Origin: Sphingobium jiangsuense
Lineage (GTDB): Bacteria > Pseudomonadota > Alphaproteobacteria > Sphingomonadales > Sphingomonadaceae
Length of the DNA stretch: 64,000 nt
Reading direction: 5' to 3'
NCBI RefSeq assembly: GCF_014196495.1
Contig: NZ_JACIDT010000005.1
Coordinates: 124,001-188,000, forward strand
In this document: positions 1 through 64,000 of the stretch, piece after piece
Position numbering within the stretch: the stretch's first letter is position 1
Layout: each line of letters begins with the position of its first letter
The notes under the pieces: model-generated
What the model was told of the DNA's origin: nothing
The model's input: the letters and a program-made list of their open reading frames with translations, nothing else
Database searches by the model: none
Program-made: the position numbers and the translations under genes

Positions 1-855
1 GAGCGCGATGCCGGCGGTGGTCAGCAGGCCGGTGAACGGCGCGAACCAGCCCGACCGCGCCGTCCCCCGGATCAGCGAGGTGTTGAAATCGTCGAGCAGC
101 CCCTTGTAGCGCGCCAGATTCTCCTTTTCGCGCCCGGCCTGCTTGATCAGCCGCACGGCGGCCACCGTCTCCACCAGATGCGCGGTGAAGCGGCTGCGGT
201 TTTCCGCCACCCTGGCCCAGCTGCGCTGCGCGATCCGCTTGAAGAGAATGGTCGCGACGATCAGCACCGGCACGATGGCCGCCAGCCCCAGCAGCAGCGC
301 GGGCGCGAGCAGCCAGAGCAGCAGGCCCGACAGGCACAGGCGCAGCACCGCCGAAAGGAATTCCGGCGGCCCCTGGATCAGCAGCGGCTCCAGCATGTCC
401 ACGTCGCGGTCGGCGCGGGCGATGATGCGCCCGGCGCGGGTGCGGTCGAAATAGCCGACGCTGAGCGTCTGGACATGGGCGAAGACGCGCGCGCGCAGGT
501 CGTTGAGCAGGCGGATCGCCGCGACGCCCGCGAAATAGTGCGACAGACCGCCGAGCGCGAAGCGCCCGCCCCATGTCGCCGCCAGCCCGATACAGGCCCA
601 GAGGATCAGCGGCAGGTCGATCCCGCCCTGCGCATGGCGCAGCCCCCGGTCGATGACGAGGCCGATCAGCAGCGGCCGGGCGAAGATCACCAGCACCTGC
701 ACGATCTCGATGGAAACTACCGCCGCGATCTGCGCGCGGATCGGCGCGACCAGCGGCAGCAGGCGGCCGACCATGCCCCGGTTCAGCGCCTTCTTCGCCA
801 GCTTTTCCTCAAGCTCTATGTCGGAAAGGGCCGTATCCCCCCGGAATGCGTTCAT
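1..855 (-). CDS. ABC exporter half-transporter, transmembrane part (partial)
   Basis: Only the N-terminal 285 codons are in the window; the nucleotide-binding domain lies beyond the left edge. The visible part is an ABC transporter type-1 transmembrane domain with hydrophobic helices near residues 40-60, 75-100 and 180-230. It carries the usual cytoplasmic coupling sequence (RARVFAHVQTLSVGYFDRTR, then GRIIARADRDVDML) just before the central helix pair. It starts two bases after the stop of the neighbouring half-transporter, so the two are almost certainly co-translated as a heterodimer. The neighbour has a degenerate ATPase site, so this subunit is expected to supply the canonical catalytic residues, but that part cannot be seen. 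Family assignment is firm; substrate is unknown, though the operon points to desulfurization products. Confidence 0.85.
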   Translation of the reverse strand, partial: MNAFRGDTALSDIELEEKLAKKALNRGMVGRLLPLVAPIRAQIAAVVSIEIVQVLVIFARPLLIGLVIDRGLRHAQGGIDLPLILWACIGLAATWGGRFALGGLSHYFAGVAAIRLLNDLRARVFAHVQTLSVGYFDRTRAGRIIARADRDVDMLEPLLIQGPPEFLSAVLRLCLSGLLLWLLAPALLLGLAAIVPVLIVATILFKRIAQRSWARVAENRSRFTAHLVETVAAVRLIKQAGREKENLARYKGLLDDFNTSLIRGTARSGWFAPFTGLLTTAGIAL

Positions 856-857
856 CG

Positions 858-2651
858 TCAGATACCCATAAGCGCGCGATAGGCGGGATTGGTCGCGGCG
901 AGCGTGGCATGGGTGCCCTCGGCCACGATCTGCCCGGCGGACAGCACCAGCACCCGGTCGGCGGCGAGCGTGGTGGACAGGCGGCTCGACACGATCAGCA
1001 TGGTCAGCGGCCGCGCGCTTTCGCGGCGCAGGCGGCGGATATTGTCGATCGCGCGCCGCTCCGTCGCGGCGTCGAGCGCGCTGGTCGCGTCGTCCAGCAC
1101 CAGGATGTCGGCATCGGCCAGCAGCGCGCGGGCTAGGCAGATGCGCTGGCGCTGGCCGCCGGACAGGGTCACGCCCCGGTCGCCCATCCGCGTGTCGAGG
1201 CCGTCGCTCAGCCGGGCCAGCACTTCCCCGGCGGCGGCCATGTCCAGCGCGCGCTCCAGCTCGGCGTCGCTCGCGTCCGGCGCGGCGAGGCGCAGATTGG
1301 CGGCGAGGCTGTCGGAAAAGAGGAAGCTTTCCTGCGGCAGCACATGCACTTGCCGCCGCAGCTGGCTGAGGTTGAGATCGCGCACGTCGTGCCAGCCCGC
1401 CGCGTCCGAGCCGATTTCCAGCCTGCCCTTGTCCACATCGACGAGGCGCGGCAGCAGCGCGGTGAGGATGCTCTTGCCCGATCCGGTCGCGCCGACCAGC
1501 GCGACGACCTCTCCCGGCTGGACGGTCAGGCCGATGTCGTGCAGCACCGCCGCGCCGTCGCCCAGCGGGGAGGCGGAGACATGGGACAGGCGAAAGCCCA
1601 GCGGCCCTTCCGGCGGCACTTTTCCGCCGGAGACGATGGCCGGTTCGGCGTCCAGCACCTCCCAGATGCGCGCGGCCGAGGCGCGGGCGTCGGCGATGAC
1701 CTGCAACAGCCGCCCTATGCCCTCGATGCGCAGCACCAGCGTATTGACCACCAGCAGCGCGGCGACGAGCGCGCCCAGCGTCAGCTCGCCCCGGCCGACC
1801 ATCCAAGCGCCGAAGCCCAGCACCCAGGCATGGCCGAGCGCGATGATCGTCTGCGGCAGCGGAACCCGCCGCGACGCATGGACGATGGCCGCGCGCGCCT
1901 CGCGCCGGAAGACGTCGACATGGTGGCGGAAGCGCCGCGTGCGCGCGTCGCCCAGCGCGAACGCCTTGATCACGCGCACGCCGTTCACCCCTTCGGACAG
2001 GTCCTGCGTCACCGCGTCATAGGCGTCGCCGATGCGGCGGTCGAGCGCGACCAGCGCGTCCGCCTCCGCGCTCAACAACGCGATGCCGAGCAGCAGCAGC
2101 GCGAGCGGAACCGCCGCCAGCCAGGGCGAATAGAAGAACAGCAGGCCCAGCGAGATGAGGACGATCAGGCCGGTTTCGAAGATCTGCCGCCAGAAGTTGA
2201 TGAGCGCGTCGCGCACCTTGTCGGCGTCGCGCGTCATCCGCGTCACCATCTCGCCTACGCCGTGCCGCCAGTGATAGGCGAGGTCGAGCCGCTGCACCTG
2301 CACCAATATGCGCTCGCGCAATATCGTCAGCAATTGCTGGCCGATGGCGAGGGACAGCAGCCCCGCGCCATATTGCACCACCGCCCGCGCCAGCGACAGC
2401 GCGAGCAGGATGCCGATCCAGAACCAGACGCGGCCATAATCCAGCCCGCCCGCCGCCTCGACGGTGACGAGCTTGCCCGCCTGCGCCTCCTGCACCGCAT
2501 GGCCGACCAGCACCTGCTGCCCGACCAGCGCGATATTGACGCCCGCCAGCATCAGCGCGGTCGCCGTGAACCGCCACGGCATCTCGCCATAGATGGCGAG
2601 ACAGCGGAGCAGCGGGCTGCCGCGCAGCGGGGGGAGGCGCGCCTGCGTCAT
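858..2651 (-). CDS. ABC exporter half-transporter with degenerate ATPase site
   Basis: A 597-residue protein with an N-terminal six-helix type-1 ABC transmembrane domain (about 1-330) and a C-terminal nucleotide-binding domain. Walker A is GATGSGKS (387-394), the Q-loop lies at 440, the signature LSGGQ at 496-500 and Walker B is ILVLDD (516-521). Two catalytic positions differ from the family norm: the glutamate after Walker B is Asp521, and the H-loop histidine (usual AHRLST) is a serine (SSRLST, about 555-560). That combination is typical of the non-catalytic half of heterodimeric exporters. The ATG at 2651 overlaps the stop of the upstream desulfinase-like gene (ATGA), so the exporter belongs to that operon. 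Export of a desulfurized product is an inference from context. Confidence 0.9.
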   Translation of the reverse strand: MTQARLPPLRGSPLLRCLAIYGEMPWRFTATALMLAGVNIALVGQQVLVGHAVQEAQAGKLVTVEAAGGLDYGRVWFWIGILLALSLARAVVQYGAGLLSLAIGQQLLTILRERILVQVQRLDLAYHWRHGVGEMVTRMTRDADKVRDALINFWRQIFETGLIVLISLGLLFFYSPWLAAVPLALLLLGIALLSAEADALVALDRRIGDAYDAVTQDLSEGVNGVRVIKAFALGDARTRRFRHHVDVFRREARAAIVHASRRVPLPQTIIALGHAWVLGFGAWMVGRGELTLGALVAALLVVNTLVLRIEGIGRLLQVIADARASAARIWEVLDAEPAIVSGGKVPPEGPLGFRLSHVSASPLGDGAAVLHDIGLTVQPGEVVALVGATGSGKSILTALLPRLVDVDKGRLEIGSDAAGWHDVRDLNLSQLRRQVHVLPQESFLFSDSLAANLRLAAPDASDAELERALDMAAAGEVLARLSDGLDTRMGDRGVTLSGGQRQRICLARALLADADILVLDDATSALDAATERRAIDNIRRLRRESARPLTMLIVSSRLSTTLAADRVLVLSAGQIVAEGTHATLAATNPAYRALMGI

Positions 2652-3703
2652 GCCGCGACGAGCGCGCGCGCCGCCTCCAGCGGGCGGGCGTCGATCCACT
2701 CGCCGATGTCGACGCGCTGCGGGATGAAGCCCCGGCGGTGGAGGAAATCGGCGAAATCCTGAATGCCCACGACCGACGCTTCGGAAAGGTCGGTGCGCAG
2801 CCGCGTCTGCGCATCCTCGCCATAGGCGACGCTGACCCAATATTCGCTGCTGTTGGTTTCGCGGGCGAGATAGCGGCGCACCTCTGACGGGTGATCCTGC
2901 GCCCAGCTTTCCGCGCGCAACACCTGCTCGACGATGGTGACGGCGGCGTCGAAATGATGGTCGAGCAGATGCCCGTCCACCGCCAGCGTGCGCGGCGTGC
3001 CGTTGTTCGCGCGGACGAGAGGGTCGGGATGCGCGCCGGTGTCGATCACCGTGGTGAGGCCGAATTGATGCGCCGCCTGCGCGCCGTGCACGCCCTTGAG
3101 GAAGATCGCGTCCACCTCGCCGCGCAGCAGCGCGATGAGTTCGAGGTTATTGGCGCGCGCCCGGCTGGTGGTGCGGCCCTGCCAGCTCAGCGTGCCGCCG
3201 ATATTCACCGCCTGCCCTTCGCTGTAATGCGTCTCTATGTCCTGATCGACCAGCTCCACGTCGGACACCTCCAGTCCTTCGAGCCGCAGCGCGTTTTCCA
3301 GCCCGCGCAGCGCCTGCGCCCGGCTGAAGTCGATCTCGACGCTCTTCCAGTTGGGCAGGCCGAAGCGGCGGCCCTTGAGGTCGCGCACGCTGGCGATGCC
3401 GGACTCCGGGCGGGCGAGGATGAGCTGCGTCTCGTCCGCCCAGGACAGGCCGATCACCCGCGTGTCGCGCCCGCGCGCCCTGGCGCTGATCGCCGGGATG
3501 TTGCCGCCATGGCGCACCGAATTGCGCACCGTGTGGGAGAAATGGGATTCGCGTTTCGAAAAATCGTCGGATTCGAGCAACGAGGACAGCTTCGTGCCCT
3601 GCCGCCGAAAGGCTTCCTCCAGCCAGCCCTGCTGGATGGCGATGCCAAGGCCGGTGGGAACGGGGCAGCGTGTGTACCAGAGGGTGTCGAGCGGTTCGGA
3701 CAT
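2648..3703 (-). CDS. DszB-like desulfinase paralogue 1
   Basis: A 351-residue protein with the periplasmic-binding-protein-like fold of the nitrate/sulfonate family but no signal peptide, so probably cytoplasmic. It matches 2'-hydroxybiphenyl-2-sulfinate desulfinase (DszB) at the known active site: a CPVP motif with Cys13 near the N-terminus (DszB Cys27), then His54 and Arg64 in H-x9-R-x-GG, the spacing of DszB His60 and Arg70. DszB cleaves an aryl sulfinate to release sulfite. A strong Shine-Dalgarno (GAGGAGATCACC) precedes the ATG. It lies 41 bp downstream of a DszA-like monooxygenase and overlaps the exporter gene, so it sits in a monooxygenase-desulfinase-exporter operon. The alternative is a cytosolic sulfonate-binding protein, but the retained Cys/His/Arg set argues for an enzyme. 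Substrate unknown. Confidence 0.72.
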   Translation of the reverse strand: MSEPLDTLWYTRCPVPTGLGIAIQQGWLEEAFRRQGTKLSSLLESDDFSKRESHFSHTVRNSVRHGGNIPAISARARGRDTRVIGLSWADETQLILARPESGIASVRDLKGRRFGLPNWKSVEIDFSRAQALRGLENALRLEGLEVSDVELVDQDIETHYSEGQAVNIGGTLSWQGRTTSRARANNLELIALLRGEVDAIFLKGVHGAQAAHQFGLTTVIDTGAHPDPLVRANNGTPRTLAVDGHLLDHHFDAAVTIVEQVLRAESWAQDHPSEVRRYLARETNSSEYWVSVAYGEDAQTRLRTDLSEASVVGIQDFADFLHRRGFIPQRVDIGEWIDARPLEAARALVAA

Positions 3704-3744
3704 GGTGATCTCCTCGGCAAGGAAAGGGATGGGGCAGGCCGCTT

Positions 3745-5103
3745 CTAAAGCGCGGCTTCTTCGAGCGGCTGCGGCGTGGTCCGCCGCCGGTTGGGGTTGG
3801 CGGGACGCGGCAGGCGTAGATGGTCGCGCAGCGTCGTGCCTTCATAGTCGGTGCGGAAGATCCCGCGCCGTTGCAGTTCCGGCACCACCTGATCGACGAA
3901 ATCGGTCAGCGATCCGGGCAGCAGCGGCGGGATGAGGTTGAAGCCGTCGGCGGCGTCGCGCTCGAACCAGTCCTGTATCTGGTCGGCGACATCGACCGCC
4001 GTGCCCAGCACCACCCGATGCCCGCGCACCGCGTTGAAGCGCAGGAAGAGCTGGCGGATGGTAAGGTTCTCCCGCCGCGCCAGCGCCGTCAGTTGACGCC
4101 AGCGGCCCTTGCCGTTTTCCGGCTCCGGCAGGTCGGGCAGCGGGCCGTCGAGCGGATAGCCGCTGACGTCCTGCCCCATCAGGTTGAGGTCGCCGGAAAA
4201 ATCGACCGCTTCCTCCAGCGCGCCGAACCGGTCCTGCGCCTCCTGAAGGCTGGAGCCGATGGTGTAGGACAGGCCCGGCATCACCTTGAGCGTGTCGGGA
4301 TCGCGCCCATGGGCGGCGGCGCGCGCCTTCACGTCGGCATAGAAGGCCTGCGCATCCTCGATGAATTGCGCGGCTGCGTAGATCATCTCGGCATGGCGCG
4401 CGGCGAAATCGCGCCCGACCTCCGAATTGCCCGCCTGCGCGAACACCGGATAGCCCTGGATCGGGCGCGGCATGTCGAGCACCGAATCGAGGTGATAATA
4501 GGGCCCGTCATGGTGGACGGGGTGCACCGCGCCGGCATCGAGATAGATGCCGTTCGCGCGATCGGCGCGGTCGAACGCATCGTCCTCCCAGCTGTCCCAC
4601 AGCGCCTTGGCCAGCGCGACGAACTCGTCGGCGCGGGCATAGCGTTCCTTATGGGTGAGCGGTTGATCGACGCCGAAGCTGCGCGCGGCGCCGTCGGCCA
4701 GCGAGGACACGATGTTCCAGCCGATCCGCCCGCCGCTGATATGATCGAGCGAGGCGAAGCGGCGGGCGAGCGCATAGGGCTGCTCGAAATTGGTGTTCAC
4801 CGTGGCGACGAGGCCGATATGGCTGGTGATGCCGGCCAATGCGGCCGTCACCGTCAGCGGCTCGAAATCGAGAAAGGCGTGGCGCCGGTCGATGCCCCTG
4901 GTGCTGTCGCCGCTTTGCCCGACGAAGTCCGCGAAGAAGGCTGCGTCGAGCTTGCCACGCTCGGCGGTGCGGACCAGATCGGCCCAATAGCGGAAATCGG
5001 GAAGGCCGGTGTCGGCGGACTGCGGCTGGCGCCACGCGCCGGGATGGTGGCCGTGGCGGGTCAGGAAAACGGCAAGGGCAAGCTGGCGCTTCGTCGTCGT
5101 CAT
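3745..5103 (-). CDS. DszA/NtaA/SnaA-family FMNH2-dependent monooxygenase
   Basis: A 452-residue luciferase-like monooxygenase, the length of DszA (about 453). The sequence follows the NtaA/SnaA/DszA subfamily throughout: GAWR near residue 22, ARTAERGKLD-type helix (VRTAERGKLDAAFFAD), ISGGRIGWNIVSSL near 140, RYARADEFV, and a C-terminal block AADGFNLIPPLLPGSLTDFV followed by RGIFRTDYEGTTLRDHL, nearly as in DszA. Family members oxidise sulfones or aminopolycarboxylates using FMNH2 from a separate reductase; no reductase is encoded here. I chose ATG 5103 over an upstream ATG at 5130 because GGAG precedes it at suitable spacing. It lies between a class II aldolase-like gene and a DszB-like gene, which suggests oxidation of an organosulfur compound to a sulfinate passed to the desulfinase. 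Confidence 0.85.
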   Translation of the reverse strand: MTTTKRQLALAVFLTRHGHHPGAWRQPQSADTGLPDFRYWADLVRTAERGKLDAAFFADFVGQSGDSTRGIDRRHAFLDFEPLTVTAALAGITSHIGLVATVNTNFEQPYALARRFASLDHISGGRIGWNIVSSLADGAARSFGVDQPLTHKERYARADEFVALAKALWDSWEDDAFDRADRANGIYLDAGAVHPVHHDGPYYHLDSVLDMPRPIQGYPVFAQAGNSEVGRDFAARHAEMIYAAAQFIEDAQAFYADVKARAAAHGRDPDTLKVMPGLSYTIGSSLQEAQDRFGALEEAVDFSGDLNLMGQDVSGYPLDGPLPDLPEPENGKGRWRQLTALARRENLTIRQLFLRFNAVRGHRVVLGTAVDVADQIQDWFERDAADGFNLIPPLLPGSLTDFVDQVVPELQRRGIFRTDYEGTTLRDHLRLPRPANPNRRRTTPQPLEEAAL

Positions 5104-5177
5104 CGAGGATCGCTCCGTGGAACAGGCCATGGGATGCCGGGCGGGCCGCCGGGAAGGTCCGGCGCCCGCCCCGGCAA

Positions 5178-5927
5178 TTATTCCGCGGCCTCGGCGGCGG
5201 CGGTTTCGGGCAAGTGGATGGTGCCGTCATCGTCCACGCGGGCATTGGGCGGCACCAGCTTGCCCATCTTCCACTGCTGCTCCAGCACGCCGGGGCCGAA
5301 GGGCTTCGACCCGCCCAGCGCGGCGGCGAGCACCTGGAAGCGCGCGCCTTCCTCCAGCAGGACGATGGTGTTGACGAGGTCGCGCAGCCCCTTCCAGCTC
5401 CAGATGGTCGCGCCGCCGTTCGCCTCGACGATGCCGGGCACCTCGCGGTCGGCCTCGATCGCGTCGAGGATGAAGTCCGGCTCCGGCTGGCGGCGGTTGA
5501 TGTAGACCGGCAGCTGCGCGGTGAAGCGGAAGCGGCGGTTGGGCACATAGAGCAGGGGCAGTTCCGAATGCGCCTGCGAGTAGGCGCCCAGATGCGGCGT
5601 ATGTACATGGCTGATCGCGCGGAAATCGGGATATTTGCGGAACAGCTTCAGATAGCGCGCCTCGCCGCCCGCCTGCTCGCCCCAATAGAGGCGGCCGTCG
5701 AAATCGAGGACGCTGGTGCGCGGCTGGTCGGGGTCGTCCTCCCACAGCCCGGCATAGCTGAGCGTGACGATCTTGTCCTCGCCCGGAATGCGCAGCGCGA
5801 AGCCCAGCGTGCCGCTGGCCGAGATGGTGTGGGTTTCGCGCAGCAGGCGGAACGCCTTGCGGGCGTCCTTTTCGGCATTGGCGACGAACTGGATGGCGTC
5901 CTTGGAAAGACCGGGGATATCAGTCAT
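5178..5927 (-). CDS. Class II aldolase/adducin-fold protein, atypical metal site
   Basis: A 249-residue protein of the class II aldolase/adducin family (relatives include L-fuculose- and L-ribulose-phosphate enzymes). The first two zinc-ligand histidines are present as H107-V-H109 in ISHVHTPHLGAYS. The third, normally in an NHG motif, is replaced: the equivalent stretch reads EANGGATIWSW, with Gly171 where His is expected. The usual SGN phosphate-binding loop also reads ASGTLGF. The zinc site may therefore be altered or completed by another residue such as H112. It starts 12 bp after the stop of DszB-like paralogue 2 and lies upstream of the DszA-like gene, so it belongs to the sulfur operon. 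Its reaction is not predictable; carbon-carbon cleavage or a lyase step on a sulfur metabolite is possible. Confidence 0.75.
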   Translation of the reverse strand: MTDIPGLSKDAIQFVANAEKDARKAFRLLRETHTISASGTLGFALRIPGEDKIVTLSYAGLWEDDPDQPRTSVLDFDGRLYWGEQAGGEARYLKLFRKYPDFRAISHVHTPHLGAYSQAHSELPLLYVPNRRFRFTAQLPVYINRRQPEPDFILDAIEADREVPGIVEANGGATIWSWKGLRDLVNTIVLLEEGARFQVLAAALGGSKPFGPGVLEQQWKMGKLVPPNARVDDDGTIHLPETAAAEAAE

Positions 5928-5939
5928 GGCAATTCCCTT

Positions 5940-7031
5940 TCAGGCTGGAACGGTGGAGGATTGGGCCGTCTGCGCATTGAGCGCGCGGGCGGCTTCTAGC
6001 GGGCGGGGATCGATCCAGTCCGCCAGATCGAAATCGGCATCGAGGAAGCCGTGGGTGAACAGGAATTTCTTCTGCTGGTCGAACAGCGCCAGCCGTTCGG
6101 CGTCGAGCGTGGGGTGCAGCCCCTCGTGCAGATGGGCATAGGCGCGATCGACCGCATCCGCGCTGCCCTCGGTTTCATATTCCAGTATCTCGCGCAGGCG
6201 GTTGGGCTGCCGCGCCACCCAGTCCGCTGCGCGCAGCGTGACGGCGAGGAAGCGGACCAGCAGGTCGAAATGATCGTCGATCAGGCTTTGATGGACGGTG
6301 ATCGGGCGCGGCGTGCCGTTGTTGACGCGGAAGCGCCGGTCGGGAAGGGCGTCGAGGTCGATCGCAACGACAAGGCCGTTTTCCCGCGCCTGATCGAGCG
6401 CGGCGGCCCCCTTCACATAGATGGCGTCGACAGCGCCATTGACCAGCGCCTCGATCGGCCACAGCCGCCCGACGCCGCTGCGCTGCTTCTCCCCGCGCGG
6501 CAGCAGATCGCGGCCCGAACCGCCGATATTGCGCAGGCGGTCCTCGGTCTCCACCAACTCGACATCGTCGAAGGTCAGCCCGGCCGAGGCCAGCGCGCCC
6601 TTGTACCCGGCGAGCGCCATGCCGCGCGCGATGCTGGTGCCGCGCACATGGCTGGGGATGTCGTTATGGCTCCAGCCCGGCAGCGCCAGCCGCTTGCCCT
6701 TGAGATCGGCGGCGGACCCTATCCCGCTGTCGGGACGGGCGAGGATGAGCTGGCTTTCCTCGATCCAGGTCAGCCCGACCAGCCTGGTCGGCTCCCCTTG
6801 CGCGCGGGCGGCGATGGCGAGCATGTTGCCGCCTTCGCGGATCAGCGTGGGCAGGCGATGGTCGTAATGATGGCGGCCCAGTTCCGAGCCGGATTCCTGC
6901 AAGGTGCGCAGCGCGATGCCGTCGCCCTCGAACGCCTCGGTCAGCCAGCCCAGCTTGTAGGCGATGCCCGTCGCGGTCGGCACCGGACAGCGGGTGAACC
7001 AGATTTCATCAGGGCGGGTGGGTGAGGCCAT
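5940..7031 (-). CDS. DszB-like desulfinase paralogue 2
   Basis: A 363-residue paralogue of the proteins encoded at 2648-3703 and 7149-8213. It has the TRCPVPT motif with Cys15 and the His55-x9-Arg65-x-GG block, exactly the DszB active-site spacing, followed by GLTWIEESQLILARPDSGIG and the conserved NNGTPRPITVHQ near residue 225. No signal peptide is visible. I placed the start at ATG 7031, preceded by GGAGAAG seven bases upstream, rather than an in-frame upstream codon at 7082 that has no ribosome site and adds residues not shared by the paralogues. The gene is followed closely by the class II aldolase-like gene. Its 5' side is separated from paralogue 3 by a terminator-like hairpin, so it probably has its own promoter or is expressed by read-through. 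Substrate unknown. Confidence 0.72.
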   Translation of the reverse strand: MASPTRPDEIWFTRCPVPTATGIAYKLGWLTEAFEGDGIALRTLQESGSELGRHHYDHRLPTLIREGGNMLAIAARAQGEPTRLVGLTWIEESQLILARPDSGIGSAADLKGKRLALPGWSHNDIPSHVRGTSIARGMALAGYKGALASAGLTFDDVELVETEDRLRNIGGSGRDLLPRGEKQRSGVGRLWPIEALVNGAVDAIYVKGAAALDQARENGLVVAIDLDALPDRRFRVNNGTPRPITVHQSLIDDHFDLLVRFLAVTLRAADWVARQPNRLREILEYETEGSADAVDRAYAHLHEGLHPTLDAERLALFDQQKKFLFTHGFLDADFDLADWIDPRPLEAARALNAQTAQSSTVPA

Positions 7032-7091
7032 GCCATCTTCTCCATCGGGATTGTTCGCGGGAGAAAGGATCGCAAGAGCCATGCCAGAATG

Positions 7092-7112
7092 AAAAAGCCC
7101 GCATATGCGGGC
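7092..7112 (-). terminator. Rho-independent terminator between two DszB-like genes
   Basis: A perfect palindrome GCCCGCATATGCGGGC occupies 7097-7112 and is followed on the minus strand by five T residues (A run at 7092-7096). This is an intrinsic terminator for transcripts coming from the desulfinase-like gene at 7149-8213. The next gene on the same strand starts at 7031, so the hairpin splits what otherwise looks like one operon. Confidence 0.75.
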
Positions 7113-7148
7113 CTTCCGAATGGAGCGGAGCGAGAGGGTGCGCGATAT

Positions 7149-8213
7149 TCAGCAGGAATGCTGTTGCGAATTCACCGCATCGGCCCGCCGCTTCATCACC
7201 GCGTCGAGAGGTTCGCGGCAGATCCAGCGGTCGATGTCGACGGGCGCCTCCAGAAATCCGTGCACCCACAGGAAGCCGGCCTGCACGCGCAGCATCTCTA
7301 TCCGGTCCTCGGACAGGTCGGGGTGGAGGGAGCGGCGGAAATTGTTGCGATAGGCCGCGTCCACGCCCTCTATGCCGGACAGCGTCTCATGCGCGATGAT
7401 CGGCTTCAGCTCCACCGGGTTGAGCGCCGCCCAGTCCGCCGCGCGCAGGCTCTGTTCCAGAAAGCATTCCACGAGATCGCGATGCTCGTCCAGCATGTGC
7501 TGGTGCACGGTGATCGGGCGCGGCGTGCCGTTGTTGATCCGCGCGAGGCGGCTGGGATAGGCGTCGAGATCGATCGCCACCGCCAGCCCCAGGCGCGACG
7601 CCGCCTCCGCCGCCGCGCTTCCCTTGACATAGACCGCGTCCACCCGGCCGGCGGCCAGCCATTCGAGGCCCAGCCACAGGCGGCGCATGCCTTCCCGGCT
7701 CGGTTGCTCGCGCGGGGGTGCGGGCACCTCGACCAGATCGATATCCTCCAGCGTCAGCCCGCCCAGCGCCAGCGCGCTCTGTATGCCGTGCAGCGACATG
7801 CCGCGCGCGATGCTTTCGCCCCGGCTGCGTGCATAGCCGGGCAGGCCGAAGCGCAGGCCCTTGAGGTCGCGCGGGTCCAGCACCTGCATGTCGGGGCGCA
7901 CCATGATCGCCTGCCGTTCGTCGATCCAGGCCAGCCCGATCACCCGCGTGGGTATGCCGAGCGCGCGCCCGGCCAGCGCCTGGATGTTGCCGCCCTCGCG
8001 GAACAGATGGCGGTCGCGTTCCTCCGGGTCATGCTCGACGAGGTTGAGGCCGTCCTCGATCACCCGCTTCACCCCGATGCCGTTGCGGCCGAAGGCTTCG
8101 TCCATCCAGCCCAGCCGATAGGCGACGCCGGAGGCGGCGGGCACCGGGCAGCGCATCATCCAGATATTTTCGAGCCGGGGCGGCCGCCCGATCCCCCCAC
8201 CATGTCCCGGCAT
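7149..8213 (-). CDS. DszB-like desulfinase paralogue 3
   Basis: A 354-residue third member of the DszB-like set. It keeps the CPVP motif (Cys22), Arg72 followed by E-GG, and the NNGTPRPITVHQ block. The putative catalytic His61 is 11 rather than 10 residues before Arg72, so either a one-residue insertion has occurred or the histidine is displaced. ATG 8213 was chosen because AAGGAG lies seven bases upstream; the frame stays open upstream for 90 more codons, but those residues are not family-like. It is the first gene of the minus-strand sulfur set, divergent from the SsuA-like lipoprotein, and is followed by an intrinsic terminator at 7092-7112. Substrate is unknown and may differ from that of its paralogues. 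Confidence 0.7.
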   Translation of the reverse strand: MPGHGGGIGRPPRLENIWMMRCPVPAASGVAYRLGWMDEAFGRNGIGVKRVIEDGLNLVEHDPEERDRHLFREGGNIQALAGRALGIPTRVIGLAWIDERQAIMVRPDMQVLDPRDLKGLRFGLPGYARSRGESIARGMSLHGIQSALALGGLTLEDIDLVEVPAPPREQPSREGMRRLWLGLEWLAAGRVDAVYVKGSAAAEAASRLGLAVAIDLDAYPSRLARINNGTPRPITVHQHMLDEHRDLVECFLEQSLRAADWAALNPVELKPIIAHETLSGIEGVDAAYRNNFRRSLHPDLSEDRIEMLRVQAGFLWVHGFLEAPVDIDRWICREPLDAVMKRRADAVNSQQHSC

Positions 8214-8542
8214 CTCGTCGCTCCTTGATCGTCCTGCCCATCCTTGCGCCATGGAAAGACGCCGTCCGACAGGGAGATTATGTCCTTGCGCCGGCAGAGC
8301 AAGGGCCATGCCAGAAGAGGTGCGCGCCGCATGCCCGCAGTCCGCGGTCGCATCCCGGCCCCGAAGCGTTTCATTTTGAACAGTCGCGCCGCCGCGCTGC
8401 TGAGATTTCACCAGTTTTTCCGTTTTCCCGGCGCGGGCGAGGCGCGTTTCCGGCGATCGCGCCATTTGGCACGCGACATGCAACGCCGGAAGGGATCGTT
8501 TCCAGCCTCATGCCAGACAGGCGACAGATACGGAGCCGGACA
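8214..8542. promoter_or_regulatory. Divergent intergenic region of the sulfur island
   Basis: About 330 bp separate the minus-strand desulfinase genes from the plus-strand ABC/SsuD operon. Both operons must start here, so this is where a sulfur-starvation regulator would act. I see a ribosome site for each flanking gene (CTCCTT at 8221-8226 for the minus gene, GGAG near 8532 for the plus gene). I see no confident -35/-10 pair or inverted repeat. Confidence 0.4.
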
Positions 8543-9697
8543 GTGACAGTTGAGTATTCCCTTCCTCCCCGGATCAGCATCGCGGCGCGCTGGCGCCGGG
8601 CCGTCGCGCTCGTCATGTCGCTGGTCGCGGGCGCCGCGCTTTCCGCCTGCAATCCGGCCGGGGAGGACGGTCAGACCGGCCCGGCGCGGAGCGTCACCAT
8701 CGCCTCCATCGCCTATCCCTACAAGGGCGAGCAGGTGTTCAACGGCCTGACCGGCGTGGTCATCCAGCAGGGCTGGCTGAAGGAGCAGCTGGCGCAGAAG
8801 GGCGTCGCGCTGAACTTCACGCCGGTGCCCACGGCGGTCGGCGGGCCGCTGATCAACGAGGGCTTTTCCGGCAAGCGCATCGATTTCGCCGCCTATGGCG
8901 ATTTCCCCGCGATCATCGCGGTGGCGGGCGGCGTGCCGCTGCGCATCGTCGCGCCGGTCGGGCAGGGGCAGGAGGTCTATCTGGTGGTCCGCAAGGGGCT
9001 GACGGCGCGGGGCATTGCCGACCTCAAGGGCAAGAAGATCGCGCTGCATCGCGGCCGTCCGTGGGAATTGCCCTTTTCCAAGCTGCTCGACGCCAACGGC
9101 CTGAAGCTGGGCGATTTCAGGATCGTCAACATCAACCCGTCCGCCACCCCGGCCGCGCTCGAATCGGGCAGCGTGGATGCGGCAGTGCTGCTGTCCGACG
9201 GGCTGCTGGTCGAACAGCGCGGGATCGGCCGCGTGATCTGGTCGACCAAGGAGGCCCCCGCCGACTGGAAGATGCGCGCCGAGCTGTTCGCGCGGAAAGG
9301 CTTCGTCGATGAGAATCCCGAACTGACGCAGCTGGTCGTGGAGGCGTTCGTCCGTGCCGCCGCCTGGTCGTCGGACGAGGACAACCGCGCCGAGGTCGTC
9401 CGCAATGCGGCGCGCGGCGCGCTGCCGGAAGAGATCGTCGACAAGGATTACGCCCATTCCGGCATACCGTGGAAGGAGCGCTTCTCGCCGCTGTTCAGCC
9501 CGGCGGTGCGCACCCATTATCACTCCGTCGCCGACTATGCGTTCGATCGCGGCCTGATCCGCTCTAAAGTGGATGCCGACGCCCTGCTCGACGACCGCTT
9601 CGTGAAGCAGGCGCTGCGCGACCTGAAGCTGGAGGGTTTCTGGGCGGGGCAATCCGCAACCGCCGCCGCGCCCGCGCAGGCGGGGGGCAAGAGCTGA
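8543..9697 (+). CDS. SsuA-like substrate-binding lipoprotein
   Basis: A periplasmic binding protein of the nitrate/sulfonate/taurine family, about 384 residues. The N-terminus has a basic segment (RWRR), a hydrophobic stretch and a lipobox LSAC, so the mature protein is probably lipid-anchored at Cys. The body shows the family pattern: GVVIQQGWLKEQL, then GKRIDFAAYGDFPAIIA, then LKGKKIALHRGRPWELPF and ALESGSVDAAVLLSDGLLVEQRGIGRVIW. I chose the GTG at 8543 (GGAG seven bases upstream); an ATG at 8510 is the alternative. It overlaps the first permease by one base (TGATG), so it heads a binding protein-permease-permease-ATPase operon. Sulfonate or sulfone import is inferred from the two SsuD-like enzymes downstream. 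Confidence 0.85.
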   Translation: MTVEYSLPPRISIAARWRRAVALVMSLVAGAALSACNPAGEDGQTGPARSVTIASIAYPYKGEQVFNGLTGVVIQQGWLKEQLAQKGVALNFTPVPTAVGGPLINEGFSGKRIDFAAYGDFPAIIAVAGGVPLRIVAPVGQGQEVYLVVRKGLTARGIADLKGKKIALHRGRPWELPFSKLLDANGLKLGDFRIVNINPSATPAALESGSVDAAVLLSDGLLVEQRGIGRVIWSTKEAPADWKMRAELFARKGFVDENPELTQLVVEAFVRAAAWSSDEDNRAEVVRNAARGALPEEIVDKDYAHSGIPWKERFSPLFSPAVRTHYHSVADYAFDRGLIRSKVDADALLDDRFVKQALRDLKLEGFWAGQSATAAAPAQAGGKS

Positions 9698-10482
9698 TGG
9701 CGAGCCGTCCCCTTTCCACGCCGGCGGGCGCGGGCAGGCGCTTTTCGCCGGGGGTGATGCTGCCGCCGCTCGCGCTTCTCGCGCTGTGGCAGGCGGCCTG
9801 CCTCACCGGGCTTTTCCCCGCGCAGGTGCTGGTGCCGCCGAGCGAGGTCGCCCGCTCGCTCGCCGCGATGACCGCATCGGGCGAATTGCAGGCGCATATC
9901 GGCGACAGCCTCTGGCGGCTGCTGATCGGCTTTGCCATCGGCGCCGTGGCGGGCCTTGCCTTCGGTTCGCTCATCGCCCTGTCCCGCCTTGCCGAAACGG
10001 CGCTGTCCCCGCTGTTCCTGACCTTGTGGCAGGTGCCGGTGATCGCCTTCGTGCCGATGATGGTGCTGTTCCTCGGCATCGACGAGCCGTTCAAGATCGC
10101 GGTGGTGGCCATCGCCGCCTTCTTCCCGGTGGCGCTCGCCACCTTCGACGGCATACGCGGCGTGCCCAGGGCATGGTTCGAGGTCGCGCGCGTCTATCGC
10201 ACGCGCCTGCCCGATCTGGTCCGGCGCATATTGCTGCCCGCGACGGTGCCCGCGGTGCTGACCGGCCTGCGCGTCGCGCTGACCCGCGCCTGGGTCGTGC
10301 TGATCGCGGCCGAGCTGCTCGCCGCCGACAGCGGTATCGGCCAGATGATGGAAATGGGCCGCCAGCTCTTCCGGATCGACGTGGTGCTGGCGGGCGTGGT
10401 GGTCAGCGGGCTGATCGGCTTCCTGCTCGACCGGGGCGCCCGCGCCATCGAGCGTCGCGCCACCCGGTGGAGGACCGCATGA
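9697..10482 (+). CDS. ABC transporter permease 1, SsuC/TauC type
   Basis: A 261-residue inner-membrane permease with about six hydrophobic helices and the BPD_transp_1 cytoplasmic loop (EVARVYRTRLPDLVRRILLP, about residues 165-185) that docks on the ATPase. It resembles SsuC/TauC permeases of sulfonate and taurine importers. Its start overlaps the binding-protein stop and its stop overlaps the second permease start, so the three are translationally coupled. A second, distinct permease suggests a heterodimeric channel, whereas the well-known Ssu and Tau systems use one permease gene. Confidence 0.88.
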   Translation: MASRPLSTPAGAGRRFSPGVMLPPLALLALWQAACLTGLFPAQVLVPPSEVARSLAAMTASGELQAHIGDSLWRLLIGFAIGAVAGLAFGSLIALSRLAETALSPLFLTLWQVPVIAFVPMMVLFLGIDEPFKIAVVAIAAFFPVALATFDGIRGVPRAWFEVARVYRTRLPDLVRRILLPATVPAVLTGLRVALTRAWVVLIAAELLAADSGIGQMMEMGRQLFRIDVVLAGVVVSGLIGFLLDRGARAIERRATRWRTA

Positions 10483-11255
10483 CCGGCCTGCTTTCCCTTT
10501 CCCGCGCGCCGGTGCGGTTCGCCATCGGCCTCGCCGCGCCTGTGCTGCTGCTGCTCTGGTGGCAATGGCAGGCCACGGCCCATATTTCCACCTTCGCCCC
10601 GCCGGGCGCGGTCGGGCAGGCGGCCGCCGCGCTGATCCGCGACGGCACCTTGCTGAACGACATGCTCGCCACGCTGGGCCGGGCCTTTGGCGGCCTCTTC
10701 ATCGGCGCGCCGCTGGGCGTGGCGACCGGGGTGGCGATGGGCATATGGCGGCCGCTCGACCGGCTGCTCGGCCCGCTGCTTCACGGGCTGCGGCAGGTGC
10801 CGATGATCGGCTGGCTGCCGCTGATCGGCCTCTGGTTCGGCGTCGGCGAGGGCACGGAGCTGATCGTCGTCAGCATGTCCGCCTTCTTCCCGGCGATGCT
10901 CAACAGCCATGCGGGCGTCGCGCAGGTGGAGAGGCGCTATGAGGAGGTCGGCCGCATCTACGGCTTCGGCACGGTGCAGCGCATCCGCTTCATCCTGCTG
11001 CCCGCCGCCATGCCGCTGGTGCTGACCGGCCTCACCCAGTCGCTCGCCTTCGCGTGGATCGCGACGATCGGCACCGAGATACTGACGGGCGCGGGCAGCG
11101 GCCTCGGCGTCACCATGCAGCTCGCCCAGACGCAGCAGCGGCTCGACATCATGCTGGTGACGATCGCCGCCACCGCCCTGCTGGGTTTCGTCATCAACCA
11201 TCTCTTCCTGCGCCTGCGCCGCCGGCTGCTGCGCTGGCAACCCTCTTCGCTGTAA
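10479..11255 (+). CDS. ABC transporter permease 2, SsuC/TauC type
   Basis: A 258-residue permease with the same topology and an EAA-type loop (YEEVGRIYGFGTVQRIRFIL, about 151-170) characteristic of the sulfonate/nitrate/taurine class. The ATG at 10479 overlaps the TGA of permease 1 (ATGA). It is followed 13 bp later by the ATPase gene. It probably pairs with permease 1 in one import complex. Confidence 0.88.
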   Translation: MTGLLSLSRAPVRFAIGLAAPVLLLLWWQWQATAHISTFAPPGAVGQAAAALIRDGTLLNDMLATLGRAFGGLFIGAPLGVATGVAMGIWRPLDRLLGPLLHGLRQVPMIGWLPLIGLWFGVGEGTELIVVSMSAFFPAMLNSHAGVAQVERRYEEVGRIYGFGTVQRIRFILLPAAMPLVLTGLTQSLAFAWIATIGTEILTGAGSGLGVTMQLAQTQQRLDIMLVTIAATALLGFVINHLFLRLRRRLLRWQPSSL

Positions 11256-11268
11256 CTGGAGCATCCGC

Positions 11269-12144
11269 ATGAGCGCCGATACACGCCCCGCCCGACCCGG
11301 ACAGGACCATCCCGGCCAGAACCATCCCGGCAAGGAACGCGGCGCGCTGTCCATCGCCGGGCTGAACAAGAGCTTCGTGATCGGCGGGCGGCCCCGCCGC
11401 GTGCTGGAGGACATCAACCTGACCGTGCGGCCGGGGGAATTCGTCAGCATCGTCGGCGCGTCGGGCTGCGGCAAATCGACGCTGCTGCGCCTGATCGTCG
11501 GCCTCGACGCCGACTATGCCGGGGATGTCCGGCTCGACGGGCAGCGCATCTCCACCACCAGCCTCGACCGCGGCATTGTGTTCCAGGACCACCGGCTGTT
11601 CCCGTGGATGACGCTGGAGCAGAATATCGAGCTGGCGCTGCTCAACACTGACACGCCGAAGGAGCGCCGGGCGCAGATCGTCGCCGATCATATCGCGCTG
11701 GTGAACCTCAAGGGCTTCGAGAAGGCGTATCCGCATCAGCTTTCGGGCGGTATGGCGCAACGCGCGGCGATCGCCCGCGCGCTGGTGACGGAGCCCAAGC
11801 TGCTGCTGCTCGACGAGCCGCTGGGTGCGCTCGACGCGCTGACCCGCGTGCATGTGCAGAACGAGATCCAGCGCATCTGGATGACGCAGCGCTCGACCAT
11901 GGTGATGGTGACGCATGATGTGGAGGAGGCGCTCTATCTCGGCGACCGGGTGGTGGTGATGTCGCCCAATCCCGGCCGTATCCGCCGCATCGTGGAGGTC
12001 GATCTGCCGCATCCGCGCGACCGGCGCTCGCCGCTGCTGCACCGGCTGAAGGACGAGATACTCGCCGAACTGACATCGGGCGCGGGGCAGGGGGAGGAGG
12101 AGCCGACCAACCTCGTCCATCTGCCCAACCGGGAAGAGCGCTGA
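11269..12144 (+). CDS. ABC transporter ATPase, SsuB/TauB type
   Basis: A 291-residue ATPase with Walker A GASGCGKST, the Q-loop in VFQDHRLFPWM, signature LSGGMAQRAAIARAL, Walker B LLLLDEPLGALDA and H-loop VTHDVEEA. This is a complete canonical site, unlike that of the exporter at 858-2651. The pattern is that of SsuB/TauB/NrtD importers. An unusual N-terminal stretch rich in Pro, Gly, Gln and His (about residues 5-24, with a repeated HPG) precedes the domain. GGAG precedes the ATG. Confidence 0.9.
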   Translation: MSADTRPARPGQDHPGQNHPGKERGALSIAGLNKSFVIGGRPRRVLEDINLTVRPGEFVSIVGASGCGKSTLLRLIVGLDADYAGDVRLDGQRISTTSLDRGIVFQDHRLFPWMTLEQNIELALLNTDTPKERRAQIVADHIALVNLKGFEKAYPHQLSGGMAQRAAIARALVTEPKLLLLDEPLGALDALTRVHVQNEIQRIWMTQRSTMVMVTHDVEEALYLGDRVVVMSPNPGRIRRIVEVDLPHPRDRRSPLLHRLKDEILAELTSGAGQGEEEPTNLVHLPNREER

Positions 12145-12247
12145 CGGGCGGCCCGCCCGCCCGCGATACCCGACCGCGAACGCGCGGCGGCGACGATCCT
12201 GCCGGGGAAACCGTGAAACCTGTCTTCATTCAGCAAAGGAATGCAGC

Positions 12248-13210
12248 ATGACCATCAGCAGCTATTGGCAGATCGACACCGCCGCCGAGCCGCGACGGGC
12301 GGAGCCTTCGCTCCGGCCCCGGCTCCCCGCGCTCGTGCGGGACCGGCGGCGACCGTCGCAGAACCGTTTCGATTATTATGCACAACTCGCGCAGGCCGCC
12401 GCGCAGACCGGCTTCGACGGCGTGTTCCTGCCCTACCGGCGGGACGCGGACGAAAGCCGCATCGTCGCGGCGGTCGTAGCCCGCGCCGCGCCGCGCATCG
12501 TCGTGGTGCCGGAATTCCCGGCCTCGGTCGGCTCGGCCGTCTATGCCGCCAAGCAGGCGACCACCTTCCAGCGCTCCACCGGGGGACGCTTCGGCTGGGC
12601 CATCGCCCCCGATGCGGACGCCGCCACCCGCGCGGCTGAGGGGGACGATATCGGCGACGATGCGCTCCATGAGCGGACCGACGAATTCCTGACCGTCGCG
12701 CGCGGCGTGCACGACCGGCGCCCCTTCACCTTCGCGGGCAGGCATTTCGAGGTGAAGGACGGCGGCTTTGACGCGCCGCTCAACCGCCTGCCCTTCCCGA
12801 AGCTGTTCCTTCAGGGCGAGGATGAGAAAGCGCTGGCCCTTTCCGCCCGTCATGCCGATGTCCACCTGTTCCGTGCTGCGCCCGCCGAGCGGCTGGCGGC
12901 GGCGATCGCGTGGCTGGGCGAGCTTGCCGCGCAGGCCGGGCGCCGCGTCGCCTTTGGCCTGATCCAGCCCGTGCTGGTGCGCGAAACGGAAGAGGAAGCC
13001 CGGCAGGAGGCCGCGCGCGGCGCGGCGGGCGAGGGCGCGCTGGTCGGATCCTTCGACGGCGTGGCGGCCGATCTTACCCGGCTGGCGGATCTCGGCATCA
13101 GCCACTTCGTCCTGTCGTCCACGCCTTCGCTGGAGGAAGGCTATCGCGTCGGCCAGCATCTGCTGCCGCGCCTCCATTCGCTGACCGGCGCGCGCCGCGC
13201 CGTGGCCTGA
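12248..13210 (+). CDS. LLM-class flavin monooxygenase, short SsuD-like
   Basis: A 320-residue luciferase-like monooxygenase, about 60 residues shorter than SsuD. Recognisable SsuD-like parts are RFDYYAQLAQAAAQTGFDGVFLPY, an FQRSTGGRFGWAI core strand, ERTDEFLTVARGV, and the terminal block LSSTPSLEEGYRVGQHLLPRL. The missing segment corresponds to part of the insertion region around the active site in full-length SsuD, so substrate range may differ. AAAGGAATGCAGC precedes the ATG. It is 13 bp upstream of the full-length SsuD-like gene and shares its operon with the importer. It probably needs FMNH2 from an unlinked reductase. Confidence 0.82.
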   Translation: MTISSYWQIDTAAEPRRAEPSLRPRLPALVRDRRRPSQNRFDYYAQLAQAAAQTGFDGVFLPYRRDADESRIVAAVVARAAPRIVVVPEFPASVGSAVYAAKQATTFQRSTGGRFGWAIAPDADAATRAAEGDDIGDDALHERTDEFLTVARGVHDRRPFTFAGRHFEVKDGGFDAPLNRLPFPKLFLQGEDEKALALSARHADVHLFRAAPAERLAAAIAWLGELAAQAGRRVAFGLIQPVLVRETEEEARQEAARGAAGEGALVGSFDGVAADLTRLADLGISHFVLSSTPSLEEGYRVGQHLLPRLHSLTGARRAVA

Positions 13211-13223
13211 AGGAGTATCGAGC

Positions 13224-14381
13224 ATGAGCATCGACTTTTACTGGCGCCTGCCCACCCATGGCTGCCACAGCAGCATCCATCGCGGATCCTACGATCGGGG
13301 CGACTGGTCGCCGCCCGGCCCTCACAACATCGCGCCCGGCTTCGGCCGCGATCAGGAAGAGGACGGCTTCGCCTATATCGACCATCTGGCGGAAATCGCC
13401 AAGGCGGCGGAGAGCGTGGGCTTTCTCGGCGGCCTCATCCCGTCCTTTCCCAATACCGACGATCCCTGGGTCATCTCCCCGCTGCTGGCGCGCGAAACGA
13501 AGAGCTTTCGCTTCATGATCGCCTTTCAGCCGGGGTTCGGCAATCCGGTCCACACCGCCCGCGCCACCGCCAGCCTCCAGCGGGCGACGGGCGGGCGGAC
13601 GCTGTTCAACATCATCACCGGCGGCGGCGGTCCCGCCCAGCTCTGGTGGGGCGACAGTTTCGCCCATGACGATCGCTACGGCCGCACCAGCGAATGGCTG
13701 GACGTGTTCCGGGGCGTCTGGTCCGGCGAGGGCTTCTCCTACAGGGGCCGCTTCTACCAGGTCGACGGGGCGGGCCTGCCTGCGCTGCTGCGCGAGGAGG
13801 AGTTTCCCGAACTGTGGTTTTCCGGCTCGTCCGAGGCGGCGTTGCAGGTCGCGTCGAAGCATGCGGACTATTATCTCTCCTGGCTGGAGCCGTTCGACCA
13901 GCTCACCGACAAGTTCGCCAAGGTGAAGGAGCGGACCGCCGCGCTGGGCGGGGAGCAGAAATGCGCGGTGCGCGTCGATCTGGTCGCCCGCCCGACCGAG
14001 GAAGAGGCATGGCGCGACATCCGCATCGGCTTCGAGAACGTGACCGACGCGACCCGCAACCAGTGGCGCGGGCAGGCGACGGATTCGGTCGGCGCGGCGC
14101 GTCAGGCGGCGCTGCGCCCGACCGAGGCGCGCCGTTATGAGGACCTGATCGTCGCGCCCAATCTCTGGGGTGGGTTCAACCTGCTGCGCGGCGGCCCGGC
14201 GCTGGGCATCGTCGGCAGCTATGAGCAATGTGCGGCGCGGCTCGACGAGCTGATCCAGCGCGGCGCGGACGGCTTCATCCTTGCGGGAACGCCGCATCTG
14301 GAAGAAGCCTGGCGCATCGGCGAGGAAGTGCTGCCGCTGCTCGGCCGCAACGCCTCCAGCCTGTTGCAGGCCGCCGAATAG
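13224..14381 (+). CDS. ssuD: Alkanesulfonate monooxygenase SsuD-like
   Basis: A 385-residue enzyme collinear with SsuD (381 in E. coli). It begins with FYWRLPTHG, continues with an RATGGRTLFNIITGG core, DRYGRTSEW, YLSWLEPFDQL, SPNLW-like APNLWGGFNLLRGG, and ends with the LAGTPHLEEAWRIGEEVLPLL signature. SsuD converts alkanesulfonates to aldehydes and sulfite using FMNH2 and oxygen. AAGGAG lies just upstream. It is the last gene of the import operon and is followed by a strong terminator. The presence of a DszA-like enzyme on the facing operon suggests the substrate set goes beyond simple alkanesulfonates; a sulfone or aromatic sulfonate is possible. Confidence 0.85.
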   Translation: MSIDFYWRLPTHGCHSSIHRGSYDRGDWSPPGPHNIAPGFGRDQEEDGFAYIDHLAEIAKAAESVGFLGGLIPSFPNTDDPWVISPLLARETKSFRFMIAFQPGFGNPVHTARATASLQRATGGRTLFNIITGGGGPAQLWWGDSFAHDDRYGRTSEWLDVFRGVWSGEGFSYRGRFYQVDGAGLPALLREEEFPELWFSGSSEAALQVASKHADYYLSWLEPFDQLTDKFAKVKERTAALGGEQKCAVRVDLVARPTEEEAWRDIRIGFENVTDATRNQWRGQATDSVGAARQAALRPTEARRYEDLIVAPNLWGGFNLLRGGPALGIVGSYEQCAARLDELIQRGADGFILAGTPHLEEAWRIGEEVLPLLGRNASSLLQAAE

Positions 14382-14406
14382 ATAGCCGCCACGGCGCGAC
14401 GAGCGC

Positions 14407-14448
14407 AAAAAAAAAGGGGCGCGGGAAGATCGTTCCCGCGCCCCTTTT
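14407..14448 (+). terminator. Intrinsic terminator of the SsuD operon
   Basis: The stem pairs AAAAGGGGCGCGGGAA (14412-14427) with TTCCCGCGCCCCTTTT (14433-14448) around a GATCG loop, a perfect 16-bp stem ending in a T run. An A run on the other side (14407-14415) makes it potentially bidirectional. It closes the plus-strand operon 25 bp after the ssuD-like stop. Confidence 0.92.
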
Positions 14449-14493
14449 GTTTTGGGCAGTCCGGTTGGGGTGGAGAGCGGAGTTCTATTTTAC

Positions 14494-14571
14494 CGTCACC
14501 CCAGCGCAGGCTGGGGTCGCAGGCCATGTGGCGCGCCGCCTCCTGAGATGCCAGCCTGCGCTGGCATGACG
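14494..14571. repeat. REP-like palindromic element
   Basis: Two related palindromes face each other. The left half reads CGTCACCCCAGCGCAGGCTG and on. The right half, read on the other strand, begins CGTCATGCCAGCGCAGGCTG. Each contains its own short hairpin around AGCGCAGGCT. The arrangement is that of REP/BIME elements, which are frequent between genes in sphingomonads. It lies just after the SsuD-operon terminator and may also serve as a transcription boundary. Confidence 0.65.
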
Positions 14572-14621
14572 CGATAGAGATGGCAGGAATTGACCGAACC
14601 CGCCCTCCAACCCATCGCTCT

Positions 14622-14651
14622 GCGGGGGAGGAGCCAGTCCTCCTCCCCCGC
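14622..14651 (-). terminator. Hairpin 3' of the TonB-dependent receptor gene
   Basis: GCGGGGGAGGAG (14622-14633) pairs perfectly with CTCCTCCCCCGC (14640-14651) around a six-base loop. It lies eight bases beyond the stop of the minus-strand receptor gene, the position of a terminator, but no T tract follows on either strand. It could be a weak terminator or an mRNA-stabilising hairpin. Confidence 0.5.
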
Positions 14652-14658
14652 TCATCCC

Positions 14659-17022
<2,364 letters not shown>

Positions 17023-17686
17023 GCGGCGCCGGTTGCGCCGCTCTCCGGAGGGAGGCACAGCAAAGGCTGTGCCATCTTTTGCAAATCCTTGTTTTACATG
17101 GGTTTATCGAAAAACTGCCGCCGTGCCGCTGGTGCGAACACAACATTCCGAAAAGCCGCGCTGTTGGTTCTGCAACACTGTCGGGGATGGGCCGTTCGGC
17201 GTGGTTATCGGTGGCCGGACGCTTTGCGGCCGTTCTTCTCGGCCGTCGACCCGGTTTCGGCAGGCCAATAGCCCAGGACCGGATCGGTTCCGCCTGTACT
17301 CTCCGATCCCCGCCATATCGCTCGCCCCGTCCTTCAGGCAGACGCGTCACCGGCGCGCGACATGGGGCAGGTCCGGCGACAGGCTGTCCGATCCCGTGTC
17401 ATTGAACATGCCTCCCCTTTCCGCAGCAGCGGTTTCGATTCCCGGCCATGATCTTTTTCTGCCCCGAAGAGCTGCTTTTCTTCGTCAGGATTGCGCCTGA
17501 AGCTTTCTGACTATGACAGATATGTCATTCTGGCAAGGCTGTCTATAGGGCCACGGCGCAGCTTGTCGCCCTTGCGCAAAGGCGCGGTAAACGGCAAGGC
17601 GGTGGCCGGGCCGACCTTCTTGCCGATGACGGAAAAACCTATGTCCAGAAATGACATTCCTGTCTCTCCGCTGCGGGGGAAAGCGC
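17023..17686. promoter_or_regulatory. Long divergent intergenic region with two inverted repeats
   Basis: About 660 bp with no credible gene on either strand. Two structured sites are visible. GGCACAGC-AAAG-GCTGTGCC (17054-17073) is a perfect 8-bp hairpin in the leader of the receptor mRNA. ATGACA-GATA-TGTCAT (17513-17528) is a perfect 6-bp inverted repeat with the look of a dimeric operator, about 160 bp upstream of the FecR-like gene. The rest shows nothing I can name. Confidence 0.45.
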
Positions 17687-18466
17687 ATGGCTAGGGTGTC
17701 CATGCCGGAAAGCCGGTGGAAGGCGGTGCTGCTCGCGGTTGCCGTCCTTGCCCTTGCCGGCATGGCGTTGGCGTGGGTCACCGCCCTGTCGCCCTTCCGT
17801 TCGTCCCCCGCGCCCGCCGTGCCCGCGCTCGCCACCCGGATCGGCGAGGTGCGGCAGGTCGCGCTGGCGGACGGTTCCCAGCTCATATTGGATACTGACA
17901 CGCGCGTCCTCACCGCCTTCACTCGGGAGCAGCGGTGGATTGAATTAGAAAAAGGCCGCGTCCGGGTCGTCGTCGCCAGGGACAAGATACGCCCCTTCAT
18001 CGTCCGGGTGGGGGGCCGCGAGATCGTGACGGCGGGCGTCATGTTCGATGTGAGCCACAGGGACGGCATCGACATTCATATGCTTCACGGCAGCGTGGAA
18101 ATCCGCGATGCGAGTCATAGGAAGGGGTCGGAGAAGCTGGAGCTTCAGACCGGCGAGCGGCTCGTGATCCCGGCGGCGGCGAACGCGGCGCCGACAAGAT
18201 CGCGGGCGCCGGACGCGGACCGGCAATGGGTCGATGAGATTCAGGGCTTCAAGGATGTTCCCGTCCGCGACATCATCGACCGGGCCAATGCCTATGGCAC
18301 GGAGAAGATCGAACTGGCCGACCCCGCGACGGGACACCGGCGGATCAGCGGGCAGATCAATATCCGTAGCCCCGCCGCGGCGGCGGAAGCGATCGCCGGG
18401 CATCTCGGCCTGGCGGTCGACCGCTCCCGCCCCGGCCGCATCGTCATCGGCCCGGCGGGGCGCTGA
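17687..18466 (+). CDS. Orphan FecR-domain membrane protein
   Basis: A 259-residue protein with a single N-terminal membrane segment (about residues 12-32) followed by a periplasmic FecR domain (RIGEVRQVALADGSQLILDTDTRV, ELEKGRVRVVVARDKIRPFIVRVGGREIV). A C-terminal STN/DUF4974-like stretch is also seen (ISGQINIRSPAAAAEAIAGHLGL). The cytoplasmic DUF4880 anti-sigma region usual in FecR proteins is missing, and no ECF sigma gene is next to it. GGGGGAAAGCGC precedes the ATG at 17687, which fixes the start over longer alternatives. It may sense receptor state without a sigma partner, act as an assembly factor, or work with a sigma factor elsewhere. Confidence 0.75.
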   Translation: MARVSMPESRWKAVLLAVAVLALAGMALAWVTALSPFRSSPAPAVPALATRIGEVRQVALADGSQLILDTDTRVLTAFTREQRWIELEKGRVRVVVARDKIRPFIVRVGGREIVTAGVMFDVSHRDGIDIHMLHGSVEIRDASHRKGSEKLELQTGERLVIPAAANAAPTRSRAPDADRQWVDEIQGFKDVPVRDIIDRANAYGTEKIELADPATGHRRISGQINIRSPAAAAEAIAGHLGLAVDRSRPGRIVIGPAGR

Positions 18467-18550
18467 TCTTCCCTGACGGGGCCGTTCCTGCGCGGCTCGC
18501 TTTCCAACGCCGCGCTTGCCTGCGATACGTCTTTGGCGCAATAGATTGGC

Positions 18551-19246
18551 ATGCCCAAGCCGCCCGCAGCGATACAGACCGGACAAGCCGCTCCGCGCAG
18601 CCAGACCAGCGCCACCTATGCGCGGATAAAGGCGGATATCCTCGCCGGAAAGATCAGCCCCGGCAAGAAGCTGAAGATCAAGGATATCGCCGCCGAGCTG
18701 GAAGTCAGCCCCGGCGCGGTGCGGGAGGCGCTCAGCCGCCTCGTGCCCGAAGGCTTCGTCGTGTCGCAGGACCAGCGCGGGTTCACCGTGGCGCCGATTT
18801 CCATCGACGATCTGCTCGACCTCACCCGCCTGCGCTGCGACATCGAGGAGATCGCGCTGCGCCGCTCGACCGTGGAGGGAGACGCCTCATGGGAAGCCGC
18901 GATCATCGCCAATCTGCATCGCCTGCTGCATACCCCACGGGTGGTTGACGGCCGGCCCAATGCCGACTGGTTGCTCGCCCATGAACTTTTCCACCGCGCG
19001 CTGGTCAACGGTGCGGCCAGCCCAAGGTTCATCGCGCTCAATACGCAGCTCTACCAGCAGCTGGAACGCTATCGCCTGCTGGGCTGGAACGCCGATCGCC
19101 AGCGGGACGTGGATGTGGAGCATCGGGCGCTGGCCGATGCGGCGCTGGCCCGTGATGCCGACCGGCTCGTCGCGCTGGCGCGCAAGCATTTCGAGCGCAC
19201 GGCCGAGCTGATCGTGGAAGCGACGCAAGCAGACGCGGCGTCCTGA
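18551..19246 (+). CDS. GntR-family (FCD) transcription regulator
   Basis: A 231-residue regulator with an N-terminal winged helix (YARIKADILAGKISPGKKLKIKDIAAELEVSPGAVREALSRLVPEGFV, about 24-72). A helical FCD effector domain follows (DLLDLTRLRCDIEEIALRRS to the end). FCD domains bind a metal and small organic acids. The histidines expected for metal binding are present (H145, H149 and later histidines, positions approximate). Separated by 84 bp from the FecR-like gene and followed by the ECF sigma gene, it could control the sulfur island, the FecIR system or the aldarate genes; the sequence does not decide. Confidence 0.85.
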   Translation: MPKPPAAIQTGQAAPRSQTSATYARIKADILAGKISPGKKLKIKDIAAELEVSPGAVREALSRLVPEGFVVSQDQRGFTVAPISIDDLLDLTRLRCDIEEIALRRSTVEGDASWEAAIIANLHRLLHTPRVVDGRPNADWLLAHELFHRALVNGAASPRFIALNTQLYQQLERYRLLGWNADRQRDVDVEHRALADAALARDADRLVALARKHFERTAELIVEATQADAAS

Positions 19247-19371
19247 CCGCGCCGATCCTTCGCGGCAAGTCGCCGCCGTCATCAACCCGTCACATGCATC
19301 CTCTTTGAAGCGCCATCTGCCGTCGCCGATTCGAGGCGCGGCATCCATGGGACGATGGGCGGCGGGATCAG

Positions 19372-19965
19372 ATGGGCGATCAGTGCGACACCGTTGCGGC
19401 CTGGATAGCGCGCGAGATCGTGCCGCATGAGGCCGCCATCCGCCGCTGGCTGGCGCGCCGCTGGGGCCATGCCGTCGATGTGGAGGATGTGATCCAGGAG
19501 GCCTATTGCCGCCTCGCCGGGCTTGCCTCGATCGATCATATCGACAATCCGGCGGGCTATTTCCACCGCACCGCGCATGCGGCGGCGAGCGACCTGATGC
19601 GCCGCGCGGGCATAATTAATTTCACTTTGATGACCCGGATCGAATGGTCGGACGTCATGGATGGTGAGCCATTGCCCGATCAGGCGATGGAGGCGAGCCA
19701 GGAACTCGAACGGGTGCGGGGTCTGATGTCCGCCCTTCCCGATACCTGCCGCCGGGTTATCGAATTGCGGCGGGTCGAGGGCCTGTCGCGCAAGGAAACG
19801 GCCGAGCGGCTGGGCGTGAGCGAGAACGACGTGAAAAACCATCTCGTGCGCGGCCTGCAAAAGGTCATGAAAAGGATGGCGGAGCAGGACGCGCGCATGG
19901 ACGGCGACGAACAGGCGGATGCCGGCAGGAAGGCGGAACGGATTGGCAAGCACCGGCCCCACTAA
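19372..19965 (+). CDS. ECF sigma factor, FecI-like
   Basis: A 197-residue extracytoplasmic-function sigma factor. Region 2 is seen as VDVEDVIQEAYCRLAGL and AGYFHRTAHAAASDLMRR (about 35-80). Region 4 is seen as LPDTCRRVIELRRVEGLSRKETAERLGVSENDVKNHLVRGLQKV (about 121-165). It overlaps the anti-sigma gene by about 45 bp, the usual arrangement for co-translated sigma/anti-sigma pairs. It likely transcribes the STN-containing receptor gene downstream when the receptor is loaded with its substrate. Confidence 0.9.
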   Translation: MGDQCDTVAAWIAREIVPHEAAIRRWLARRWGHAVDVEDVIQEAYCRLAGLASIDHIDNPAGYFHRTAHAAASDLMRRAGIINFTLMTRIEWSDVMDGEPLPDQAMEASQELERVRGLMSALPDTCRRVIELRRVEGLSRKETAERLGVSENDVKNHLVRGLQKVMKRMAEQDARMDGDEQADAGRKAERIGKHRPH

Positions 19966-21007
19966 CGGCATAGACGATCAGGCCGCGATCTGGGCGGTGG
20001 AGGCGGCTCATGGCGACATGACGCCCGAAAGCCGCGCCGATCTGGAACGCTGGCTGGCGGCGGACAGGCGGCATCGCGGCGCCTATATCCGCGCCCGCGC
20101 CTGGCTGCGCGCCGCCGAAGAGGCGGTGGTGGAGGCGCGCGCGGCTGCCGTCTCGCCTCCAGTCGCCGCCGCGCCCCTCGTTTCGGATAATGACAATGAA
20201 CGGGATCATGGGGATCAGTCCCGGTCCTTTGCCGCCCCCACGCCCGCGCGCCCGCTCCGGCGCGCGCTGCCGTGCTGGGGCGGGCGGATTGTCGCGGGCG
20301 GCGGCGCGCTGGCCGCTTCGCTGGCGGTGCTGCTGGCGCTCGGCGTGCCGCTGCCATCCCTGTCCGGCGGCGGCGGCGCGGCCGAGGAGGGCGCGGGGCA
20401 GATCGTGCGGCTGCGCGACGGGTCGGTTGCCCGGCTCGGCCCCGATGCGCGCATCCAGGTCGTGCTGGCGGACGATATCCGCACCATCACCCTGCTGAGC
20501 GGCGAGGCGACCTTCGAGGTCGCGCGGGACAAGGCGCGGCCTTTCGTCGTGCGGTCGGGCGACGTCTATGCGCAGGCGACGGGCACCGTCTATTCGGTCG
20601 GCCGCGTCGGCGACACCGGCGGCACGGTGAAGGTGCTGGAAGGCAGCGTGCTGGTATGGCCGCGCGACGAGCGCGATCAGGCGGTGCGGCTGGCGGCGGG
20701 CGGCACGGTCACGCTCGATCCGGGGCCGGAGCCCGCGCCCGCCCCCGACGCGCCGCCCGTCCGCCGCCTGTCCCCGCCCGACATGGCGCGCATATCGCTC
20801 GACAATGTGCCGATCGCCCAGGCGGCGCAGCGGTTCAACCGGGTCAACAGCACGAAGATCGTCATCGCCGACCCCGCGATCGGCGAAATCAGGATCATCG
20901 GCCATTACAAGTCCAACGATCCGGAACAGTTCGCCAGGGCCGCCGCAATGATATCGGGCGGACAGGTGCGGCATGTCGACGGTGATATAGTAATATTCAT
21001 GAAATAA
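19919..21007 (+). CDS. FecR-family anti-sigma factor
   Basis: A 362-residue protein with the N-terminal DUF4880 anti-sigma domain (AAIWAVEAAHGDMTPESRADLERWLAADRRHRGAYIRARAWL), a membrane helix around residues 130-145 and a periplasmic FecR domain (GQIVRLRDGSVARLGPDARIQVV and VARDKARPFVVRSGDVYAQATGTVYSV). A C-terminal secretin/STN-like segment ends the protein. An in-frame TTG at 19943 with AAGGCGG upstream is an alternative start. It should hold the ECF sigma inactive and relay the signal from the receptor encoded just downstream. Confidence 0.9.
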   Translation: MPAGRRNGLASTGPTNGIDDQAAIWAVEAAHGDMTPESRADLERWLAADRRHRGAYIRARAWLRAAEEAVVEARAAAVSPPVAAAPLVSDNDNERDHGDQSRSFAAPTPARPLRRALPCWGGRIVAGGGALAASLAVLLALGVPLPSLSGGGGAAEEGAGQIVRLRDGSVARLGPDARIQVVLADDIRTITLLSGEATFEVARDKARPFVVRSGDVYAQATGTVYSVGRVGDTGGTVKVLEGSVLVWPRDERDQAVRLAAGGTVTLDPGPEPAPAPDAPPVRRLSPPDMARISLDNVPIAQAAQRFNRVNSTKIVIADPAIGEIRIIGHYKSNDPEQFARAAAMISGGQVRHVDGDIVIFMK

Positions 21008-21125
21008 TGATGTAATGGAATATTAATATTCGGAAAGTTGATCCAAAGCAGGAACTGCCCCGTCGATAGGTTCGGAAGTTCGGAAACGAACATCGAACAG
21101 CATCAACAACAGGGGTCATCCGAAA

Positions 21126-24100
21126 ATGCACGCTTCTTTCTTCCGTTCGGCCGTGTCGCTGGCCGTGGTCGCGGTGGCGATCTGCCAGCCCGCCGCCGCT
21201 TTCGCGCAAAAGCGCGGCTTCGCCGTTCCGGCCCAGTCCGCATCGGCCGGCATTCGCGAGTTCGCGCGGCAGGCGGGCATCCAGATCACGCTGGCCGGGC
21301 GCGACGGGGACGGGCGCTCCACCAATGCGGTGCGCGGCGATCTGGACGTGCGCGAGGCGCTGGACCGGCTGCTGGCGGGCACCGGCCTGCTGGTGCGGTC
21401 GTTCGACGGGCAGGTGGCGATGCTCGCCGCCGATGCCGCGCCGGTGGCGGAGGCCGAACCGGCGGGCGGCGAGGGCGCCATCACCGTCACCGGATCGCGC
21501 ATCGCGCGGCCGGAGCTGGAAAGCGCGATGCCGATCGGCGTCGTCGACATGGAGGTCGCGCGCAAGGCGGGCAACACCTCCGCCTATGAGACGATCTTGC
21601 GCGACGTCGCGGTGGGGCCGGGCAACGGGCCCTATAACAGCGCGCCCGAAGGCCAATATGACGGCGGCATGGCGACGATCGAGCTGCGCAACATGGGGGT
21701 CAGCCGCTCGTTGACGCTGGTGGACGGCCGCCGCCGGGTATCGGGCGCGGCGTCGTCCTCGGCGGTCGACATCAACATGATCCCGACGGCGATGATCGAG
21801 CGGATCGAGATCGTCACCGGCGGCGCGGCGGCCATCTACGGCGCGGACGCGGTGACGGGCGCGGCCAACATCATCACCCGCAGGAATTTCAACGGGCTGG
21901 AAATCTCCGCCACCACCGGCACCACCGAGGCGGGCGGGGGCAGCAAGTCGCAGGTCTCCCTCGTCGCGGGCACCGGCTTTTCCGACAATCGCGGATCGAT
22001 CACCATCGGCGGCACCTGGATGCGCAACAAGCCCATCTATTTCCACCAGCGCTATTCGCGCGACACCAATATCAGCTACCAGATCAACTCCGCCAGCAAG
22101 GGGCCGGACGACGGCATTCCGGATCGCACGATCCGCTACAACATGACCAACATGTATCTCCAGCCCAATGCGAACATCTATGTCGGCGGCAAGACCTATC
22201 TGCTCGCGCCCGACGGGTCGGCCTATGTCGGCCAATATGCCAATGGCTGCATTTCCGGCTGCGGCACCTCGCGCGACGGCGGCGACGGCGGCTTCCCGCA
22301 GAGCCAGTATTGGAGCGACTTCCTGATCGCGCCGATCGAGAATTATTCCGTCATCGCCCGCTTCGATTACGAGCTGTCGGACTGGCTGAGCTATTCCGCG
22401 CGGTTCGATTACGGCCGGTCGCAATATGACGCCTATCGCCGCCCCTATCGCGATGACGACCGGCTGACCTGGCTCAACGGCGCGGGCGGGGCCACCGCCT
22501 ATCTCGACAACCCCTATCTGCCGGATTCCTTCCGCCAGATCATGGTCGCCGCCGGGCTGACGTCGACGGCGGTGCGCCGGTCCTATGAGAATTTCGGGCA
22601 GATGACCGATTATAGCGACCGCCAGAGCATGACGGTCGGTTCCGGTTTCAACGGCAAGCTGCCCGGCGGCTTCGAATGGGATGCCTTCTGGCAATATGGC
22701 CGCAGCACCAACGATATCCACGCGGACAATGTGCCGATCGCCTCGCGCTTCATCGCCGCGCGCGACGTCATCGCCGATCCGGTCACCGGCGACCCCGTCT
22801 GCCGCGACCCGGCCGCCCGCGCGATCGGCTGCGTGCCGTTCGACATTTTCAGCGAGGCCCCGCTGACGGCGGAGCAGCGCGAATGGATGATGGCGACGCG
22901 GCGCAAGCATCGCGAGCAGACGCAGACCATCTACGGCGGCACCATCGGCGGCAGCCCGCTGACGCTGCCGGGCGGGCCGGTGCAGATGGTGGTGGGCTTC
23001 GAGCACCGCCGCGAATCGATCCACAATATCGATGACAACGGCGCCGCCCCGCCGGACCGCGAATTGTCGCATCTGGGCGCCTGGGCCCCCTATGAGCCGG
23101 AACTGCGCGCGTCCAACCATGTGTCGGAAGCCTATGGCGAGCTGGTGGTGCCGGTGCTGCGCGACCTGCCCTTCGCCCATCGGCTGACGGTGGAGGGCGC
23201 CTATCGCTATTCCGATTACAGCGATTTCGACTCGACCAGCACCTGGAAAGTCGGCGGCAGCTGGTCGCCGATGCCGGAGGTGACGTTGCGGGCGGTTCGC
23301 TCCCGCAGCGTGCGCGTGCCCAATTTCGGCGAGCGCTATTCGGCGCGCGCGGTGCAGGAAATCGGCGTGCGCGATGCCTGCCTCGAAACCAGCTATCGCG
23401 CCAATGCGACGCGCCAGGCCAATTGCGCGCTGTTGATGCAGCAGCTGGGCGTGCCCACCCCCTATCTGCCCAGCGAGATCGGCACCGGCCGCGTCATCAC
23501 CGGCGGCAGCGCGGATGTGACGCCCGAAACGTCGAACAGCCTCACGCTGGGCGCGGTGTTCCAGCCGCGCTTCCTGCCGGGGTTCGACCTGACCGTCGAT
23601 TATTGGAGCATCAAGCTCGACAACATGATCGCCGCGATCGCGCAGCAGGACATCCTCAACCTGTGCATGGACCTGCCTTCCATCGACAACCAGTTCTGCG
23701 ACCGGATAACCCGCGACAGCCGCGGCTATGCCGAAGGGGTCGACACCAGCTACATGAACGTGTCGGAATCCGAGGCGAAGGGCATCGACATCGGCGTGAA
23801 CTATCGCAGGATGGTCGGTCCGGGTCAGCTCAGCCTGGCGTTGCGGGCGAGCTATCTGCTCAAATTCGAAACCACCACCCTGCCGGGCGTGGCGACCAGC
23901 CGCATCATCTATGACGGCGGCTATCAGAACCCGCGCCTGCGCGGCAATCTGTTCGCCAATTATCGGGTGGGGGACTGGGATATCGGCCTCAACACCCGCC
24001 TGTGGGGCAGCGCCGTCAACTACACCAATGTGTCGGACGAGGCCTATGAAGCCAATGAGTTGCCGGCCAAGCTGTATAACGACCTGAACGTCGGCTGGGC

Positions 24101-24251
24101 GATGAACGACAACATGACCCTGCGCGTCGGCGTCAACAACCTGTTCGACGTGCAGCCGCCCTATCGCCCGCGCACCTATTATCAGGGCGGCGGCGGCGTC
24201 TACGACGTTTATGGCCGGTATTTCTTCGGCAGCGTCAACTTCAAGTTCTGA
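21126..24251 (+). CDS. TonB-dependent receptor with N-terminal STN signalling domain
   Basis: A 1041-residue outer-membrane receptor. A signal peptide (to about AFAQ) is followed by an STN domain of about 50 residues (FAVPAQSASAGIREFARQAGIQITLAGR to VREALDRLLAGTGL). A plug follows (GAITVTGSRI and ASSSAVDINMIPTAMIERIEIVTGGAAAIYGADAVTGAANIITRR), then a barrel ending in Phe. The plug sequence with IERIEIVTGGAAAIYGADAVTGAVN-type motif is the subfamily common in sphingomonads and Caulobacter for large organic substrates. With the sigma and FecR genes upstream it forms a complete trans-envelope signalling system. The phosphodiesterase gene 14 bp downstream suggests an organophosphate ligand, not iron. 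Confidence 0.92.
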   Translation: MHASFFRSAVSLAVVAVAICQPAAAFAQKRGFAVPAQSASAGIREFARQAGIQITLAGRDGDGRSTNAVRGDLDVREALDRLLAGTGLLVRSFDGQVAMLAADAAPVAEAEPAGGEGAITVTGSRIARPELESAMPIGVVDMEVARKAGNTSAYETILRDVAVGPGNGPYNSAPEGQYDGGMATIELRNMGVSRSLTLVDGRRRVSGAASSSAVDINMIPTAMIERIEIVTGGAAAIYGADAVTGAANIITRRNFNGLEISATTGTTEAGGGSKSQVSLVAGTGFSDNRGSITIGGTWMRNKPIYFHQRYSRDTNISYQINSASKGPDDGIPDRTIRYNMTNMYLQPNANIYVGGKTYLLAPDGSAYVGQYANGCISGCGTSRDGGDGGFPQSQYWSDFLIAPIENYSVIARFDYELSDWLSYSARFDYGRSQYDAYRRPYRDDDRLTWLNGAGGATAYLDNPYLPDSFRQIMVAAGLTSTAVRRSYENFGQMTDYSDRQSMTVGSGFNGKLPGGFEWDAFWQYGRSTNDIHADNVPIASRFIAARDVIADPVTGDPVCRDPAARAIGCVPFDIFSEAPLTAEQREWMMATRRKHREQTQTIYGGTIGGSPLTLPGGPVQMVVGFEHRRESIHNIDDNGAAPPDRELSHLGAWAPYEPELRASNHVSEAYGELVVPVLRDLPFAHRLTVEGAYRYSDYSDFDSTSTWKVGGSWSPMPEVTLRAVRSRSVRVPNFGERYSARAVQEIGVRDACLETSYRANATRQANCALLMQQLGVPTPYLPSEIGTGRVITGGSADVTPETSNSLTLGAVFQPRFLPGFDLTVDYWSIKLDNMIAAIAQQDILNLCMDLPSIDNQFCDRITRDSRGYAEGVDTSYMNVSESEAKGIDIGVNYRRMVGPGQLSLALRASYLLKFETTTLPGVATSRIIYDGGYQNPRLRGNLFANYRVGDWDIGLNTRLWGSAVNYTNVSDEAYEANELPAKLYNDLNVGWAMNDNMTLRVGVNNLFDVQPPYRPRTYYQGGGGVYDVYGRYFFGSVNFKF

Positions 24252-24265
24252 CGGGAGGCATGGCG

Positions 24266-25189
24266 ATGAAGAGGTTCGCGCGATCGAAACTGTTGCGCCC
24301 TGCGGTTCTGGCGCTGGCGGCGGGGGGCATGATGCTCCCCGCCCCGTCCATCGCTGCCGCGCCTGCGACTCCTGCCGCCGGCAAGGCGGCCGAGGGGCAG
24401 GCGGGCAAGCGGGCGATGAAGGTCATCGCCCATCGCGGCGGGGCGATGGCCCGGCCGGAAAACACCATGGCCGCCTTCCACCACGCCGCGGGAATGGGCG
24501 TCGACTATCTGGAATTCGACATGATGATGACGCGCGACAACCGCGTGGTCGTCCATCACGATACGGCCATCAACCCGGAATTCTGCAAGTCCGCGACGGA
24601 CACGGCGCCCGCCCCGGTGCGCGACCTGAGTTTCGCGCAGACGCAGGCCTTCGACTGCGGCTCCGCCGTGCGGCCCGCCTATGCGGGAAGCCGCTTCCTC
24701 GCCGTGCCGGGCGCGCGCATCCCCGGTCTGGAGGAGGTGCTGGCGACCTTCGCGGGCGGCGATGCGCTGTTCTTCGCCGAAACCAAGATACCGCAGGGCG
24801 CGGATATCGACCCTGTGCTGTTCGCCACGTTGCTGGAAGATGCGGTGCGCCGCCACGGGCTGGAGGACCGGCTGATCCTGCAATCCTTCGATTTCCGCAC
24901 GATCGATGCGCTGCACGCGATCAATCCGCGCATCCGCACCTGCCTGCTGGGCGTGCCGCGCCAGACGCGCGACTATCTGGCGATGCTGCGCCGGCACCAT
25001 GCCGGATGCATCGTGCTCAGCCATGACGAGGTGGACCGGGCGGGCGTGCGCGCGCTGCAACAGGCCGGGGTGCTGGTGTTCTCCGGCGTGGCCGACACCG
25101 AGGCGGACTGGCGCAAATATGCCGATCTCGGCTTCGATGCGTTGTTCACCAACGAGCCGGAAGGGGCGATCGCCTTCCTGCGGCGGTAA
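24266..25189 (+). CDS. Glycerophosphodiester phosphodiesterase
   Basis: A 307-residue secreted or periplasmic GDPD enzyme. A signal peptide (to about PSIAAA) precedes the catalytic barrel: HRGG with the catalytic His, RPENTMAAF, DYLEFDMMMTRDNRVVVHHD carrying the metal ligands Glu-x-Asp and the second His, and AETK for the third acidic ligand. Such enzymes hydrolyse glycerophosphodiesters to sn-glycerol-3-phosphate and an alcohol. ATG 24266 is chosen over 24260 because GGGAGG then has proper spacing. It follows the STN receptor by 14 bp and precedes PhoD, so uptake and two-step release of phosphate appear linked. Confidence 0.88.
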   Translation: MKRFARSKLLRPAVLALAAGGMMLPAPSIAAAPATPAAGKAAEGQAGKRAMKVIAHRGGAMARPENTMAAFHHAAGMGVDYLEFDMMMTRDNRVVVHHDTAINPEFCKSATDTAPAPVRDLSFAQTQAFDCGSAVRPAYAGSRFLAVPGARIPGLEEVLATFAGGDALFFAETKIPQGADIDPVLFATLLEDAVRRHGLEDRLILQSFDFRTIDALHAINPRIRTCLLGVPRQTRDYLAMLRRHHAGCIVLSHDEVDRAGVRALQQAGVLVFSGVADTEADWRKYADLGFDALFTNEPEGAIAFLRR

Positions 25190-25276
25190 GTCCCCGATTT
25201 GCAACAGAGCGCGGCTATGGCTGTCGCGGCGCGCTGCATCCCGATCAACGGCAGCCAGGGAAACAGGAAACCGGTC

Positions 25277-26881
25277 ATGCATTCGGATCGTCGCACTCTC
25301 CTCCGGGCCATGGGCGGCCTGACCCTGCTGGCGGGGCTGTCGCCGCGCGTGCTCCCGGCCCAGCCGATGTTCACGGGGCCGGTGTTGCGCGATCCGCTCG
25401 GCGCTGACCCCTTCACGCTCGGCGTCGCGTCCGGCGATCCCTGGCCCGACGGCTTCGTGATCTGGACCCGGCTCGTCCCGCGCCCGATGGACGAGCATGG
25501 CGGCATGCCCGCCGCGCGCGTGCCGGTGCGCTGGGAGGTGGCGGAGGATGAAGGCTTTGCGCGCGTGGTGCAGCGCGGCGAGGCGATGGCGATGCCGGAG
25601 CTCGGCCATTCGGTGCATGTGGAGGTGAGCGGTTTGAGGCCGCATCGCCGCTATTTCTACCGCTTCGCCACCGCCGGATCGGATATCAGCCCGGTGGGCA
25701 TGGTGCGCACTGCGCCCGCGCGCGACGCGCTGGTGCAGCGCGTGCGCATCGGCGTCGCCGGGTGCCAGAATTACGAGATGGGCTATTATGACGCCTGGGC
25801 CCATTTGGCGAAGGAGCCGGATCTGGACCTGATCTTCCATTATGGCGACTATATCTATGAAGGCGGCGCCACGCCGCCGGGGCCGCAGGCCAATGGCTGG
25901 ACGCCGGTGCGCCGGCATGTCGGCAACGAAATCTACAGCATAGAGGATTATCGCCGCCGCTATGCCCAGTATAAGAGCGACCCGGCGTTGCAGGCGGCGC
26001 ATGCGGCCTGCGCCTTCGCCTGTTCTTTCGACGATCATGAGGTCGACAATAATTTCGCGGGCGATTTCGATCAGGACGGCTCGGCGCCGGAGATATTCGC
26101 GCTGCGCCGCTTGGGCGCGTTGCAGGCGTGGTATGAGAACATGCCGGTGCGCCGGGCGCAATTCCCGACGCTGGGCGGGCTGACCGCCTATCGCCGCCTC
26201 GATTACGGGCAGCTGTTGCGCACCCATGTGCTCGACACCCGCTCCTATCGGTCCGACCAGCCCTGCAATGACGGCAAGGTCCAGCCCTGCCCGCGCAGCG
26301 CCCTCACCGCGCCGGACATGCTCGGCCGCGCGCAGGAGGCATGGCTCGACGAGGGGCTGGACGCGGCCAGGGGCAATGCGGCGGCGTGGAACCTGCTCGC
26401 CCAGCAGGTGATCGTCATGCCGGTCGATTTCCGCGCCGCCGATGCGGAAGAGGGCAAGTTCGCCACCGACCTGTGGGACGGATATCGCCCGGCGCGCGCG
26501 CGGTTGATCGACACCATCGGCCGCCACCGCCTCACCAATGTCGTCATCGCCACCGGCGACCATCACCGCCATCTGGTCGGCAGCGTGCCCGAAAAGGACG
26601 AGGCGCCCGACGGCAGGAAGGTGGCGGTCGAATTCCAGGCCGCCTCGATCAGCTCCAACGGCAACGGCAAGGGGGAGGCGGGGCTGGAGCATATGATGCG
26701 CAACAACCCGCATTTCGACCTCTACACCGACCGGCGCGGCTATCAGCTGTTCGACGTCACGCCCAAGGAATGGCGCACCGATGTGAAGGTGATGGATCAG
26801 GTCGAGCGGCCCGGCGGCCGGATCGGCACGCTGGCGAGCTATGTGGTGACGCCCGACGCCGCGCGGCTGCATCGGGGCTAG
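25277..26881 (+). CDS. phoD: Alkaline phosphatase PhoD
   Basis: A 534-residue PhoD-family phosphodiesterase/phosphatase. The N-terminus has a Tat-type twin-arginine signal (DRRTLLRAMGG then a hydrophobic stretch ending at LPAQ). The PhoD N-domain (FTLGVASGDPWPDGFVIWTRL) is followed by the metallophosphatase core with VAGCQNYEMGYYDAWAHLA, IFHYGDYIYEG and SFDDHEVDNNF, and by late histidines in ATGDHHRH. The family needs Fe3+/Ca2+ and folds before export, consistent with Tat. ATG 25277 follows AGGAAACC. It lies 87 bp after the GDPD gene and probably removes phosphate from its product or hydrolyses phosphodiesters directly. Confidence 0.92.
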   Translation: MHSDRRTLLRAMGGLTLLAGLSPRVLPAQPMFTGPVLRDPLGADPFTLGVASGDPWPDGFVIWTRLVPRPMDEHGGMPAARVPVRWEVAEDEGFARVVQRGEAMAMPELGHSVHVEVSGLRPHRRYFYRFATAGSDISPVGMVRTAPARDALVQRVRIGVAGCQNYEMGYYDAWAHLAKEPDLDLIFHYGDYIYEGGATPPGPQANGWTPVRRHVGNEIYSIEDYRRRYAQYKSDPALQAAHAACAFACSFDDHEVDNNFAGDFDQDGSAPEIFALRRLGALQAWYENMPVRRAQFPTLGGLTAYRRLDYGQLLRTHVLDTRSYRSDQPCNDGKVQPCPRSALTAPDMLGRAQEAWLDEGLDAARGNAAAWNLLAQQVIVMPVDFRAADAEEGKFATDLWDGYRPARARLIDTIGRHRLTNVVIATGDHHRHLVGSVPEKDEAPDGRKVAVEFQAASISSNGNGKGEAGLEHMMRNNPHFDLYTDRRGYQLFDVTPKEWRTDVKVMDQVERPGGRIGTLASYVVTPDAARLHRG

Positions 26882-26940
26882 GGTAGCGGCCGCACCGGAC
26901 GTGTGCTAGCGGTCCAACCGGAGGCATCGGGGAGGATCGC

Positions 26941-27408
26941 GTGACCGCCAATCATTATATCCGGCGGGAAACGCTGGTGAATGTCGCCATAAACTGCTTT
27001 TTCGCGGCGCTGTTCTTCTTCGTCGTGTTCGGCGGGCAGGACAGGGTCCCGGTCTGGGGCCTGGGCAACTGGGTTTTCGATTTCATCCCGCAAAGCTTCA
27101 TGATCGCGCTGCTGGGCACGATCATACCCGGCGCGCTGGCGGCAAAGCGGCTGAGGGCGGGGGCGGTGCAAGCCCTCGTCCGCCCCTCGCCGTTGCCGCG
27201 CAACCTGCTGCTGCGCGCGCTGCTGCTGGCGGTGGTGTCGGCCGTCATCGGCGCGACCGCCGTCGCGCTGCTGATGACGGCCACGGATGCGGGCCATCTG
27301 GAGCCGCTGCCCGCGCTGCTGCTGAAGATCGGCTATGCCGCGCTGCTGTCGATCGTGATAACCCCGCCGGGGCTGCGCGCCGCGCTGACACTGCCCGCCG
27401 CCGCCTGA
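26941..27408 (+). CDS. Small integral membrane protein, unknown function
   Basis: A 155-residue protein with about four hydrophobic helices (residues near 12-32, 45-65, 88-112 and 125-150). It starts at GTG with GGGGAGGAT upstream. No motif that I recognise. It follows phoD by 59 bp on the same strand but its link to phosphorus use is only positional. Confidence 0.6.
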   Translation: MTANHYIRRETLVNVAINCFFAALFFFVVFGGQDRVPVWGLGNWVFDFIPQSFMIALLGTIIPGALAAKRLRAGAVQALVRPSPLPRNLLLRALLLAVVSAVIGATAVALLMTATDAGHLEPLPALLLKIGYAALLSIVITPPGLRAALTLPAAA

Positions 27409-27548
27409 CCGATCCGGCGGCCCCGCCCGGCCTGCTGTTCGTCGCAGGGGCTTTGCTGTTGGCGGCCGGCGGAATATTGGTGGTGGACCGCCATACGCCG
27501 CCGGTGCGCGCCGGGCCGCGCCGGGGCCGGGAGCTGGCGGCGGGCTGA
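27405..27548 (+). CDS. Possible 47-residue membrane peptide (CTG start or frameshift)
   Basis: Immediately at the stop of the preceding membrane protein, the -1 frame opens with CTG overlapping that stop (CCTGACC) and reads 47 codons. It has one clear hydrophobic segment (GLLFVAGALLLAAGGILVV) and a basic proline-rich tail before TGA. No ATG/GTG start exists. It could be read from CTG, by a -1 frameshift, or not at all. Confidence 0.2.
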   Translation: MTDPAAPPGLLFVAGALLLAAGGILVVDRHTPPVRAGPRRGRELAAG

Positions 27549-27579
27549 CTGACGGGCGGGCGTGGAGGAAAGGCGAACC

Positions 27580-28554
27580 ATGGCAACGATTCTGCTTATC
27601 GGAAGAGACGACGTCCTGTCTTTCCTGCGGGATCGGGTGATGCCGCTGCTCGATCCGGCGCATGAGGCGCTGCTCTTCTCCGAGCGGGACGCCATTCCCG
27701 CCGCGCTGCTGGACCGGGCCGAGATACTGGTGGCGCTCGACGCCCGCTGCGACCGGGCGCTGCTGGAGCGCGCGCCGCGCTTGCGGGCGATCGTCTCGCC
27801 GACCATCGGCATTGACCATATCGCGCTGGACGATGCGACCGCGCGCGGCATCATGGTCGTCAACGGGGCGGTTCGGGAGAATGCCGAAAGCATGGCCGAG
27901 GCGACCGTCATGCTGCTGCTCGCGGCCTTTTACGACCTGCAACGGAGCATGGAGCGGCTCGACCGGCCGCAGGACCAGGCCCCCACCGCCCGCATGCTGG
28001 CGGGCAAGACGCTGGGCCTGCTGGGCTATGGCGCGATCGCGCGCGGCGTGGCGCGGCGGCTGGCGCCGTGGGGCGTCCGCCTGCTGGCGCACAGCCGCAC
28101 CGCCCGGCGGGACGAGGACGGCGTCGCCTTCGTGCCGCTGGAAACCCTGCTGCGCGAAAGCGACGGGCTGATGGTGCTGGCCAGCCTGAACGCCGACAGC
28201 CGCCATCTGCTGAATGCGGAGCGCCTGTCGTGGATGAAGCGGGGCGCGATCCTCGTCAACACCTCGCGCGGGGCGATCATCGACGAGGCGGCGCTGGCCG
28301 ATGCGATCCGCAGCGGGGCCATCGGCCGGGCGGCGCTGGACGTCTTCGAAACCGAGCCGCTGCCGCGCGACAGCGCGCTGCGCGGCCTGCCCCATGTGCT
28401 GCTGACCCCGCATTGCGTCGGCCACAGTATCGAGAGCTATGCCGCCATTCCCGCCAAGGCGGCGGAGAATGTCGCGCTGCTGCTCGCCGGGAAGGTGCCG
28501 GACTCGCTGTGCAATCCCGAAATCCTTGCCAGCGGCGCGCGGCGTTCGTCCTAG
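27580..28554 (+). CDS. D-2-hydroxyacid dehydrogenase
   Basis: A 324-residue NAD(P)-dependent dehydrogenase of the D-isomer-specific family. The Rossmann motif is GLLGYGAIARGVARRL (about 148-163). The catalytic Arg is in NTSRGAIIDEAAL, Glu in FETEPLP and His in LLTPHCVGHS. Such enzymes reduce 2-keto acids or oxidise D-2-hydroxy acids (glyoxylate/hydroxypyruvate reductase, phosphoglycerate dehydrogenase relatives). Position 27580 is preferred over a GTG at 27562 because of spacing to AGG. The end overlaps the convergent LD-carboxypeptidase gene by four bases at a shared CTAG. Substrate not predictable. Confidence 0.85.
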   Translation: MATILLIGRDDVLSFLRDRVMPLLDPAHEALLFSERDAIPAALLDRAEILVALDARCDRALLERAPRLRAIVSPTIGIDHIALDDATARGIMVVNGAVRENAESMAEATVMLLLAAFYDLQRSMERLDRPQDQAPTARMLAGKTLGLLGYGAIARGVARRLAPWGVRLLAHSRTARRDEDGVAFVPLETLLRESDGLMVLASLNADSRHLLNAERLSWMKRGAILVNTSRGAIIDEAALADAIRSGAIGRAALDVFETEPLPRDSALRGLPHVLLTPHCVGHSIESYAAIPAKAAENVALLLAGKVPDSLCNPEILASGARRSS

Positions 28555-29585
28555 GCGGTTATGGGTTCCAGCACCCTTATGCTGCCGCGCCCGTCCATCT
28601 CCACCTCGGCGCCGACCGGCAGGCAGAGCTGGTCGGCGATATGGCCGATATTCGCGCCGCGGAAGGCCGGAACGCCGAGCGGGCGGATATACTGGTCCAG
28701 CAGCTGCGGCACGGTGAAGCCGATATAGCCGGGCAGGCGGCTGGCGCAGCGCGTGCATTGGCCGAAGATCACCCCCGCCACCTTCCCCAGAACGCCTGCC
28801 AGCGCGAGTTGGTTGAGCATCCGGTCGATCCGGTATTCGGCCTCGTTCACATCCTCCAGGAACAGGATCGCGCCCTCGAAATCCGGCAGCCAGGGCGTGC
28901 CCACCAGCGTCGCGAGGACGGAGAGATTGCCGCCGATCAGCCGCCCCCGCGCCGTGCCGGGGCGGATGGTCGCGACCCGTGGCGAGCCATCCGCCCCCTC
29001 CACATCGGGGCCGAGCGTTTCGGGCGGCTGGAACAGCGGCGCTTCCCCGGCGAAGGCGAGCCGCCAGAAGCTGTCCCAGCTCGTTTCGTACCAGCCGTTC
29101 GCCGCATTGGGCGCATGGAGGGTGGGAAAGCCCGCGCGTGCGGCGAAGGCGAGGTGCAGCGCGGTGACGTCGCTGAAGCCGATCAGCAGCTTCGGGTTCG
29201 CCCTTATGCGGTCCCAGTCGAGATGGGGCAGCAGCCGCGCGCTGCCCCATCCGCCGTTCACCGCGAAGATCGCGCGGACCGCGCTGTCCCCGAACATCGC
29301 GTTGATATCGGCGGCACGCTGTTCGTCCGTGCCGGCGAGATAGCCGTAGCGGGTGGCGACATGGCGGCCGAGCCGGGGCACCAGCCCCATGCCCGCCACC
29401 ACGGCCTTCACCCCTTCAAGCTGCAACAGGTCGTCGCTGAAGCTGGCGGGCTCGATCAGCCCCACCACGTCGCCCGGCCGCAGGCGCGGCGGCCGCGTGG
29501 GCGCGCGGGCGACGAGGGGGGCGGGCATCATCAGGCCCGCCATCAGGCCGCCAAGGCCGCCGATCATCGAACGTCTGCTGGGCAT
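28551..29585 (-). CDS. LD-carboxypeptidase (peptidase S66)
   Basis: A 344-residue S66 serine peptidase that would trim the terminal D-alanine from murein tetrapeptides during recycling. The nucleophile Ser is in the IGFSDVTALHLA motif (about residue 137), with the Glu in LEDVNEAEYRIDRML and the His in the GHIADQLCLPVG block. The N-terminus has a twin arginine (SRRSMIGGLGG) and a hydrophobic run to APLVARA, suggesting Tat export, whereas E. coli LdcA is cytoplasmic; a periplasmic variant is likely. ATG 29585 is the best start; the frame remains open upstream. Confidence 0.85.
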   Translation of the reverse strand: MPSRRSMIGGLGGLMAGLMMPAPLVARAPTRPPRLRPGDVVGLIEPASFSDDLLQLEGVKAVVAGMGLVPRLGRHVATRYGYLAGTDEQRAADINAMFGDSAVRAIFAVNGGWGSARLLPHLDWDRIRANPKLLIGFSDVTALHLAFAARAGFPTLHAPNAANGWYETSWDSFWRLAFAGEAPLFQPPETLGPDVEGADGSPRVATIRPGTARGRLIGGNLSVLATLVGTPWLPDFEGAILFLEDVNEAEYRIDRMLNQLALAGVLGKVAGVIFGQCTRCASRLPGYIGFTVPQLLDQYIRPLGVPAFRGANIGHIADQLCLPVGAEVEMDGRGSIRVLEPITA

Positions 29586-29651
29586 GGCCCTGAATAGCAG
29601 CGCGGCCGGGCGTTGCACAATCCCGCTGCTCCCGCCATCTGCCCCCTCTCT

Positions 29652-29682
29652 ATCGATGCCGATTGAATATCGATCGATACCG
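29652..29682 (+). promoter_or_regulatory. Paired ATCGATRCSG motifs upstream of the aldarate dehydratase
   Basis: ATCGATGCCG (29652-29661) and ATCGATACCG (29673-29682) are direct repeats 21 bp apart, about 70 bp before the galactarate/talarate dehydratase start. The same ATCGATRCSG core recurs before the receptor gene at 33471 and before the aldarate operon at 56661. Probably a regulator site; the protein is unknown. Confidence 0.4.
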
Positions 29683-29752
29683 GCGGCCGCGTTGATCGTT
29701 CGCGCGGCAGCGGCCACTGTCCCTGCTGACAATCAGGGTAGAGGATCGAAGG

Positions 29753-30901
29753 ATGACGCGCGACCCCATCGCGGAAATGAAAGTGTCGCTGGCCTGGCTG
29801 CCGCTGGCGCAGCCGATCAGCGACGCCAAGGTCTTCACCGGCCGCCAGCGCCCGCTGACGCAGGTGGCCATGCTGTTCGCCGAGATCCGCACCGAAAGCG
29901 GCCGGGAAGGCATCGGCTTCAGCTATTCGAAGCGCGCGGGCGGGCCGGGCCTCTATGCCCATGCCCGCGAGGTCGGCCCGGAGCTGATCGGCGAGGACCC
30001 GAACGACATAGAGCGGCTGTGGACCAAGCTGGTCTGGGCCGGCGCCTCGGTCGGCCGGTCGGGGCTTTCGACGCAGGCGGTGGCGGCGTTCGATATCGCG
30101 CTGTGGGACATGAAGGCCCGGCGCGCGGACCTGCCGCTGGCCAAGCTGCTGGGCGCGTCGCGCGATGCGGTGCCGTGCTACAACACGTCGGGCGGGTTCC
30201 TGTCCACGCCGCTGGAGGAGTTGCTGGAGAATGTCGACCGCTCCGTCGCGGCGGGACTGGGCGGCATCAAGATCAAGGTCGGCCACCCCGACGCGCGCGA
30301 GGACCTGCGGCGGCTGGAGGCGGTGGCGAAGCGGATCGACGGCCGGGTCGCGCTGATGGTCGACGCCAACCAGCAATGGGACCGGGCGGCCGCGCTGCGC
30401 ATGGCGCGGGCGATGGAGCCCTTCGGCCTGGTGTGGATCGAGGAGCCGCTCGACGCCTATGATTATGAGGGGCATGCGGCGCTGGCGCAGGCGATCGACA
30501 CGCCCATCGCGTCGGGCGAGATGCTGGTCGGCCCGGCCGAGCATTTCGAGCTGATCCGCAACCGCTCGGTGGATTTCATCCAGCCCGACGCCGCCCGCGT
30601 CGGCGGCATCACCCAGTTTCTGCGCGTGGCGGCGATGGCGCGGGAATCGCATCTGTCGCTGGCCCCGCATTTCGCGATGGAAATCCACCTCCACCTCGCC
30701 GCCGCCTATCCGCATGCGAGCTGGGTCGAGCATTTCGACTGGCTCGACCCGCTGTTCAATGAGCGGCAGCAGCTGCGGGACGGGCGCATGGTCGTCAGCG
30801 ACCGGCCGGGGCTGGGCGTGACGCTGAGCGAACAGGCGCGGCAATGGACGGTGGCGTCCTGCGTCATCAGCCGGTCCGGGGTGGTCGACGGCTTCCATTG
30901 A
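29753..30901 (+). CDS. Galactarate/L-talarate dehydratase (enolase superfamily)
   Basis: A 382-residue mandelate racemase-group enzyme that follows the Salmonella L-talarate/galactarate dehydratase closely. It has the KIKVG lysine pair (KxK), MVDANQQWDR with the first metal Asp, WIEEPLDAYDYEGHAAL with the second metal Glu, ASGEM with the third, QPDAARVGGIT, and the LAPHFAMEIHLHLAAAYP segment with the catalytic His. The product would be 5-dehydro-4-deoxy-glucarate, the substrate of the dehydratase encoded at 56661-57593. It is a single gene 27 kb from that operon, but they share an upstream motif. Confidence 0.85.
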   Translation: MTRDPIAEMKVSLAWLPLAQPISDAKVFTGRQRPLTQVAMLFAEIRTESGREGIGFSYSKRAGGPGLYAHAREVGPELIGEDPNDIERLWTKLVWAGASVGRSGLSTQAVAAFDIALWDMKARRADLPLAKLLGASRDAVPCYNTSGGFLSTPLEELLENVDRSVAAGLGGIKIKVGHPDAREDLRRLEAVAKRIDGRVALMVDANQQWDRAAALRMARAMEPFGLVWIEEPLDAYDYEGHAALAQAIDTPIASGEMLVGPAEHFELIRNRSVDFIQPDAARVGGITQFLRVAAMARESHLSLAPHFAMEIHLHLAAAYPHASWVEHFDWLDPLFNERQQLRDGRMVVSDRPGLGVTLSEQARQWTVASCVISRSGVVDGFH

Positions 30902-30982
30902 GGGGGATGGGCGGCGTCGGCGGCTGGAGCGTTTTCAAGTCAGATGGAACATCCGATGACTCGGAAAACGCGGAAGGAATAT

Positions 30983-32038
30983 CTACTCCTCGCCTTCGCC
31001 CATCCGCGCCAGCTGCACGCGCGAGCACTCGCCCAGCATCCGGGTGAAGCGTCGGTATCGGTCCGCGCCGATGACGAAGGGGTTGGCGTCGCCCGGCATC
31101 GCATAGCGCAGCAGGACCTGCTTTTCGGTCGCGTCGTTATGGGCCGGATGATTGGTCAGCAGCACGTCCACGCCCGCCGCCGCCGTCAGTTTCTCCCACC
31201 GCTCCAGCGAGGCGATCTGCCGGCGGATCGAGGCGCTGTCCCGCCCGCCGCCGCTTCCGCCCATCAGCCCCGCCCAGTGCCGCTTGCCCTTGTCGGTGAC
31301 CGGGAAGATCAGGGACAGCGTGCCGGGCGTGTGGCCCGGCGTCACATGCAGCCTGACCGTCGTGCCGCCCAGCGTCACGCCGTCCCCGTCCTTCGCGACG
31401 ATATCCCGCCGGGGCGGCGCCAGGGCGGCGAAGGGGCCGGGCTGTGGCCCGTTCATCAGCGCCCAGTCCGCCTCGGCCGCGACGACGCGCGCGCCGTACC
31501 GGTCCTGTAGATATTTCGCGCCGCCATAATGATCGCCATGGCCATGGGTGACGATGACATAGCGGATGCGCCTGGGGTCCAGCTCCAGTCGCTCCATGTT
31601 GGGCACGAGGATGTCGCGCGCCTCCTCCGGGCCGTTCAGCGCATCGATGACGATGATCCCGTCCGCGGTGTCGAGCGCATAGGCCGACACGGCGTTCTGG
31701 CCGATCGAGTAGAGCGCGTCGAACAGCCGGGTCGGCGGGACCAGCCCGTCATGCTGCACGCCGGTCACCTGCTGGCGGTCGAGCGGGCTGACGAGGCAGC
31801 GCCAGCGGAATTCGGACCAGAGGTCGGTTGCCGCCAGCGCCCGCGCGCGCGACAGATGGCGGGCGACCGCATCCCTGTCCTCATCGGGAAAGCTGGCCTG
31901 CGGCGGATAGTCGGCGACCGCCGCCGGTGGCCGGGCGGGCAGGGGCGTGGACATCAGGCCGAGCGCGAGCCCAGCCCCTGTCCAGTTACGAAAAGCCGTC
32001 CAGTTACGAAAAGCCGTCCGGTTGCGAAAATATATCAT
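30983..32038 (-). CDS. Metallo-beta-lactamase-fold hydrolase, exported
   Basis: A 351-residue protein with the metallo-beta-lactamase zinc motif THGHGDHYGG (HxHxDH), TPGHTPGTLSLIF for the next His, and a late NHPAHND histidine. It is close in style to B3-type lactamase-like hydrolases and lactonases, but I cannot assign a substrate. The start is ATG 32038 behind GGGAGAGAGG. The N-terminus contains an in-frame 18-bp tandem repeat that puts FRNRTA-FRNWTA-FRNWTG before the hydrophobic signal segment, which is unusual. The next gene on that strand, topoisomerase IB, ends 138 bp upstream of the start, so it may have its own promoter. Confidence 0.8.
   Translation of the reverse strand: MIYFRNRTAFRNWTAFRNWTGAGLALGLMSTPLPARPPAAVADYPPQASFPDEDRDAVARHLSRARALAATDLWSEFRWRCLVSPLDRQQVTGVQHDGLVPPTRLFDALYSIGQNAVSAYALDTADGIIVIDALNGPEEARDILVPNMERLELDPRRIRYVIVTHGHGDHYGGAKYLQDRYGARVVAAEADWALMNGPQPGPFAALAPPRRDIVAKDGDGVTLGGTTVRLHVTPGHTPGTLSLIFPVTDKGKRHWAGLMGGSGGGRDSASIRRQIASLERWEKLTAAAGVDVLLTNHPAHNDATEKQVLLRYAMPGDANPFVIGADRYRRFTRMLGECSRVQLARMGEGEE
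31980..32030. repeat. Three 18-bp tandem repeats inside a signal sequence
   Basis: GTCCAGTTACGAAAAGCC occurs twice in perfect tandem (31980-31997, 31998-32015) followed by a third, diverged copy (GTCCGGTTGCGAAAA). Because the unit is 18 bp, copy-number change keeps the reading frame of the lactamase-fold gene and lengthens or shortens its N-region by six residues per unit. Confidence 0.8.
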
Positions 32039-32175
32039 GCGGCCTCTCTCCCTGTCCTGTTCCGTGCGGGCATGCGCATCGGCACTGGCGTCGGAGAGTA
32101 GGGAAGCGGGCCGGAAACGCCAATTTTTTGCGGCAATCGAACGATGCTGAAACGGGATCGACGGCCGGGCGCGCC

Positions 32176-33186
32176 TCAGGCGGCGAGCAGCGTGGCCGTA
32201 TCGGGCGCCTTTTCCAGAAAGGCGATCAGCCCCCGTTCCGCGCGGGAAAGCCAGCGGGTGCTGCGCGGCAGGGGCGTCAGCCGCAGTTCCTGCTGCGCGG
32301 CGGCGTCGCCCGCCAGCCTCAGCAGCGCGGGATGGATATAGGATTTGCGCGCGATCGCCGGGGTGTTGCCCAGCCGTTCGGCGACATGGGCGAGCATCTC
32401 CTTCATCGTCACGGTGCCGGGCGCGTGGCGGACCAGCTCGAACGCCTGCACGGTCGCGGCCCAGGTGCGGAAATGCTTGGCGGTGAAATCCTCGCCCAGC
32501 GTCGCGCGGAGATAATCGTTCACGTCGCCGGAATCGACCGGCACCGGCTGGCCGTCCTCGCCCAGGAACTGGAACAGATGCTGCCCGCGCAGATCCTGCA
32601 TCGCCCGCACGAAGCGCAGCAGGCCGCGGTCGGTCAGCAGCGTCTCGCGCATCTTGCCCGACTTCGCGCGGAACCGCAGGCGCAGCGCCCGTCCCACGAC
32701 CGCGACATGCCGCATGCGCAGCGTGGTCGCGCCGAAGCTCTTGTTGCTGCGCGTATAGGCTTCGTTGCCGACGCGCAGCGCGGCCTGGTCGAGCAGGCGC
32801 ACGACGCAGGCGATCGCCCGTTCCCGCGTCAGCCCGCGCGCGGTGATATCGGTCGCCACCCGCCGCCGGATGCGGGGCAGCAGCGTGCCGAAGCGGGCGA
32901 GAGCGTCGAACTTCAGGCAATCCCGCTCGGTGCGGAACAGCGGGTGATAGCGATATTGCTTGCGTCCGCGCGCGTCGATGCCGGTGGCGAGGATATGCCC
33001 GTCCGCGCAGGTGCAGAACCAGGCGTTGCGATAGGCGGGCGGCAGGCCGACGGCGTTGAGGCGGTCTATCTCCTCCCGCTCGACGATGCGCTGCCCCTCC
33101 GGCGTATAATAGGCCCATCCCCGCCCCGCCCGTTTGCGGCGGATGCCCGGCAGGCCGGTATCGACGAAGACAAGCTGGCAGGCCAT
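32176..33186 (-). CDS. DNA topoisomerase IB, bacterial type
   Basis: A 336-residue poxvirus-like topoisomerase IB. It carries the N-terminal DNA-binding part (GWAYYTPEGQRI, ILATGIDARGRKQYRYHPLF), the catalytic core (YTRSNKSFGATTLRMRHV, KHFRTWAATV) and the active tyrosine in ARKSYIHPALL near residue 290. It relaxes both positive and negative supercoils through a 3'-phosphotyrosyl intermediate. The length is typical. It is an isolated housekeeping-type or accessory gene with no functional link to its neighbours. Confidence 0.92.
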   Translation of the reverse strand: MACQLVFVDTGLPGIRRKRAGRGWAYYTPEGQRIVEREEIDRLNAVGLPPAYRNAWFCTCADGHILATGIDARGRKQYRYHPLFRTERDCLKFDALARFGTLLPRIRRRVATDITARGLTRERAIACVVRLLDQAALRVGNEAYTRSNKSFGATTLRMRHVAVVGRALRLRFRAKSGKMRETLLTDRGLLRFVRAMQDLRGQHLFQFLGEDGQPVPVDSGDVNDYLRATLGEDFTAKHFRTWAATVQAFELVRHAPGTVTMKEMLAHVAERLGNTPAIARKSYIHPALLRLAGDAAAQQELRLTPLPRSTRWLSRAERGLIAFLEKAPDTATLLAA

Positions 33187-33252
33187 GGCGCTATAGCGCC
33201 CCGCCCCGTCAAGGGTTCCGCGTCGCCCGCTTTCGTCGCATCGCGGGAGAAA

Positions 33253-33274
33253 ATCGATACGGATTCCGCATCGA
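33253..33274 (+). promoter_or_regulatory. Inverted ATCGATRCSG motif upstream of a TonB receptor gene
   Basis: ATCGATACGG (33253-33262) and, inverted, CCGCATCGA (33266-33274) form an imperfect palindrome about 200 bp upstream of the receptor start. The core is shared with sites at 29652-29682 and 56561-56570, which lie before aldaric-acid genes. Confidence 0.4.
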
Positions 33275-33356
33275 ATGATCCTCTTATGGACAGGAAGGCC
33301 CCGCTCCCCTCGCCAAATGGCGAAAATCGGTTATGGAAGGGCTTGCATGGCGCTTA

Positions 33357-33370
33357 TGAAAGCGCATACA
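33357..33370 (+). promoter_or_regulatory. LacI-type operator candidate 1 (upstream of TonB receptor)
   Basis: TGAAAGCGCATACA differs from the nine-site consensus (TGMAAnCGCTTnCA) at one conserved position. It lies 100 bp before the receptor gene at 33471. Weakest member of the set. Confidence 0.4.
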
Positions 33371-33470
33371 GTCGTGAGGCTGCGGAACGGCGCCACTGAA
33401 GGGGCGCGGTTTCGACCATAGGCGACCGGCGCCGAACAAGGGCCGGAACAGGAACAAAAGGGGAGGAACT

Positions 33471-35660
33471 ATGAAATATCTTTTGCTGGGGACGTCCGCG
33501 CTCATGCTGGTGTCGTCCGCCGCCTTCGCACAGACCGCGGGCGGCGGGGCGGGGGCAGCCGCCAATAGCGGTGAAAGCGCTGGCATAAACGAGATCATCG
33601 TCACCGCCGAACGCCGCGCCCAGAGCGCGCAGGACGTGCCGGTGTCGATCGTCGCCATTTCCGGCAACACGCTGCGCGAGCGCGGCGTCGACGATCTGGA
33701 CGATCTGCAGGCCGAGGTCCCCTCGCTCAGCTTCGTCGACAACGGCAACAGCAAGTTCGTCAACATTCGCGGGGTTGGCCTGACCGAGGCGGCGCCCAAC
33801 CAGACGATCGCCGTTGCCGTCCATCTCGACGGCGCCTATATCGCCCGCGAATTCACCTTCAACGACGCCTTTTTCGACCTTGCGGGCATCGAGGTGCTGC
33901 GCGGGCCGCAGGGCACCTATTCGGGCCAGAACGCGTCGGGCGGCGCAATCTTCATCAACTCCGCCCGGCCGGACCTGCAGGAAACCACCGGCTACGCCGA
34001 GCTGACCCTCGCCGAATATAACCGCAAGCAGATCAGCGGCGCGATCAGCGTGCCGCTGTCCGACAAGGTCGCCGTCCGCGTCGCGTTGCAGAATGAGCGC
34101 CGCGACAGCTTCTACACCAATTTCGGTCCGACCGGGCAGACGGACGCGAATCTCGTCCAGTCGCAGCCCGGCAATGTGGAGCGCTTCCTGGGGCGCGCGC
34201 AGGTGCTGGCGAAGCCGACCGACCGTCTCGAACTGCGGCTGATCCACCAGTTCAGCAACGTCGAATCCGATGGCGTGGCGCGCAACGCCTATAATGCCGC
34301 CAATCTGGCGCGGCCTTTCATCATCAACTATGATTCCACCGACACGCTGCAACGGGTGGAATATAACCGCACCACCGGCATCGTCGCATGGGATGCGACC
34401 GACGCCTTCCGCGTCAACGCCAATTTCGCCTATCAGAAGACGCGCAACGACCAGCGCATCGATTCCGACCGCACCAGCGTGCTGGTGGAGCCGACGGTGC
34501 GGCAGGAATATTCGGTCTACGACATTCGCGACCGCTATTATACCGGCGAATTCAACCTCATCTCGACCGGCGAGGGGCCGTTCGAATGGACCGTCGGCGC
34601 GACGATGCTCGACTATCGCCAGAAGGCCTATCTGTGGACGCCGAAGGGCCCGCAGATCGCGGCGGGCACCGGCACCTATCTCTTCCTCGACGCCTATCGC
34701 AAGAACTGGGCGGTGTTCGGCGAGGTCGGCTACAGGCTGACAGACACGATCGAGGTGAAGGTCGGCGGCCGCTACAATCATGAAAAGAACGGCTTCCACC
34801 CCGAATCCTACCGGACGAGCGGCGGCCCCGATGCGGCGCCGGCGTCCTATTTCATCGTGCCCGAACAGACGTTCAAGAACTTCACCGGCCGCGCGCTGGT
34901 GAACTGGAAGCCGGACAGCTCCACCCTCGTCTATGCGACGGTCAGCAAGGGCTACAAGCCCGGCGGCGCTGCGCCCGGCGGGGACGAATATGGATCGGAA
35001 ACGGTCGTCAATTACGAGCTGGGCTGGAAGGCCGACTGGCTGGGCCGCGCGCTGCAAACCTCGATCAGCGCCTTCTACATGGATTATGACGGGTTCCAGG
35101 CCTCCATCGCCACCGACCCGGACAACCCCACCACGCGCGTGACGAGCAATATCGACAACACCCGGATCAAGGGCGTGGAAGCCCAGATCTCGACCAATAT
35201 CGGCGGGTTCCACGGCGACCTTTCCTTCTCGGTGCTGGATGCCAAATATGGCTCGCTCACCGTGTTCATGCCGGTCGGCGGGTTCAACAACACCGCTCCG
35301 CTGCCGGTCAATCTGGGCGGGCGGCAGATCAACTATGCGCCCGAATTCTCGCTGTCGGGCGGCCTTGCCTACGACATTCCGCTCGGCGGCGGCGAACTGA
35401 CGCCCAGCGTCCGCCTGTCGCATACCGGCAAGCAATGGGCGTCCTTCTTCCAGCTGCCCTATCACGAGATACCGAAGCGCACGCTGGTGGACCTGCGCCT
35501 GACCTATGCGGCGGACAGCAACTGGAAGCTTGCCGCCTTTGTGACCAATGTGTTCGACAAGACCTATATCAACGTCGCCTCGACGGCGGTGGACGGCGTC
35601 GGCGCCTATGGTCTGGGCGCGCCGCGCCAGTTCGGCGGCACGCTGAGCTATACTTTCTGA
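33471..35660 (+). CDS. TonB-dependent receptor
   Basis: A 729-residue outer-membrane receptor. It has a signal peptide (to SAAFAQ), a TonB box (NEIIVTAERRAQSAQDVPVSI), a plug with IEVLRGPQGTYSGQNASGGAIFI, and a barrel ending LSYTF. It belongs to the same subfamily as the receptor at 50348-52507, with similar RGVGxxxxxPxxxxAVxxxxDGxYI plug residues. AAAGGGGAGGAACT precedes the ATG. Upstream it has both an ATCGATRCSG palindrome and a LacI-type operator candidate, so it may be the uptake gate for the esters or aldarates handled by the nearby enzymes. No STN domain. Confidence 0.9.
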   Translation: MKYLLLGTSALMLVSSAAFAQTAGGGAGAAANSGESAGINEIIVTAERRAQSAQDVPVSIVAISGNTLRERGVDDLDDLQAEVPSLSFVDNGNSKFVNIRGVGLTEAAPNQTIAVAVHLDGAYIAREFTFNDAFFDLAGIEVLRGPQGTYSGQNASGGAIFINSARPDLQETTGYAELTLAEYNRKQISGAISVPLSDKVAVRVALQNERRDSFYTNFGPTGQTDANLVQSQPGNVERFLGRAQVLAKPTDRLELRLIHQFSNVESDGVARNAYNAANLARPFIINYDSTDTLQRVEYNRTTGIVAWDATDAFRVNANFAYQKTRNDQRIDSDRTSVLVEPTVRQEYSVYDIRDRYYTGEFNLISTGEGPFEWTVGATMLDYRQKAYLWTPKGPQIAAGTGTYLFLDAYRKNWAVFGEVGYRLTDTIEVKVGGRYNHEKNGFHPESYRTSGGPDAAPASYFIVPEQTFKNFTGRALVNWKPDSSTLVYATVSKGYKPGGAAPGGDEYGSETVVNYELGWKADWLGRALQTSISAFYMDYDGFQASIATDPDNPTTRVTSNIDNTRIKGVEAQISTNIGGFHGDLSFSVLDAKYGSLTVFMPVGGFNNTAPLPVNLGGRQINYAPEFSLSGGLAYDIPLGGGELTPSVRLSHTGKQWASFFQLPYHEIPKRTLVDLRLTYAADSNWKLAAFVTNVFDKTYINVASTAVDGVGAYGLGAPRQFGGTLSYTF

Positions 35661-35677
35661 CCTCTCCCCTGGGGTGT

Positions 35678-35706
35678 GGCCGCGAAAGCCTCTGGTTTTC
35701 GCGGCC
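35678..35706. terminator. Hairpin between convergent receptor and LysR genes
   Basis: GGCCGCGAAAGCC (35678-35690) pairs with GGTTTTCGCGGCC (35694-35706), 13 pairs with one G-T, around a three-base loop. It sits between two convergent stops, so it probably ends transcription from both sides, though without a long T tract. Confidence 0.6.
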
Positions 35707-35714
35707 GCGCTCGA

Positions 35715-36629
35715 TCAGGGCCGGGTGAGGGCGGGCGCGCCGCCTTCTTCCTGAGCCAGCAGCCCGTCCAATATCCCCAGCACCGGCGCCAGCGCCGGGT
35801 TGGAGCATTGCTCTCGCCACGCGGCGTACAGCTCCACGACGGGCCCTGCATCTTCCAGCGCATCGAATTCCACGCCGACCGGCCGCAGCAGGCTGGCGGT
35901 TTCGGGCACCAGCGCAAAGCCGTGCCCGGCCGCGACCATGATCAGGATCGAGTGGATCTGCACCAGCTGCTGCGTCACCTTGGGCTGCGCGCCGACGCTG
36001 GCGAACAGGCCGGACACCAGCTGATGGAAATAGCGCGCCTTGTCCGGCGCATACATGACGAACGGCCGGCCGTCGAAATCGGTCAGCCTTTTCGGCCGCT
36101 CCGATGCGGGCACGGCCGAGGGCGAGCAGATCACCAGCCGTTCATGCGCCACCCGGCGATGGCGGAAATCCGGACGCACCGGCGGGCGCAGCAGCGCGAG
36201 GTCGAGGCTGCCGGCTTGCAGCCCCTCGGCCAGATCGCCGCTGACCGACTCCTTCAGCAGCAATTGCACATCGGGAAGATGCTCGGCCAACTGCCCGACC
36301 AGGCGCGGCACGAAGCGATAGAGCGACGCGGCGGTGAAGCCGATCGTGACCATCCCCTGCCGCCCTTCGGCCGCCGCCCGCGCCGTCACCAGCGCATTGT
36401 CCGCCATATGGACGATACGCCGCGCCTCCGGCAGGAAGGCGACCCCGCCCGGCGTCAGCTTCACCGTGCGGCTGGAACGGTTGAACAGCTTCACCTGAAG
36501 CACATGCTCCAGCACCTGGATATGGCGACTGAGCGGCGGTTGCGACATGTTGAGCCGCGCGGCGGCGCGCCCGAAATGCAGTTCCTCGGCGACGGCGACG
36601 AAACAGCGGAGATGAACCAGCTCAAACAC
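35715..36629 (-). CDS. LysR-family transcription regulator
   Basis: A 304-residue LysR regulator. The N-terminal winged helix-turn-helix (LVHLRCFVAVAEELHFGRAAARLNMSQPPLSRHIQVLEHVLQVKLFNRSSRTVKLT) is nearly canonical. The C-terminal inducer-binding domain follows from about residue 90. It is convergent with the receptor gene and reads away from the esterase cluster. The cognate target is not evident; regulators of this type with a CatR/BenM-like N-terminus often control aromatic catabolism. Confidence 0.9.
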   Translation of the reverse strand: MFELVHLRCFVAVAEELHFGRAAARLNMSQPPLSRHIQVLEHVLQVKLFNRSSRTVKLTPGGVAFLPEARRIVHMADNALVTARAAAEGRQGMVTIGFTAASLYRFVPRLVGQLAEHLPDVQLLLKESVSGDLAEGLQAGSLDLALLRPPVRPDFRHRRVAHERLVICSPSAVPASERPKRLTDFDGRPFVMYAPDKARYFHQLVSGLFASVGAQPKVTQQLVQIHSILIMVAAGHGFALVPETASLLRPVGVEFDALEDAGPVVELYAAWREQCSNPALAPVLGILDGLLAQEEGGAPALTRP

Positions 36630-36694
36630 ATTCCATCCCTAGTTGCAGGTCGCTTCCGGGGCAAGGCGGACGACGGGATGGAGAGGCGCCACCG

Positions 36695-36720
36695 TCACCC
36701 TCCCCATTTGGGGAGGGTGA
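36695..36720. repeat. Perfect 12-bp-arm palindrome
   Basis: TCACCCTCCCCA-TT-TGGGGAGGGTGA at 36695-36720, between the LysR start and the 3' end of the alpha/beta hydrolase gene. No T tract follows. It resembles short palindromic repeats scattered through sphingomonad genomes and may protect mRNA 3' ends. Confidence 0.6.
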
Positions 36721-36798
36721 TCGTTGCGATGCCCGTCTGCGGCCCGCGTGCGGGGATGCGGGAAAGGGCGGCGGGCCGTCCAGCCGCCGCGCTGCACG

Positions 36799-37776
36799 TC
36801 ATTCCGGGTCGATGCCCTTCTTTTCCACGCGCAGGTCGCCGGTCACGCACAGGCGGCAGACCGGGCCGGTGAAGCTGCGTCCGGCGCTCTTGTCGCCGCG
36901 CAGTTGCCATTCCAGCCAGTCGACGGAAATCTGCGCTGCCCGTCCGCCCAGCAGCGTGCGGAACGTGCCGCCATGGCCGGTGTTCATGTCGACCAGCACC
37001 GCCGGCACCGTGTCGATGCGCCGGAAATCGTCGGTGCCGTTGGGATAGGCGACGTCGGTGGGGCCGCCCATGATGTAGAGGATCGGCGCATGCAGCTTCT
37101 TCAACTGGCCCTTGTCGATATAGAGGCCCTCCACCGGCCGGGGATTGTTGGCGAAGATGCCGCTGTTGTGGACGATCGTCGTGGCGATGCGCGGATCCTC
37201 GGAAATCTTCAGCGCCTGAAGCCCGCCGCAGCTGTGGCCCGCCACCGCGATCGCCTTTTCGTCGATCCGGCCCTGATAGGGGCTGCCCTTGCGGCGGTTT
37301 TCGGCCAGCGCCCAGTCGAGGCCCTGCACGACCTGATCGACGGTGGTTTTCGGCTGCTTCGCGCCCGGCGCCAGCGGGGGCGGGGCGACCGCGCCGGTTC
37401 CGGTATAATTGCCGCCGGGCGCGATGACGAGATAGCCATAGGACGCGATTTCGAGCAGATGGGTGCGCGCCGACGCGCCATTGTTGCGGCATCCGCCATT
37501 GCCCCAGATCATCACGCCCATCTTGCGGTTGCCCAGCGCGGCCAGATCGGCCGGGCGATAGACGACATGATCGGACAGGGTGGCGGCGACCTCCTTGATT
37601 GCCGGATAGGGGCCGGTGCCGGGCATGTCGACCATCTTGTCATAGGCTTCGCGGATGAGGTCGCCGTCGAGATCGCGTGCCTCGGCCAGCGTCAGCGCGC
37701 CGGTCGGGCGGGCCGCCGGTTGGGCCAGCGCCGGCAGGGCGACGCAGGCGAGAATCAGCCCCGATATTATGCGCAT
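36799..37776 (-). CDS. Exported alpha/beta hydrolase
   Basis: A 325-residue secreted alpha/beta hydrolase. A signal peptide (LILACVALPALAQ) precedes the fold. The nucleophile elbow is GHSCGGLQA, with a probable acid at MGGPTDVAYPNGTDDF and the His in NTGHGGTF. A four-cysteine pattern (for example CRNNG, and CRLCV near the C-terminus) suggests disulfides. AGGAGGAGATAAGAGG fixes ATG 37776. It is divergent from the tannase-type gene, with two LacI-type operators in the 196-bp space between them, so both are likely co-regulated. Probably an esterase; substrate not predictable. Confidence 0.8.
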   Translation of the reverse strand: MRIISGLILACVALPALAQPAARPTGALTLAEARDLDGDLIREAYDKMVDMPGTGPYPAIKEVAATLSDHVVYRPADLAALGNRKMGVMIWGNGGCRNNGASARTHLLEIASYGYLVIAPGGNYTGTGAVAPPPLAPGAKQPKTTVDQVVQGLDWALAENRRKGSPYQGRIDEKAIAVAGHSCGGLQALKISEDPRIATTIVHNSGIFANNPRPVEGLYIDKGQLKKLHAPILYIMGGPTDVAYPNGTDDFRRIDTVPAVLVDMNTGHGGTFRTLLGGRAAQISVDWLEWQLRGDKSAGRSFTGPVCRLCVTGDLRVEKKGIDPE

Positions 37777-37831
37777 CCTCTTATCTCCTCCTCCTGTTGG
37801 GAAGCGGATAAAAGTGCAGTTATCGCAGCTA

Positions 37832-37845
37832 TGCAAGTGCTTACA
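37832..37845 (+). promoter_or_regulatory. LacI-type operator candidate 2
   Basis: TGCAAGTGCTTACA, 56 bp upstream of the divergent alpha/beta hydrolase start. Matches the set consensus apart from the central T. Confidence 0.6.
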
Positions 37846-37888
37846 CAAAAAAATAAGGGCATATGACGGATTTTCGTTGATTCTTCTT

Positions 37889-37902
37889 TGAAAGTGCTTT
37901 CA
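37889..37902 (+). promoter_or_regulatory. LacI-type operator candidate 3
   Basis: TGAAAGTGCTTTCA, nearly a perfect palindrome, 71 bp upstream of the tannase-type gene and 43 bp from candidate 2. Two sites this close could allow cooperative binding or control of each divergent promoter separately. Confidence 0.65.
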
Positions 37903-37972
37903 TCTGTTGCGATCCAGCAAGAATGAACAAGGGCGCCCGGCGAGCGCGCCCATGATCCGGGGAGAGGGAAAT

Positions 37973-39550
37973 ATGGCGTCCATGCGATATGCGGTGCTGG
38001 CGGTCATGGTCCTGCCGCTGCTGTCCTGCGCGAGCGGCGGAGCGGGCGGCGTGGCGAATGCTCCGGTCGGCGCTGCTCCGCCGAGGGAGGCGGCCGCATC
38101 GCCTGCGGCCTGCGCAGCCCTCGCCGGCCGCATCGGCGACCTCATGGTGACGGCGGCGACCCCGGTGATGCCCGCGCCCGCCTGGACGGTGGAGACCGAC
38201 AGCAGCTATGAGCCGCTGCCGGTCACGCGGCCGCTGTGCCGGGTGGAAGGCACGATCGAGGGCAATATCGGTTTCGAGGCCTGGCTGCCGCACGACTGGA
38301 ACGGCCGCCTGCTCGCCGGGGGCGTCGGCGGGCCCGCGGGGCAGTTCAACTATCGCGACATGTCGCGCCGGACGGAAGAGGGCTTCGCGACCTTCTCCAC
38401 CGACAGCGGCCACAAGAAGACGCAGACGCGCTGGATGGCCGACGCCAAGGCGCGGGAGGATTATGAGCATCGCGCGACCCATCTTTCCGCCGTCGCGGCC
38501 AAGGCGCTGGTCGAGCGCTTCTACGGCGCGCCCGCCCGGCGCAGCTATTTCCTCGGCTGTTCGGGCGGCGGGCGGCAGGCGTTGAAGGAAATGCAGGTCT
38601 ATCCGGCCGATTTCGACGGCGTCATCGCCGGCGCGCCGGGACCGAACATGCCGCTCCAGTCGGTGCGGATGATGTGGTTTTCGCTGCGCGCCAAGCAGAA
38701 CCCCGCCGCCGCGCCGACCGACGCCGACTGGGACCTCTATGAAAAGGCCGCGACCAATGCCTGCGATACGCTCGACGGGGTGAAGGACGGCATCATCTCC
38801 CATCCCCCCGCCTGCCGCTTCGACATAGCGGCGCTGGCCTGCAAGCCGGGCGAGGCGAAAGCCTGCCTCGCGCCCGAAAAGGTCGCGCTGATGCGGGAGA
38901 TCATCGCGCCGCTGCGCGACGAGGCGGGCAAGCCGATGGACGGCGGCCTCGTCGCCGGGGTGCGCACGCGGCCCGGCCCGCCTTCGCCGCTGCTGCGCGC
39001 GATGTGGGCGGACGGCATTTATGACGACCCGGACTGGGACGAGGACAGCTTCCGCCGCACCGCCGACCTCGCCGCCGTCCATGCGAAAATGCCGCAGCTG
39101 CGCGCGGACAGCACCGCGATCGATCCCTTCCTTGCCGGAGACCGCAAGGCGATCATCTATCAGGGCTGGGCCGACCCCTCGACCAATGCCGGACCGACGA
39201 TCGACTATTACAGCGCGCTGGCCGAGAGATATGGCGGCTTCGACCGGATTTCGGACAATGTGCGGCTGTTCATGGTGCCGGGCATGTATCATTGCCGGGG
39301 CGGGCCGGGGCCGGAGGCGTTCGGCGGATCGGGCCACCCGACATGGCCGGGCCAGCCGGATCGCGATATCCTCTGGGCGATGATCCGCTGGGTCGAGCAG
39401 GGGCAGGCGCCGGAGCAGCTGAACGCCACCGGCAAGTCGGCGGACGGCAAGTCTTTCGTCCGGCCGCTCTGCCCCTATCCGGCGCGCGCGGTCTACAAGG
39501 GTGGCGGTGCCGATCCGGCCTCGCCCGGCGCGTTCGAGTGCGCCCGGTGA
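37973..39550 (+). CDS. Tannase/feruloyl-esterase family lipoprotein
   Basis: A 525-residue member of the tannase and feruloyl esterase family. The N-terminus is a lipoprotein signal (lipobox LLSC). The nucleophile Ser lies in YFLGCSGGGRQALKEMQ, with the family motif GVIAGAPGPN. The Asp is probably in QGWADPSTNAGPTIDYY and the His in MYHCRGGPG, whose adjacent Cys can form the family's disulfide with the Cys before the nucleophile. These enzymes hydrolyse esters of gallic, ferulic or related aromatic acids, or MHET/BHET-like diesters. GGAGAGGGAAAT precedes ATG 37973. Its last codons overlap the CocE-type gene (GTGA), making a two-gene operon under LacI-type operators. Confidence 0.85.
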   Translation: MASMRYAVLAVMVLPLLSCASGGAGGVANAPVGAAPPREAAASPAACAALAGRIGDLMVTAATPVMPAPAWTVETDSSYEPLPVTRPLCRVEGTIEGNIGFEAWLPHDWNGRLLAGGVGGPAGQFNYRDMSRRTEEGFATFSTDSGHKKTQTRWMADAKAREDYEHRATHLSAVAAKALVERFYGAPARRSYFLGCSGGGRQALKEMQVYPADFDGVIAGAPGPNMPLQSVRMMWFSLRAKQNPAAAPTDADWDLYEKAATNACDTLDGVKDGIISHPPACRFDIAALACKPGEAKACLAPEKVALMREIIAPLRDEAGKPMDGGLVAGVRTRPGPPSPLLRAMWADGIYDDPDWDEDSFRRTADLAAVHAKMPQLRADSTAIDPFLAGDRKAIIYQGWADPSTNAGPTIDYYSALAERYGGFDRISDNVRLFMVPGMYHCRGGPGPEAFGGSGHPTWPGQPDRDILWAMIRWVEQGQAPEQLNATGKSADGKSFVRPLCPYPARAVYKGGGADPASPGAFECAR

Positions 39551-41550
39551 CGGGTTGGGGGGTGAGCAGGCTGGCGCTGGCCCTCCTGCCGCTGGGGTTC
39601 CTCTCCACGGCGGCGGCGCTGGCGCCGGAGCAAGTCCACGCCCGCGCCGAGGCGGCGGGTTACACCCGGCAGGCCCATTATGTGCCGATGCGCGACGGCA
39701 CGCTGCTGGCTGTCAGCATCTATGCTCCGGCGGGCAAGGCAGCCGATCGCCATCCGGTGCTGCTCTGGCTGTTGCCCGACCGGCGCGAGACGATTGATCC
39801 GCGCACCGGCGCGATCGAACCGAAGATGCCGCGCGCCGACATCGCCTTCTTTACTGCACACGGCTATGCGATCGCGCTGGCCGAGATGCGCGGCGGCGGC
39901 GCCTCCTTCGGCGGGCGCGAGATCGACCGGGGACCGCAGATCGGGCGCGACGGCAAGGATCTGGTCGACTGGATCGCCGCGCAGCGCTGGTCGGACGGCA
40001 CGGTGGGGATGATCGGCGCCTCCTATCAGGGCTTTGCCCAATATGCGACCGCCGCCAACCGCCCGGTCGCGCTGAAGGCGATCTTCCCCGAAATCGCCGG
40101 GTTCGACGATTACGGCTCGATGTTCCACCCCGGCGGCATCCTCAATGTCGCGCTATCGGATTATGCCTCGGGCAGCATCGCGCGCATGGCGCAGAACCGT
40201 TTCGATCCGGCGCGCAAGGAATTCCCGTCGCCGCCCGTCGTGGACGAGGACGGCGATGGTGAGCTGGCCGACGAGATCCCGCTCGACCGCAACGGCGACG
40301 GCTCCTTTCTGGACGAAGGCGAGCCAACCTATGCCGACGGCCAGCCGCGCCGGCACCTCTATTACCGGGCGACCGTCGAGCATGCGGGCAATTTCAACCT
40401 GACCGTCGATGCGATCGCCGCCGCGCCCTTCCGCGACAGCAGGCTGGGGACGACGCCCTACAGCTATCATGATGTCGATCCGGGGACGAAGCCGGTCGAT
40501 ATCGCGAAGGCGGGGATCGCGGTCTATAATCGCGGCGGCTGGTTCGATTATCATGCGCGCGACACCGCGCTCTGGTATGCGACGCTGGAGGGGCGGACGC
40601 CGGTGCGTATGATGATGGCGCCGACCGGCCATGGCGGCCTGCCGTCCAGCGGGACGGAGGATCTTTATCGCGCCGGGCCCTATTTCCGCCATTTCGCGGA
40701 CCCCACCACGAATGAGCTGATGAACCGCGAAAAGCTGCGCTTTTTCGATCGCCATGTGCGGGGCATCGACAACGGCTTCGACCGCGAGGATCCGGTGCTG
40801 CTCTATGTGATGGGCAAGGGCTGGCGGCGGGAAAAGACATGGCCGCTGGAGCGCGCGCGGCCGACCCGGCTGCATTTCGGCAGCGGGCATAGGCTGCTTC
40901 CCCGGCCGGACGCGGGCGGGGCCGACAGCTATCGCGTGGACTTCGCCGCAAGCTCGCTTTCCGGCGGGGCCAATCGCTGGAACTACGGCATATCCCGCGC
41001 CCGGCAGCCGATGACGCTCGACGGCGACGCGGCCCGTCGCCTCGCCTATGTCGGCGAGCCGCTGGCGGGCGATGTCGAGGTGACGGGCCACCCGCTTGTC
41101 GACCTGCGGCTTTCCTCGACGGCGGCGGAGGGCGATGTGTTCGTCTATCTGGAGGATGTGGCCCCGGACGGGTCGAGCCTGCTCGTCAGCGAGGGCCAGT
41201 TGCGGGCCAATTATCACCGGCCGCGCCCGATCGAGACCATGCTGGCGGCGCCCGCGCGCGGCTTCGGCGTCAAGCCGCTGTTGCCGTGGCAGGGGTTCGA
41301 CCAGGCGGATTACGACCCGGCGCCCTTCGCCGACGGGCGAGAGCTGCGCCTGCGCTTCGACCTGATGCCGACGAGCTGGGTCTTCCGCAAGGGGCACCGC
41401 ATCCGCATCTCCATCGCCGGTGCGGACAACCCCAGCTTCGCGATCCATCCGGGCCTCGCCGACACCGCGCGCAAGGGCGAGGCGCCGGTCTGGACGCTGC
41501 GCCGGGGGGCGGACGGATCGTCGGTCGTGCTGCCGGTGATAGCGGACTGA
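39547..41550 (+). CDS. CocE/NonD-family hydrolase
   Basis: A 667-residue hydrolase of the CocE/X-Pro dipeptidyl-peptidase superfamily. It starts at a GTG overlapping the stop of the tannase-type gene, with a signal peptide (to STAAA). The nucleophile is in MIGASYQGFAQY. The family's AEMRGGGASFGG region is seen, and a C-terminal jelly-roll domain (DVEVTGHPLVDLRLSS, FRKGHRIRISIAGADNPSF). Members include cocaine esterase and alpha-amino-ester hydrolases. An inserted acidic stretch around residues 230-265 (DEDGDGELADEI, DRNGDGSFLDEGEP) resembles calcium-binding dockerin/EF-like loops. It likely acts on the same esters as its partner. Confidence 0.82.
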   Translation: MTGWGVSRLALALLPLGFLSTAAALAPEQVHARAEAAGYTRQAHYVPMRDGTLLAVSIYAPAGKAADRHPVLLWLLPDRRETIDPRTGAIEPKMPRADIAFFTAHGYAIALAEMRGGGASFGGREIDRGPQIGRDGKDLVDWIAAQRWSDGTVGMIGASYQGFAQYATAANRPVALKAIFPEIAGFDDYGSMFHPGGILNVALSDYASGSIARMAQNRFDPARKEFPSPPVVDEDGDGELADEIPLDRNGDGSFLDEGEPTYADGQPRRHLYYRATVEHAGNFNLTVDAIAAAPFRDSRLGTTPYSYHDVDPGTKPVDIAKAGIAVYNRGGWFDYHARDTALWYATLEGRTPVRMMMAPTGHGGLPSSGTEDLYRAGPYFRHFADPTTNELMNREKLRFFDRHVRGIDNGFDREDPVLLYVMGKGWRREKTWPLERARPTRLHFGSGHRLLPRPDAGGADSYRVDFAASSLSGGANRWNYGISRARQPMTLDGDAARRLAYVGEPLAGDVEVTGHPLVDLRLSSTAAEGDVFVYLEDVAPDGSSLLVSEGQLRANYHRPRPIETMLAAPARGFGVKPLLPWQGFDQADYDPAPFADGRELRLRFDLMPTSWVFRKGHRIRISIAGADNPSFAIHPGLADTARKGEAPVWTLRRGADGSSVVLPVIAD

Positions 41551-41568
41551 CCGGCGCGCTATCCGCCT

Positions 41569-42969
41569 TCAGGCGAAGACCTGCCTCACATCGTCCACGG
41601 TGTCGATCGCCAGAATCCGCTCCGCCAGCTGGCGCGCCCGATCCGGGGCGAGGGGCACGCGGGCACGGCCGGTGCAATCGACGAATTTCGCGACGAGCTG
41701 CTCGCGCGCCAGCGGCCGCTCCGGCGAGCCGAGCGGGGTCGCGAATTCACCGCGCAGCATCTCGCCATTCTTCAGCTCCACCGCCAGGAAACCACCCGAT
41801 CCGGCGGGCCAGCCCGGCGCGTCGGCCTCGACCGGCGCGACCAGCGCGGCCATCGCCAGCACATCGGGATCGGCCAGCGAGGCCGCGTCGAAATCGTCGA
41901 GCGTCACCTTGCCGCGCACCGCGGCCAGCGCGATGGTGAAGGGAATGCTGAACTTGGCGTCGATCGCCACGGCGGGCGCCTGCTTGCGCGGCAGCGGGTC
42001 GATCAGCATGCGCGTCACCGCGTCGATCCCGGCGTGGATGCGGGCGATCTGTGAGGCGTCGATCCCGGCGCGGTGGATGAGGCCGATCGCCAGCTCGATA
42101 TAGGCATGGGTGCCCCGGCAGGAGGGCCAGGGCTTGAAGCTGAGCATCTGGCCGTGGAACCAGTCCCCCAGCCGGTCGAGCATCACGCCGCCGTCATACT
42201 CACCCCCGGCATAGAGGTCGAAAAAGCCGTCCCTGCCCTCGATCGGCGCGTCGAAGCCGGTGACGCCGCCCGCCGCCAGCCGGGCGCAGTGGATCGCCGC
42301 CTGCGCCGGGAACGCCTCGCGGATCGCGCGAATATTGGTGTCGCGCGAATGCTTGATCGCGCCCGGCATCGTCGCCTGGCAGAGCATGAGCGAGAGGGCG
42401 TCGCGGGTCCGGCGCTCGTCCAGCCCCAATATCCGCGCGCAGGCCGCCGCCGCGCCATAGGCGCCGATGATCGGCGGCGGATACCAGCCGCCCGCCTCCA
42501 TCGGCCGCCGCAGCGAAAGGCCCAGCCGGCACACCAGGTCGCAGCCGATGGCGAGCGCGGTCAGCAGCGTGCGCCCGTCGGCGCCGACCTCCTGCGCCAG
42601 CGCCAGCGCGGCGGGGATCATCGAGGCATTGGGGTGGCTGGGCGCGGCGTCGAACGCATCCTCATAATCGAGCGCATGGGCCATCGCCCCGTTGGCGAAG
42701 GCCGCGTTTTCCGCCGAAACCTGCATCTCCGTTCCCAATATGCGGGCGGGCCCCGCGGCCTGCCCTGCGGCGATGGCGAGGAAGGGGGCGGCGTCCGCGC
42801 TCATTCCGCTCGCCGCCCAGATCACGCCCGTTCCGTCGAGCAGCGCGCGCCGCATCATCTCGCGGCAGGCTTCGGGCAGCGCATCATAAGGGGTGTTGGC
42901 GATATGGCGGCACAGCCTGTCGCTCAACGACAGATCGTCCGGTGTGGCGGCGGCGCTTGCGAAGGTCAT
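41569..42969 (-). CDS. MmgE/PrpD family protein
   Basis: A 466-residue member of the MmgE/PrpD family (2-methylcitrate dehydratase, cis-aconitate decarboxylase and relatives). Recognisable parts are the N-terminal helical domain with FANGAMAHALDYEDAFDAAPSHPNASMIPAALALAQ and DRRTRDALSL-type helices (LDERRTRDALSLMLCQ). The KPWPSCRGTHAYIELAIGL segment is also present. The family removes water or carboxylate from organic acids, but many members are uncharacterised. The LacI-type operator at 43021 lies 52 bp upstream of its start and 60 bp upstream of the divergent MFS gene. Confidence 0.85.
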   Translation of the reverse strand: MTFASAAATPDDLSLSDRLCRHIANTPYDALPEACREMMRRALLDGTGVIWAASGMSADAAPFLAIAAGQAAGPARILGTEMQVSAENAAFANGAMAHALDYEDAFDAAPSHPNASMIPAALALAQEVGADGRTLLTALAIGCDLVCRLGLSLRRPMEAGGWYPPPIIGAYGAAAACARILGLDERRTRDALSLMLCQATMPGAIKHSRDTNIRAIREAFPAQAAIHCARLAAGGVTGFDAPIEGRDGFFDLYAGGEYDGGVMLDRLGDWFHGQMLSFKPWPSCRGTHAYIELAIGLIHRAGIDASQIARIHAGIDAVTRMLIDPLPRKQAPAVAIDAKFSIPFTIALAAVRGKVTLDDFDAASLADPDVLAMAALVAPVEADAPGWPAGSGGFLAVELKNGEMLRGEFATPLGSPERPLAREQLVAKFVDCTGRARVPLAPDRARQLAERILAIDTVDDVRQVFA

Positions 42970-43020
42970 GGCGGCATCCTTGAATTAACTGCTTGCCACA
43001 TTCCATGGTCTTGCGCTTAA

Positions 43021-43034
43021 TGCAAACGCTTTCA
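43021..43034 (+). promoter_or_regulatory. LacI-type operator candidate 4
   Basis: TGCAAACGCTTTCA between the divergent MmgE/PrpD and MFS genes. Full match to the consensus. Confidence 0.7.
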
Positions 43035-43093
43035 TGAGGAGGGCTCGTTCGCGGCCGGTGCGGCGCGATCGTCACAAAGGGGAAGGATCGGGA

Positions 43094-44383
43094 ATGGATG
43101 ACGCGATGGAACGCCGGATCGGGCGCAAGGTGCTCTGGCGTCTGGTGTTGCCGAGCGCGCTGTTCATCCTGATGGGGTCGATCGACCGCGCCAATGTCGG
43201 CTTCGCCGCGTTGCAGATGAATCAGGCGCTGGGGCTGAGCGGGTCCAAATACGGCTTTGCCGCCGGCATATTGTTCGTCGGCTATCTCGCCGCCAAATAT
43301 CCCAGCGTGCTGCTCTACGAGGCGATCGGCATGCGGCGCTGGCTGGCGATCATCACCCTGTCCTGGGGCGTGTCGGCCTCCGCCATGTCGCTGATCCAGA
43401 CCGAATGGCACCTCTATCTGCTGCGCGTCGTCATCGGCTTCACCGAAGGGGGCCTGTCCTCCGGCCTGATGATCTATCTCAGCCACTGGGCGAGCGAGCG
43501 CTACCGGGCGTCGGTGCTGGCGCTGCCGATCATGGCGATTTCCATCGCGCAGATCGGTGGCGCGCCGATATCCGGCCTGCTGATGGAAACGCAGAACCCG
43601 TTGGGCTGGGAGGGGTGGCGCTGGATGTTCCTGGTGGAGGGCATTCCGGCGGTGCTGCTCGGCCTCTTCGCGTGGTTTTATTACCCCGATGGCCCGCGCG
43701 CGGCGACCTGGCTGTCGGATACCGAGAAATCATGGATGGAAGCCAATATTCGCGGCGCGACCAAGCCGAAAAAGGGCGAGCGGCAGCCGGGGCGCTGGGC
43801 GGTGCTGCGGCTGCCGGTGGGCTGGGTGTCGGCGCTGATCTGGTTCTGCATCCTGTCCGGCAATTACGGCATCATGTTCTGGCTGCCGCAGATCGTGCGC
43901 GGCCTTGCCGATCTCAGCGCGACGGAAACCGGGCTGATCGTCGCGCTGCCCTGGGCGGGAAGCGCGGTCGGCCTCTACCTCAACGCGCGTCATTCCGACC
44001 GGACGCAGGAGCGGTTCCTGCATGTCGCGGTGCCCGCGCTGGTGGGCGGCCTCGGCCTGCTGACCGCCTATGCCTTCGGCCCCGGCCTGCCCGGCCTTGC
44101 CGCGCTGATCGTCGGCGGGGCGTGCATCGGCTGCACGGTCGCGGCCTTCTGGGCGATCCCGACGCGGTTGCTGCCGCCGGAGGCGCTGTCGATGGGCATC
44201 GTCGCGATCAACATCCTCGGCAGCCTCGCGGGCGCGACCGTGCCCGCCGCGATGGGCTATTTGCGCGACGTGTCGGGGTCGTTCCTGCCGCCCACGCTGC
44301 TGCTGGTGGCGATCCAGCTGATCCTCGCGGGCCTGTGCCTCGTCGGGCGCAGGCTGGAGCGCGACGTGCTGGCGGGGCGCTGA
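43094..44383 (+). CDS. MFS transporter, anion:cation symporter type
   Basis: A 429-residue 12-helix major facilitator. The IDRANVGFAALQMNQALGLSGSKYGFAAGILFVGYLA opening and EGGLSSGLMIYLSHW are the ACS family pattern (phthalate, tartrate, 4-hydroxyphenylacetate and allantoate permeases), so it probably imports an organic anion by proton symport. ATG 43094 follows GGAAGGATCGGGA. It is divergent from the MmgE/PrpD gene and shares a LacI-type operator with it. Confidence 0.85.
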   Translation: MDDAMERRIGRKVLWRLVLPSALFILMGSIDRANVGFAALQMNQALGLSGSKYGFAAGILFVGYLAAKYPSVLLYEAIGMRRWLAIITLSWGVSASAMSLIQTEWHLYLLRVVIGFTEGGLSSGLMIYLSHWASERYRASVLALPIMAISIAQIGGAPISGLLMETQNPLGWEGWRWMFLVEGIPAVLLGLFAWFYYPDGPRAATWLSDTEKSWMEANIRGATKPKKGERQPGRWAVLRLPVGWVSALIWFCILSGNYGIMFWLPQIVRGLADLSATETGLIVALPWAGSAVGLYLNARHSDRTQERFLHVAVPALVGGLGLLTAYAFGPGLPGLAALIVGGACIGCTVAAFWAIPTRLLPPEALSMGIVAINILGSLAGATVPAAMGYLRDVSGSFLPPTLLLVAIQLILAGLCLVGRRLERDVLAGR

Positions 44384-44390
44384 ACCGGGT

Positions 44391-45419
44391 TCAGCGCTCC
44401 TCCGCCTTCGCCTCCCGCACGGCGGCGAAGGTGCGCGGCGCCACCGACAGGAGGACGATCGCGCCGATCAATATGCCCGCACCGATCAGTTCCGACCGGC
44501 TCGGCATCTCCAGCCCCCATATCCACGCCAGCAGCACCGCGCCGCCGACGCCCGCGACCAGGCTGGCCGCGCGTTCCAGCGGGACGCAATAGCTGTTCTC
44601 GCTGGGGTGGAGCAGGATGATGATCGCGAACACCGACACGATCGTCAGCGTCAGGCCGATCAGCGCGATCTGGAGGATTTCCGGCTGGGTCCAGACCTCG
44701 ACGAAGCCCCATTCCAGCCCGCTGGTGTTCCTGTCGATGCCGCTCATCGACAGCGCCGCCAGCGCCACGATCGCGAGCGGCAGGGCGACGATCTTCTCTT
44801 CGACGAAATATTTGCGCACCGACGCATCGTCGCCGGTCTTCGACACCTTGGTCATGATGGCGAGGCGCAGGAAATAGCCGAAGGTGTAGAGCAGGATCGT
44901 CGCGATCGCGATCGGCGGCAGGTTCAGCCCGCCCCGGTCGGATATCGTCAGCACCATGGCGATGGCGACCATCACCAGCGCCAGCCAGCTCCACCAGCGC
45001 ACCCGCCGCCCGAACGCGATGTCGACCAGCGGCGCGATGAGCAAAATGTCCCCGCGCATCAGCAGCTGCATGAACGGAATGGAGACATTGGTGATGGTGA
45101 AGGACAGCGGCACGGTGAAGAGAACCAGCGCGGTGCCGATGCCCGACAGGAAGGTGTAGCGGGTGGGAAAGGGAATGCGCAGCCTGCCCAGCGATATCTT
45201 GTTGGCGTCGCGGTGCCAGCCCGACAGCCAGATGAACACATAGGTGGTGACCAGCGAGATGATGAGGGAGGCAGGCAGCGTCTCCAGCCCGGTGATCGGA
45301 CGGCCCAGCGCCGCATTGGGCTGGCTCGTCACCAGCTTGGTGAGGATCACGTTGGGCAGATAGGACAGCAGGTAGAGGAGGACGATGAATTCGAGCGGAA
45401 AGCGGAATGCGAGTTTCAT
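44391..45419 (-). CDS. DMT-like multi-helix membrane protein
   Basis: A 342-residue protein with about ten predicted membrane helices, in the style of EamA/drug-metabolite transporters (for example VSIPFMQLLMRGDILLIAPLVDIAFGRR after the fourth helix and VPLERAASLVAGVGGAVLLAWIWG near the end). It overlaps the downstream end of the CapA-type gene by four bases (ATGA), so it is the second gene of that operon and may transport its substrate or product. The family assignment is moderate; no function known. Confidence 0.6.
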   Translation of the reverse strand: MKLAFRFPLEFIVLLYLLSYLPNVILTKLVTSQPNAALGRPITGLETLPASLIISLVTTYVFIWLSGWHRDANKISLGRLRIPFPTRYTFLSGIGTALVLFTVPLSFTITNVSIPFMQLLMRGDILLIAPLVDIAFGRRVRWWSWLALVMVAIAMVLTISDRGGLNLPPIAIATILLYTFGYFLRLAIMTKVSKTGDDASVRKYFVEEKIVALPLAIVALAALSMSGIDRNTSGLEWGFVEVWTQPEILQIALIGLTLTIVSVFAIIILLHPSENSYCVPLERAASLVAGVGGAVLLAWIWGLEMPSRSELIGAGILIGAIVLLSVAPRTFAAVREAKAEER

Positions 45420-46534
45420 GCGGCCTCTACCTCTACCATGTCGCCGCCGCGCCGGAAGCGGGTGGCGAAACCGGCCTCCTGCGTGACCGCGGAAAGATAA
45501 TCGATCACCTCGTCATAATGGCTGCTGCCCGGCGCCTGCGGGTGCGGCACCGCGTCGCGGCCGATATAGAGGGGAATGAACCCGCTGCGAAGCACCTTGC
45601 CCCCGGCGATTTCCAGCCGGGCGGCGATGGCGAGGCGGGATGCCTTGGGGAAATTGTAGAGGCCCTCGAAATCCGGTTCCCATTCCTCGGCCAGCACGCG
45701 GATCTCGTTGAAGCTCTTCGATTGCGCATGGGCCTCGTCCATGCGCAGGTCGCAGGCGAAATTGCAGAGGGAATAGAAGACCGGCACGCTGCCGATCATC
45801 TCCACGCCCTTCAATATATGGGCATGGCCGCCCAATATCGCGTCGGCCCCGGCCGCGACGGCGGCGCGGGCGACGACCGGCTGATATTCGGCGATGGCCG
45901 CGCGCACGAAGTGGATGCCCCAGTGCAGCGAGACGATAACGACGTCATGATCGCGCTTGGCCGCGCGGATATCCGCCTCCATCGCCGCGAGGTCGTCGAT
46001 ATGGGGCCAGCTGCGGATGCGCGGCGGCGTGCCGGGCTGGTCGTGCTCGATCTGCTCATAATGGGTGAAGGCGCGCATCGGGGCGCAGCCGGGACGGCGC
46101 TCGTCGGCCCAATAGGATTGGGGCAGGATGCTCGAATAGGCGAGGATGGCGATCCGGCTGCCGTCCTTCAGCGTGAAGCTGGCCGGCTTGCGCGCGGCGG
46201 CGATATTCTCGCCCGCGCCCACCGGGACGATGCCGACGCGCTCCAGATTGGCCCTGGTCTCGAAAAAGGCGTCGTTGCCCCAGTCCATCACATGATTGCC
46301 CGCCATCGAGATGACGTCGAACCCGGCGCGGGCGAGGGCGTCGGCGCCGTCCGGGCGGGCCATTACCGCATGGCGGGCCTGCGGCGCGCGCACGCCTCCG
46401 CTCGCGAACGAGGTTTCGAGCTGGCCGAAGCTGATGTCCGCTTCCCGCAGCATCTGCCGGGTGGCGGCGAAATTCTCGTCATAATCGTCGCGATCCATCG
46501 CGAGGTCGCCGACCGCAAGAAGAATGCCTGTCAC
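45416..46534 (-). CDS. CapA-family (PGA_cap) metallophosphatase-fold protein A
   Basis: A 372-residue protein of the poly-gamma-glutamate synthesis CapA family, which has a calcineurin-like metallophosphoesterase fold. Seen are GDLAMDRD, FGQLETSFA, SMAGNHVMDWGNDAF (the GNH metal motif), SLHWGIHFVR and AILGGHAHILKGVEMIGSVPVFYSLCNF. No signal peptide. The best start is GTG 46534; the frame stays open upstream. It is 33-35% alike by eye to the CapA-like protein on the opposite strand (46821-47951), with shared HWGIHFVRA and GVE blocks. Here it sits among catabolic genes with no PgsB/C partners, so a role in hydrolysis is more likely than capsule synthesis. Confidence 0.8.
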   Translation of the reverse strand: MTGILLAVGDLAMDRDDYDENFAATRQMLREADISFGQLETSFASGGVRAPQARHAVMARPDGADALARAGFDVISMAGNHVMDWGNDAFFETRANLERVGIVPVGAGENIAAARKPASFTLKDGSRIAILAYSSILPQSYWADERRPGCAPMRAFTHYEQIEHDQPGTPPRIRSWPHIDDLAAMEADIRAAKRDHDVVIVSLHWGIHFVRAAIAEYQPVVARAAVAAGADAILGGHAHILKGVEMIGSVPVFYSLCNFACDLRMDEAHAQSKSFNEIRVLAEEWEPDFEGLYNFPKASRLAIAARLEIAGGKVLRSGFIPLYIGRDAVPHPQAPGSSHYDEVIDYLSAVTQEAGFATRFRRGGDMVEVEAA

Positions 46535-46673
46535 TGGGCTTGATCCCTTTTCCTGCACGGTCGGGGGATGGATGAGGATATGGGTGCGCGGCGCACGGTC
46601 GGCTTCTCCCGGAAGATGACTGTCTTGTCGTTGAGATAGGGGCGGGCCGCATCTTAGAGCATCCGGGGGATCG

Positions 46674-46687
46674 TGCAAGCCCTTACA
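46674..46687 (+). promoter_or_regulatory. LacI-type operator candidate 5
   Basis: TGCAAGCCCTTACA, 140 bp upstream of the minus-strand CapA-like gene. One central mismatch. Confidence 0.55.
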
Positions 46688-46780
46688 TATAGAGCGAGAG
46701 CTTGTCCCTGCCGCGACTGGGCAGCCGCCGACACGCGGTCTCTGCGGCAAAATCACTGGGAGTGCCCTTCCGGTTTCGTC

Positions 46781-46794
46781 AGAAAGCGCTTACA
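46781..46794 (+). promoter_or_regulatory. LacI-type operator candidate 6
   Basis: AGAAAGCGCTTACA, 27 bp before the plus-strand CapA-like gene, close enough to block initiation. The first base differs from the consensus. Confidence 0.6.
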
Positions 46795-46820
46795 CGCGTA
46801 AGAAAAGGAGATTGCAGCCT

Positions 46821-47951
46821 ATGCCGGACCGGATCGTCATTGCGGGGGTGGGGGATATCGGACCGCGCAGGGAACACCCGGCCGGGATGTTCGCGGGCGT
46901 GCGGGACGCGCTGCGCGCCGATCTGCTGTTCGGGCAGATGGAATGCGTGCTGTCGGATCGCGGCACGCCCGCGCCCAATGCCCGGCTGCCGATGCGCACC
47001 GCGCCGGGGGTCGCCCCCGTTCTGGCGGATGCCGGCTTCGACGTGCTGTCGCTCGCGGGCAATCATGCGATGGATTATGGCGCGCAGGCGCTGGGCGATA
47101 CCGTCGCGCATCTGCGCGATGCCGGGATCGCGACCTGCGGCGGCGGCGCCACGCTGGCCGAAGCGCGCATGCCCGCGCTGCTCGAAACGAAAGGCAGGCG
47201 CGTGGCCTTCCTCGCCTATAATGCGATCCTGCCCCATGGCTATGCGGCCGAGCCCAACCGCGCGGGCTGCGCGCCGCTGCGCGTGCATACCCATTATGAG
47301 GCGGTGGAGCCGGACCAGCCGGGCACCGACCCCCGCATCCTCACCTTTGCCGCGCCCGCCGATCTGGCGGACCTGCTGGCCGATGTGCGGGCGGCGCGGG
47401 CGCGGGCCGACCATGTTATCGTGTCGATGCATTGGGGCATCCATTTCGTGCGCGCGGCGCTTGCCGATTATCAGCGCGAGGTCGGCCGGGCGATCATCGA
47501 CGCCGGGGCCGACGCCATTTTCGGCCATCATCCCCATTTGCTGAAGGGCGTGGAGTTCCATCGCGGCCGCCCGATCCTCCACAGCCTCGGCAATTTCGCG
47601 ATCGAGCAGCCGTCCGCCTTCATGGAACGGCTGACCGAAGATCGCGGCTTTCGCGAGATCAGCCGGCTGAACAAGGGCTGGCAGCCGGGCCGGAAATATA
47701 TGAACCCGGAGGAAACCCGCCATAGCGTGATCGCGCGCCTGACGCTGGGCGAAGGCGATGGCGGCGAGGTCGGGCTGACGCTCGTGCCCTGCCGGATCGA
47801 CGATGAGTCCGTGCCCCATGCGCTGGGGCCGGGCGCGCCCGCCGTCCGCGACCTGCTCGACTATCTTGTCCAGATCACCGGGGAGGCGGGGCTCACCACC
47901 GGCTATGCGCTGGAGGCGGACGGCATGATCCGCGCCTTTCCCTTAGAATAG
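46821..47951 (+). CDS. CapA-family (PGA_cap) metallophosphatase-fold protein B
   Basis: A 376-residue paralogue of the protein encoded at 45416-46534, read in the opposite direction. Visible motifs are GVGDIGPRREHP, LLFGQMECVLSD, SLAGNHAMDYGAQAL (metal motif GNH), SMHWGIHFVRAALADYQ, and AIFGHHPHLLKGVEFHRGRPILHSLGNF. No signal peptide. ATG 46821 has AAAAGGAG about ten bases upstream; a TTG nine bases earlier is unlikely. The end overlaps the convergent OmpA-like gene by nine bases. Both copies are flanked by LacI-type operators, so they are probably induced with the esterase genes. Confidence 0.82.
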   Translation: MPDRIVIAGVGDIGPRREHPAGMFAGVRDALRADLLFGQMECVLSDRGTPAPNARLPMRTAPGVAPVLADAGFDVLSLAGNHAMDYGAQALGDTVAHLRDAGIATCGGGATLAEARMPALLETKGRRVAFLAYNAILPHGYAAEPNRAGCAPLRVHTHYEAVEPDQPGTDPRILTFAAPADLADLLADVRAARARADHVIVSMHWGIHFVRAALADYQREVGRAIIDAGADAIFGHHPHLLKGVEFHRGRPILHSLGNFAIEQPSAFMERLTEDRGFREISRLNKGWQPGRKYMNPEETRHSVIARLTLGEGDGGEVGLTLVPCRIDDESVPHALGPGAPAVRDLLDYLVQITGEAGLTTGYALEADGMIRAFPLE

Positions 47952-48719
47952 CGCGCGGATCTCGGCCCGGCGTTGCGACTGGGACGGGATGGCGTCCGCT
48001 TCGGGATCGTCGATCGGCTGCGCGCCGGTTTCCCAGCGCGTCTCCACCGGCATGCCGGGCAGCAGGCGCCGCATGGTTTCGGCGATCGCCTCGGCCCTTT
48101 CCTTCGCCACTTCCGGCCGTTCGGCGATGGTGCGGCCCGACAGGGTGACGGGATCGGTCGCGGCAAAGCCGGTGACGACCAGCTTCTTCGGCCTGGCGGC
48201 GCGTATCCATGTCGCGGCATTGTCGATCAGCCAGTCGTCATATTGATAGACGAGGAAGTCGCGGTCGAACTCGAAATAGACCGGGAAGACGCGCTCCGCA
48301 TAGGGGCCGGGCGGCGTTTTGCGCGGCACGAACAGCGGGTCGATGTTCCGGCGCGGCAGCACGAAGCGCCGCCCCGCATAGCCTTCCGCCGGGATGAGGT
48401 GGCGCGGGCAGGGCGTATCGAGGCGGGAGGTGCGCACGGCGTTCAGCACCTTCGCCCCGCAGGCGGTGACCGGCTCGTCCGAAACCCGGCCCTCGACCAG
48501 CACCTCATAATTCCAGTCCGGCTTATAGGGGCTTTCGCTGACGTCGTAGCGGATGCCGGTGGCATGGTCGTCGGCCAGCCAGCAGCCCGATTTCCGCCCC
48601 GCATCGGTGTCGCGGTAGATGGGGCAGGAGATGAAGCGGACGAGGTCGCCGGTCTGTTGCGCCTGCGCGGAAAGCGGGGCGGCGAGGGCGAACAGCAGGA
48701 CGGGAAGGGCCGGTTTCAT
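47943..48719 (-). CDS. Periplasmic protein with OmpA-like C-terminal region
   Basis: A 258-residue exported protein (signal peptide to SAQA). The N-terminal two-thirds has several cysteines (FISCPIYRDTDAG, KSGCWLAD, CGAKVL, PCPRHL) and no family I know. The C-terminal part (VYFEFDRDFL to IAETMRRLL) has the OmpA-like pattern, with VVTGFAATDP followed by an SGRTIAERPEVAKERAEAI helix, which in relatives holds peptidoglycan. Its ATG overlaps the stop of the di-haem cytochrome gene (ATGA), so the two proteins probably work together. Confidence 0.6.
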   Translation of the reverse strand: MKPALPVLLFALAAPLSAQAQQTGDLVRFISCPIYRDTDAGRKSGCWLADDHATGIRYDVSESPYKPDWNYEVLVEGRVSDEPVTACGAKVLNAVRTSRLDTPCPRHLIPAEGYAGRRFVLPRRNIDPLFVPRKTPPGPYAERVFPVYFEFDRDFLVYQYDDWLIDNAATWIRAARPKKLVVTGFAATDPVTLSGRTIAERPEVAKERAEAIAETMRRLLPGMPVETRWETGAQPIDDPEADAIPSQSQRRAEIRALF

Positions 48720-50239
48720 AGCACGCTCATGAGGTTGACGAGGTCCTGCTTTTCCTGCTCGGTATAACCGATGGAATAGCGGCGCTCATAATAATCGACC
48801 ACGCCGCGCAGGTCCCTGGCCAGTCCGTTGGAGAAATAGGGCGCGCGGGCGGACAGGCCGCGCATCGATTGCAGCGTGATCTTGCCGACATCCTCGCACC
48901 GCCCGCTGGTGAGCGCGAAGCCGGGATCATAGGTGTGGATCACCCGGCCATAATGCGGATGCGGGCGGCCGAGACAGGTGATGCGGAACAGCGGCAGGTC
49001 GTTCCACGGATCGGCGAAGGGCAGGGTCGTGGTGCCGAGGTCCACCTGACCCGGCGCGACGTCATTGCCCATCTGCGTCATGTTGTGGCAGAAAACGCAA
49101 CTGTTGCGCACCGGATTGCCGAAGCCGACGCGGCTGTTGATCCCCGCCGAATCGGTGATGAGGAAGGTCTTTTCGCGGAACACCCGCGCGCCGCGCGCAA
49201 CCGACTGGCGAAAGGCGAGCTGCTGCGGCGTCAGCTTCGCGGCCTCTTCGGGCGAGATCTTCTCCCACCCGGCGAACTCGCTCCACACCGGCTCGCCGAT
49301 GCTGCCGAGCGCGCCCGCCTGCGAATCCCGCAGGCGCGCGGGGCCGGCCTTGGCCCCGCCGGTGTCGACCGCGCCGCCCGTCTTGCTGAACTGCTGCGCG
49401 GTGAAGATGCGCAGCTCGAAATCCTCCAGCCGCTTGCGCTGTTGGGGCGTGAGGCGTTTCAGCATCTGGAGGTGGCTCGACGCTGCGTCCTCCATCTGGA
49501 GGCGGAGGCTGCCGGAGCGGTTGTCGGCCATCAGATTGCCCGATTGCGGCAGGCCGCTGTCGGGGTCGAGCGGCAGCGCATAGCCCTGCTTCGGGTCGAA
49601 CGGGAAGCCGACGGCCAGCAGATATTTCATGTTCGCCACCGGGCGCGGGCGGCGATAGACGGAGATCCTGCCCGCTTCGGGGCCGTAATGCGGGCCGCTG
49701 TTGCAGCCATTGGGATCGCGCAGCACCTCTATGCGGAAATCCGGCGTGACCGGCTTGCCGTTGAAGCTGCGCACCGGCCAGGGCCGCTCGATGCGGATCA
49801 GCCCGCGCTGGAGCAGCAGCGAATGCGATTCCGCCTTGTCCTGCGGCAGGGTGGGGCAGTTGGAGCCGTCATAGGCGGCGAACAGCGGGTCCTTGCCGCC
49901 GGTGCGCTGCCACTGGCGCTGCACGCTCTCGACCGACAGGCTCATCGCGTCGGACGGCTGGTGGCAGGTGACGCAGGCCCGGCCGGTGGGGCCGAGCGGT
50001 TCGAAAAAGGGATGCCCCCTGGTTTCCATCGGCCCGCCCACCAGCAGCGTGCGCAGCGTGCCGTGGCCGTTGTCATAATCGAGGCTGGCAGGGAAGACCC
50101 GCCCTTCCCCCGGCGCCCACCAGCGATCGGGCTCCTTCTCCCCATGCGCGTTGACGGAGAGGGTGAGCGCCAGCCCCAGCGCCCCCGTTGCGGCGATCAG
50201 CGGGAACAGACCCGTTCGAAAGGATTTCTTGCCTGTCAT
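48716..50239 (-). CDS. Di-haem c-type cytochrome, peroxidase-like C-terminus
   Basis: A 507-residue exported cytochrome with two CxxCH haem sites: CVTCH (89-93) and CVFCH (381-385). The C-terminal segment (ITLQSMRGLSARAPYFSNGLARDLRGVVDYYERRYSIGYTEQEKQDLVNLMSVL) is like the end of MauG and cytochrome c peroxidases, where the Met/Tyr axial region and the substrate-facing loop lie. The N-terminal third is unlike those families and the distance between haems (about 290 residues) is long. Rubber oxygenase RoxA also has two haems of this type, but the length differs (about 680). It follows the TonB receptor gene at 50348-52507 on the same strand and is coupled to the OmpA-like gene. Role unknown; oxidation of an incoming substrate is possible. 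Confidence 0.75.
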   Translation of the reverse strand: MTGKKSFRTGLFPLIAATGALGLALTLSVNAHGEKEPDRWWAPGEGRVFPASLDYDNGHGTLRTLLVGGPMETRGHPFFEPLGPTGRACVTCHQPSDAMSLSVESVQRQWQRTGGKDPLFAAYDGSNCPTLPQDKAESHSLLLQRGLIRIERPWPVRSFNGKPVTPDFRIEVLRDPNGCNSGPHYGPEAGRISVYRRPRPVANMKYLLAVGFPFDPKQGYALPLDPDSGLPQSGNLMADNRSGSLRLQMEDAASSHLQMLKRLTPQQRKRLEDFELRIFTAQQFSKTGGAVDTGGAKAGPARLRDSQAGALGSIGEPVWSEFAGWEKISPEEAAKLTPQQLAFRQSVARGARVFREKTFLITDSAGINSRVGFGNPVRNSCVFCHNMTQMGNDVAPGQVDLGTTTLPFADPWNDLPLFRITCLGRPHPHYGRVIHTYDPGFALTSGRCEDVGKITLQSMRGLSARAPYFSNGLARDLRGVVDYYERRYSIGYTEQEKQDLVNLMSVL

Positions 50240-50347
50240 TTGCTCGTCTGGACCCTTGTTTCCGGCCTGCCGCCGGGGGTGTTGCCGGGGCGGCGTGTTC
50301 CGGCCCTGCCGGTCACGCCGCCTCCGCCGCCGCGATACTCGCCCGCG

Positions 50348-52507
<2,160 letters not shown>

Positions 52508-52562
52508 GGCTTCGTCTCCCTGAAGCGGCTGTGCTTTTGTATCGGAGCGCCCTTATCACATA

Positions 52563-52576
52563 TGCAAGCACTTGCA
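52563..52576 (+). promoter_or_regulatory. LacI-type operator candidate 7
   Basis: TGCAAGCACTTGCA, part of a 16-bp near-palindrome ATGCAAGCACTTGCAT, 56 bp upstream of the receptor gene. Confidence 0.7.
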
Positions 52577-52597
52577 TAGCCCGATTGGCGGCGTCCG

Positions 52598-53827
52598 TCA
52601 GCGCTTCAGCGCGCCCAGAAAGGCAAGGCCGGTGGCCAGCGCCAGGCCGATGGCGAGGCGCAGCGGATCGATCGGGGAGAAGGCGCCGAGCGCCATCATC
52701 CCGGCCCCGCTCGCCAGCATCTGCACCGCTCCGGCAAGGCTGGCGGCGGTGGCGGCCAGCCCTTCCTCGGCGAAGATCACATTGTTGATCGCCGCCGGGC
52801 CGGCCAGCCCCGCGCCGACGCCGAGCAGCAGGATCGGCGCGATGAACGGGACCGGCCCCTCGATTCCCAGCAGCGCGAGCGCCAGCGCGACCAGCGCGCC
52901 CCCGGCGCAGAAGGCGGTGCCCGTGACCAGCGCGTCGCCGCGCCGCTCGATCGGCGCGACGAAGCGGGTGCCGACGATGCTGGCGACGGCGATGCCCAGC
53001 AGACACCCGCCTGCCTCGGCGGGGGAGAGGCCGAAGCGGTCGATCAGCAGGAAGGAGGAATTGGCGAGGAACATGTAGAGGCCGCTGCTCGCCCCCGCGA
53101 GCGCGGCGGTGGTCAGCAGGAACTGGCGATTGGCGAACAGGCGGCGATAGCTGCGCAGCAGGGACGGGGACCGTTCCTCACCGCTCGCGCCGCCCGCCGA
53201 TATGGACCGCCGCTTCCGCGCGGTTTCGGGCAGGCGGCGCCAGGCGGCGGCAAAGGCGATGGCGCCGCACAGGCCGAGCAGGGCCAGCACCGCGCGCCAG
53301 CCGATCCATTCCGTCACCGCGCCGCCCGCCAGCGGCGCCAGCGCGGGCGAGATCATCACGATGGCCATCAGCGTCGCCTGCTTTCCGGCCGCTTCGCCGC
53401 GCGGGAAGAGGTCGCCCACCATCACCCGCGCGGCGACGACCCCGGCCGCGCCGCCGACCGCCTGCATCATTCTGGCCGCGACCAGCATCGGCAGTGCATG
53501 GGCGGCGGCGCCCAGCAGGCCCGCCAGCGCATAGCCCGCAAGCCCTGCGAGCATGACCGGTCGCCGCCCGTAGCGGTCCGCCAGCGGCCCCGCCAGCAAC
53601 TGACCCCCGGCCAGCCCCCAGAGATAGATGCTGATCGTCCATTGCGCCTGCGTCGGCCCGATGGCGAATTCCGATGCCATCAGCGGCAGCGCGGGCACCA
53701 GCATGTGGATCGCCATCGATCCCATCGCGGCGATCGCCGCCAGGATCAGGATGGTTGCCTGCCCGCGCGGGCGGCAGGAGCGCGCCGTCATCTCGCCGCG
53801 TCCGTCATCCGATTTCCCCTCGCGCAT
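52598..53827 (-). CDS. MFS efflux transporter, Bcr/CflA type
   Basis: A 409-residue 12-helix transporter. MLVPALPLMASEFAIGPTQAQWTISIYLWGLAGGQLLAGPLADRYGRRPVMLAGLAGYALA is the Bcr/CflA drug-resistance pattern. It may remove a toxic aromatic product. The LacI-type operator at 53859 is 32 bp upstream of the start, and the gene lies just downstream of the LacI regulator on the same strand. Confidence 0.85.
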   Translation of the reverse strand: MREGKSDDGRGEMTARSCRPRGQATILILAAIAAMGSMAIHMLVPALPLMASEFAIGPTQAQWTISIYLWGLAGGQLLAGPLADRYGRRPVMLAGLAGYALAGLLGAAAHALPMLVAARMMQAVGGAAGVVAARVMVGDLFPRGEAAGKQATLMAIVMISPALAPLAGGAVTEWIGWRAVLALLGLCGAIAFAAAWRRLPETARKRRSISAGGASGEERSPSLLRSYRRLFANRQFLLTTAALAGASSGLYMFLANSSFLLIDRFGLSPAEAGGCLLGIAVASIVGTRFVAPIERRGDALVTGTAFCAGGALVALALALLGIEGPVPFIAPILLLGVGAGLAGPAAINNVIFAEEGLAATAASLAGAVQMLASGAGMMALGAFSPIDPLRLAIGLALATGLAFLGALKR

Positions 53828-53858
53828 GGTGCGGCCTATCCCCTCTTCGCGCCGATGA

Positions 53859-53872
53859 TGGCAGCGCTTTCA
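53859..53872 (+). promoter_or_regulatory. LacI-type operator candidate 8
   Basis: TGGCAGCGCTTTCA, 32 bp before the Bcr/CflA-type gene. Two mismatches in the left half-site. Confidence 0.5.
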
Positions 53873-53931
53873 TAAGCGGGCCGGGGCAAATGTCCAATCC
53901 CGATCGAGGTCTTGGCCATCTGGCGGGGCTG

Positions 53932-54930
53932 TCAGGCGCTTTCGCGGGCGATGAGGCGGAAGCCCACGTCGACGATATTGTCCCTGTTGTCCGATCCGTC
54001 GCGTTCGCGCCCGATGGCGGCGATCGCCTCGCGCGCGATGCGGGCGCCGTCAATGTCGACGGTGGTGATGGTCGGCCGCATCTCACCCGCCAGAGAGGCG
54101 TTGCCGAAGCCGATCACCGCGATGTCGTCGGGCACCTTCAGCCCGGCGAACTGCGCCTCGACGATGATCCCCTGCGCCAGATAGTCCGACCCGCACACCA
54201 CCACGTCGGGCATCGGGTCGAGGCGGCGTATCTCCGCGAAGGCGCGCCGGGCCTGGCCGAAGCGGGACGGGATGGCCACCGAATCCTGGGTCGGCGTGGC
54301 GCCGCCGCCCGCGATCCATTCCTCGCAAAAGCCGTCGCGCCGCAGCGCCGCGCGCTTGCCCTCGGCGGTGATGATGTGCGGATGGCGATAGCCGCGCGTC
54401 GCGAGGAAGCGGGCGATGTCGCGGCCCACCGCGCGATGGGAGAAGCCGATGGCGAGGTCGATCGGATCTTCCGGCAATTCCCATATCTGGATGAAGCGCA
54501 CCTTGCTCCGCCGCAGCAGATCCTCGGTTTCCGCGTCCATCGGGCCGGTCGAGATGATCGCGTCCACCCGCCTGCTGAGCGCGGCCATGATCAGCTTGGC
54601 GGTGCGCTCGGTCGACACGCCGGTCAGGCCCAGCATCACGTTGGTTCCGGCTGCGGCCAGTTCCTCGGCCATATTCTCGATCGTGTCGTTGAAGATCGAA
54701 TCCGACAGATGCGGGATCAGCACCGCGACCAGGCGGCTGCGATTGGAGGCGAGACCGCCCGCCAGCATATTGGGGATGTAGCCGATCTCATGGATCGTCG
54801 CGCGGATGCGTTCCGCCGTGGCCTTGGCGACCACGTCCGGGTTGTTGAGGAAGCGCGATACCGTCGCGCTGGATACGCCGGCGCGCTGGGCGACGTCATC
54901 AAGAGTCGGCTTTCGTTGCGTATCGTCCAA
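53932..54930 (-). CDS. LacI-family transcription regulator
   Basis: A 332-residue LacI/GalR regulator. The N-terminal helix-turn-helix and hinge read TLDDVAQRAGVSSATVSRFLNNPDVVAKATAERIRATIHEIGYIPNMLAGGLASNRS; the hinge (MLAGGLASNRSRLVAVLIP) is like E. coli GntR/IdnR. The periplasmic-binding-like effector domain follows (DAIISTGPMDAETEDLLRRS, VVVCGSDYLAQGII, VIGFGNASLAGEMRPTITTVDIDG). It is the only LacI-type regulator in the window and lies within the block of LacI-type operators, so it is the natural candidate for their ligand. A sugar acid or related small acid is a plausible inducer. Confidence 0.9.
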   Translation of the reverse strand: MDDTQRKPTLDDVAQRAGVSSATVSRFLNNPDVVAKATAERIRATIHEIGYIPNMLAGGLASNRSRLVAVLIPHLSDSIFNDTIENMAEELAAAGTNVMLGLTGVSTERTAKLIMAALSRRVDAIISTGPMDAETEDLLRRSKVRFIQIWELPEDPIDLAIGFSHRAVGRDIARFLATRGYRHPHIITAEGKRAALRRDGFCEEWIAGGGATPTQDSVAIPSRFGQARRAFAEIRRLDPMPDVVVCGSDYLAQGIIVEAQFAGLKVPDDIAVIGFGNASLAGEMRPTITTVDIDGARIAREAIAAIGRERDGSDNRDNIVDVGFRLIARESA

Positions 54931-54956
54931 GCTTTGCTTCCGTTTCCCGGAGGTCC

Positions 54957-54980
54957 CCTTTGCGTTGTGATACGCAAAGG
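54957..54980. promoter_or_regulatory. Perfect inverted repeat upstream of the LacI gene
   Basis: CCTTTGCGT (54957-54965), six bases, ACGCAAAGG (54972-54980): 9-bp perfect arms, 26 bp upstream of the LacI-family start and overlapping its likely Shine-Dalgarno region. Not the same sequence as the other operators. It could be an autoregulatory site of this protein or a site for another regulator. Confidence 0.5.
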
Positions 54981-55016
54981 CCGGGGATTTGCAAGCTCGT
55001 CAGTGGTACAGGCGCG

Positions 55017-56219
55017 TCAGTCGATCCGGCACCCCTCGAAGCGCAGCGGCACGGTGACCGCACCCACTTCGGGCCAGCGCGTCATCCTGATCTCGCCGTT
55101 GAGCGAAAAGCCGGTGGTGCGGGTCAGCAATTCCTCCAGCGCGATCTTCAGCTGCAACCGGCCCAGCTGCGCGCCGGGGCAGTTGTGGGGCCCGCGCCCG
55201 AAGGCGAGATGGTCGCCGATATTGGGGCGGCGCAGGCGGAAGCTGCCAGCATCCTCGAACACCGCCTCGTCGCGGTTGGCCGACGCGTAGACGAGGGCGA
55301 TCGCCTCCCCTTCCGCTATCGTCCGGTCACCGAACCGCACGTCGCGGTTGGCCGTGCGCGCAAAGCCGCGATAGGGCGAATAGAGGCGCAGAAATTCCTC
55401 GACCGCATCCTCGATATCGGCCGGATTGGCGCGCAGCGCCTGTTGCAGATCGGGGTGGCGGGACAGGTGCACCGCCATATTGCCGATCATCACCATCGGC
55501 GCGACGATGCCGACGACCAGCAATTGGCGCACGGTGCCGACGATCATCTCGTCCGGCAACGGATTGCCCGCGCCGTCGCGCGCCGCCAGCAGCGCACTGG
55601 TCGGGTCGTCCTCCACCGGCAACGGGTTGCGCCGCCGCTCGGCGATCAGTTCCCGCGCCATGTCGTAGAGGCGCAGGCTGGTCGATTTCATCTGCTCCTC
55701 ATTGTTGAGGTGGACCGACAGGATGAAGGCGCGGCCCGCATCGTGCAGGGTTTCGAGCGCGCGGTCGCGGATGTTCATCCAGGCGCCGAACACATGCACC
55801 GGCAGGTGCGACGAGAATTCGCCGCAAATATCGCCTTCCCCCCGCGCGAGCAGCGGGGCGAGCAGATCGACGGTGATCCGCCGCACCGCCGGTTCCAGCG
55901 CCAGCGTCTTTTCCCGCGACAGCAGCGGGTTGAGCGCGCGGCGATAGGGGGTGTGTTCCGGCGGGTCGAGGTGGAGCGGCGGGCGCCGCCCGGTGAAGGC
56001 GACCTTCGGGATCACATTCTGCACCGAGGTGATGAAGGTCGAAGCGTCGCTGGCCGCGCGCTTCACGTCCTCATAGCGGGTCAGCGCCCAGAAGCCGCCC
56101 CATTTGTCCGTATGGGCGACCGGGCATTGCGCGCGCAGCCTGTCGAACTCGGCATGGGGGCTGTCGAAGCTTTCCTCGACTTCGGGGTCGAAATCCGAAT
56201 GGTCCTGCCGGTCGTTCAT
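55017..56219 (-). CDS. Cytochrome P450 with atypical I-helix
   Basis: A 400-residue soluble bacterial P450. The haem-ligand motif is FGRGPHNCPGAQLG with Cys347, and the ExxR pair is E275-x-x-R278 (EEFLR). The I-helix position, normally (A/G)GxxTT with an acid-alcohol pair for oxygen activation, reads VGIVAPMVM (236-244), lacking both the acid and the threonine. That suggests substrate-assisted or peroxide-driven chemistry or a non-monooxygenase reaction. No ferredoxin or ferredoxin reductase gene is nearby. The LacI-type operator at 56286 is 67 bp upstream. It lies before the LacI gene on the same strand. Confidence 0.88.
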   Translation of the reverse strand: MNDRQDHSDFDPEVEESFDSPHAEFDRLRAQCPVAHTDKWGGFWALTRYEDVKRAASDASTFITSVQNVIPKVAFTGRRPPLHLDPPEHTPYRRALNPLLSREKTLALEPAVRRITVDLLAPLLARGEGDICGEFSSHLPVHVFGAWMNIRDRALETLHDAGRAFILSVHLNNEEQMKSTSLRLYDMARELIAERRRNPLPVEDDPTSALLAARDGAGNPLPDEMIVGTVRQLLVVGIVAPMVMIGNMAVHLSRHPDLQQALRANPADIEDAVEEFLRLYSPYRGFARTANRDVRFGDRTIAEGEAIALVYASANRDEAVFEDAGSFRLRRPNIGDHLAFGRGPHNCPGAQLGRLQLKIALEELLTRTTGFSLNGEIRMTRWPEVGAVTVPLRFEGCRID

Positions 56220-56285
56220 GGATGATGATGCCTGATGCCTAAAGGTGTAACAATCGTTCCTTGCATAGCGGCCCGGCCGGGATAT

Positions 56286-56299
56286 TGCAAACGCTTACA
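56286..56299 (+). promoter_or_regulatory. LacI-type operator candidate 9
   Basis: TGCAAACGCTTACA, a full consensus match, in the divergent space between the P450 gene and the aldarate operon; 67 bp from the P450 start and about 360 bp from the operon's first gene. Confidence 0.65.
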
Positions 56300-56660
56300 G
56301 TGCAGATTTTGCAGATATTTGAGCAAGCCCGGTTGCGTCTTTTGACGCTGCCTCCCCTCCTGCCGCCCTGATTTCGAACGATTCCGGCGCGGAAAACGGA
56401 AATCGGGAAGAGTCGGAGGCATGGCTCTGCGGATGAAAGCCATTGCAACGGCCCTGTGCGCCCATCATAAATCATACCGCCCGCACGGAGCAAGCCGTGC
56501 CGTAGGAGGCTGGCAGGCGCTTGGGCAACAGCAAGGAACGTCGATGCATTTATCGTATCAATCGATGCGGTAATCGGCTTTGATGGATATCGATCCCGCT
56601 CTTACCAAAGCCGGCAGGCGATCTCATCGCACGACTGAAACTCTTGCATGGTGGAATGAT
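56300..56660. promoter_or_regulatory. Upstream region of the aldarate operon
   Basis: About 360 bp without a credible gene. It holds the motif AATCGATGCGG (56560-56570) that recurs upstream of the galactarate dehydratase and one TonB receptor. Several in-frame starts precede the one I chose for the first gene. Nothing else is recognisable. Confidence 0.4.
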
Positions 56661-57593
56661 ATGAGCGGGATGAATCCGGCCGGAATGGCGAAGCAGATCG
56701 GCAGCGGCCTTTTGTCTTTTCCTGTCACGCATTTCGACGGGGACCAGGCTTTTGCCGAGGGCCCCTATCGCGAGCATTGCGCCTGGCTGATGGAGCATGA
56801 GGTGGCAGGCCTGTTCGCCGCCGGGGGTACGGGCGAATTCTTCTCCCTCGCGCCCGAAGAGGTCGGGGCGGTGGTGAAGGCCGCGGCCACCGAGGTCGGG
56901 GGCAGGATCCCGCTGCTTGCAGGTTGCGGCTACGGCACCGCGATCGCCACCGACATCGCCCGCCGGGTGACGCGCGCCGGGGCCGACGGCCTGTTGCTGC
57001 TGCCGCCCTATCTGGTGGGCGCGCCGCAGGACGGGCTGGCCGCGCATATCGAGGCGGTGTGCCGCGCGACCGATATCGGCGTGGTCGTCTACAACCGTGA
57101 CAATGCGATCGTGAACGACGAGACGCTCGCCCGGCTGTGCGAGCGCAACCCCAATCTGGTGGGCTTCAAGGACGGCGTGGGCGATGTCGAACTGATGACC
57201 CGCATCCGCGCGCGGATGGGCGACCGCCTCACCTATATCGGCGGCCTGCCCACCGCCGAGACCTATGCCGGTCCCTATCTGGAAATGGGGGTCACCACCT
57301 ATTCGTCGGCGATCTTCAACTTCATGCCCGCCTGGGCGGTGCGCTTCTATCAGGCGGTGCGGGCGCATGACGCGGATCGCATCCTCGAAGGGCTGCGGAA
57401 TTTCGTGCTGCCCTATATCGCGATCCGCAATCGCCGCGCGGGCTACGCCGTATCCATCGTCAAGGCCGGGATGCGCGCGATCGGCCGCCCGGCTGGCCCG
57501 GTGCGGACACCGCTGACCGACCTCGACGACCGGGAATTCGCCGATCTCAAGGCGCTGATCGAGGCCAATGCCGATTGGGGCAAGGGCGAATGA
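56661..57593 (+). CDS. kdgD: 5-dehydro-4-deoxyglucarate dehydratase
   Basis: A 310-residue member of the DHDPS/NAL aldolase family. The KdgD-type opening [11 protein letters not shown], the [14 protein letters not shown] phosphate/carboxylate loop, [10 protein letters not shown] with the catalytic Tyr, and [12 protein letters not shown] with the Schiff-base Lys fit 5-dehydro-4-deoxyglucarate dehydratase, which decarboxylates and dehydrates to alpha-ketoglutarate semialdehyde. ATG 56661 was chosen by comparison with family length (about 303); upstream starts at 56580 would add 27 non-family residues. Its stop overlaps the next gene (ATGA). It receives substrate from both the glucarate dehydratase at 60520 and the galactarate dehydratase at 29753. 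Confidence 0.88.
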
Positions 57594-59137
57594 GCCTTTC
57601 GCCCGACCTGTTCATCGCGGGCACGCGGCGCGCGGGCAGGGGCGATCCCGTCCATGCGGTCGCGCCCGCGACCGGCGAGCGGATCGGCCCGGCCTTCGGC
57701 GGCGCGACGGCGGAGGATGTGGCGGATGCCTGCGCGGCGGCGGCGGCGGCGTTCCGGCCCTATCGCGCGGCCGGTCTGGAACGGCGCGCCGCCTTTCTGG
57801 AAGCGATCGCCGAGGAGATCGAGGCGCTGGGCGATACGCTGATCGAGCGCGCGGTGCTGGAAACCGCGCTGCCGCCCGCCCGCATCCTGGGCGAGCGGGG
57901 GCGCACCGTCGGCCAGCTGCGCCTGTTCGCGCGGGTCGTGCGGCAGGGCGACTGGCAGGAGGTGCGGATCGACCCCGCATTGCCGGATCGCCAGCCCGCA
58001 CCGCGTCCGGACATCCGCATGGGTCGCATCGGGCTGGGCCCGGTCGCGGTGTTCGGCGCGAGCAATTTCCCGCTCGCCTTCTCGGTCGCCGGGGGAGACA
58101 CCGCGTCCGCCCTCGCGGCGGGCTGTCCGGTGGTGGTGAAGGCGCATCCCGGCCATCCCGGCACCTCGGCGCTGGTCGCCGAAGCGGTGGACCGGGCCGT
58201 CGCCCGCTGCGCGATGCCCGCGGGCGTGTTCTCGATGGTGGCGGGCGCGAACCATGCGGTCGGCGCGGCGCTGGTGACGGACGAGCGGATCTGCGCGGTG
58301 GGCTTCACCGGATCGCGGGCGGGCGGGCTCGCGCTGATGGCGCTGGCCGCCGCGCGGCCGCGGCCCATCCCCGTCTATGCCGAGATGAGCAGCATCAACC
58401 CGGTGCTGGTCTTCCCCCACGCCCTTGCGAGCCGGGCCGAGGCGGTCGCGAATGCCTATATCGCCTCGCTGACGCTGGGCGGGGGGCAGTTCTGCACCAA
58501 TCCCGGCCTGCTGCTGCTGCCCGAAGGGCCGGGGGCGGAGACGTTCCTGCGCGCCGTCGAAAGCGCGCTGGCGGCGCAACCCGCCGCGACCTTGCTGTCC
58601 CCCGCGATCCACGCCGCGCATCAGGCGGGACAGGCCGCCCTTGCGGCGACGCCCGGCGTGGACTGCATCGGTACGGGGGCGGAGGCGCGCGGCCCCTGCG
58701 AGGCGCGGCCGACGGCGTTCGTGGTCGATGCCGCCCGGTTCGACGCCATCCCCCATTTGTCGGACGAGATATTCGGCCCCACCGGCCTTGTCGTGCGCTG
58801 CCCGGATGCCGCCGCGATGGCCGGGATCATGGAGCGGATCGAGGGGCAGCTGACGATCGCGCTCCACATCGACGCGGCGGATGAGGAGGCAGCCGCCACG
58901 CTGCTGCCGGTGCTGGAGGAAAAGGCCGGGCGGTTGCTCGTCAACGGCTTCGGCACCGGCGTCGAGGTGTGCGATGCGATGGTGCATGGCGGCCCGTTCC
59001 CCGCGACCTCGGACGGGCGCAGCACCTCGGTGGGCAGCTATGCGATCGAGCGGTTCCTGCGGCCGGTCTGCTATCAGGACATGCCGCCAGCGCTGTTGCC
59101 CGAAATGCTGCGCGACCGCACCCCCCAACAGGCATAA
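57590..59137 (+). CDS. Alpha-ketoglutarate semialdehyde dehydrogenase
   Basis: A 515-residue NAD(P)+-dependent aldehyde dehydrogenase. It shows [34 protein letters not shown] for the cofactor fold, [10 protein letters not shown], the catalytic Cys in [15 protein letters not shown], and the glutamate in [12 protein letters not shown]. These patterns fit the 2,5-dioxovalerate dehydrogenases of aldarate and pentose pathways. It would convert the KdgD product to 2-oxoglutarate. It overlaps kdgD by four bases, so dosage is matched. Confidence 0.87.
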
Positions 59138-59161
59138 AAAGGCCGCAGCGAAAGGACGAGG

Positions 59162-60523
59162 ATGGAGAAGGCGAAGGGCAAGACCGGCGGGCCGCCGGGG
59201 CGGGTGCGCTATCAGATCGCGCTGATCCTGTTCCTGCTGACGACGATCAACTATGCGGACCGGGCGACGCTGTCCATCACCGGCAATTCCATCCAGCATG
59301 AACTGGGCCTGTCGCCGGTGTCGATGGGCATCGTCTTTTCCGCCTTCGGCTGGGCCTATGTGCTCGCCCAGATCCCCGGCGGGCTGCTGCTGGACCGCTT
59401 CGGCTCGCGCCGCGTCTATTGCTGGTCGATCGCGCTCTGGTCGCTCTGCACGCTGGCGCAGGCCTTTGTCGGCGTGTTCGAGGCAGCGGGCGCGATCGTC
59501 GCGCTGTTCCTGCTGCGCTTCCTGCTGGGGTTGACCGAGGCGCCCTCTTTCCCTGCCAACGCCCGCATCGTCGCCGCCTGGTTTCCGGCGGCCGAGCGCG
59601 GCACGGCGACCGCGATCTTCAATTCCGCGCAATATTTCGCCGTTGCCGTCTTCGCTCCGCTGATGGGGTGGATCACCCATATATATGGCTGGCATCATGT
59701 TTTCGTGCTGATGGGTGTGCTGGGGCTGGCCGGGGCGGTGCTGTTCCGTGCGCGCGTCCACGCGCCGATGGAGAGCCCGTTCCTCTCCGTGGCGGAGCGC
59801 GAGCATATCGCCGCGGGCGGGGCGCTGGTCGAGATGGACAGCGCGGCCCGGCCCACCGCCCGGCGCGGGCGGCCCGACTGGGCATCGATCCGGCCGCTGC
59901 TGACCAGCCGCATGCTGATCGGCATCTATATCGGCCAATATGCGATCACCGCGCTGACCTATTTCTTCGCCACCTGGTTCCCGATCTACCTTGTCCAGCA
60001 GCGCGGCATGTCGATCGTCGAGGCCGGTTTCTCCGCCGCCGTGCCCGCGCTGTCCGGCTGGGTCGGGGGCATATTGGGCGGCATCTGGTCCGACCGGATG
60101 CTGCGCGCCGGGCATTCGCTCAATATTTCCCGCAAGGTGCCGATCTTCTGCGGCATGGCGCTGTCCGTCTCCATCGTCGGCTGCAATTTCGTCGAATCGG
60201 AAATACTGGTGGTGGGCCTGATGGCGCTGGCCTTTTTCGGCAAGGGCGTCGCCGCGCTCGGCTGGGTGGTGATCGCCGACGCCGCGCCGCAGGAACGCAC
60301 CGGCCTTGCCGGCGGCATCTTCAACGCGATCGGCAATATCGCCGGTATCGTCACGCCGATCGGCATCGGCCTGATCGTCGCCGCGACGGGCAGCTTCGAC
60401 CTCGCGCTGGTGTTCGTCGCCCTCCATTCGCTGCTCGCGATTGCGAGCTATGCGGTGCTGGTCGGGCCGATCCGCCGCCTTTCCCTTCCCTCCGCCGTCC
60501 CTTCTTCCGGAGTAGCCCCGTGA
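59162..60523 (+). CDS. MFS transporter, glucarate/galactarate type
   Basis: A 453-residue 12-helix ACS-family transporter. [64 protein letters not shown] and [35 protein letters not shown] are very like the GudP/GarP aldarate:proton symporters. AAAGGACGAGG precedes the ATG. Its stop overlaps the glucarate dehydratase start (GTGA). It supplies the pathway with glucarate or galactarate. Confidence 0.9.
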
Positions 60524-61863
60524 TCCTGCCTTCCCCTGCCTCCTCGCCCCGCATCGTGGAGATGCGCGTCGTCCCCGTCGCGGGGCGCGACAGCATGCTG
60601 CTGAACCTCAGCGGCGCGCATGCGCCCTTCTTCACCCGCAACATCGTGCTGATCACCGACGAGGAAGGGCGCACCGGCCTTGGCGAGGTGCCCGGCGGCG
60701 AAGGCATCCGCCGCACGCTGGAGGAGGCGCGGTCGATCGTGGTCGGGCGCGCGGTGGTGGAATGGACCGCCATCCTCACGCACATGCGCGCCGCCTTCGC
60801 GGATCGCGACGCGGGCGGGCGGGGATTGCAGACCTTCGATCTGCGCATCATGGTGCATGCGGTGACGGCGGTGGAATCCGCGCTGCTGGACCTGATGGGG
60901 CAGCATCTGGGGCTGCCGGTGGCGGCGCTGCTGGGCGAGGGGCGGCAGCGCGACCATGTGCCGATGCTGGGCTATCTCTTCTACATCGGCGACCGTACCC
61001 GCACCGACCTGCCCTATGCCGACGGTGCCGGCGGGGCGGATGCGTGGGAGCGGCTGCGCACCGAAAGGGCGATGGATGCCGATGCGATCGTCGCCCTGGC
61101 GGAGGCGGCGCAGGCGCGCTACGGCTTTCGCGACTTCAAACTGAAGGGCGGCGTACTGGAGGGCGAGGCGGAAATCGAGGCGGTGACCGCGCTTGCCCGC
61201 CGCTTCCCCGACGCGCGCATCACGCTCGACCCCAACGGGGCATGGTCGCTGGACCAGGCGATCGCGCTGTGCAAGGGCAAGAACGGTATATTGGCCTATG
61301 CCGAGGACCCGTGCGGCGCGGAAAACGGCTTTTCCGGGCGGGAGATCATGGCGGAGTTCCGCCGCGCCACCGGCTTGCCGACCGCCACCAACATGGTCGC
61401 GACCGACTGGCGCCAGCTGGGTCATGCGATCAAGCTCGACGCGATCGACATTCCGCTGGCCGACCCGCATTTCTGGACGATGCAAGGCTCGGTCCGCGTC
61501 GCGCAGCTCTGCCATGAGCTGGGGCTGACCTGGGGGTCGCATTCGAACAATCATTTCGACATCTCGCTGGCGATGTTCACCCATGTCGCGGCCGCCGCGC
61601 CGGGCGACATCACCGCGATCGACACCCACTGGATCTGGCAGGACGGCCAGTATCTGACGCGCGACCCGCTGCGCATCGTGAACGGGCAGGTGGCGGTGCC
61701 CGACCGCGCGGGCCTCGGCGTCTCGATAGACGAGGACGCGCTGGCGGCGGCGCATGCGCTGTACCGGGACCATGGGCTGGGCGCGCGCGACGATGCGCTG
61801 GCCATGCAATATCTGATCGACGGATGGAGTTTCGACAACAAGCGCCCCTGCATGGTGCGCTGA
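60520..61863 (+). CDS. gudD: Glucarate dehydratase
   Basis: A 447-residue enolase-superfamily enzyme, the same length as E. coli GudD. It starts at a GTG overlapping the transporter stop, with GGAG upstream. Active-site pieces are KLKGG (the KxK bases), [10 protein letters not shown] with the metal Asp, [20 protein letters not shown] with Glu, TNMVATDW, and [22 protein letters not shown] with the catalytic His339-type residue. It dehydrates D-glucarate or L-idarate to 5-dehydro-4-deoxyglucarate for KdgD. It is the last gene of the four-gene operon. Confidence 0.92.
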
Positions 61864-61887
61864 GGCGCGCCGTTCCATATAGAAGTT

Positions 61888-61906
61888 GATAACGAAAACA
61901 ATTCGC
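61888..61906 (+). promoter_or_regulatory. Fur-box-like site upstream of the esterase
   Basis: GATAACGAAAACAATTCGC matches 13 of 19 positions of the Fur consensus GATAATGATAATCATTATC. It is 37 bp upstream of the IroE-like gene, whose relatives hydrolyse iron-siderophores. Confidence 0.45.
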
Positions 61907-61942
61907 ATTAATCGCGGCGGAAACCCGGATGAAGGAAACCGC

Positions 61943-62841
61943 ATGCGCCAGCTTTCCACCGTTACCGCCACCGCCGCCGCAAGGATGAGGCGTCTGCTCT
62001 CCCCGCTCGCCGCGTTCACGCTGCTGCCCGGAGTGGCCGCCCTTGCGCCGGCCGCTCCGGCCGTGGCGGCCCCATGGCAGCTCGAACGGTCGGACGTGGT
62101 GACCGTGCCGGGGCCGGAGGGGGACGACTATCGCGTCATGATTTCCTGGCCCGAAGGCGATCCGCCCGCCGGGGGATGGCCGGTGCTGTGGCTTCTCGAC
62201 GGGAAACCCATTTCCCGACGGCGACGCTGATGGCGCGGCGGACGGGGCGCGGGCGCGGCGGCGCCAGCCGACCCGCCGGCATCATCGTCGCGATCGAGGC
62301 CGGGCCGGTGCGGCGGCGGTCGCGGGATTATACGCCGTCGGTCGCGGGCTACGCCATTCCGGGCGGCGTTCCCGGCACCGGCCTGCCGACCGGCGGCGCG
62401 GACGCCTTCCTGACCTTTCTGGAAAAGGATGTGCGCCCGCTGGTCGAGCGGCGCTGGCGGACCGACCCGGCGCGGCAGACCCTGATGGGCCACAGCTTCG
62501 GCGGGCTGCTGGCGCTGCACGCGCTGGCGCGGGGGAAGGCGTGGACCCGCTATGTGGCGATCAGCCCGTCCCTGTGGTTCGGCAACGGCGTCATCCGGCA
62601 GGAACTCGAACAGGCCAATCTGCCCGCAGGGCGGTCGCTATTGATCGCCCATGGCGACGCCGAGCGCGGCGGCAGGGGGGAGGCGAATGCGGCGGCCTCG
62701 CCCGAAACGCTGGCCGCCGACCTGACCGCGCGCGGGGTGAAGGCGCGCTATGAACTGCTCGTCGGCCAGAGCCATGGCTCCACCATGGGGGCGGCGATGG
62801 GCGACGGCATCGCCATCGCCTTTGCCGCCGAAACGCCCTGA
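61943..62841 (+). pseudogene. IroE/BesA-like siderophore esterase, frameshifted
   Basis: The gene is read in two frames. Frame one (61943-62230) has a signal peptide and the family opening (YRVMISWPEGDPPAGGWPVLWLLDG) but stops soon after. Frame two, open to 62841, continues with HFPTATLMARR and the rest of an IroE/BesA-type hydrolase: nucleophile GHSFGGLLALHAL, IAHGDAERGG with the acid and GQSHGSTMG with the His. The family has DGNAxFxTA at this spot, so a single base seems lost within GGGAAACCCATTTC (about 62202-62215). This may be a true inactivation or a sequencing error at homopolymers. The Fur-box-like site upstream fits release of iron from catecholate siderophores. Confidence 0.75.
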
Positions 62842-62921
62842 CGGCTGACCCGCGCCTTCGTGCGGGCGCGGACAGGGAGGAAGGAGGACGCGTGGAAAAC
62901 GCGGCCTCCAAGGGAGAAGGT

Positions 62922-64000
62922 TCAGGCGGCCGCCTGCATTTCGGCCAGCTTGATCTGGACCAGCATCGACAGCTCGTCATAGACGACCCATTCGTCGACG
63001 ATCTTGCCGTCCTTCACATGGAAATGGGTGACGCCCATCACCGACAGATGGTGGCCGGTGGGCGCGCCGAGCGAGCCATAGCCGAGATGATGGCCGTCCA
63101 TCAGCCAGCGCACCGCATATTTGACGCCGCCTTCCTCGCTCTCGTTGGAGCAGATATGCTGCGGCACGAAAGAGCAGTCGGGCATCAGCGCGACCAGCCG
63201 CATCGTCTGCTGGAGCACGGCGGCGATGCCGTACAACTCGCGCATCAGCGGGCCGTGCCACTGGCAGTTGGGCGCGTAGATTTCGTGGATCTTGCCGAAC
63301 AGCCGCTTGTTGTAGATGTGGTGCAGCCAGCGCAGCACCTCCGCCTCGCCGTCATTATGGGCGATGGAGACGTCCGCCTCGCTTTCCGGCGGATATTGGC
63401 CCAGCAGGCGGCGGTTTTCCGACAGGTCGAGCACGGTTTCGCCATTGTCGAACTTCTTGCGGGCAATGCCTTCCGCATAGGCATGGGGATCGACGCCGAC
63501 CTGGATCAGCGGCCCCATATTGTCGCGGACGATCCACTCCTTGTAGATCTTGTTCTCCAGGATCATGCAGTCCGCGACGGTGCGGGTGCAGAAGGTGCGG
63601 CCCGTCGGCTTGCCCCAGGACCCGAATTCGGTGTGACGGCCCAGGCCATGGGTCATGTGGCTGGTGTAGAAGCCGTCGACGTCATTGCCGCGCCACAGCA
63701 CCTGCTGCGCCATGCCGCGCCGGTCGGGGAATTCGACCAGCCGCTGGATGGTGTCGCGAATATGCGTCTCGCGGTCGTACATCGTGCCCAGCGTCGTGTA
63801 GGCGACGCAATTATGCGTGTAGTGGGTGTAGATCAGGCCGACGTCGCGCTCGTCCCAGATCTTGTGGGTGCAGCGGATGATGTAATCGACGATGTCGGTA
63901 TAGCAGTCGTCGAAGCCCTTCATGCTCTGCACGCGCGGCCGGTCGGTCGGGACGAGCTGGGTGAAGTCGCGCCGCTCGACGTGCAGCACGTCGCTGTCGG
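62922..64000 (-). CDS. Tandem SnoaL/NTF2-like domain protein (partial at window edge)
   Basis: At least 355 residues; the frame is open to the window edge and the true start is probably beyond it. It contains two SnoaL-like (NTF2-fold) domains in tandem: the first from about IIRCTHKIWDERDVGLIYTHYTHNCVAYTTLGTMYDRETHIRDTIQRL, the second from about RWLHHIYNKRLFGKIHEIYAPNCQWHGPLMRELYGIAAVLQQT. Each begins with a helix followed by the cone-shaped pocket sequence. Such proteins catalyse cyclisation, isomerisation or dehydration of small ring compounds, but no catalytic residues can be assigned. Apart from the operon end it stands alone. Confidence 0.75.
   Translation of the reverse strand, partial: DSDVLHVERRDFTQLVPTDRPRVQSMKGFDDCYTDIVDYIIRCTHKIWDERDVGLIYTHYTHNCVAYTTLGTMYDRETHIRDTIQRLVEFPDRRGMAQQVLWRGNDVDGFYTSHMTHGLGRHTEFGSWGKPTGRTFCTRTVADCMILENKIYKEWIVRDNMGPLIQVGVDPHAYAEGIARKKFDNGETVLDLSENRRLLGQYPPESEADVSIAHNDGEAEVLRWLHHIYNKRLFGKIHEIYAPNCQWHGPLMRELYGIAAVLQQTMRLVALMPDCSFVPQHICSNESEEGGVKYAVRWLMDGHHLGYGSLGAPTGHHLSVMGVTHFHVKDGKIVDEWVVYDELSMLVQIKLAEMQAAA

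What the first reader, a model, noticed from the sequence alone, without database searches (positions are those of the whole stretch)
2648..8213. Three DszB-type desulfinase paralogues with a DszA-type monooxygenase in a sphingomonad-like genome
Three paralogues (2648-3703, 5940-7031, 7149-8213) keep a CPVP motif and the His-x9/10-Arg-x-GG block that in DszB hold the catalytic Cys27, His60 and Arg70. A DszA/NtaA-type monooxygenase lies between them. The classical 4S pathway has one DszB; three copies plus a class II aldolase-like gene and no obvious DszC point to a different organosulfur pathway or to several sulfinate substrates.
Basis: partly seen in the sequence, partly recalled or inferred. 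Interest (0 to 1): 0.85.

Follow-up and report, generated by a model that had tools for sequence, protein, structure and literature searches.

The report
Desulfinase trio with one altered copy
A Sphingobium-like bacterium carries three side-by-side relatives of the sulfur-removing enzyme DszB in a gene island likely switched on by sulfur starvation; two copies keep the complete catalytic triad and are likely active, while the third has lost a catalytic histidine, and similar 'complete plus altered' sets appear to have arisen independently in other bacteria, which suggests that the altered copy has a job of its own.

Summary
Three minus-strand genes encode DszB relatives: in the PDB each matches only DszB (E 0.001), predicted folds of two match DszB best, and a tree places all three beside DszB and outside SsuA-type binding proteins. 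Cys27 and Arg70-x-Gly-Gly are kept in all three. His60 is kept in DszB1 and DszB2 but is Asp in DszB3 and its orthologues seen; the 'x10' His occurs only in this genome. The trio belongs to a larger island: DszA-family and SsuD-type monooxygenases, a divergent class II aldolase-like protein, SsuABC importer, TonB receptors, ABC exporter pair and, just outside the window, a sigma-54 activator, with sigma-54-type promoters before four genes. The family, often annotated as transport protein, is patchy but reaches Pseudomonas, Oxalobacteraceae, methylotrophs, rhizobia and actinomycetes. New: altered active sites arose in seven lineages, always beside a complete copy in the loci seen. In Pseudomonas the altered copy carries the equivalent of the inactivating C27S mutation and is the most conserved of the three; in sphingomonads DszB3 is the least conserved. 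Likely role: sulfur scavenging from more than one sulfinate, plus a non-canonical paralogue, perhaps a binder. Nothing has been assayed.

The parts
2648..3703 (-). DszB1: DszB-like protein with complete Cys/His/Arg triad (likely active sulfinate desulfinase)
3745..5130 (-). NtaA/DmoA-family FMN-dependent monooxygenase (DszA family)
5178..5927 (-). divergent class II aldolase/adducin-like protein; the third zinc His of canonical members (recalled) is Gly in a conserved EANGG motif
5940..7031 (-). DszB2: DszB-like protein with complete Cys/His/Arg triad (likely active sulfinate desulfinase)
7149..8213 (-). DszB3: DszB-like paralogue with Cys and Arg but Asp in place of His60 (altered active site)
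7071..7086 (-). sigma-54-like promoter before DszB2, 10 of 12 consensus positions
8298..8313 (-). sigma-54-like promoter before the DszB3 operon, 11 of 12
8467..8482 (+). sigma-54-like promoter before SsuA, 11 of 12
8510..9697 (+). SsuA-type substrate-binding protein with hydrophobic N-terminus followed by Cys (lipoprotein-like by reading); start inferred at the ATG after the promoter
9697..10482 (+). SsuC-type permease
10482..11255 (+). second permease (76% identical to an annotated ABC permease in L012)
11269..12144 (+). SsuB-type ATPase
12248..13210 (+). luciferase-like monooxygenase LLM1, related to SsuD/MsuD
13224..14381 (+). SsuD/MsuD-type FMNH2-dependent monooxygenase
14659..17022 (-). 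TonB-dependent receptor (start inferred at the ATG after the promoter)
17059..17074 (-). sigma-54-like promoter before the TonB receptor, 11 of 12
858..2639 (-). ABC exporter half 1, downstream of DszB1
1..855 (-). ABC exporter half 2, cut by the window edge (whole gene L117:9008-10855); the sigma-54 activator lies further left (L117:7755-8894)

Best explanation
The island is likely a sulfur-starvation scavenging system in which DszB1 and DszB2 would act as two cytoplasmic, cofactor-free sulfinate desulfinases for different substrates, while DszB3, which has lost the catalytic histidine, is predicted to bind sulfinates rather than cleave them efficiently. Inferred sequence of events: with sulfate scarce, the neighbouring sigma-54 activator turns on the operons; TonB receptors and SsuABC import an organosulfur compound; the reduced-flavin monooxygenases (DszA-family, SsuD-type, LLM1) oxidise it to a sulfinate or free the sulfite directly; DszB1/DszB2 transfer the Cys proton to the sulfur-bearing carbon and release SO2/sulfite for assimilation; the exporter pair would remove the desulfurised carbon skeleton. 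Shown here: homology, residues, tree, gene order, promoter-like sites and the activator gene. Inferred: every reaction, the substrates, the starvation signal and the role of DszB3.
Against: No enzymatic or expression data. Identity to DszB is only 24-27% for DszB2 and 24% for DszB3, and the three fall beside, not inside, the DszB/TdsB clade. Residues 63 and 65 near the DszB site differ. SsuD-type enzymes release sulfite from sulfonates alone, so desulfination need not be the only route. The nitroreductase gene of sister islands, a possible flavin reductase, is missing here; the nearest homologue is 47% identical elsewhere. Only 36 of 86 loci have a DszB gene with a sigma-54 site at 11 of 12 (53 at 10 of 12; at that threshold 3 of 47 SsuB and 1 of 43 SsuC1 genes also score), and sigma-54 activators also serve other pathways.
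Confidence: 0.6

Rival explanations
1. All three are active desulfinases; DszB3 uses Asp60 or another residue in place of His and simply serves a third substrate.
For: DszB H60Q keeps activity, about 17-fold reduced (PMC6100217 passage); DszB3 keeps Cys27 and the RxGG motif; it is under purifying selection (median pN/pS 0.31).
Against: DszB3 also lost the His63 kept in 174 of 186 DszB-like rows and, in the window copy, Thr/Ser25; two orthologues (L023, L026) also lost the Cys; one copy lies in two frames (L024); it is the least constrained of the three here.
Confidence: 0.25
2. The family has become cytoplasmic sulfonate/sulfinate-binding or sensing proteins with no chemistry, keeping DszB residues for ligand binding.
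For: DszB has the periplasmic-binding-protein fold; 28 of 186 members have Ser at the Cys position and are well conserved in Pseudomonas.
Against: 142 of 183 copies in the 86 loci keep the complete Cys/His/Arg triad; co-operonic C-S monooxygenases; an SsuA is already in the island.
Confidence: 0.1
3. The triad-complete copies are proton-transfer enzymes on another leaving group (for example decarboxylation).
Confidence: 0.05

Closest known systems
[quoted passage not shown] PDB 2de2, 2de3, 2de4) and TdsB
   Same: Fold; Cys27 and RxGG in all three; His60 in DszB1 and DszB2; no leader by reading; a DszA-family monooxygenase as neighbour
   Different: Sister clade, about 24-27% identity; three paralogues; sigma-54-type promoters; no DszC seen in the island; NNGTPR motif not found in DszB; one copy with altered triad
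SsuA/TauA sulfonate-binding proteins
   Same: Same periplasmic-binding-protein fold; public annotation often uses a binding-protein name
   Different: No leader by reading, different clade, Arg70 in 0 of 61 SsuA-type rows
bdsABC operon of Gordonia terrae C-6 (PMC3868597, passages read)
   Same: Desulfinase with DszC- and DszA-like monooxygenases and sulfonate-type ABC genes, induced by an organosulfur source
   Different: One desulfinase; actinobacterial; no sigma-54 system in the passages read
SfnR/Msu/Sfn sulfate-starvation genes of Pseudomonas (PMC8234197, passages read)
   Same: FMNH2 monooxygenases and a sigma-54 activator for organosulfur use
   Different: No DszB-type enzyme in the passages read; whether this activator is an SfnR orthologue was not tested

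Membership tests
DszB desulfinase family (broad sense) | Closer to DszB than to SsuA/TauA binding proteins | tested here: met
   Tree, PDB sequence search, fold Z for DszB2 and DszB3
DszB desulfinase family (broad sense) | Cys27 | tested here: met
   Present in DszB1, DszB2 and DszB3
DszB desulfinase family (broad sense) | His60, DszB1 and DszB2 | tested here: met
DszB desulfinase family (broad sense) | His60, DszB3 | tested here: not met
   Asp in DszB3 and its 8 orthologues
DszB desulfinase family (broad sense) | R-x-G-G motif with Arg70 | tested here: met
   All three window copies; Arg70 in 186 of 186 DszB-like rows
DszB/TdsB clade (narrow sense) | Branches inside the clade of characterised DszB and TdsB | tested here: not met
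   The 18-row DszB/TdsB clade is sister to the clade with the three window copies (quick tree)
DszB desulfinase family (broad sense) | Releases sulfite from an aromatic sulfinate | not testable with these tools
   Needs purified protein
DszB desulfinase family (broad sense) | Cys/His/Arg meet in one pocket | not testable with these tools
Classical 4S dsz operon | dszA, dszB and dszC together | tested here: not met
   No acyl-CoA-dehydrogenase-type gene among the island genes scanned; elsewhere in the genome not excluded
SsuA/TauA binding proteins | Falls in the SsuA-type clade and over the SsuA_fam cut-off | tested here: not met
   TIGR01728 below cut-off for all three, though it is below cut-off for the island's own SsuA too
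SsuA/TauA binding proteins | Secretion leader | tested here: inconclusive
   None seen by reading; no predictor was run
Sigma-54 regulon | -24/-12 promoters and an activator gene nearby | tested here: met
   by sequence only
Sigma-54 regulon | Transcription depends on RpoN | not testable with these tools
   Needs a mutant

The most novel reading that the evidence does not exclude
Bacteria have repeatedly (seven lineages) turned one DszB-type desulfinase into a catalytically altered partner that is kept beside complete copies: a natural sulfinate-holding pseudoenzyme (C27S-type in Pseudomonas, H60D-type in sphingomonads) that captures, delivers or senses the sulfinate in a sigma-54-controlled sulfur-scavenging module.
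Probability: 0.3. Interest if true: 0.8.

Novelty: new variant of a known kind. Interest (0 to 1): 0.58.

Why it matters
DszB is the slow, product-inhibited step of biodesulfurisation. Here a sister family, mostly filed under transport-protein names, appears in Sphingobium, Pseudomonas, Oxalobacteraceae, rhizobia and others, in islands with likely sulfur-starvation control. If true, it offers many new desulfinase candidates, a natural C27S-type protein under strong selection as a test of what the fold does without catalysis, and a possible route by which aromatic or unsaturated sulfinates return to the sulfur cycle.

Tried and rejected
Rejected: chance or misannotation (E-values, tree, folds). 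Rejected: three SsuA copies (tree; no leader by reading; an SsuA already in the island). Rejected: the His-x10-Arg reading of DszB3, since none of the 8 orthologues has that His.

Led nowhere: the PDB search with the class II aldolase-like protein found nothing at E 0.01; a text search for Sphingomonas AD109 (a dsz strain that I recall) found 0 papers. No printed description of this island or of altered DszB paralogues showed in the listings of text searches; the library lacks most subscription journals and holds no bioRxiv collection. In the passages seen, PMC6395730, PMC5443232, PMC11852219 and PMC4839641 describe no such island; PMC7661421 mentions putative desulfinases of a Gordonia only in passing; PMC12316311 and PMC10179380 concern cysteine sulfinate desulfinase. 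PMC12168087 and PMC6100217 (passages) concern DszB itself.

The tree is quick (no bootstrap), that FastTree. Shuffles for promoter counts kept base composition only. Structural tables are a second look at Foldseek's matches.

Full report
WHAT IS THERE. The three ORFs of the finding are open at 2648-3703, 5940-7031 and 7149-8213, all on the minus strand; here they are DszB1, DszB2 and DszB3. Among 177,635 distinct PDB sequences each matches DszB and nothing else at E 0.001. Pfam gives NMT1 (PF09084) and NCBIfam gives SsuA_fam below its cut-off. Most named relatives in the listed 120 are called 'ABC transporter substrate-binding protein' or similar. These are the only three matches in the 4.8 Mb genome. 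Same-genus genomes G188 and G223 hold contigs of the same lengths (187,665 and 49,678) as contigs of Sphingobium wenxiniae and S. quisquiliarum, so the genus is most likely Sphingobium (inference).

THE ISLAND. Minus strand, in order of transcription: DszB3, DszB2, class II aldolase-like, NtaA/DmoA-family monooxygenase, DszB1, ABC exporter half 1, exporter half 2 (runs out of the window), sigma-54 activator (L117:7755-8894, just left of the window). Plus strand, divergent: SsuA, two permeases, SsuB, LLM1, SsuD-type; then a TonB receptor on the minus strand, and a second TonB receptor beyond the activator. Eight sphingomonad loci from named genomes (L019-L026) and one megaplasmid (L012, Sphingobium sp. 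TomTYG65) share the core layout; L023 ends after DszB2, L025 shows no exporter pair and L024 has a broken DszB3. In all nine the activator sits between DszB3 and DszB2 and a nitroreductase gene between SsuB and LLM1. Here the activator (69% identical to that of L019) lies beyond the exporters instead, and that nitroreductase gene is absent; the nearest homologue is 47% identical on another contig. In the genus, 6 of 94 genomes match DszB3 at E 1e-60, 5 of them (own included) with a true DszB3 of at least 74% identity; in the order, 5 of 296 genomes match DszB2 at E 1e-15. The island is accessory.

ACTIVE SITE. In 186 DszB-like rows (183 from 86 loci plus 3 of the window; 3 of 186 BLAST hits were dropped for short coverage) position 27 is Cys 151, Ser 28, Gly 3, Arg 3, gap 1; position 60 is His 172, Asp 9, Tyr 3, Phe 1, Ile 1; Arg70 is 186 of 186. 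In 70 rows from the DszB search (of 76; the rest too short), Cys is 68, His 70, Arg 70. DszB3 of the window reads Cys-Asp-Arg. It also lacks the His63 found in 174 of 186, and has Met where DszB has Ser25. In DszB, C27S is inactive, H60Q loses about 17-fold, Ser25 bonds His60 and RxGG is conserved; the calculated mechanism is protonation of the ring carbon by Cys27 (PMC6100217, passages).

THE RECURRENT PATTERN. Of 86 loci, 37 have three copies; 34 of these 37 hold exactly two complete triads and one altered (in one of the 34 the altered copy is cut by a contig end), and 3 have three complete. All 41 loci with an altered copy (the cut one included) also have at least one complete copy; the 28 single-copy loci are all complete. 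Loci were found with a DszB2-led query, which favours the last point, and many stretches end before the island does. On a 190-row tree built without the active-site columns, complete versus altered needs 7 changes: Pseudomonas Ser (24 rows), sphingomonad Asp (9), Massilia/Pseudoduganella Arg (3), Duganella Gly (2), and single rows in Burkholderia, Methylovorus and Methyloversatilis. In the less biased draw of 397 Pseudomonadota genomes (own included), 8 have the family at E 1e-40 (at most 5 candidates scored per genome); 6 of these 8 hold an altered copy, and all 6 also hold a complete one. Five of the 6 carry the same Ser type, so they are not independent.

SELECTION. Sphingomonads: DszB3 median pN/pS 0.31 against 0.22 for DszB1 and 0.23 for DszB2 (9-10 sequences each); the aldolase-like gene has 0.29 and the DszA-family gene 0.21. 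One DszB3 (L024) lies in two frames. So DszB3 is constrained, but least of the three. In Pseudomonas it is the reverse: across 19 loci with all three, the Ser copies are the most alike (median identity 0.883, against 0.793 for the Cys neighbour and 0.833 for DszB2), and the Ser copy is more conserved than its Cys neighbour in 144 of 171 pairs, which are not independent; median pN/pS 0.17, 0.31 and 0.20 in 15 loci. The Ser copy there is not decaying. This does not carry over to DszB3 of the window.

CONTROL. With anchors GG and GC required, three sites in the 64 kb window match at least 11 of 12 positions of TGGCACGN4TTGCW (consensus recalled), and all three precede island operons (DszB3, SsuA, TonB); a fourth (10 of 12) precedes DszB2; 20 mononucleotide shuffles gave 0.3 on average at 11. 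In 86 loci, 42 of 185 DszB genes, 14 of 67 aldolase-like and 18 of 71 SsuD-type genes have such a site within 200 bases upstream, against 0.05, 0 and 0.1 in shuffles; also SsuA 4 of 51, TonB 3 of 37, DszA-family 3 of 18, LLM1 2 of 29; SsuB, the permeases, activator, exporters and nitroreductase have none. By locus, 36 of 86 have a DszB gene with such a site; no actinomycete locus does. That sulfate starvation is the signal is inferred from the gene content and from SfnR in Pseudomonas (PMC8234197, passages).

WIDER FAMILY. Plasmids of Sinorhizobium meliloti (pSymA, L016) and Ensifer canadensis (L014) carry two DszB-like genes with an acyl-CoA-dehydrogenase-type gene and an NtaA/DmoA monooxygenase, a composition like dszABC. 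Most of the actinomycete loci pair one copy with SsuABC-type and SsuD-type genes.

READING. DszB1 and DszB2 are most likely desulfinases, for different substrates since their lineages are separate. DszB3 is an altered paralogue, most likely a binder or weak enzyme. The exporter pair may remove the carbon skeleton; DszB is inhibited by its product (PMC12168087, passages). All of this paragraph is inference.

Noticed in passing
window 5178-5927 (-), and 67 relatives in the loci: The class II aldolase-like protein keeps the H-V-H pair and a further His (H120) in at least 90% of 68 sequences, but the third zinc His of canonical members (recalled) is Gly in a conserved EANGG motif; the conserved Glu168 could offer a two-His-one-carboxylate metal site (speculation). 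It has no PDB sequence match at E 0.01.
   Followed up: partly
L014, L016 (Ensifer canadensis and Sinorhizobium meliloti plasmids): Two DszB-like genes with an acyl-CoA-dehydrogenase-type gene, NmrA-type and FAD oxidoreductases and an NtaA/DmoA monooxygenase: a 4S-like set on rhizobial plasmids.
   Followed up: partly
L024:7596-8584: The DszB3 orthologue of Sphingomonas sp. 7/4-4 lies in two overlapping frames: disrupted or a sequencing error.
   Followed up: no
L049, L051, L054, L086 (Pseudomonas): A Ser-type DszB copy beside an intact DszB2-type copy without the usual Cys-type DszB1 neighbour in the stretch held; for L049 the whole genome has only these two matches at E 1e-20.
   Followed up: partly
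window 17651-18466 (+) and 19919-21007 (+): Two FecR-domain genes beyond the TonB receptor, with a GntR/FCD regulator gene between them (18551-19246): a possible surface-signalling system next to the island.
   Followed up: no
L080, L081, L084 (Massilia, Pseudoduganella): A third DszB-like copy with Arg aligned to the catalytic Cys; in the two Massilia copies printed the CPVP motif is rewritten and His60 is Tyr.
   Followed up: no
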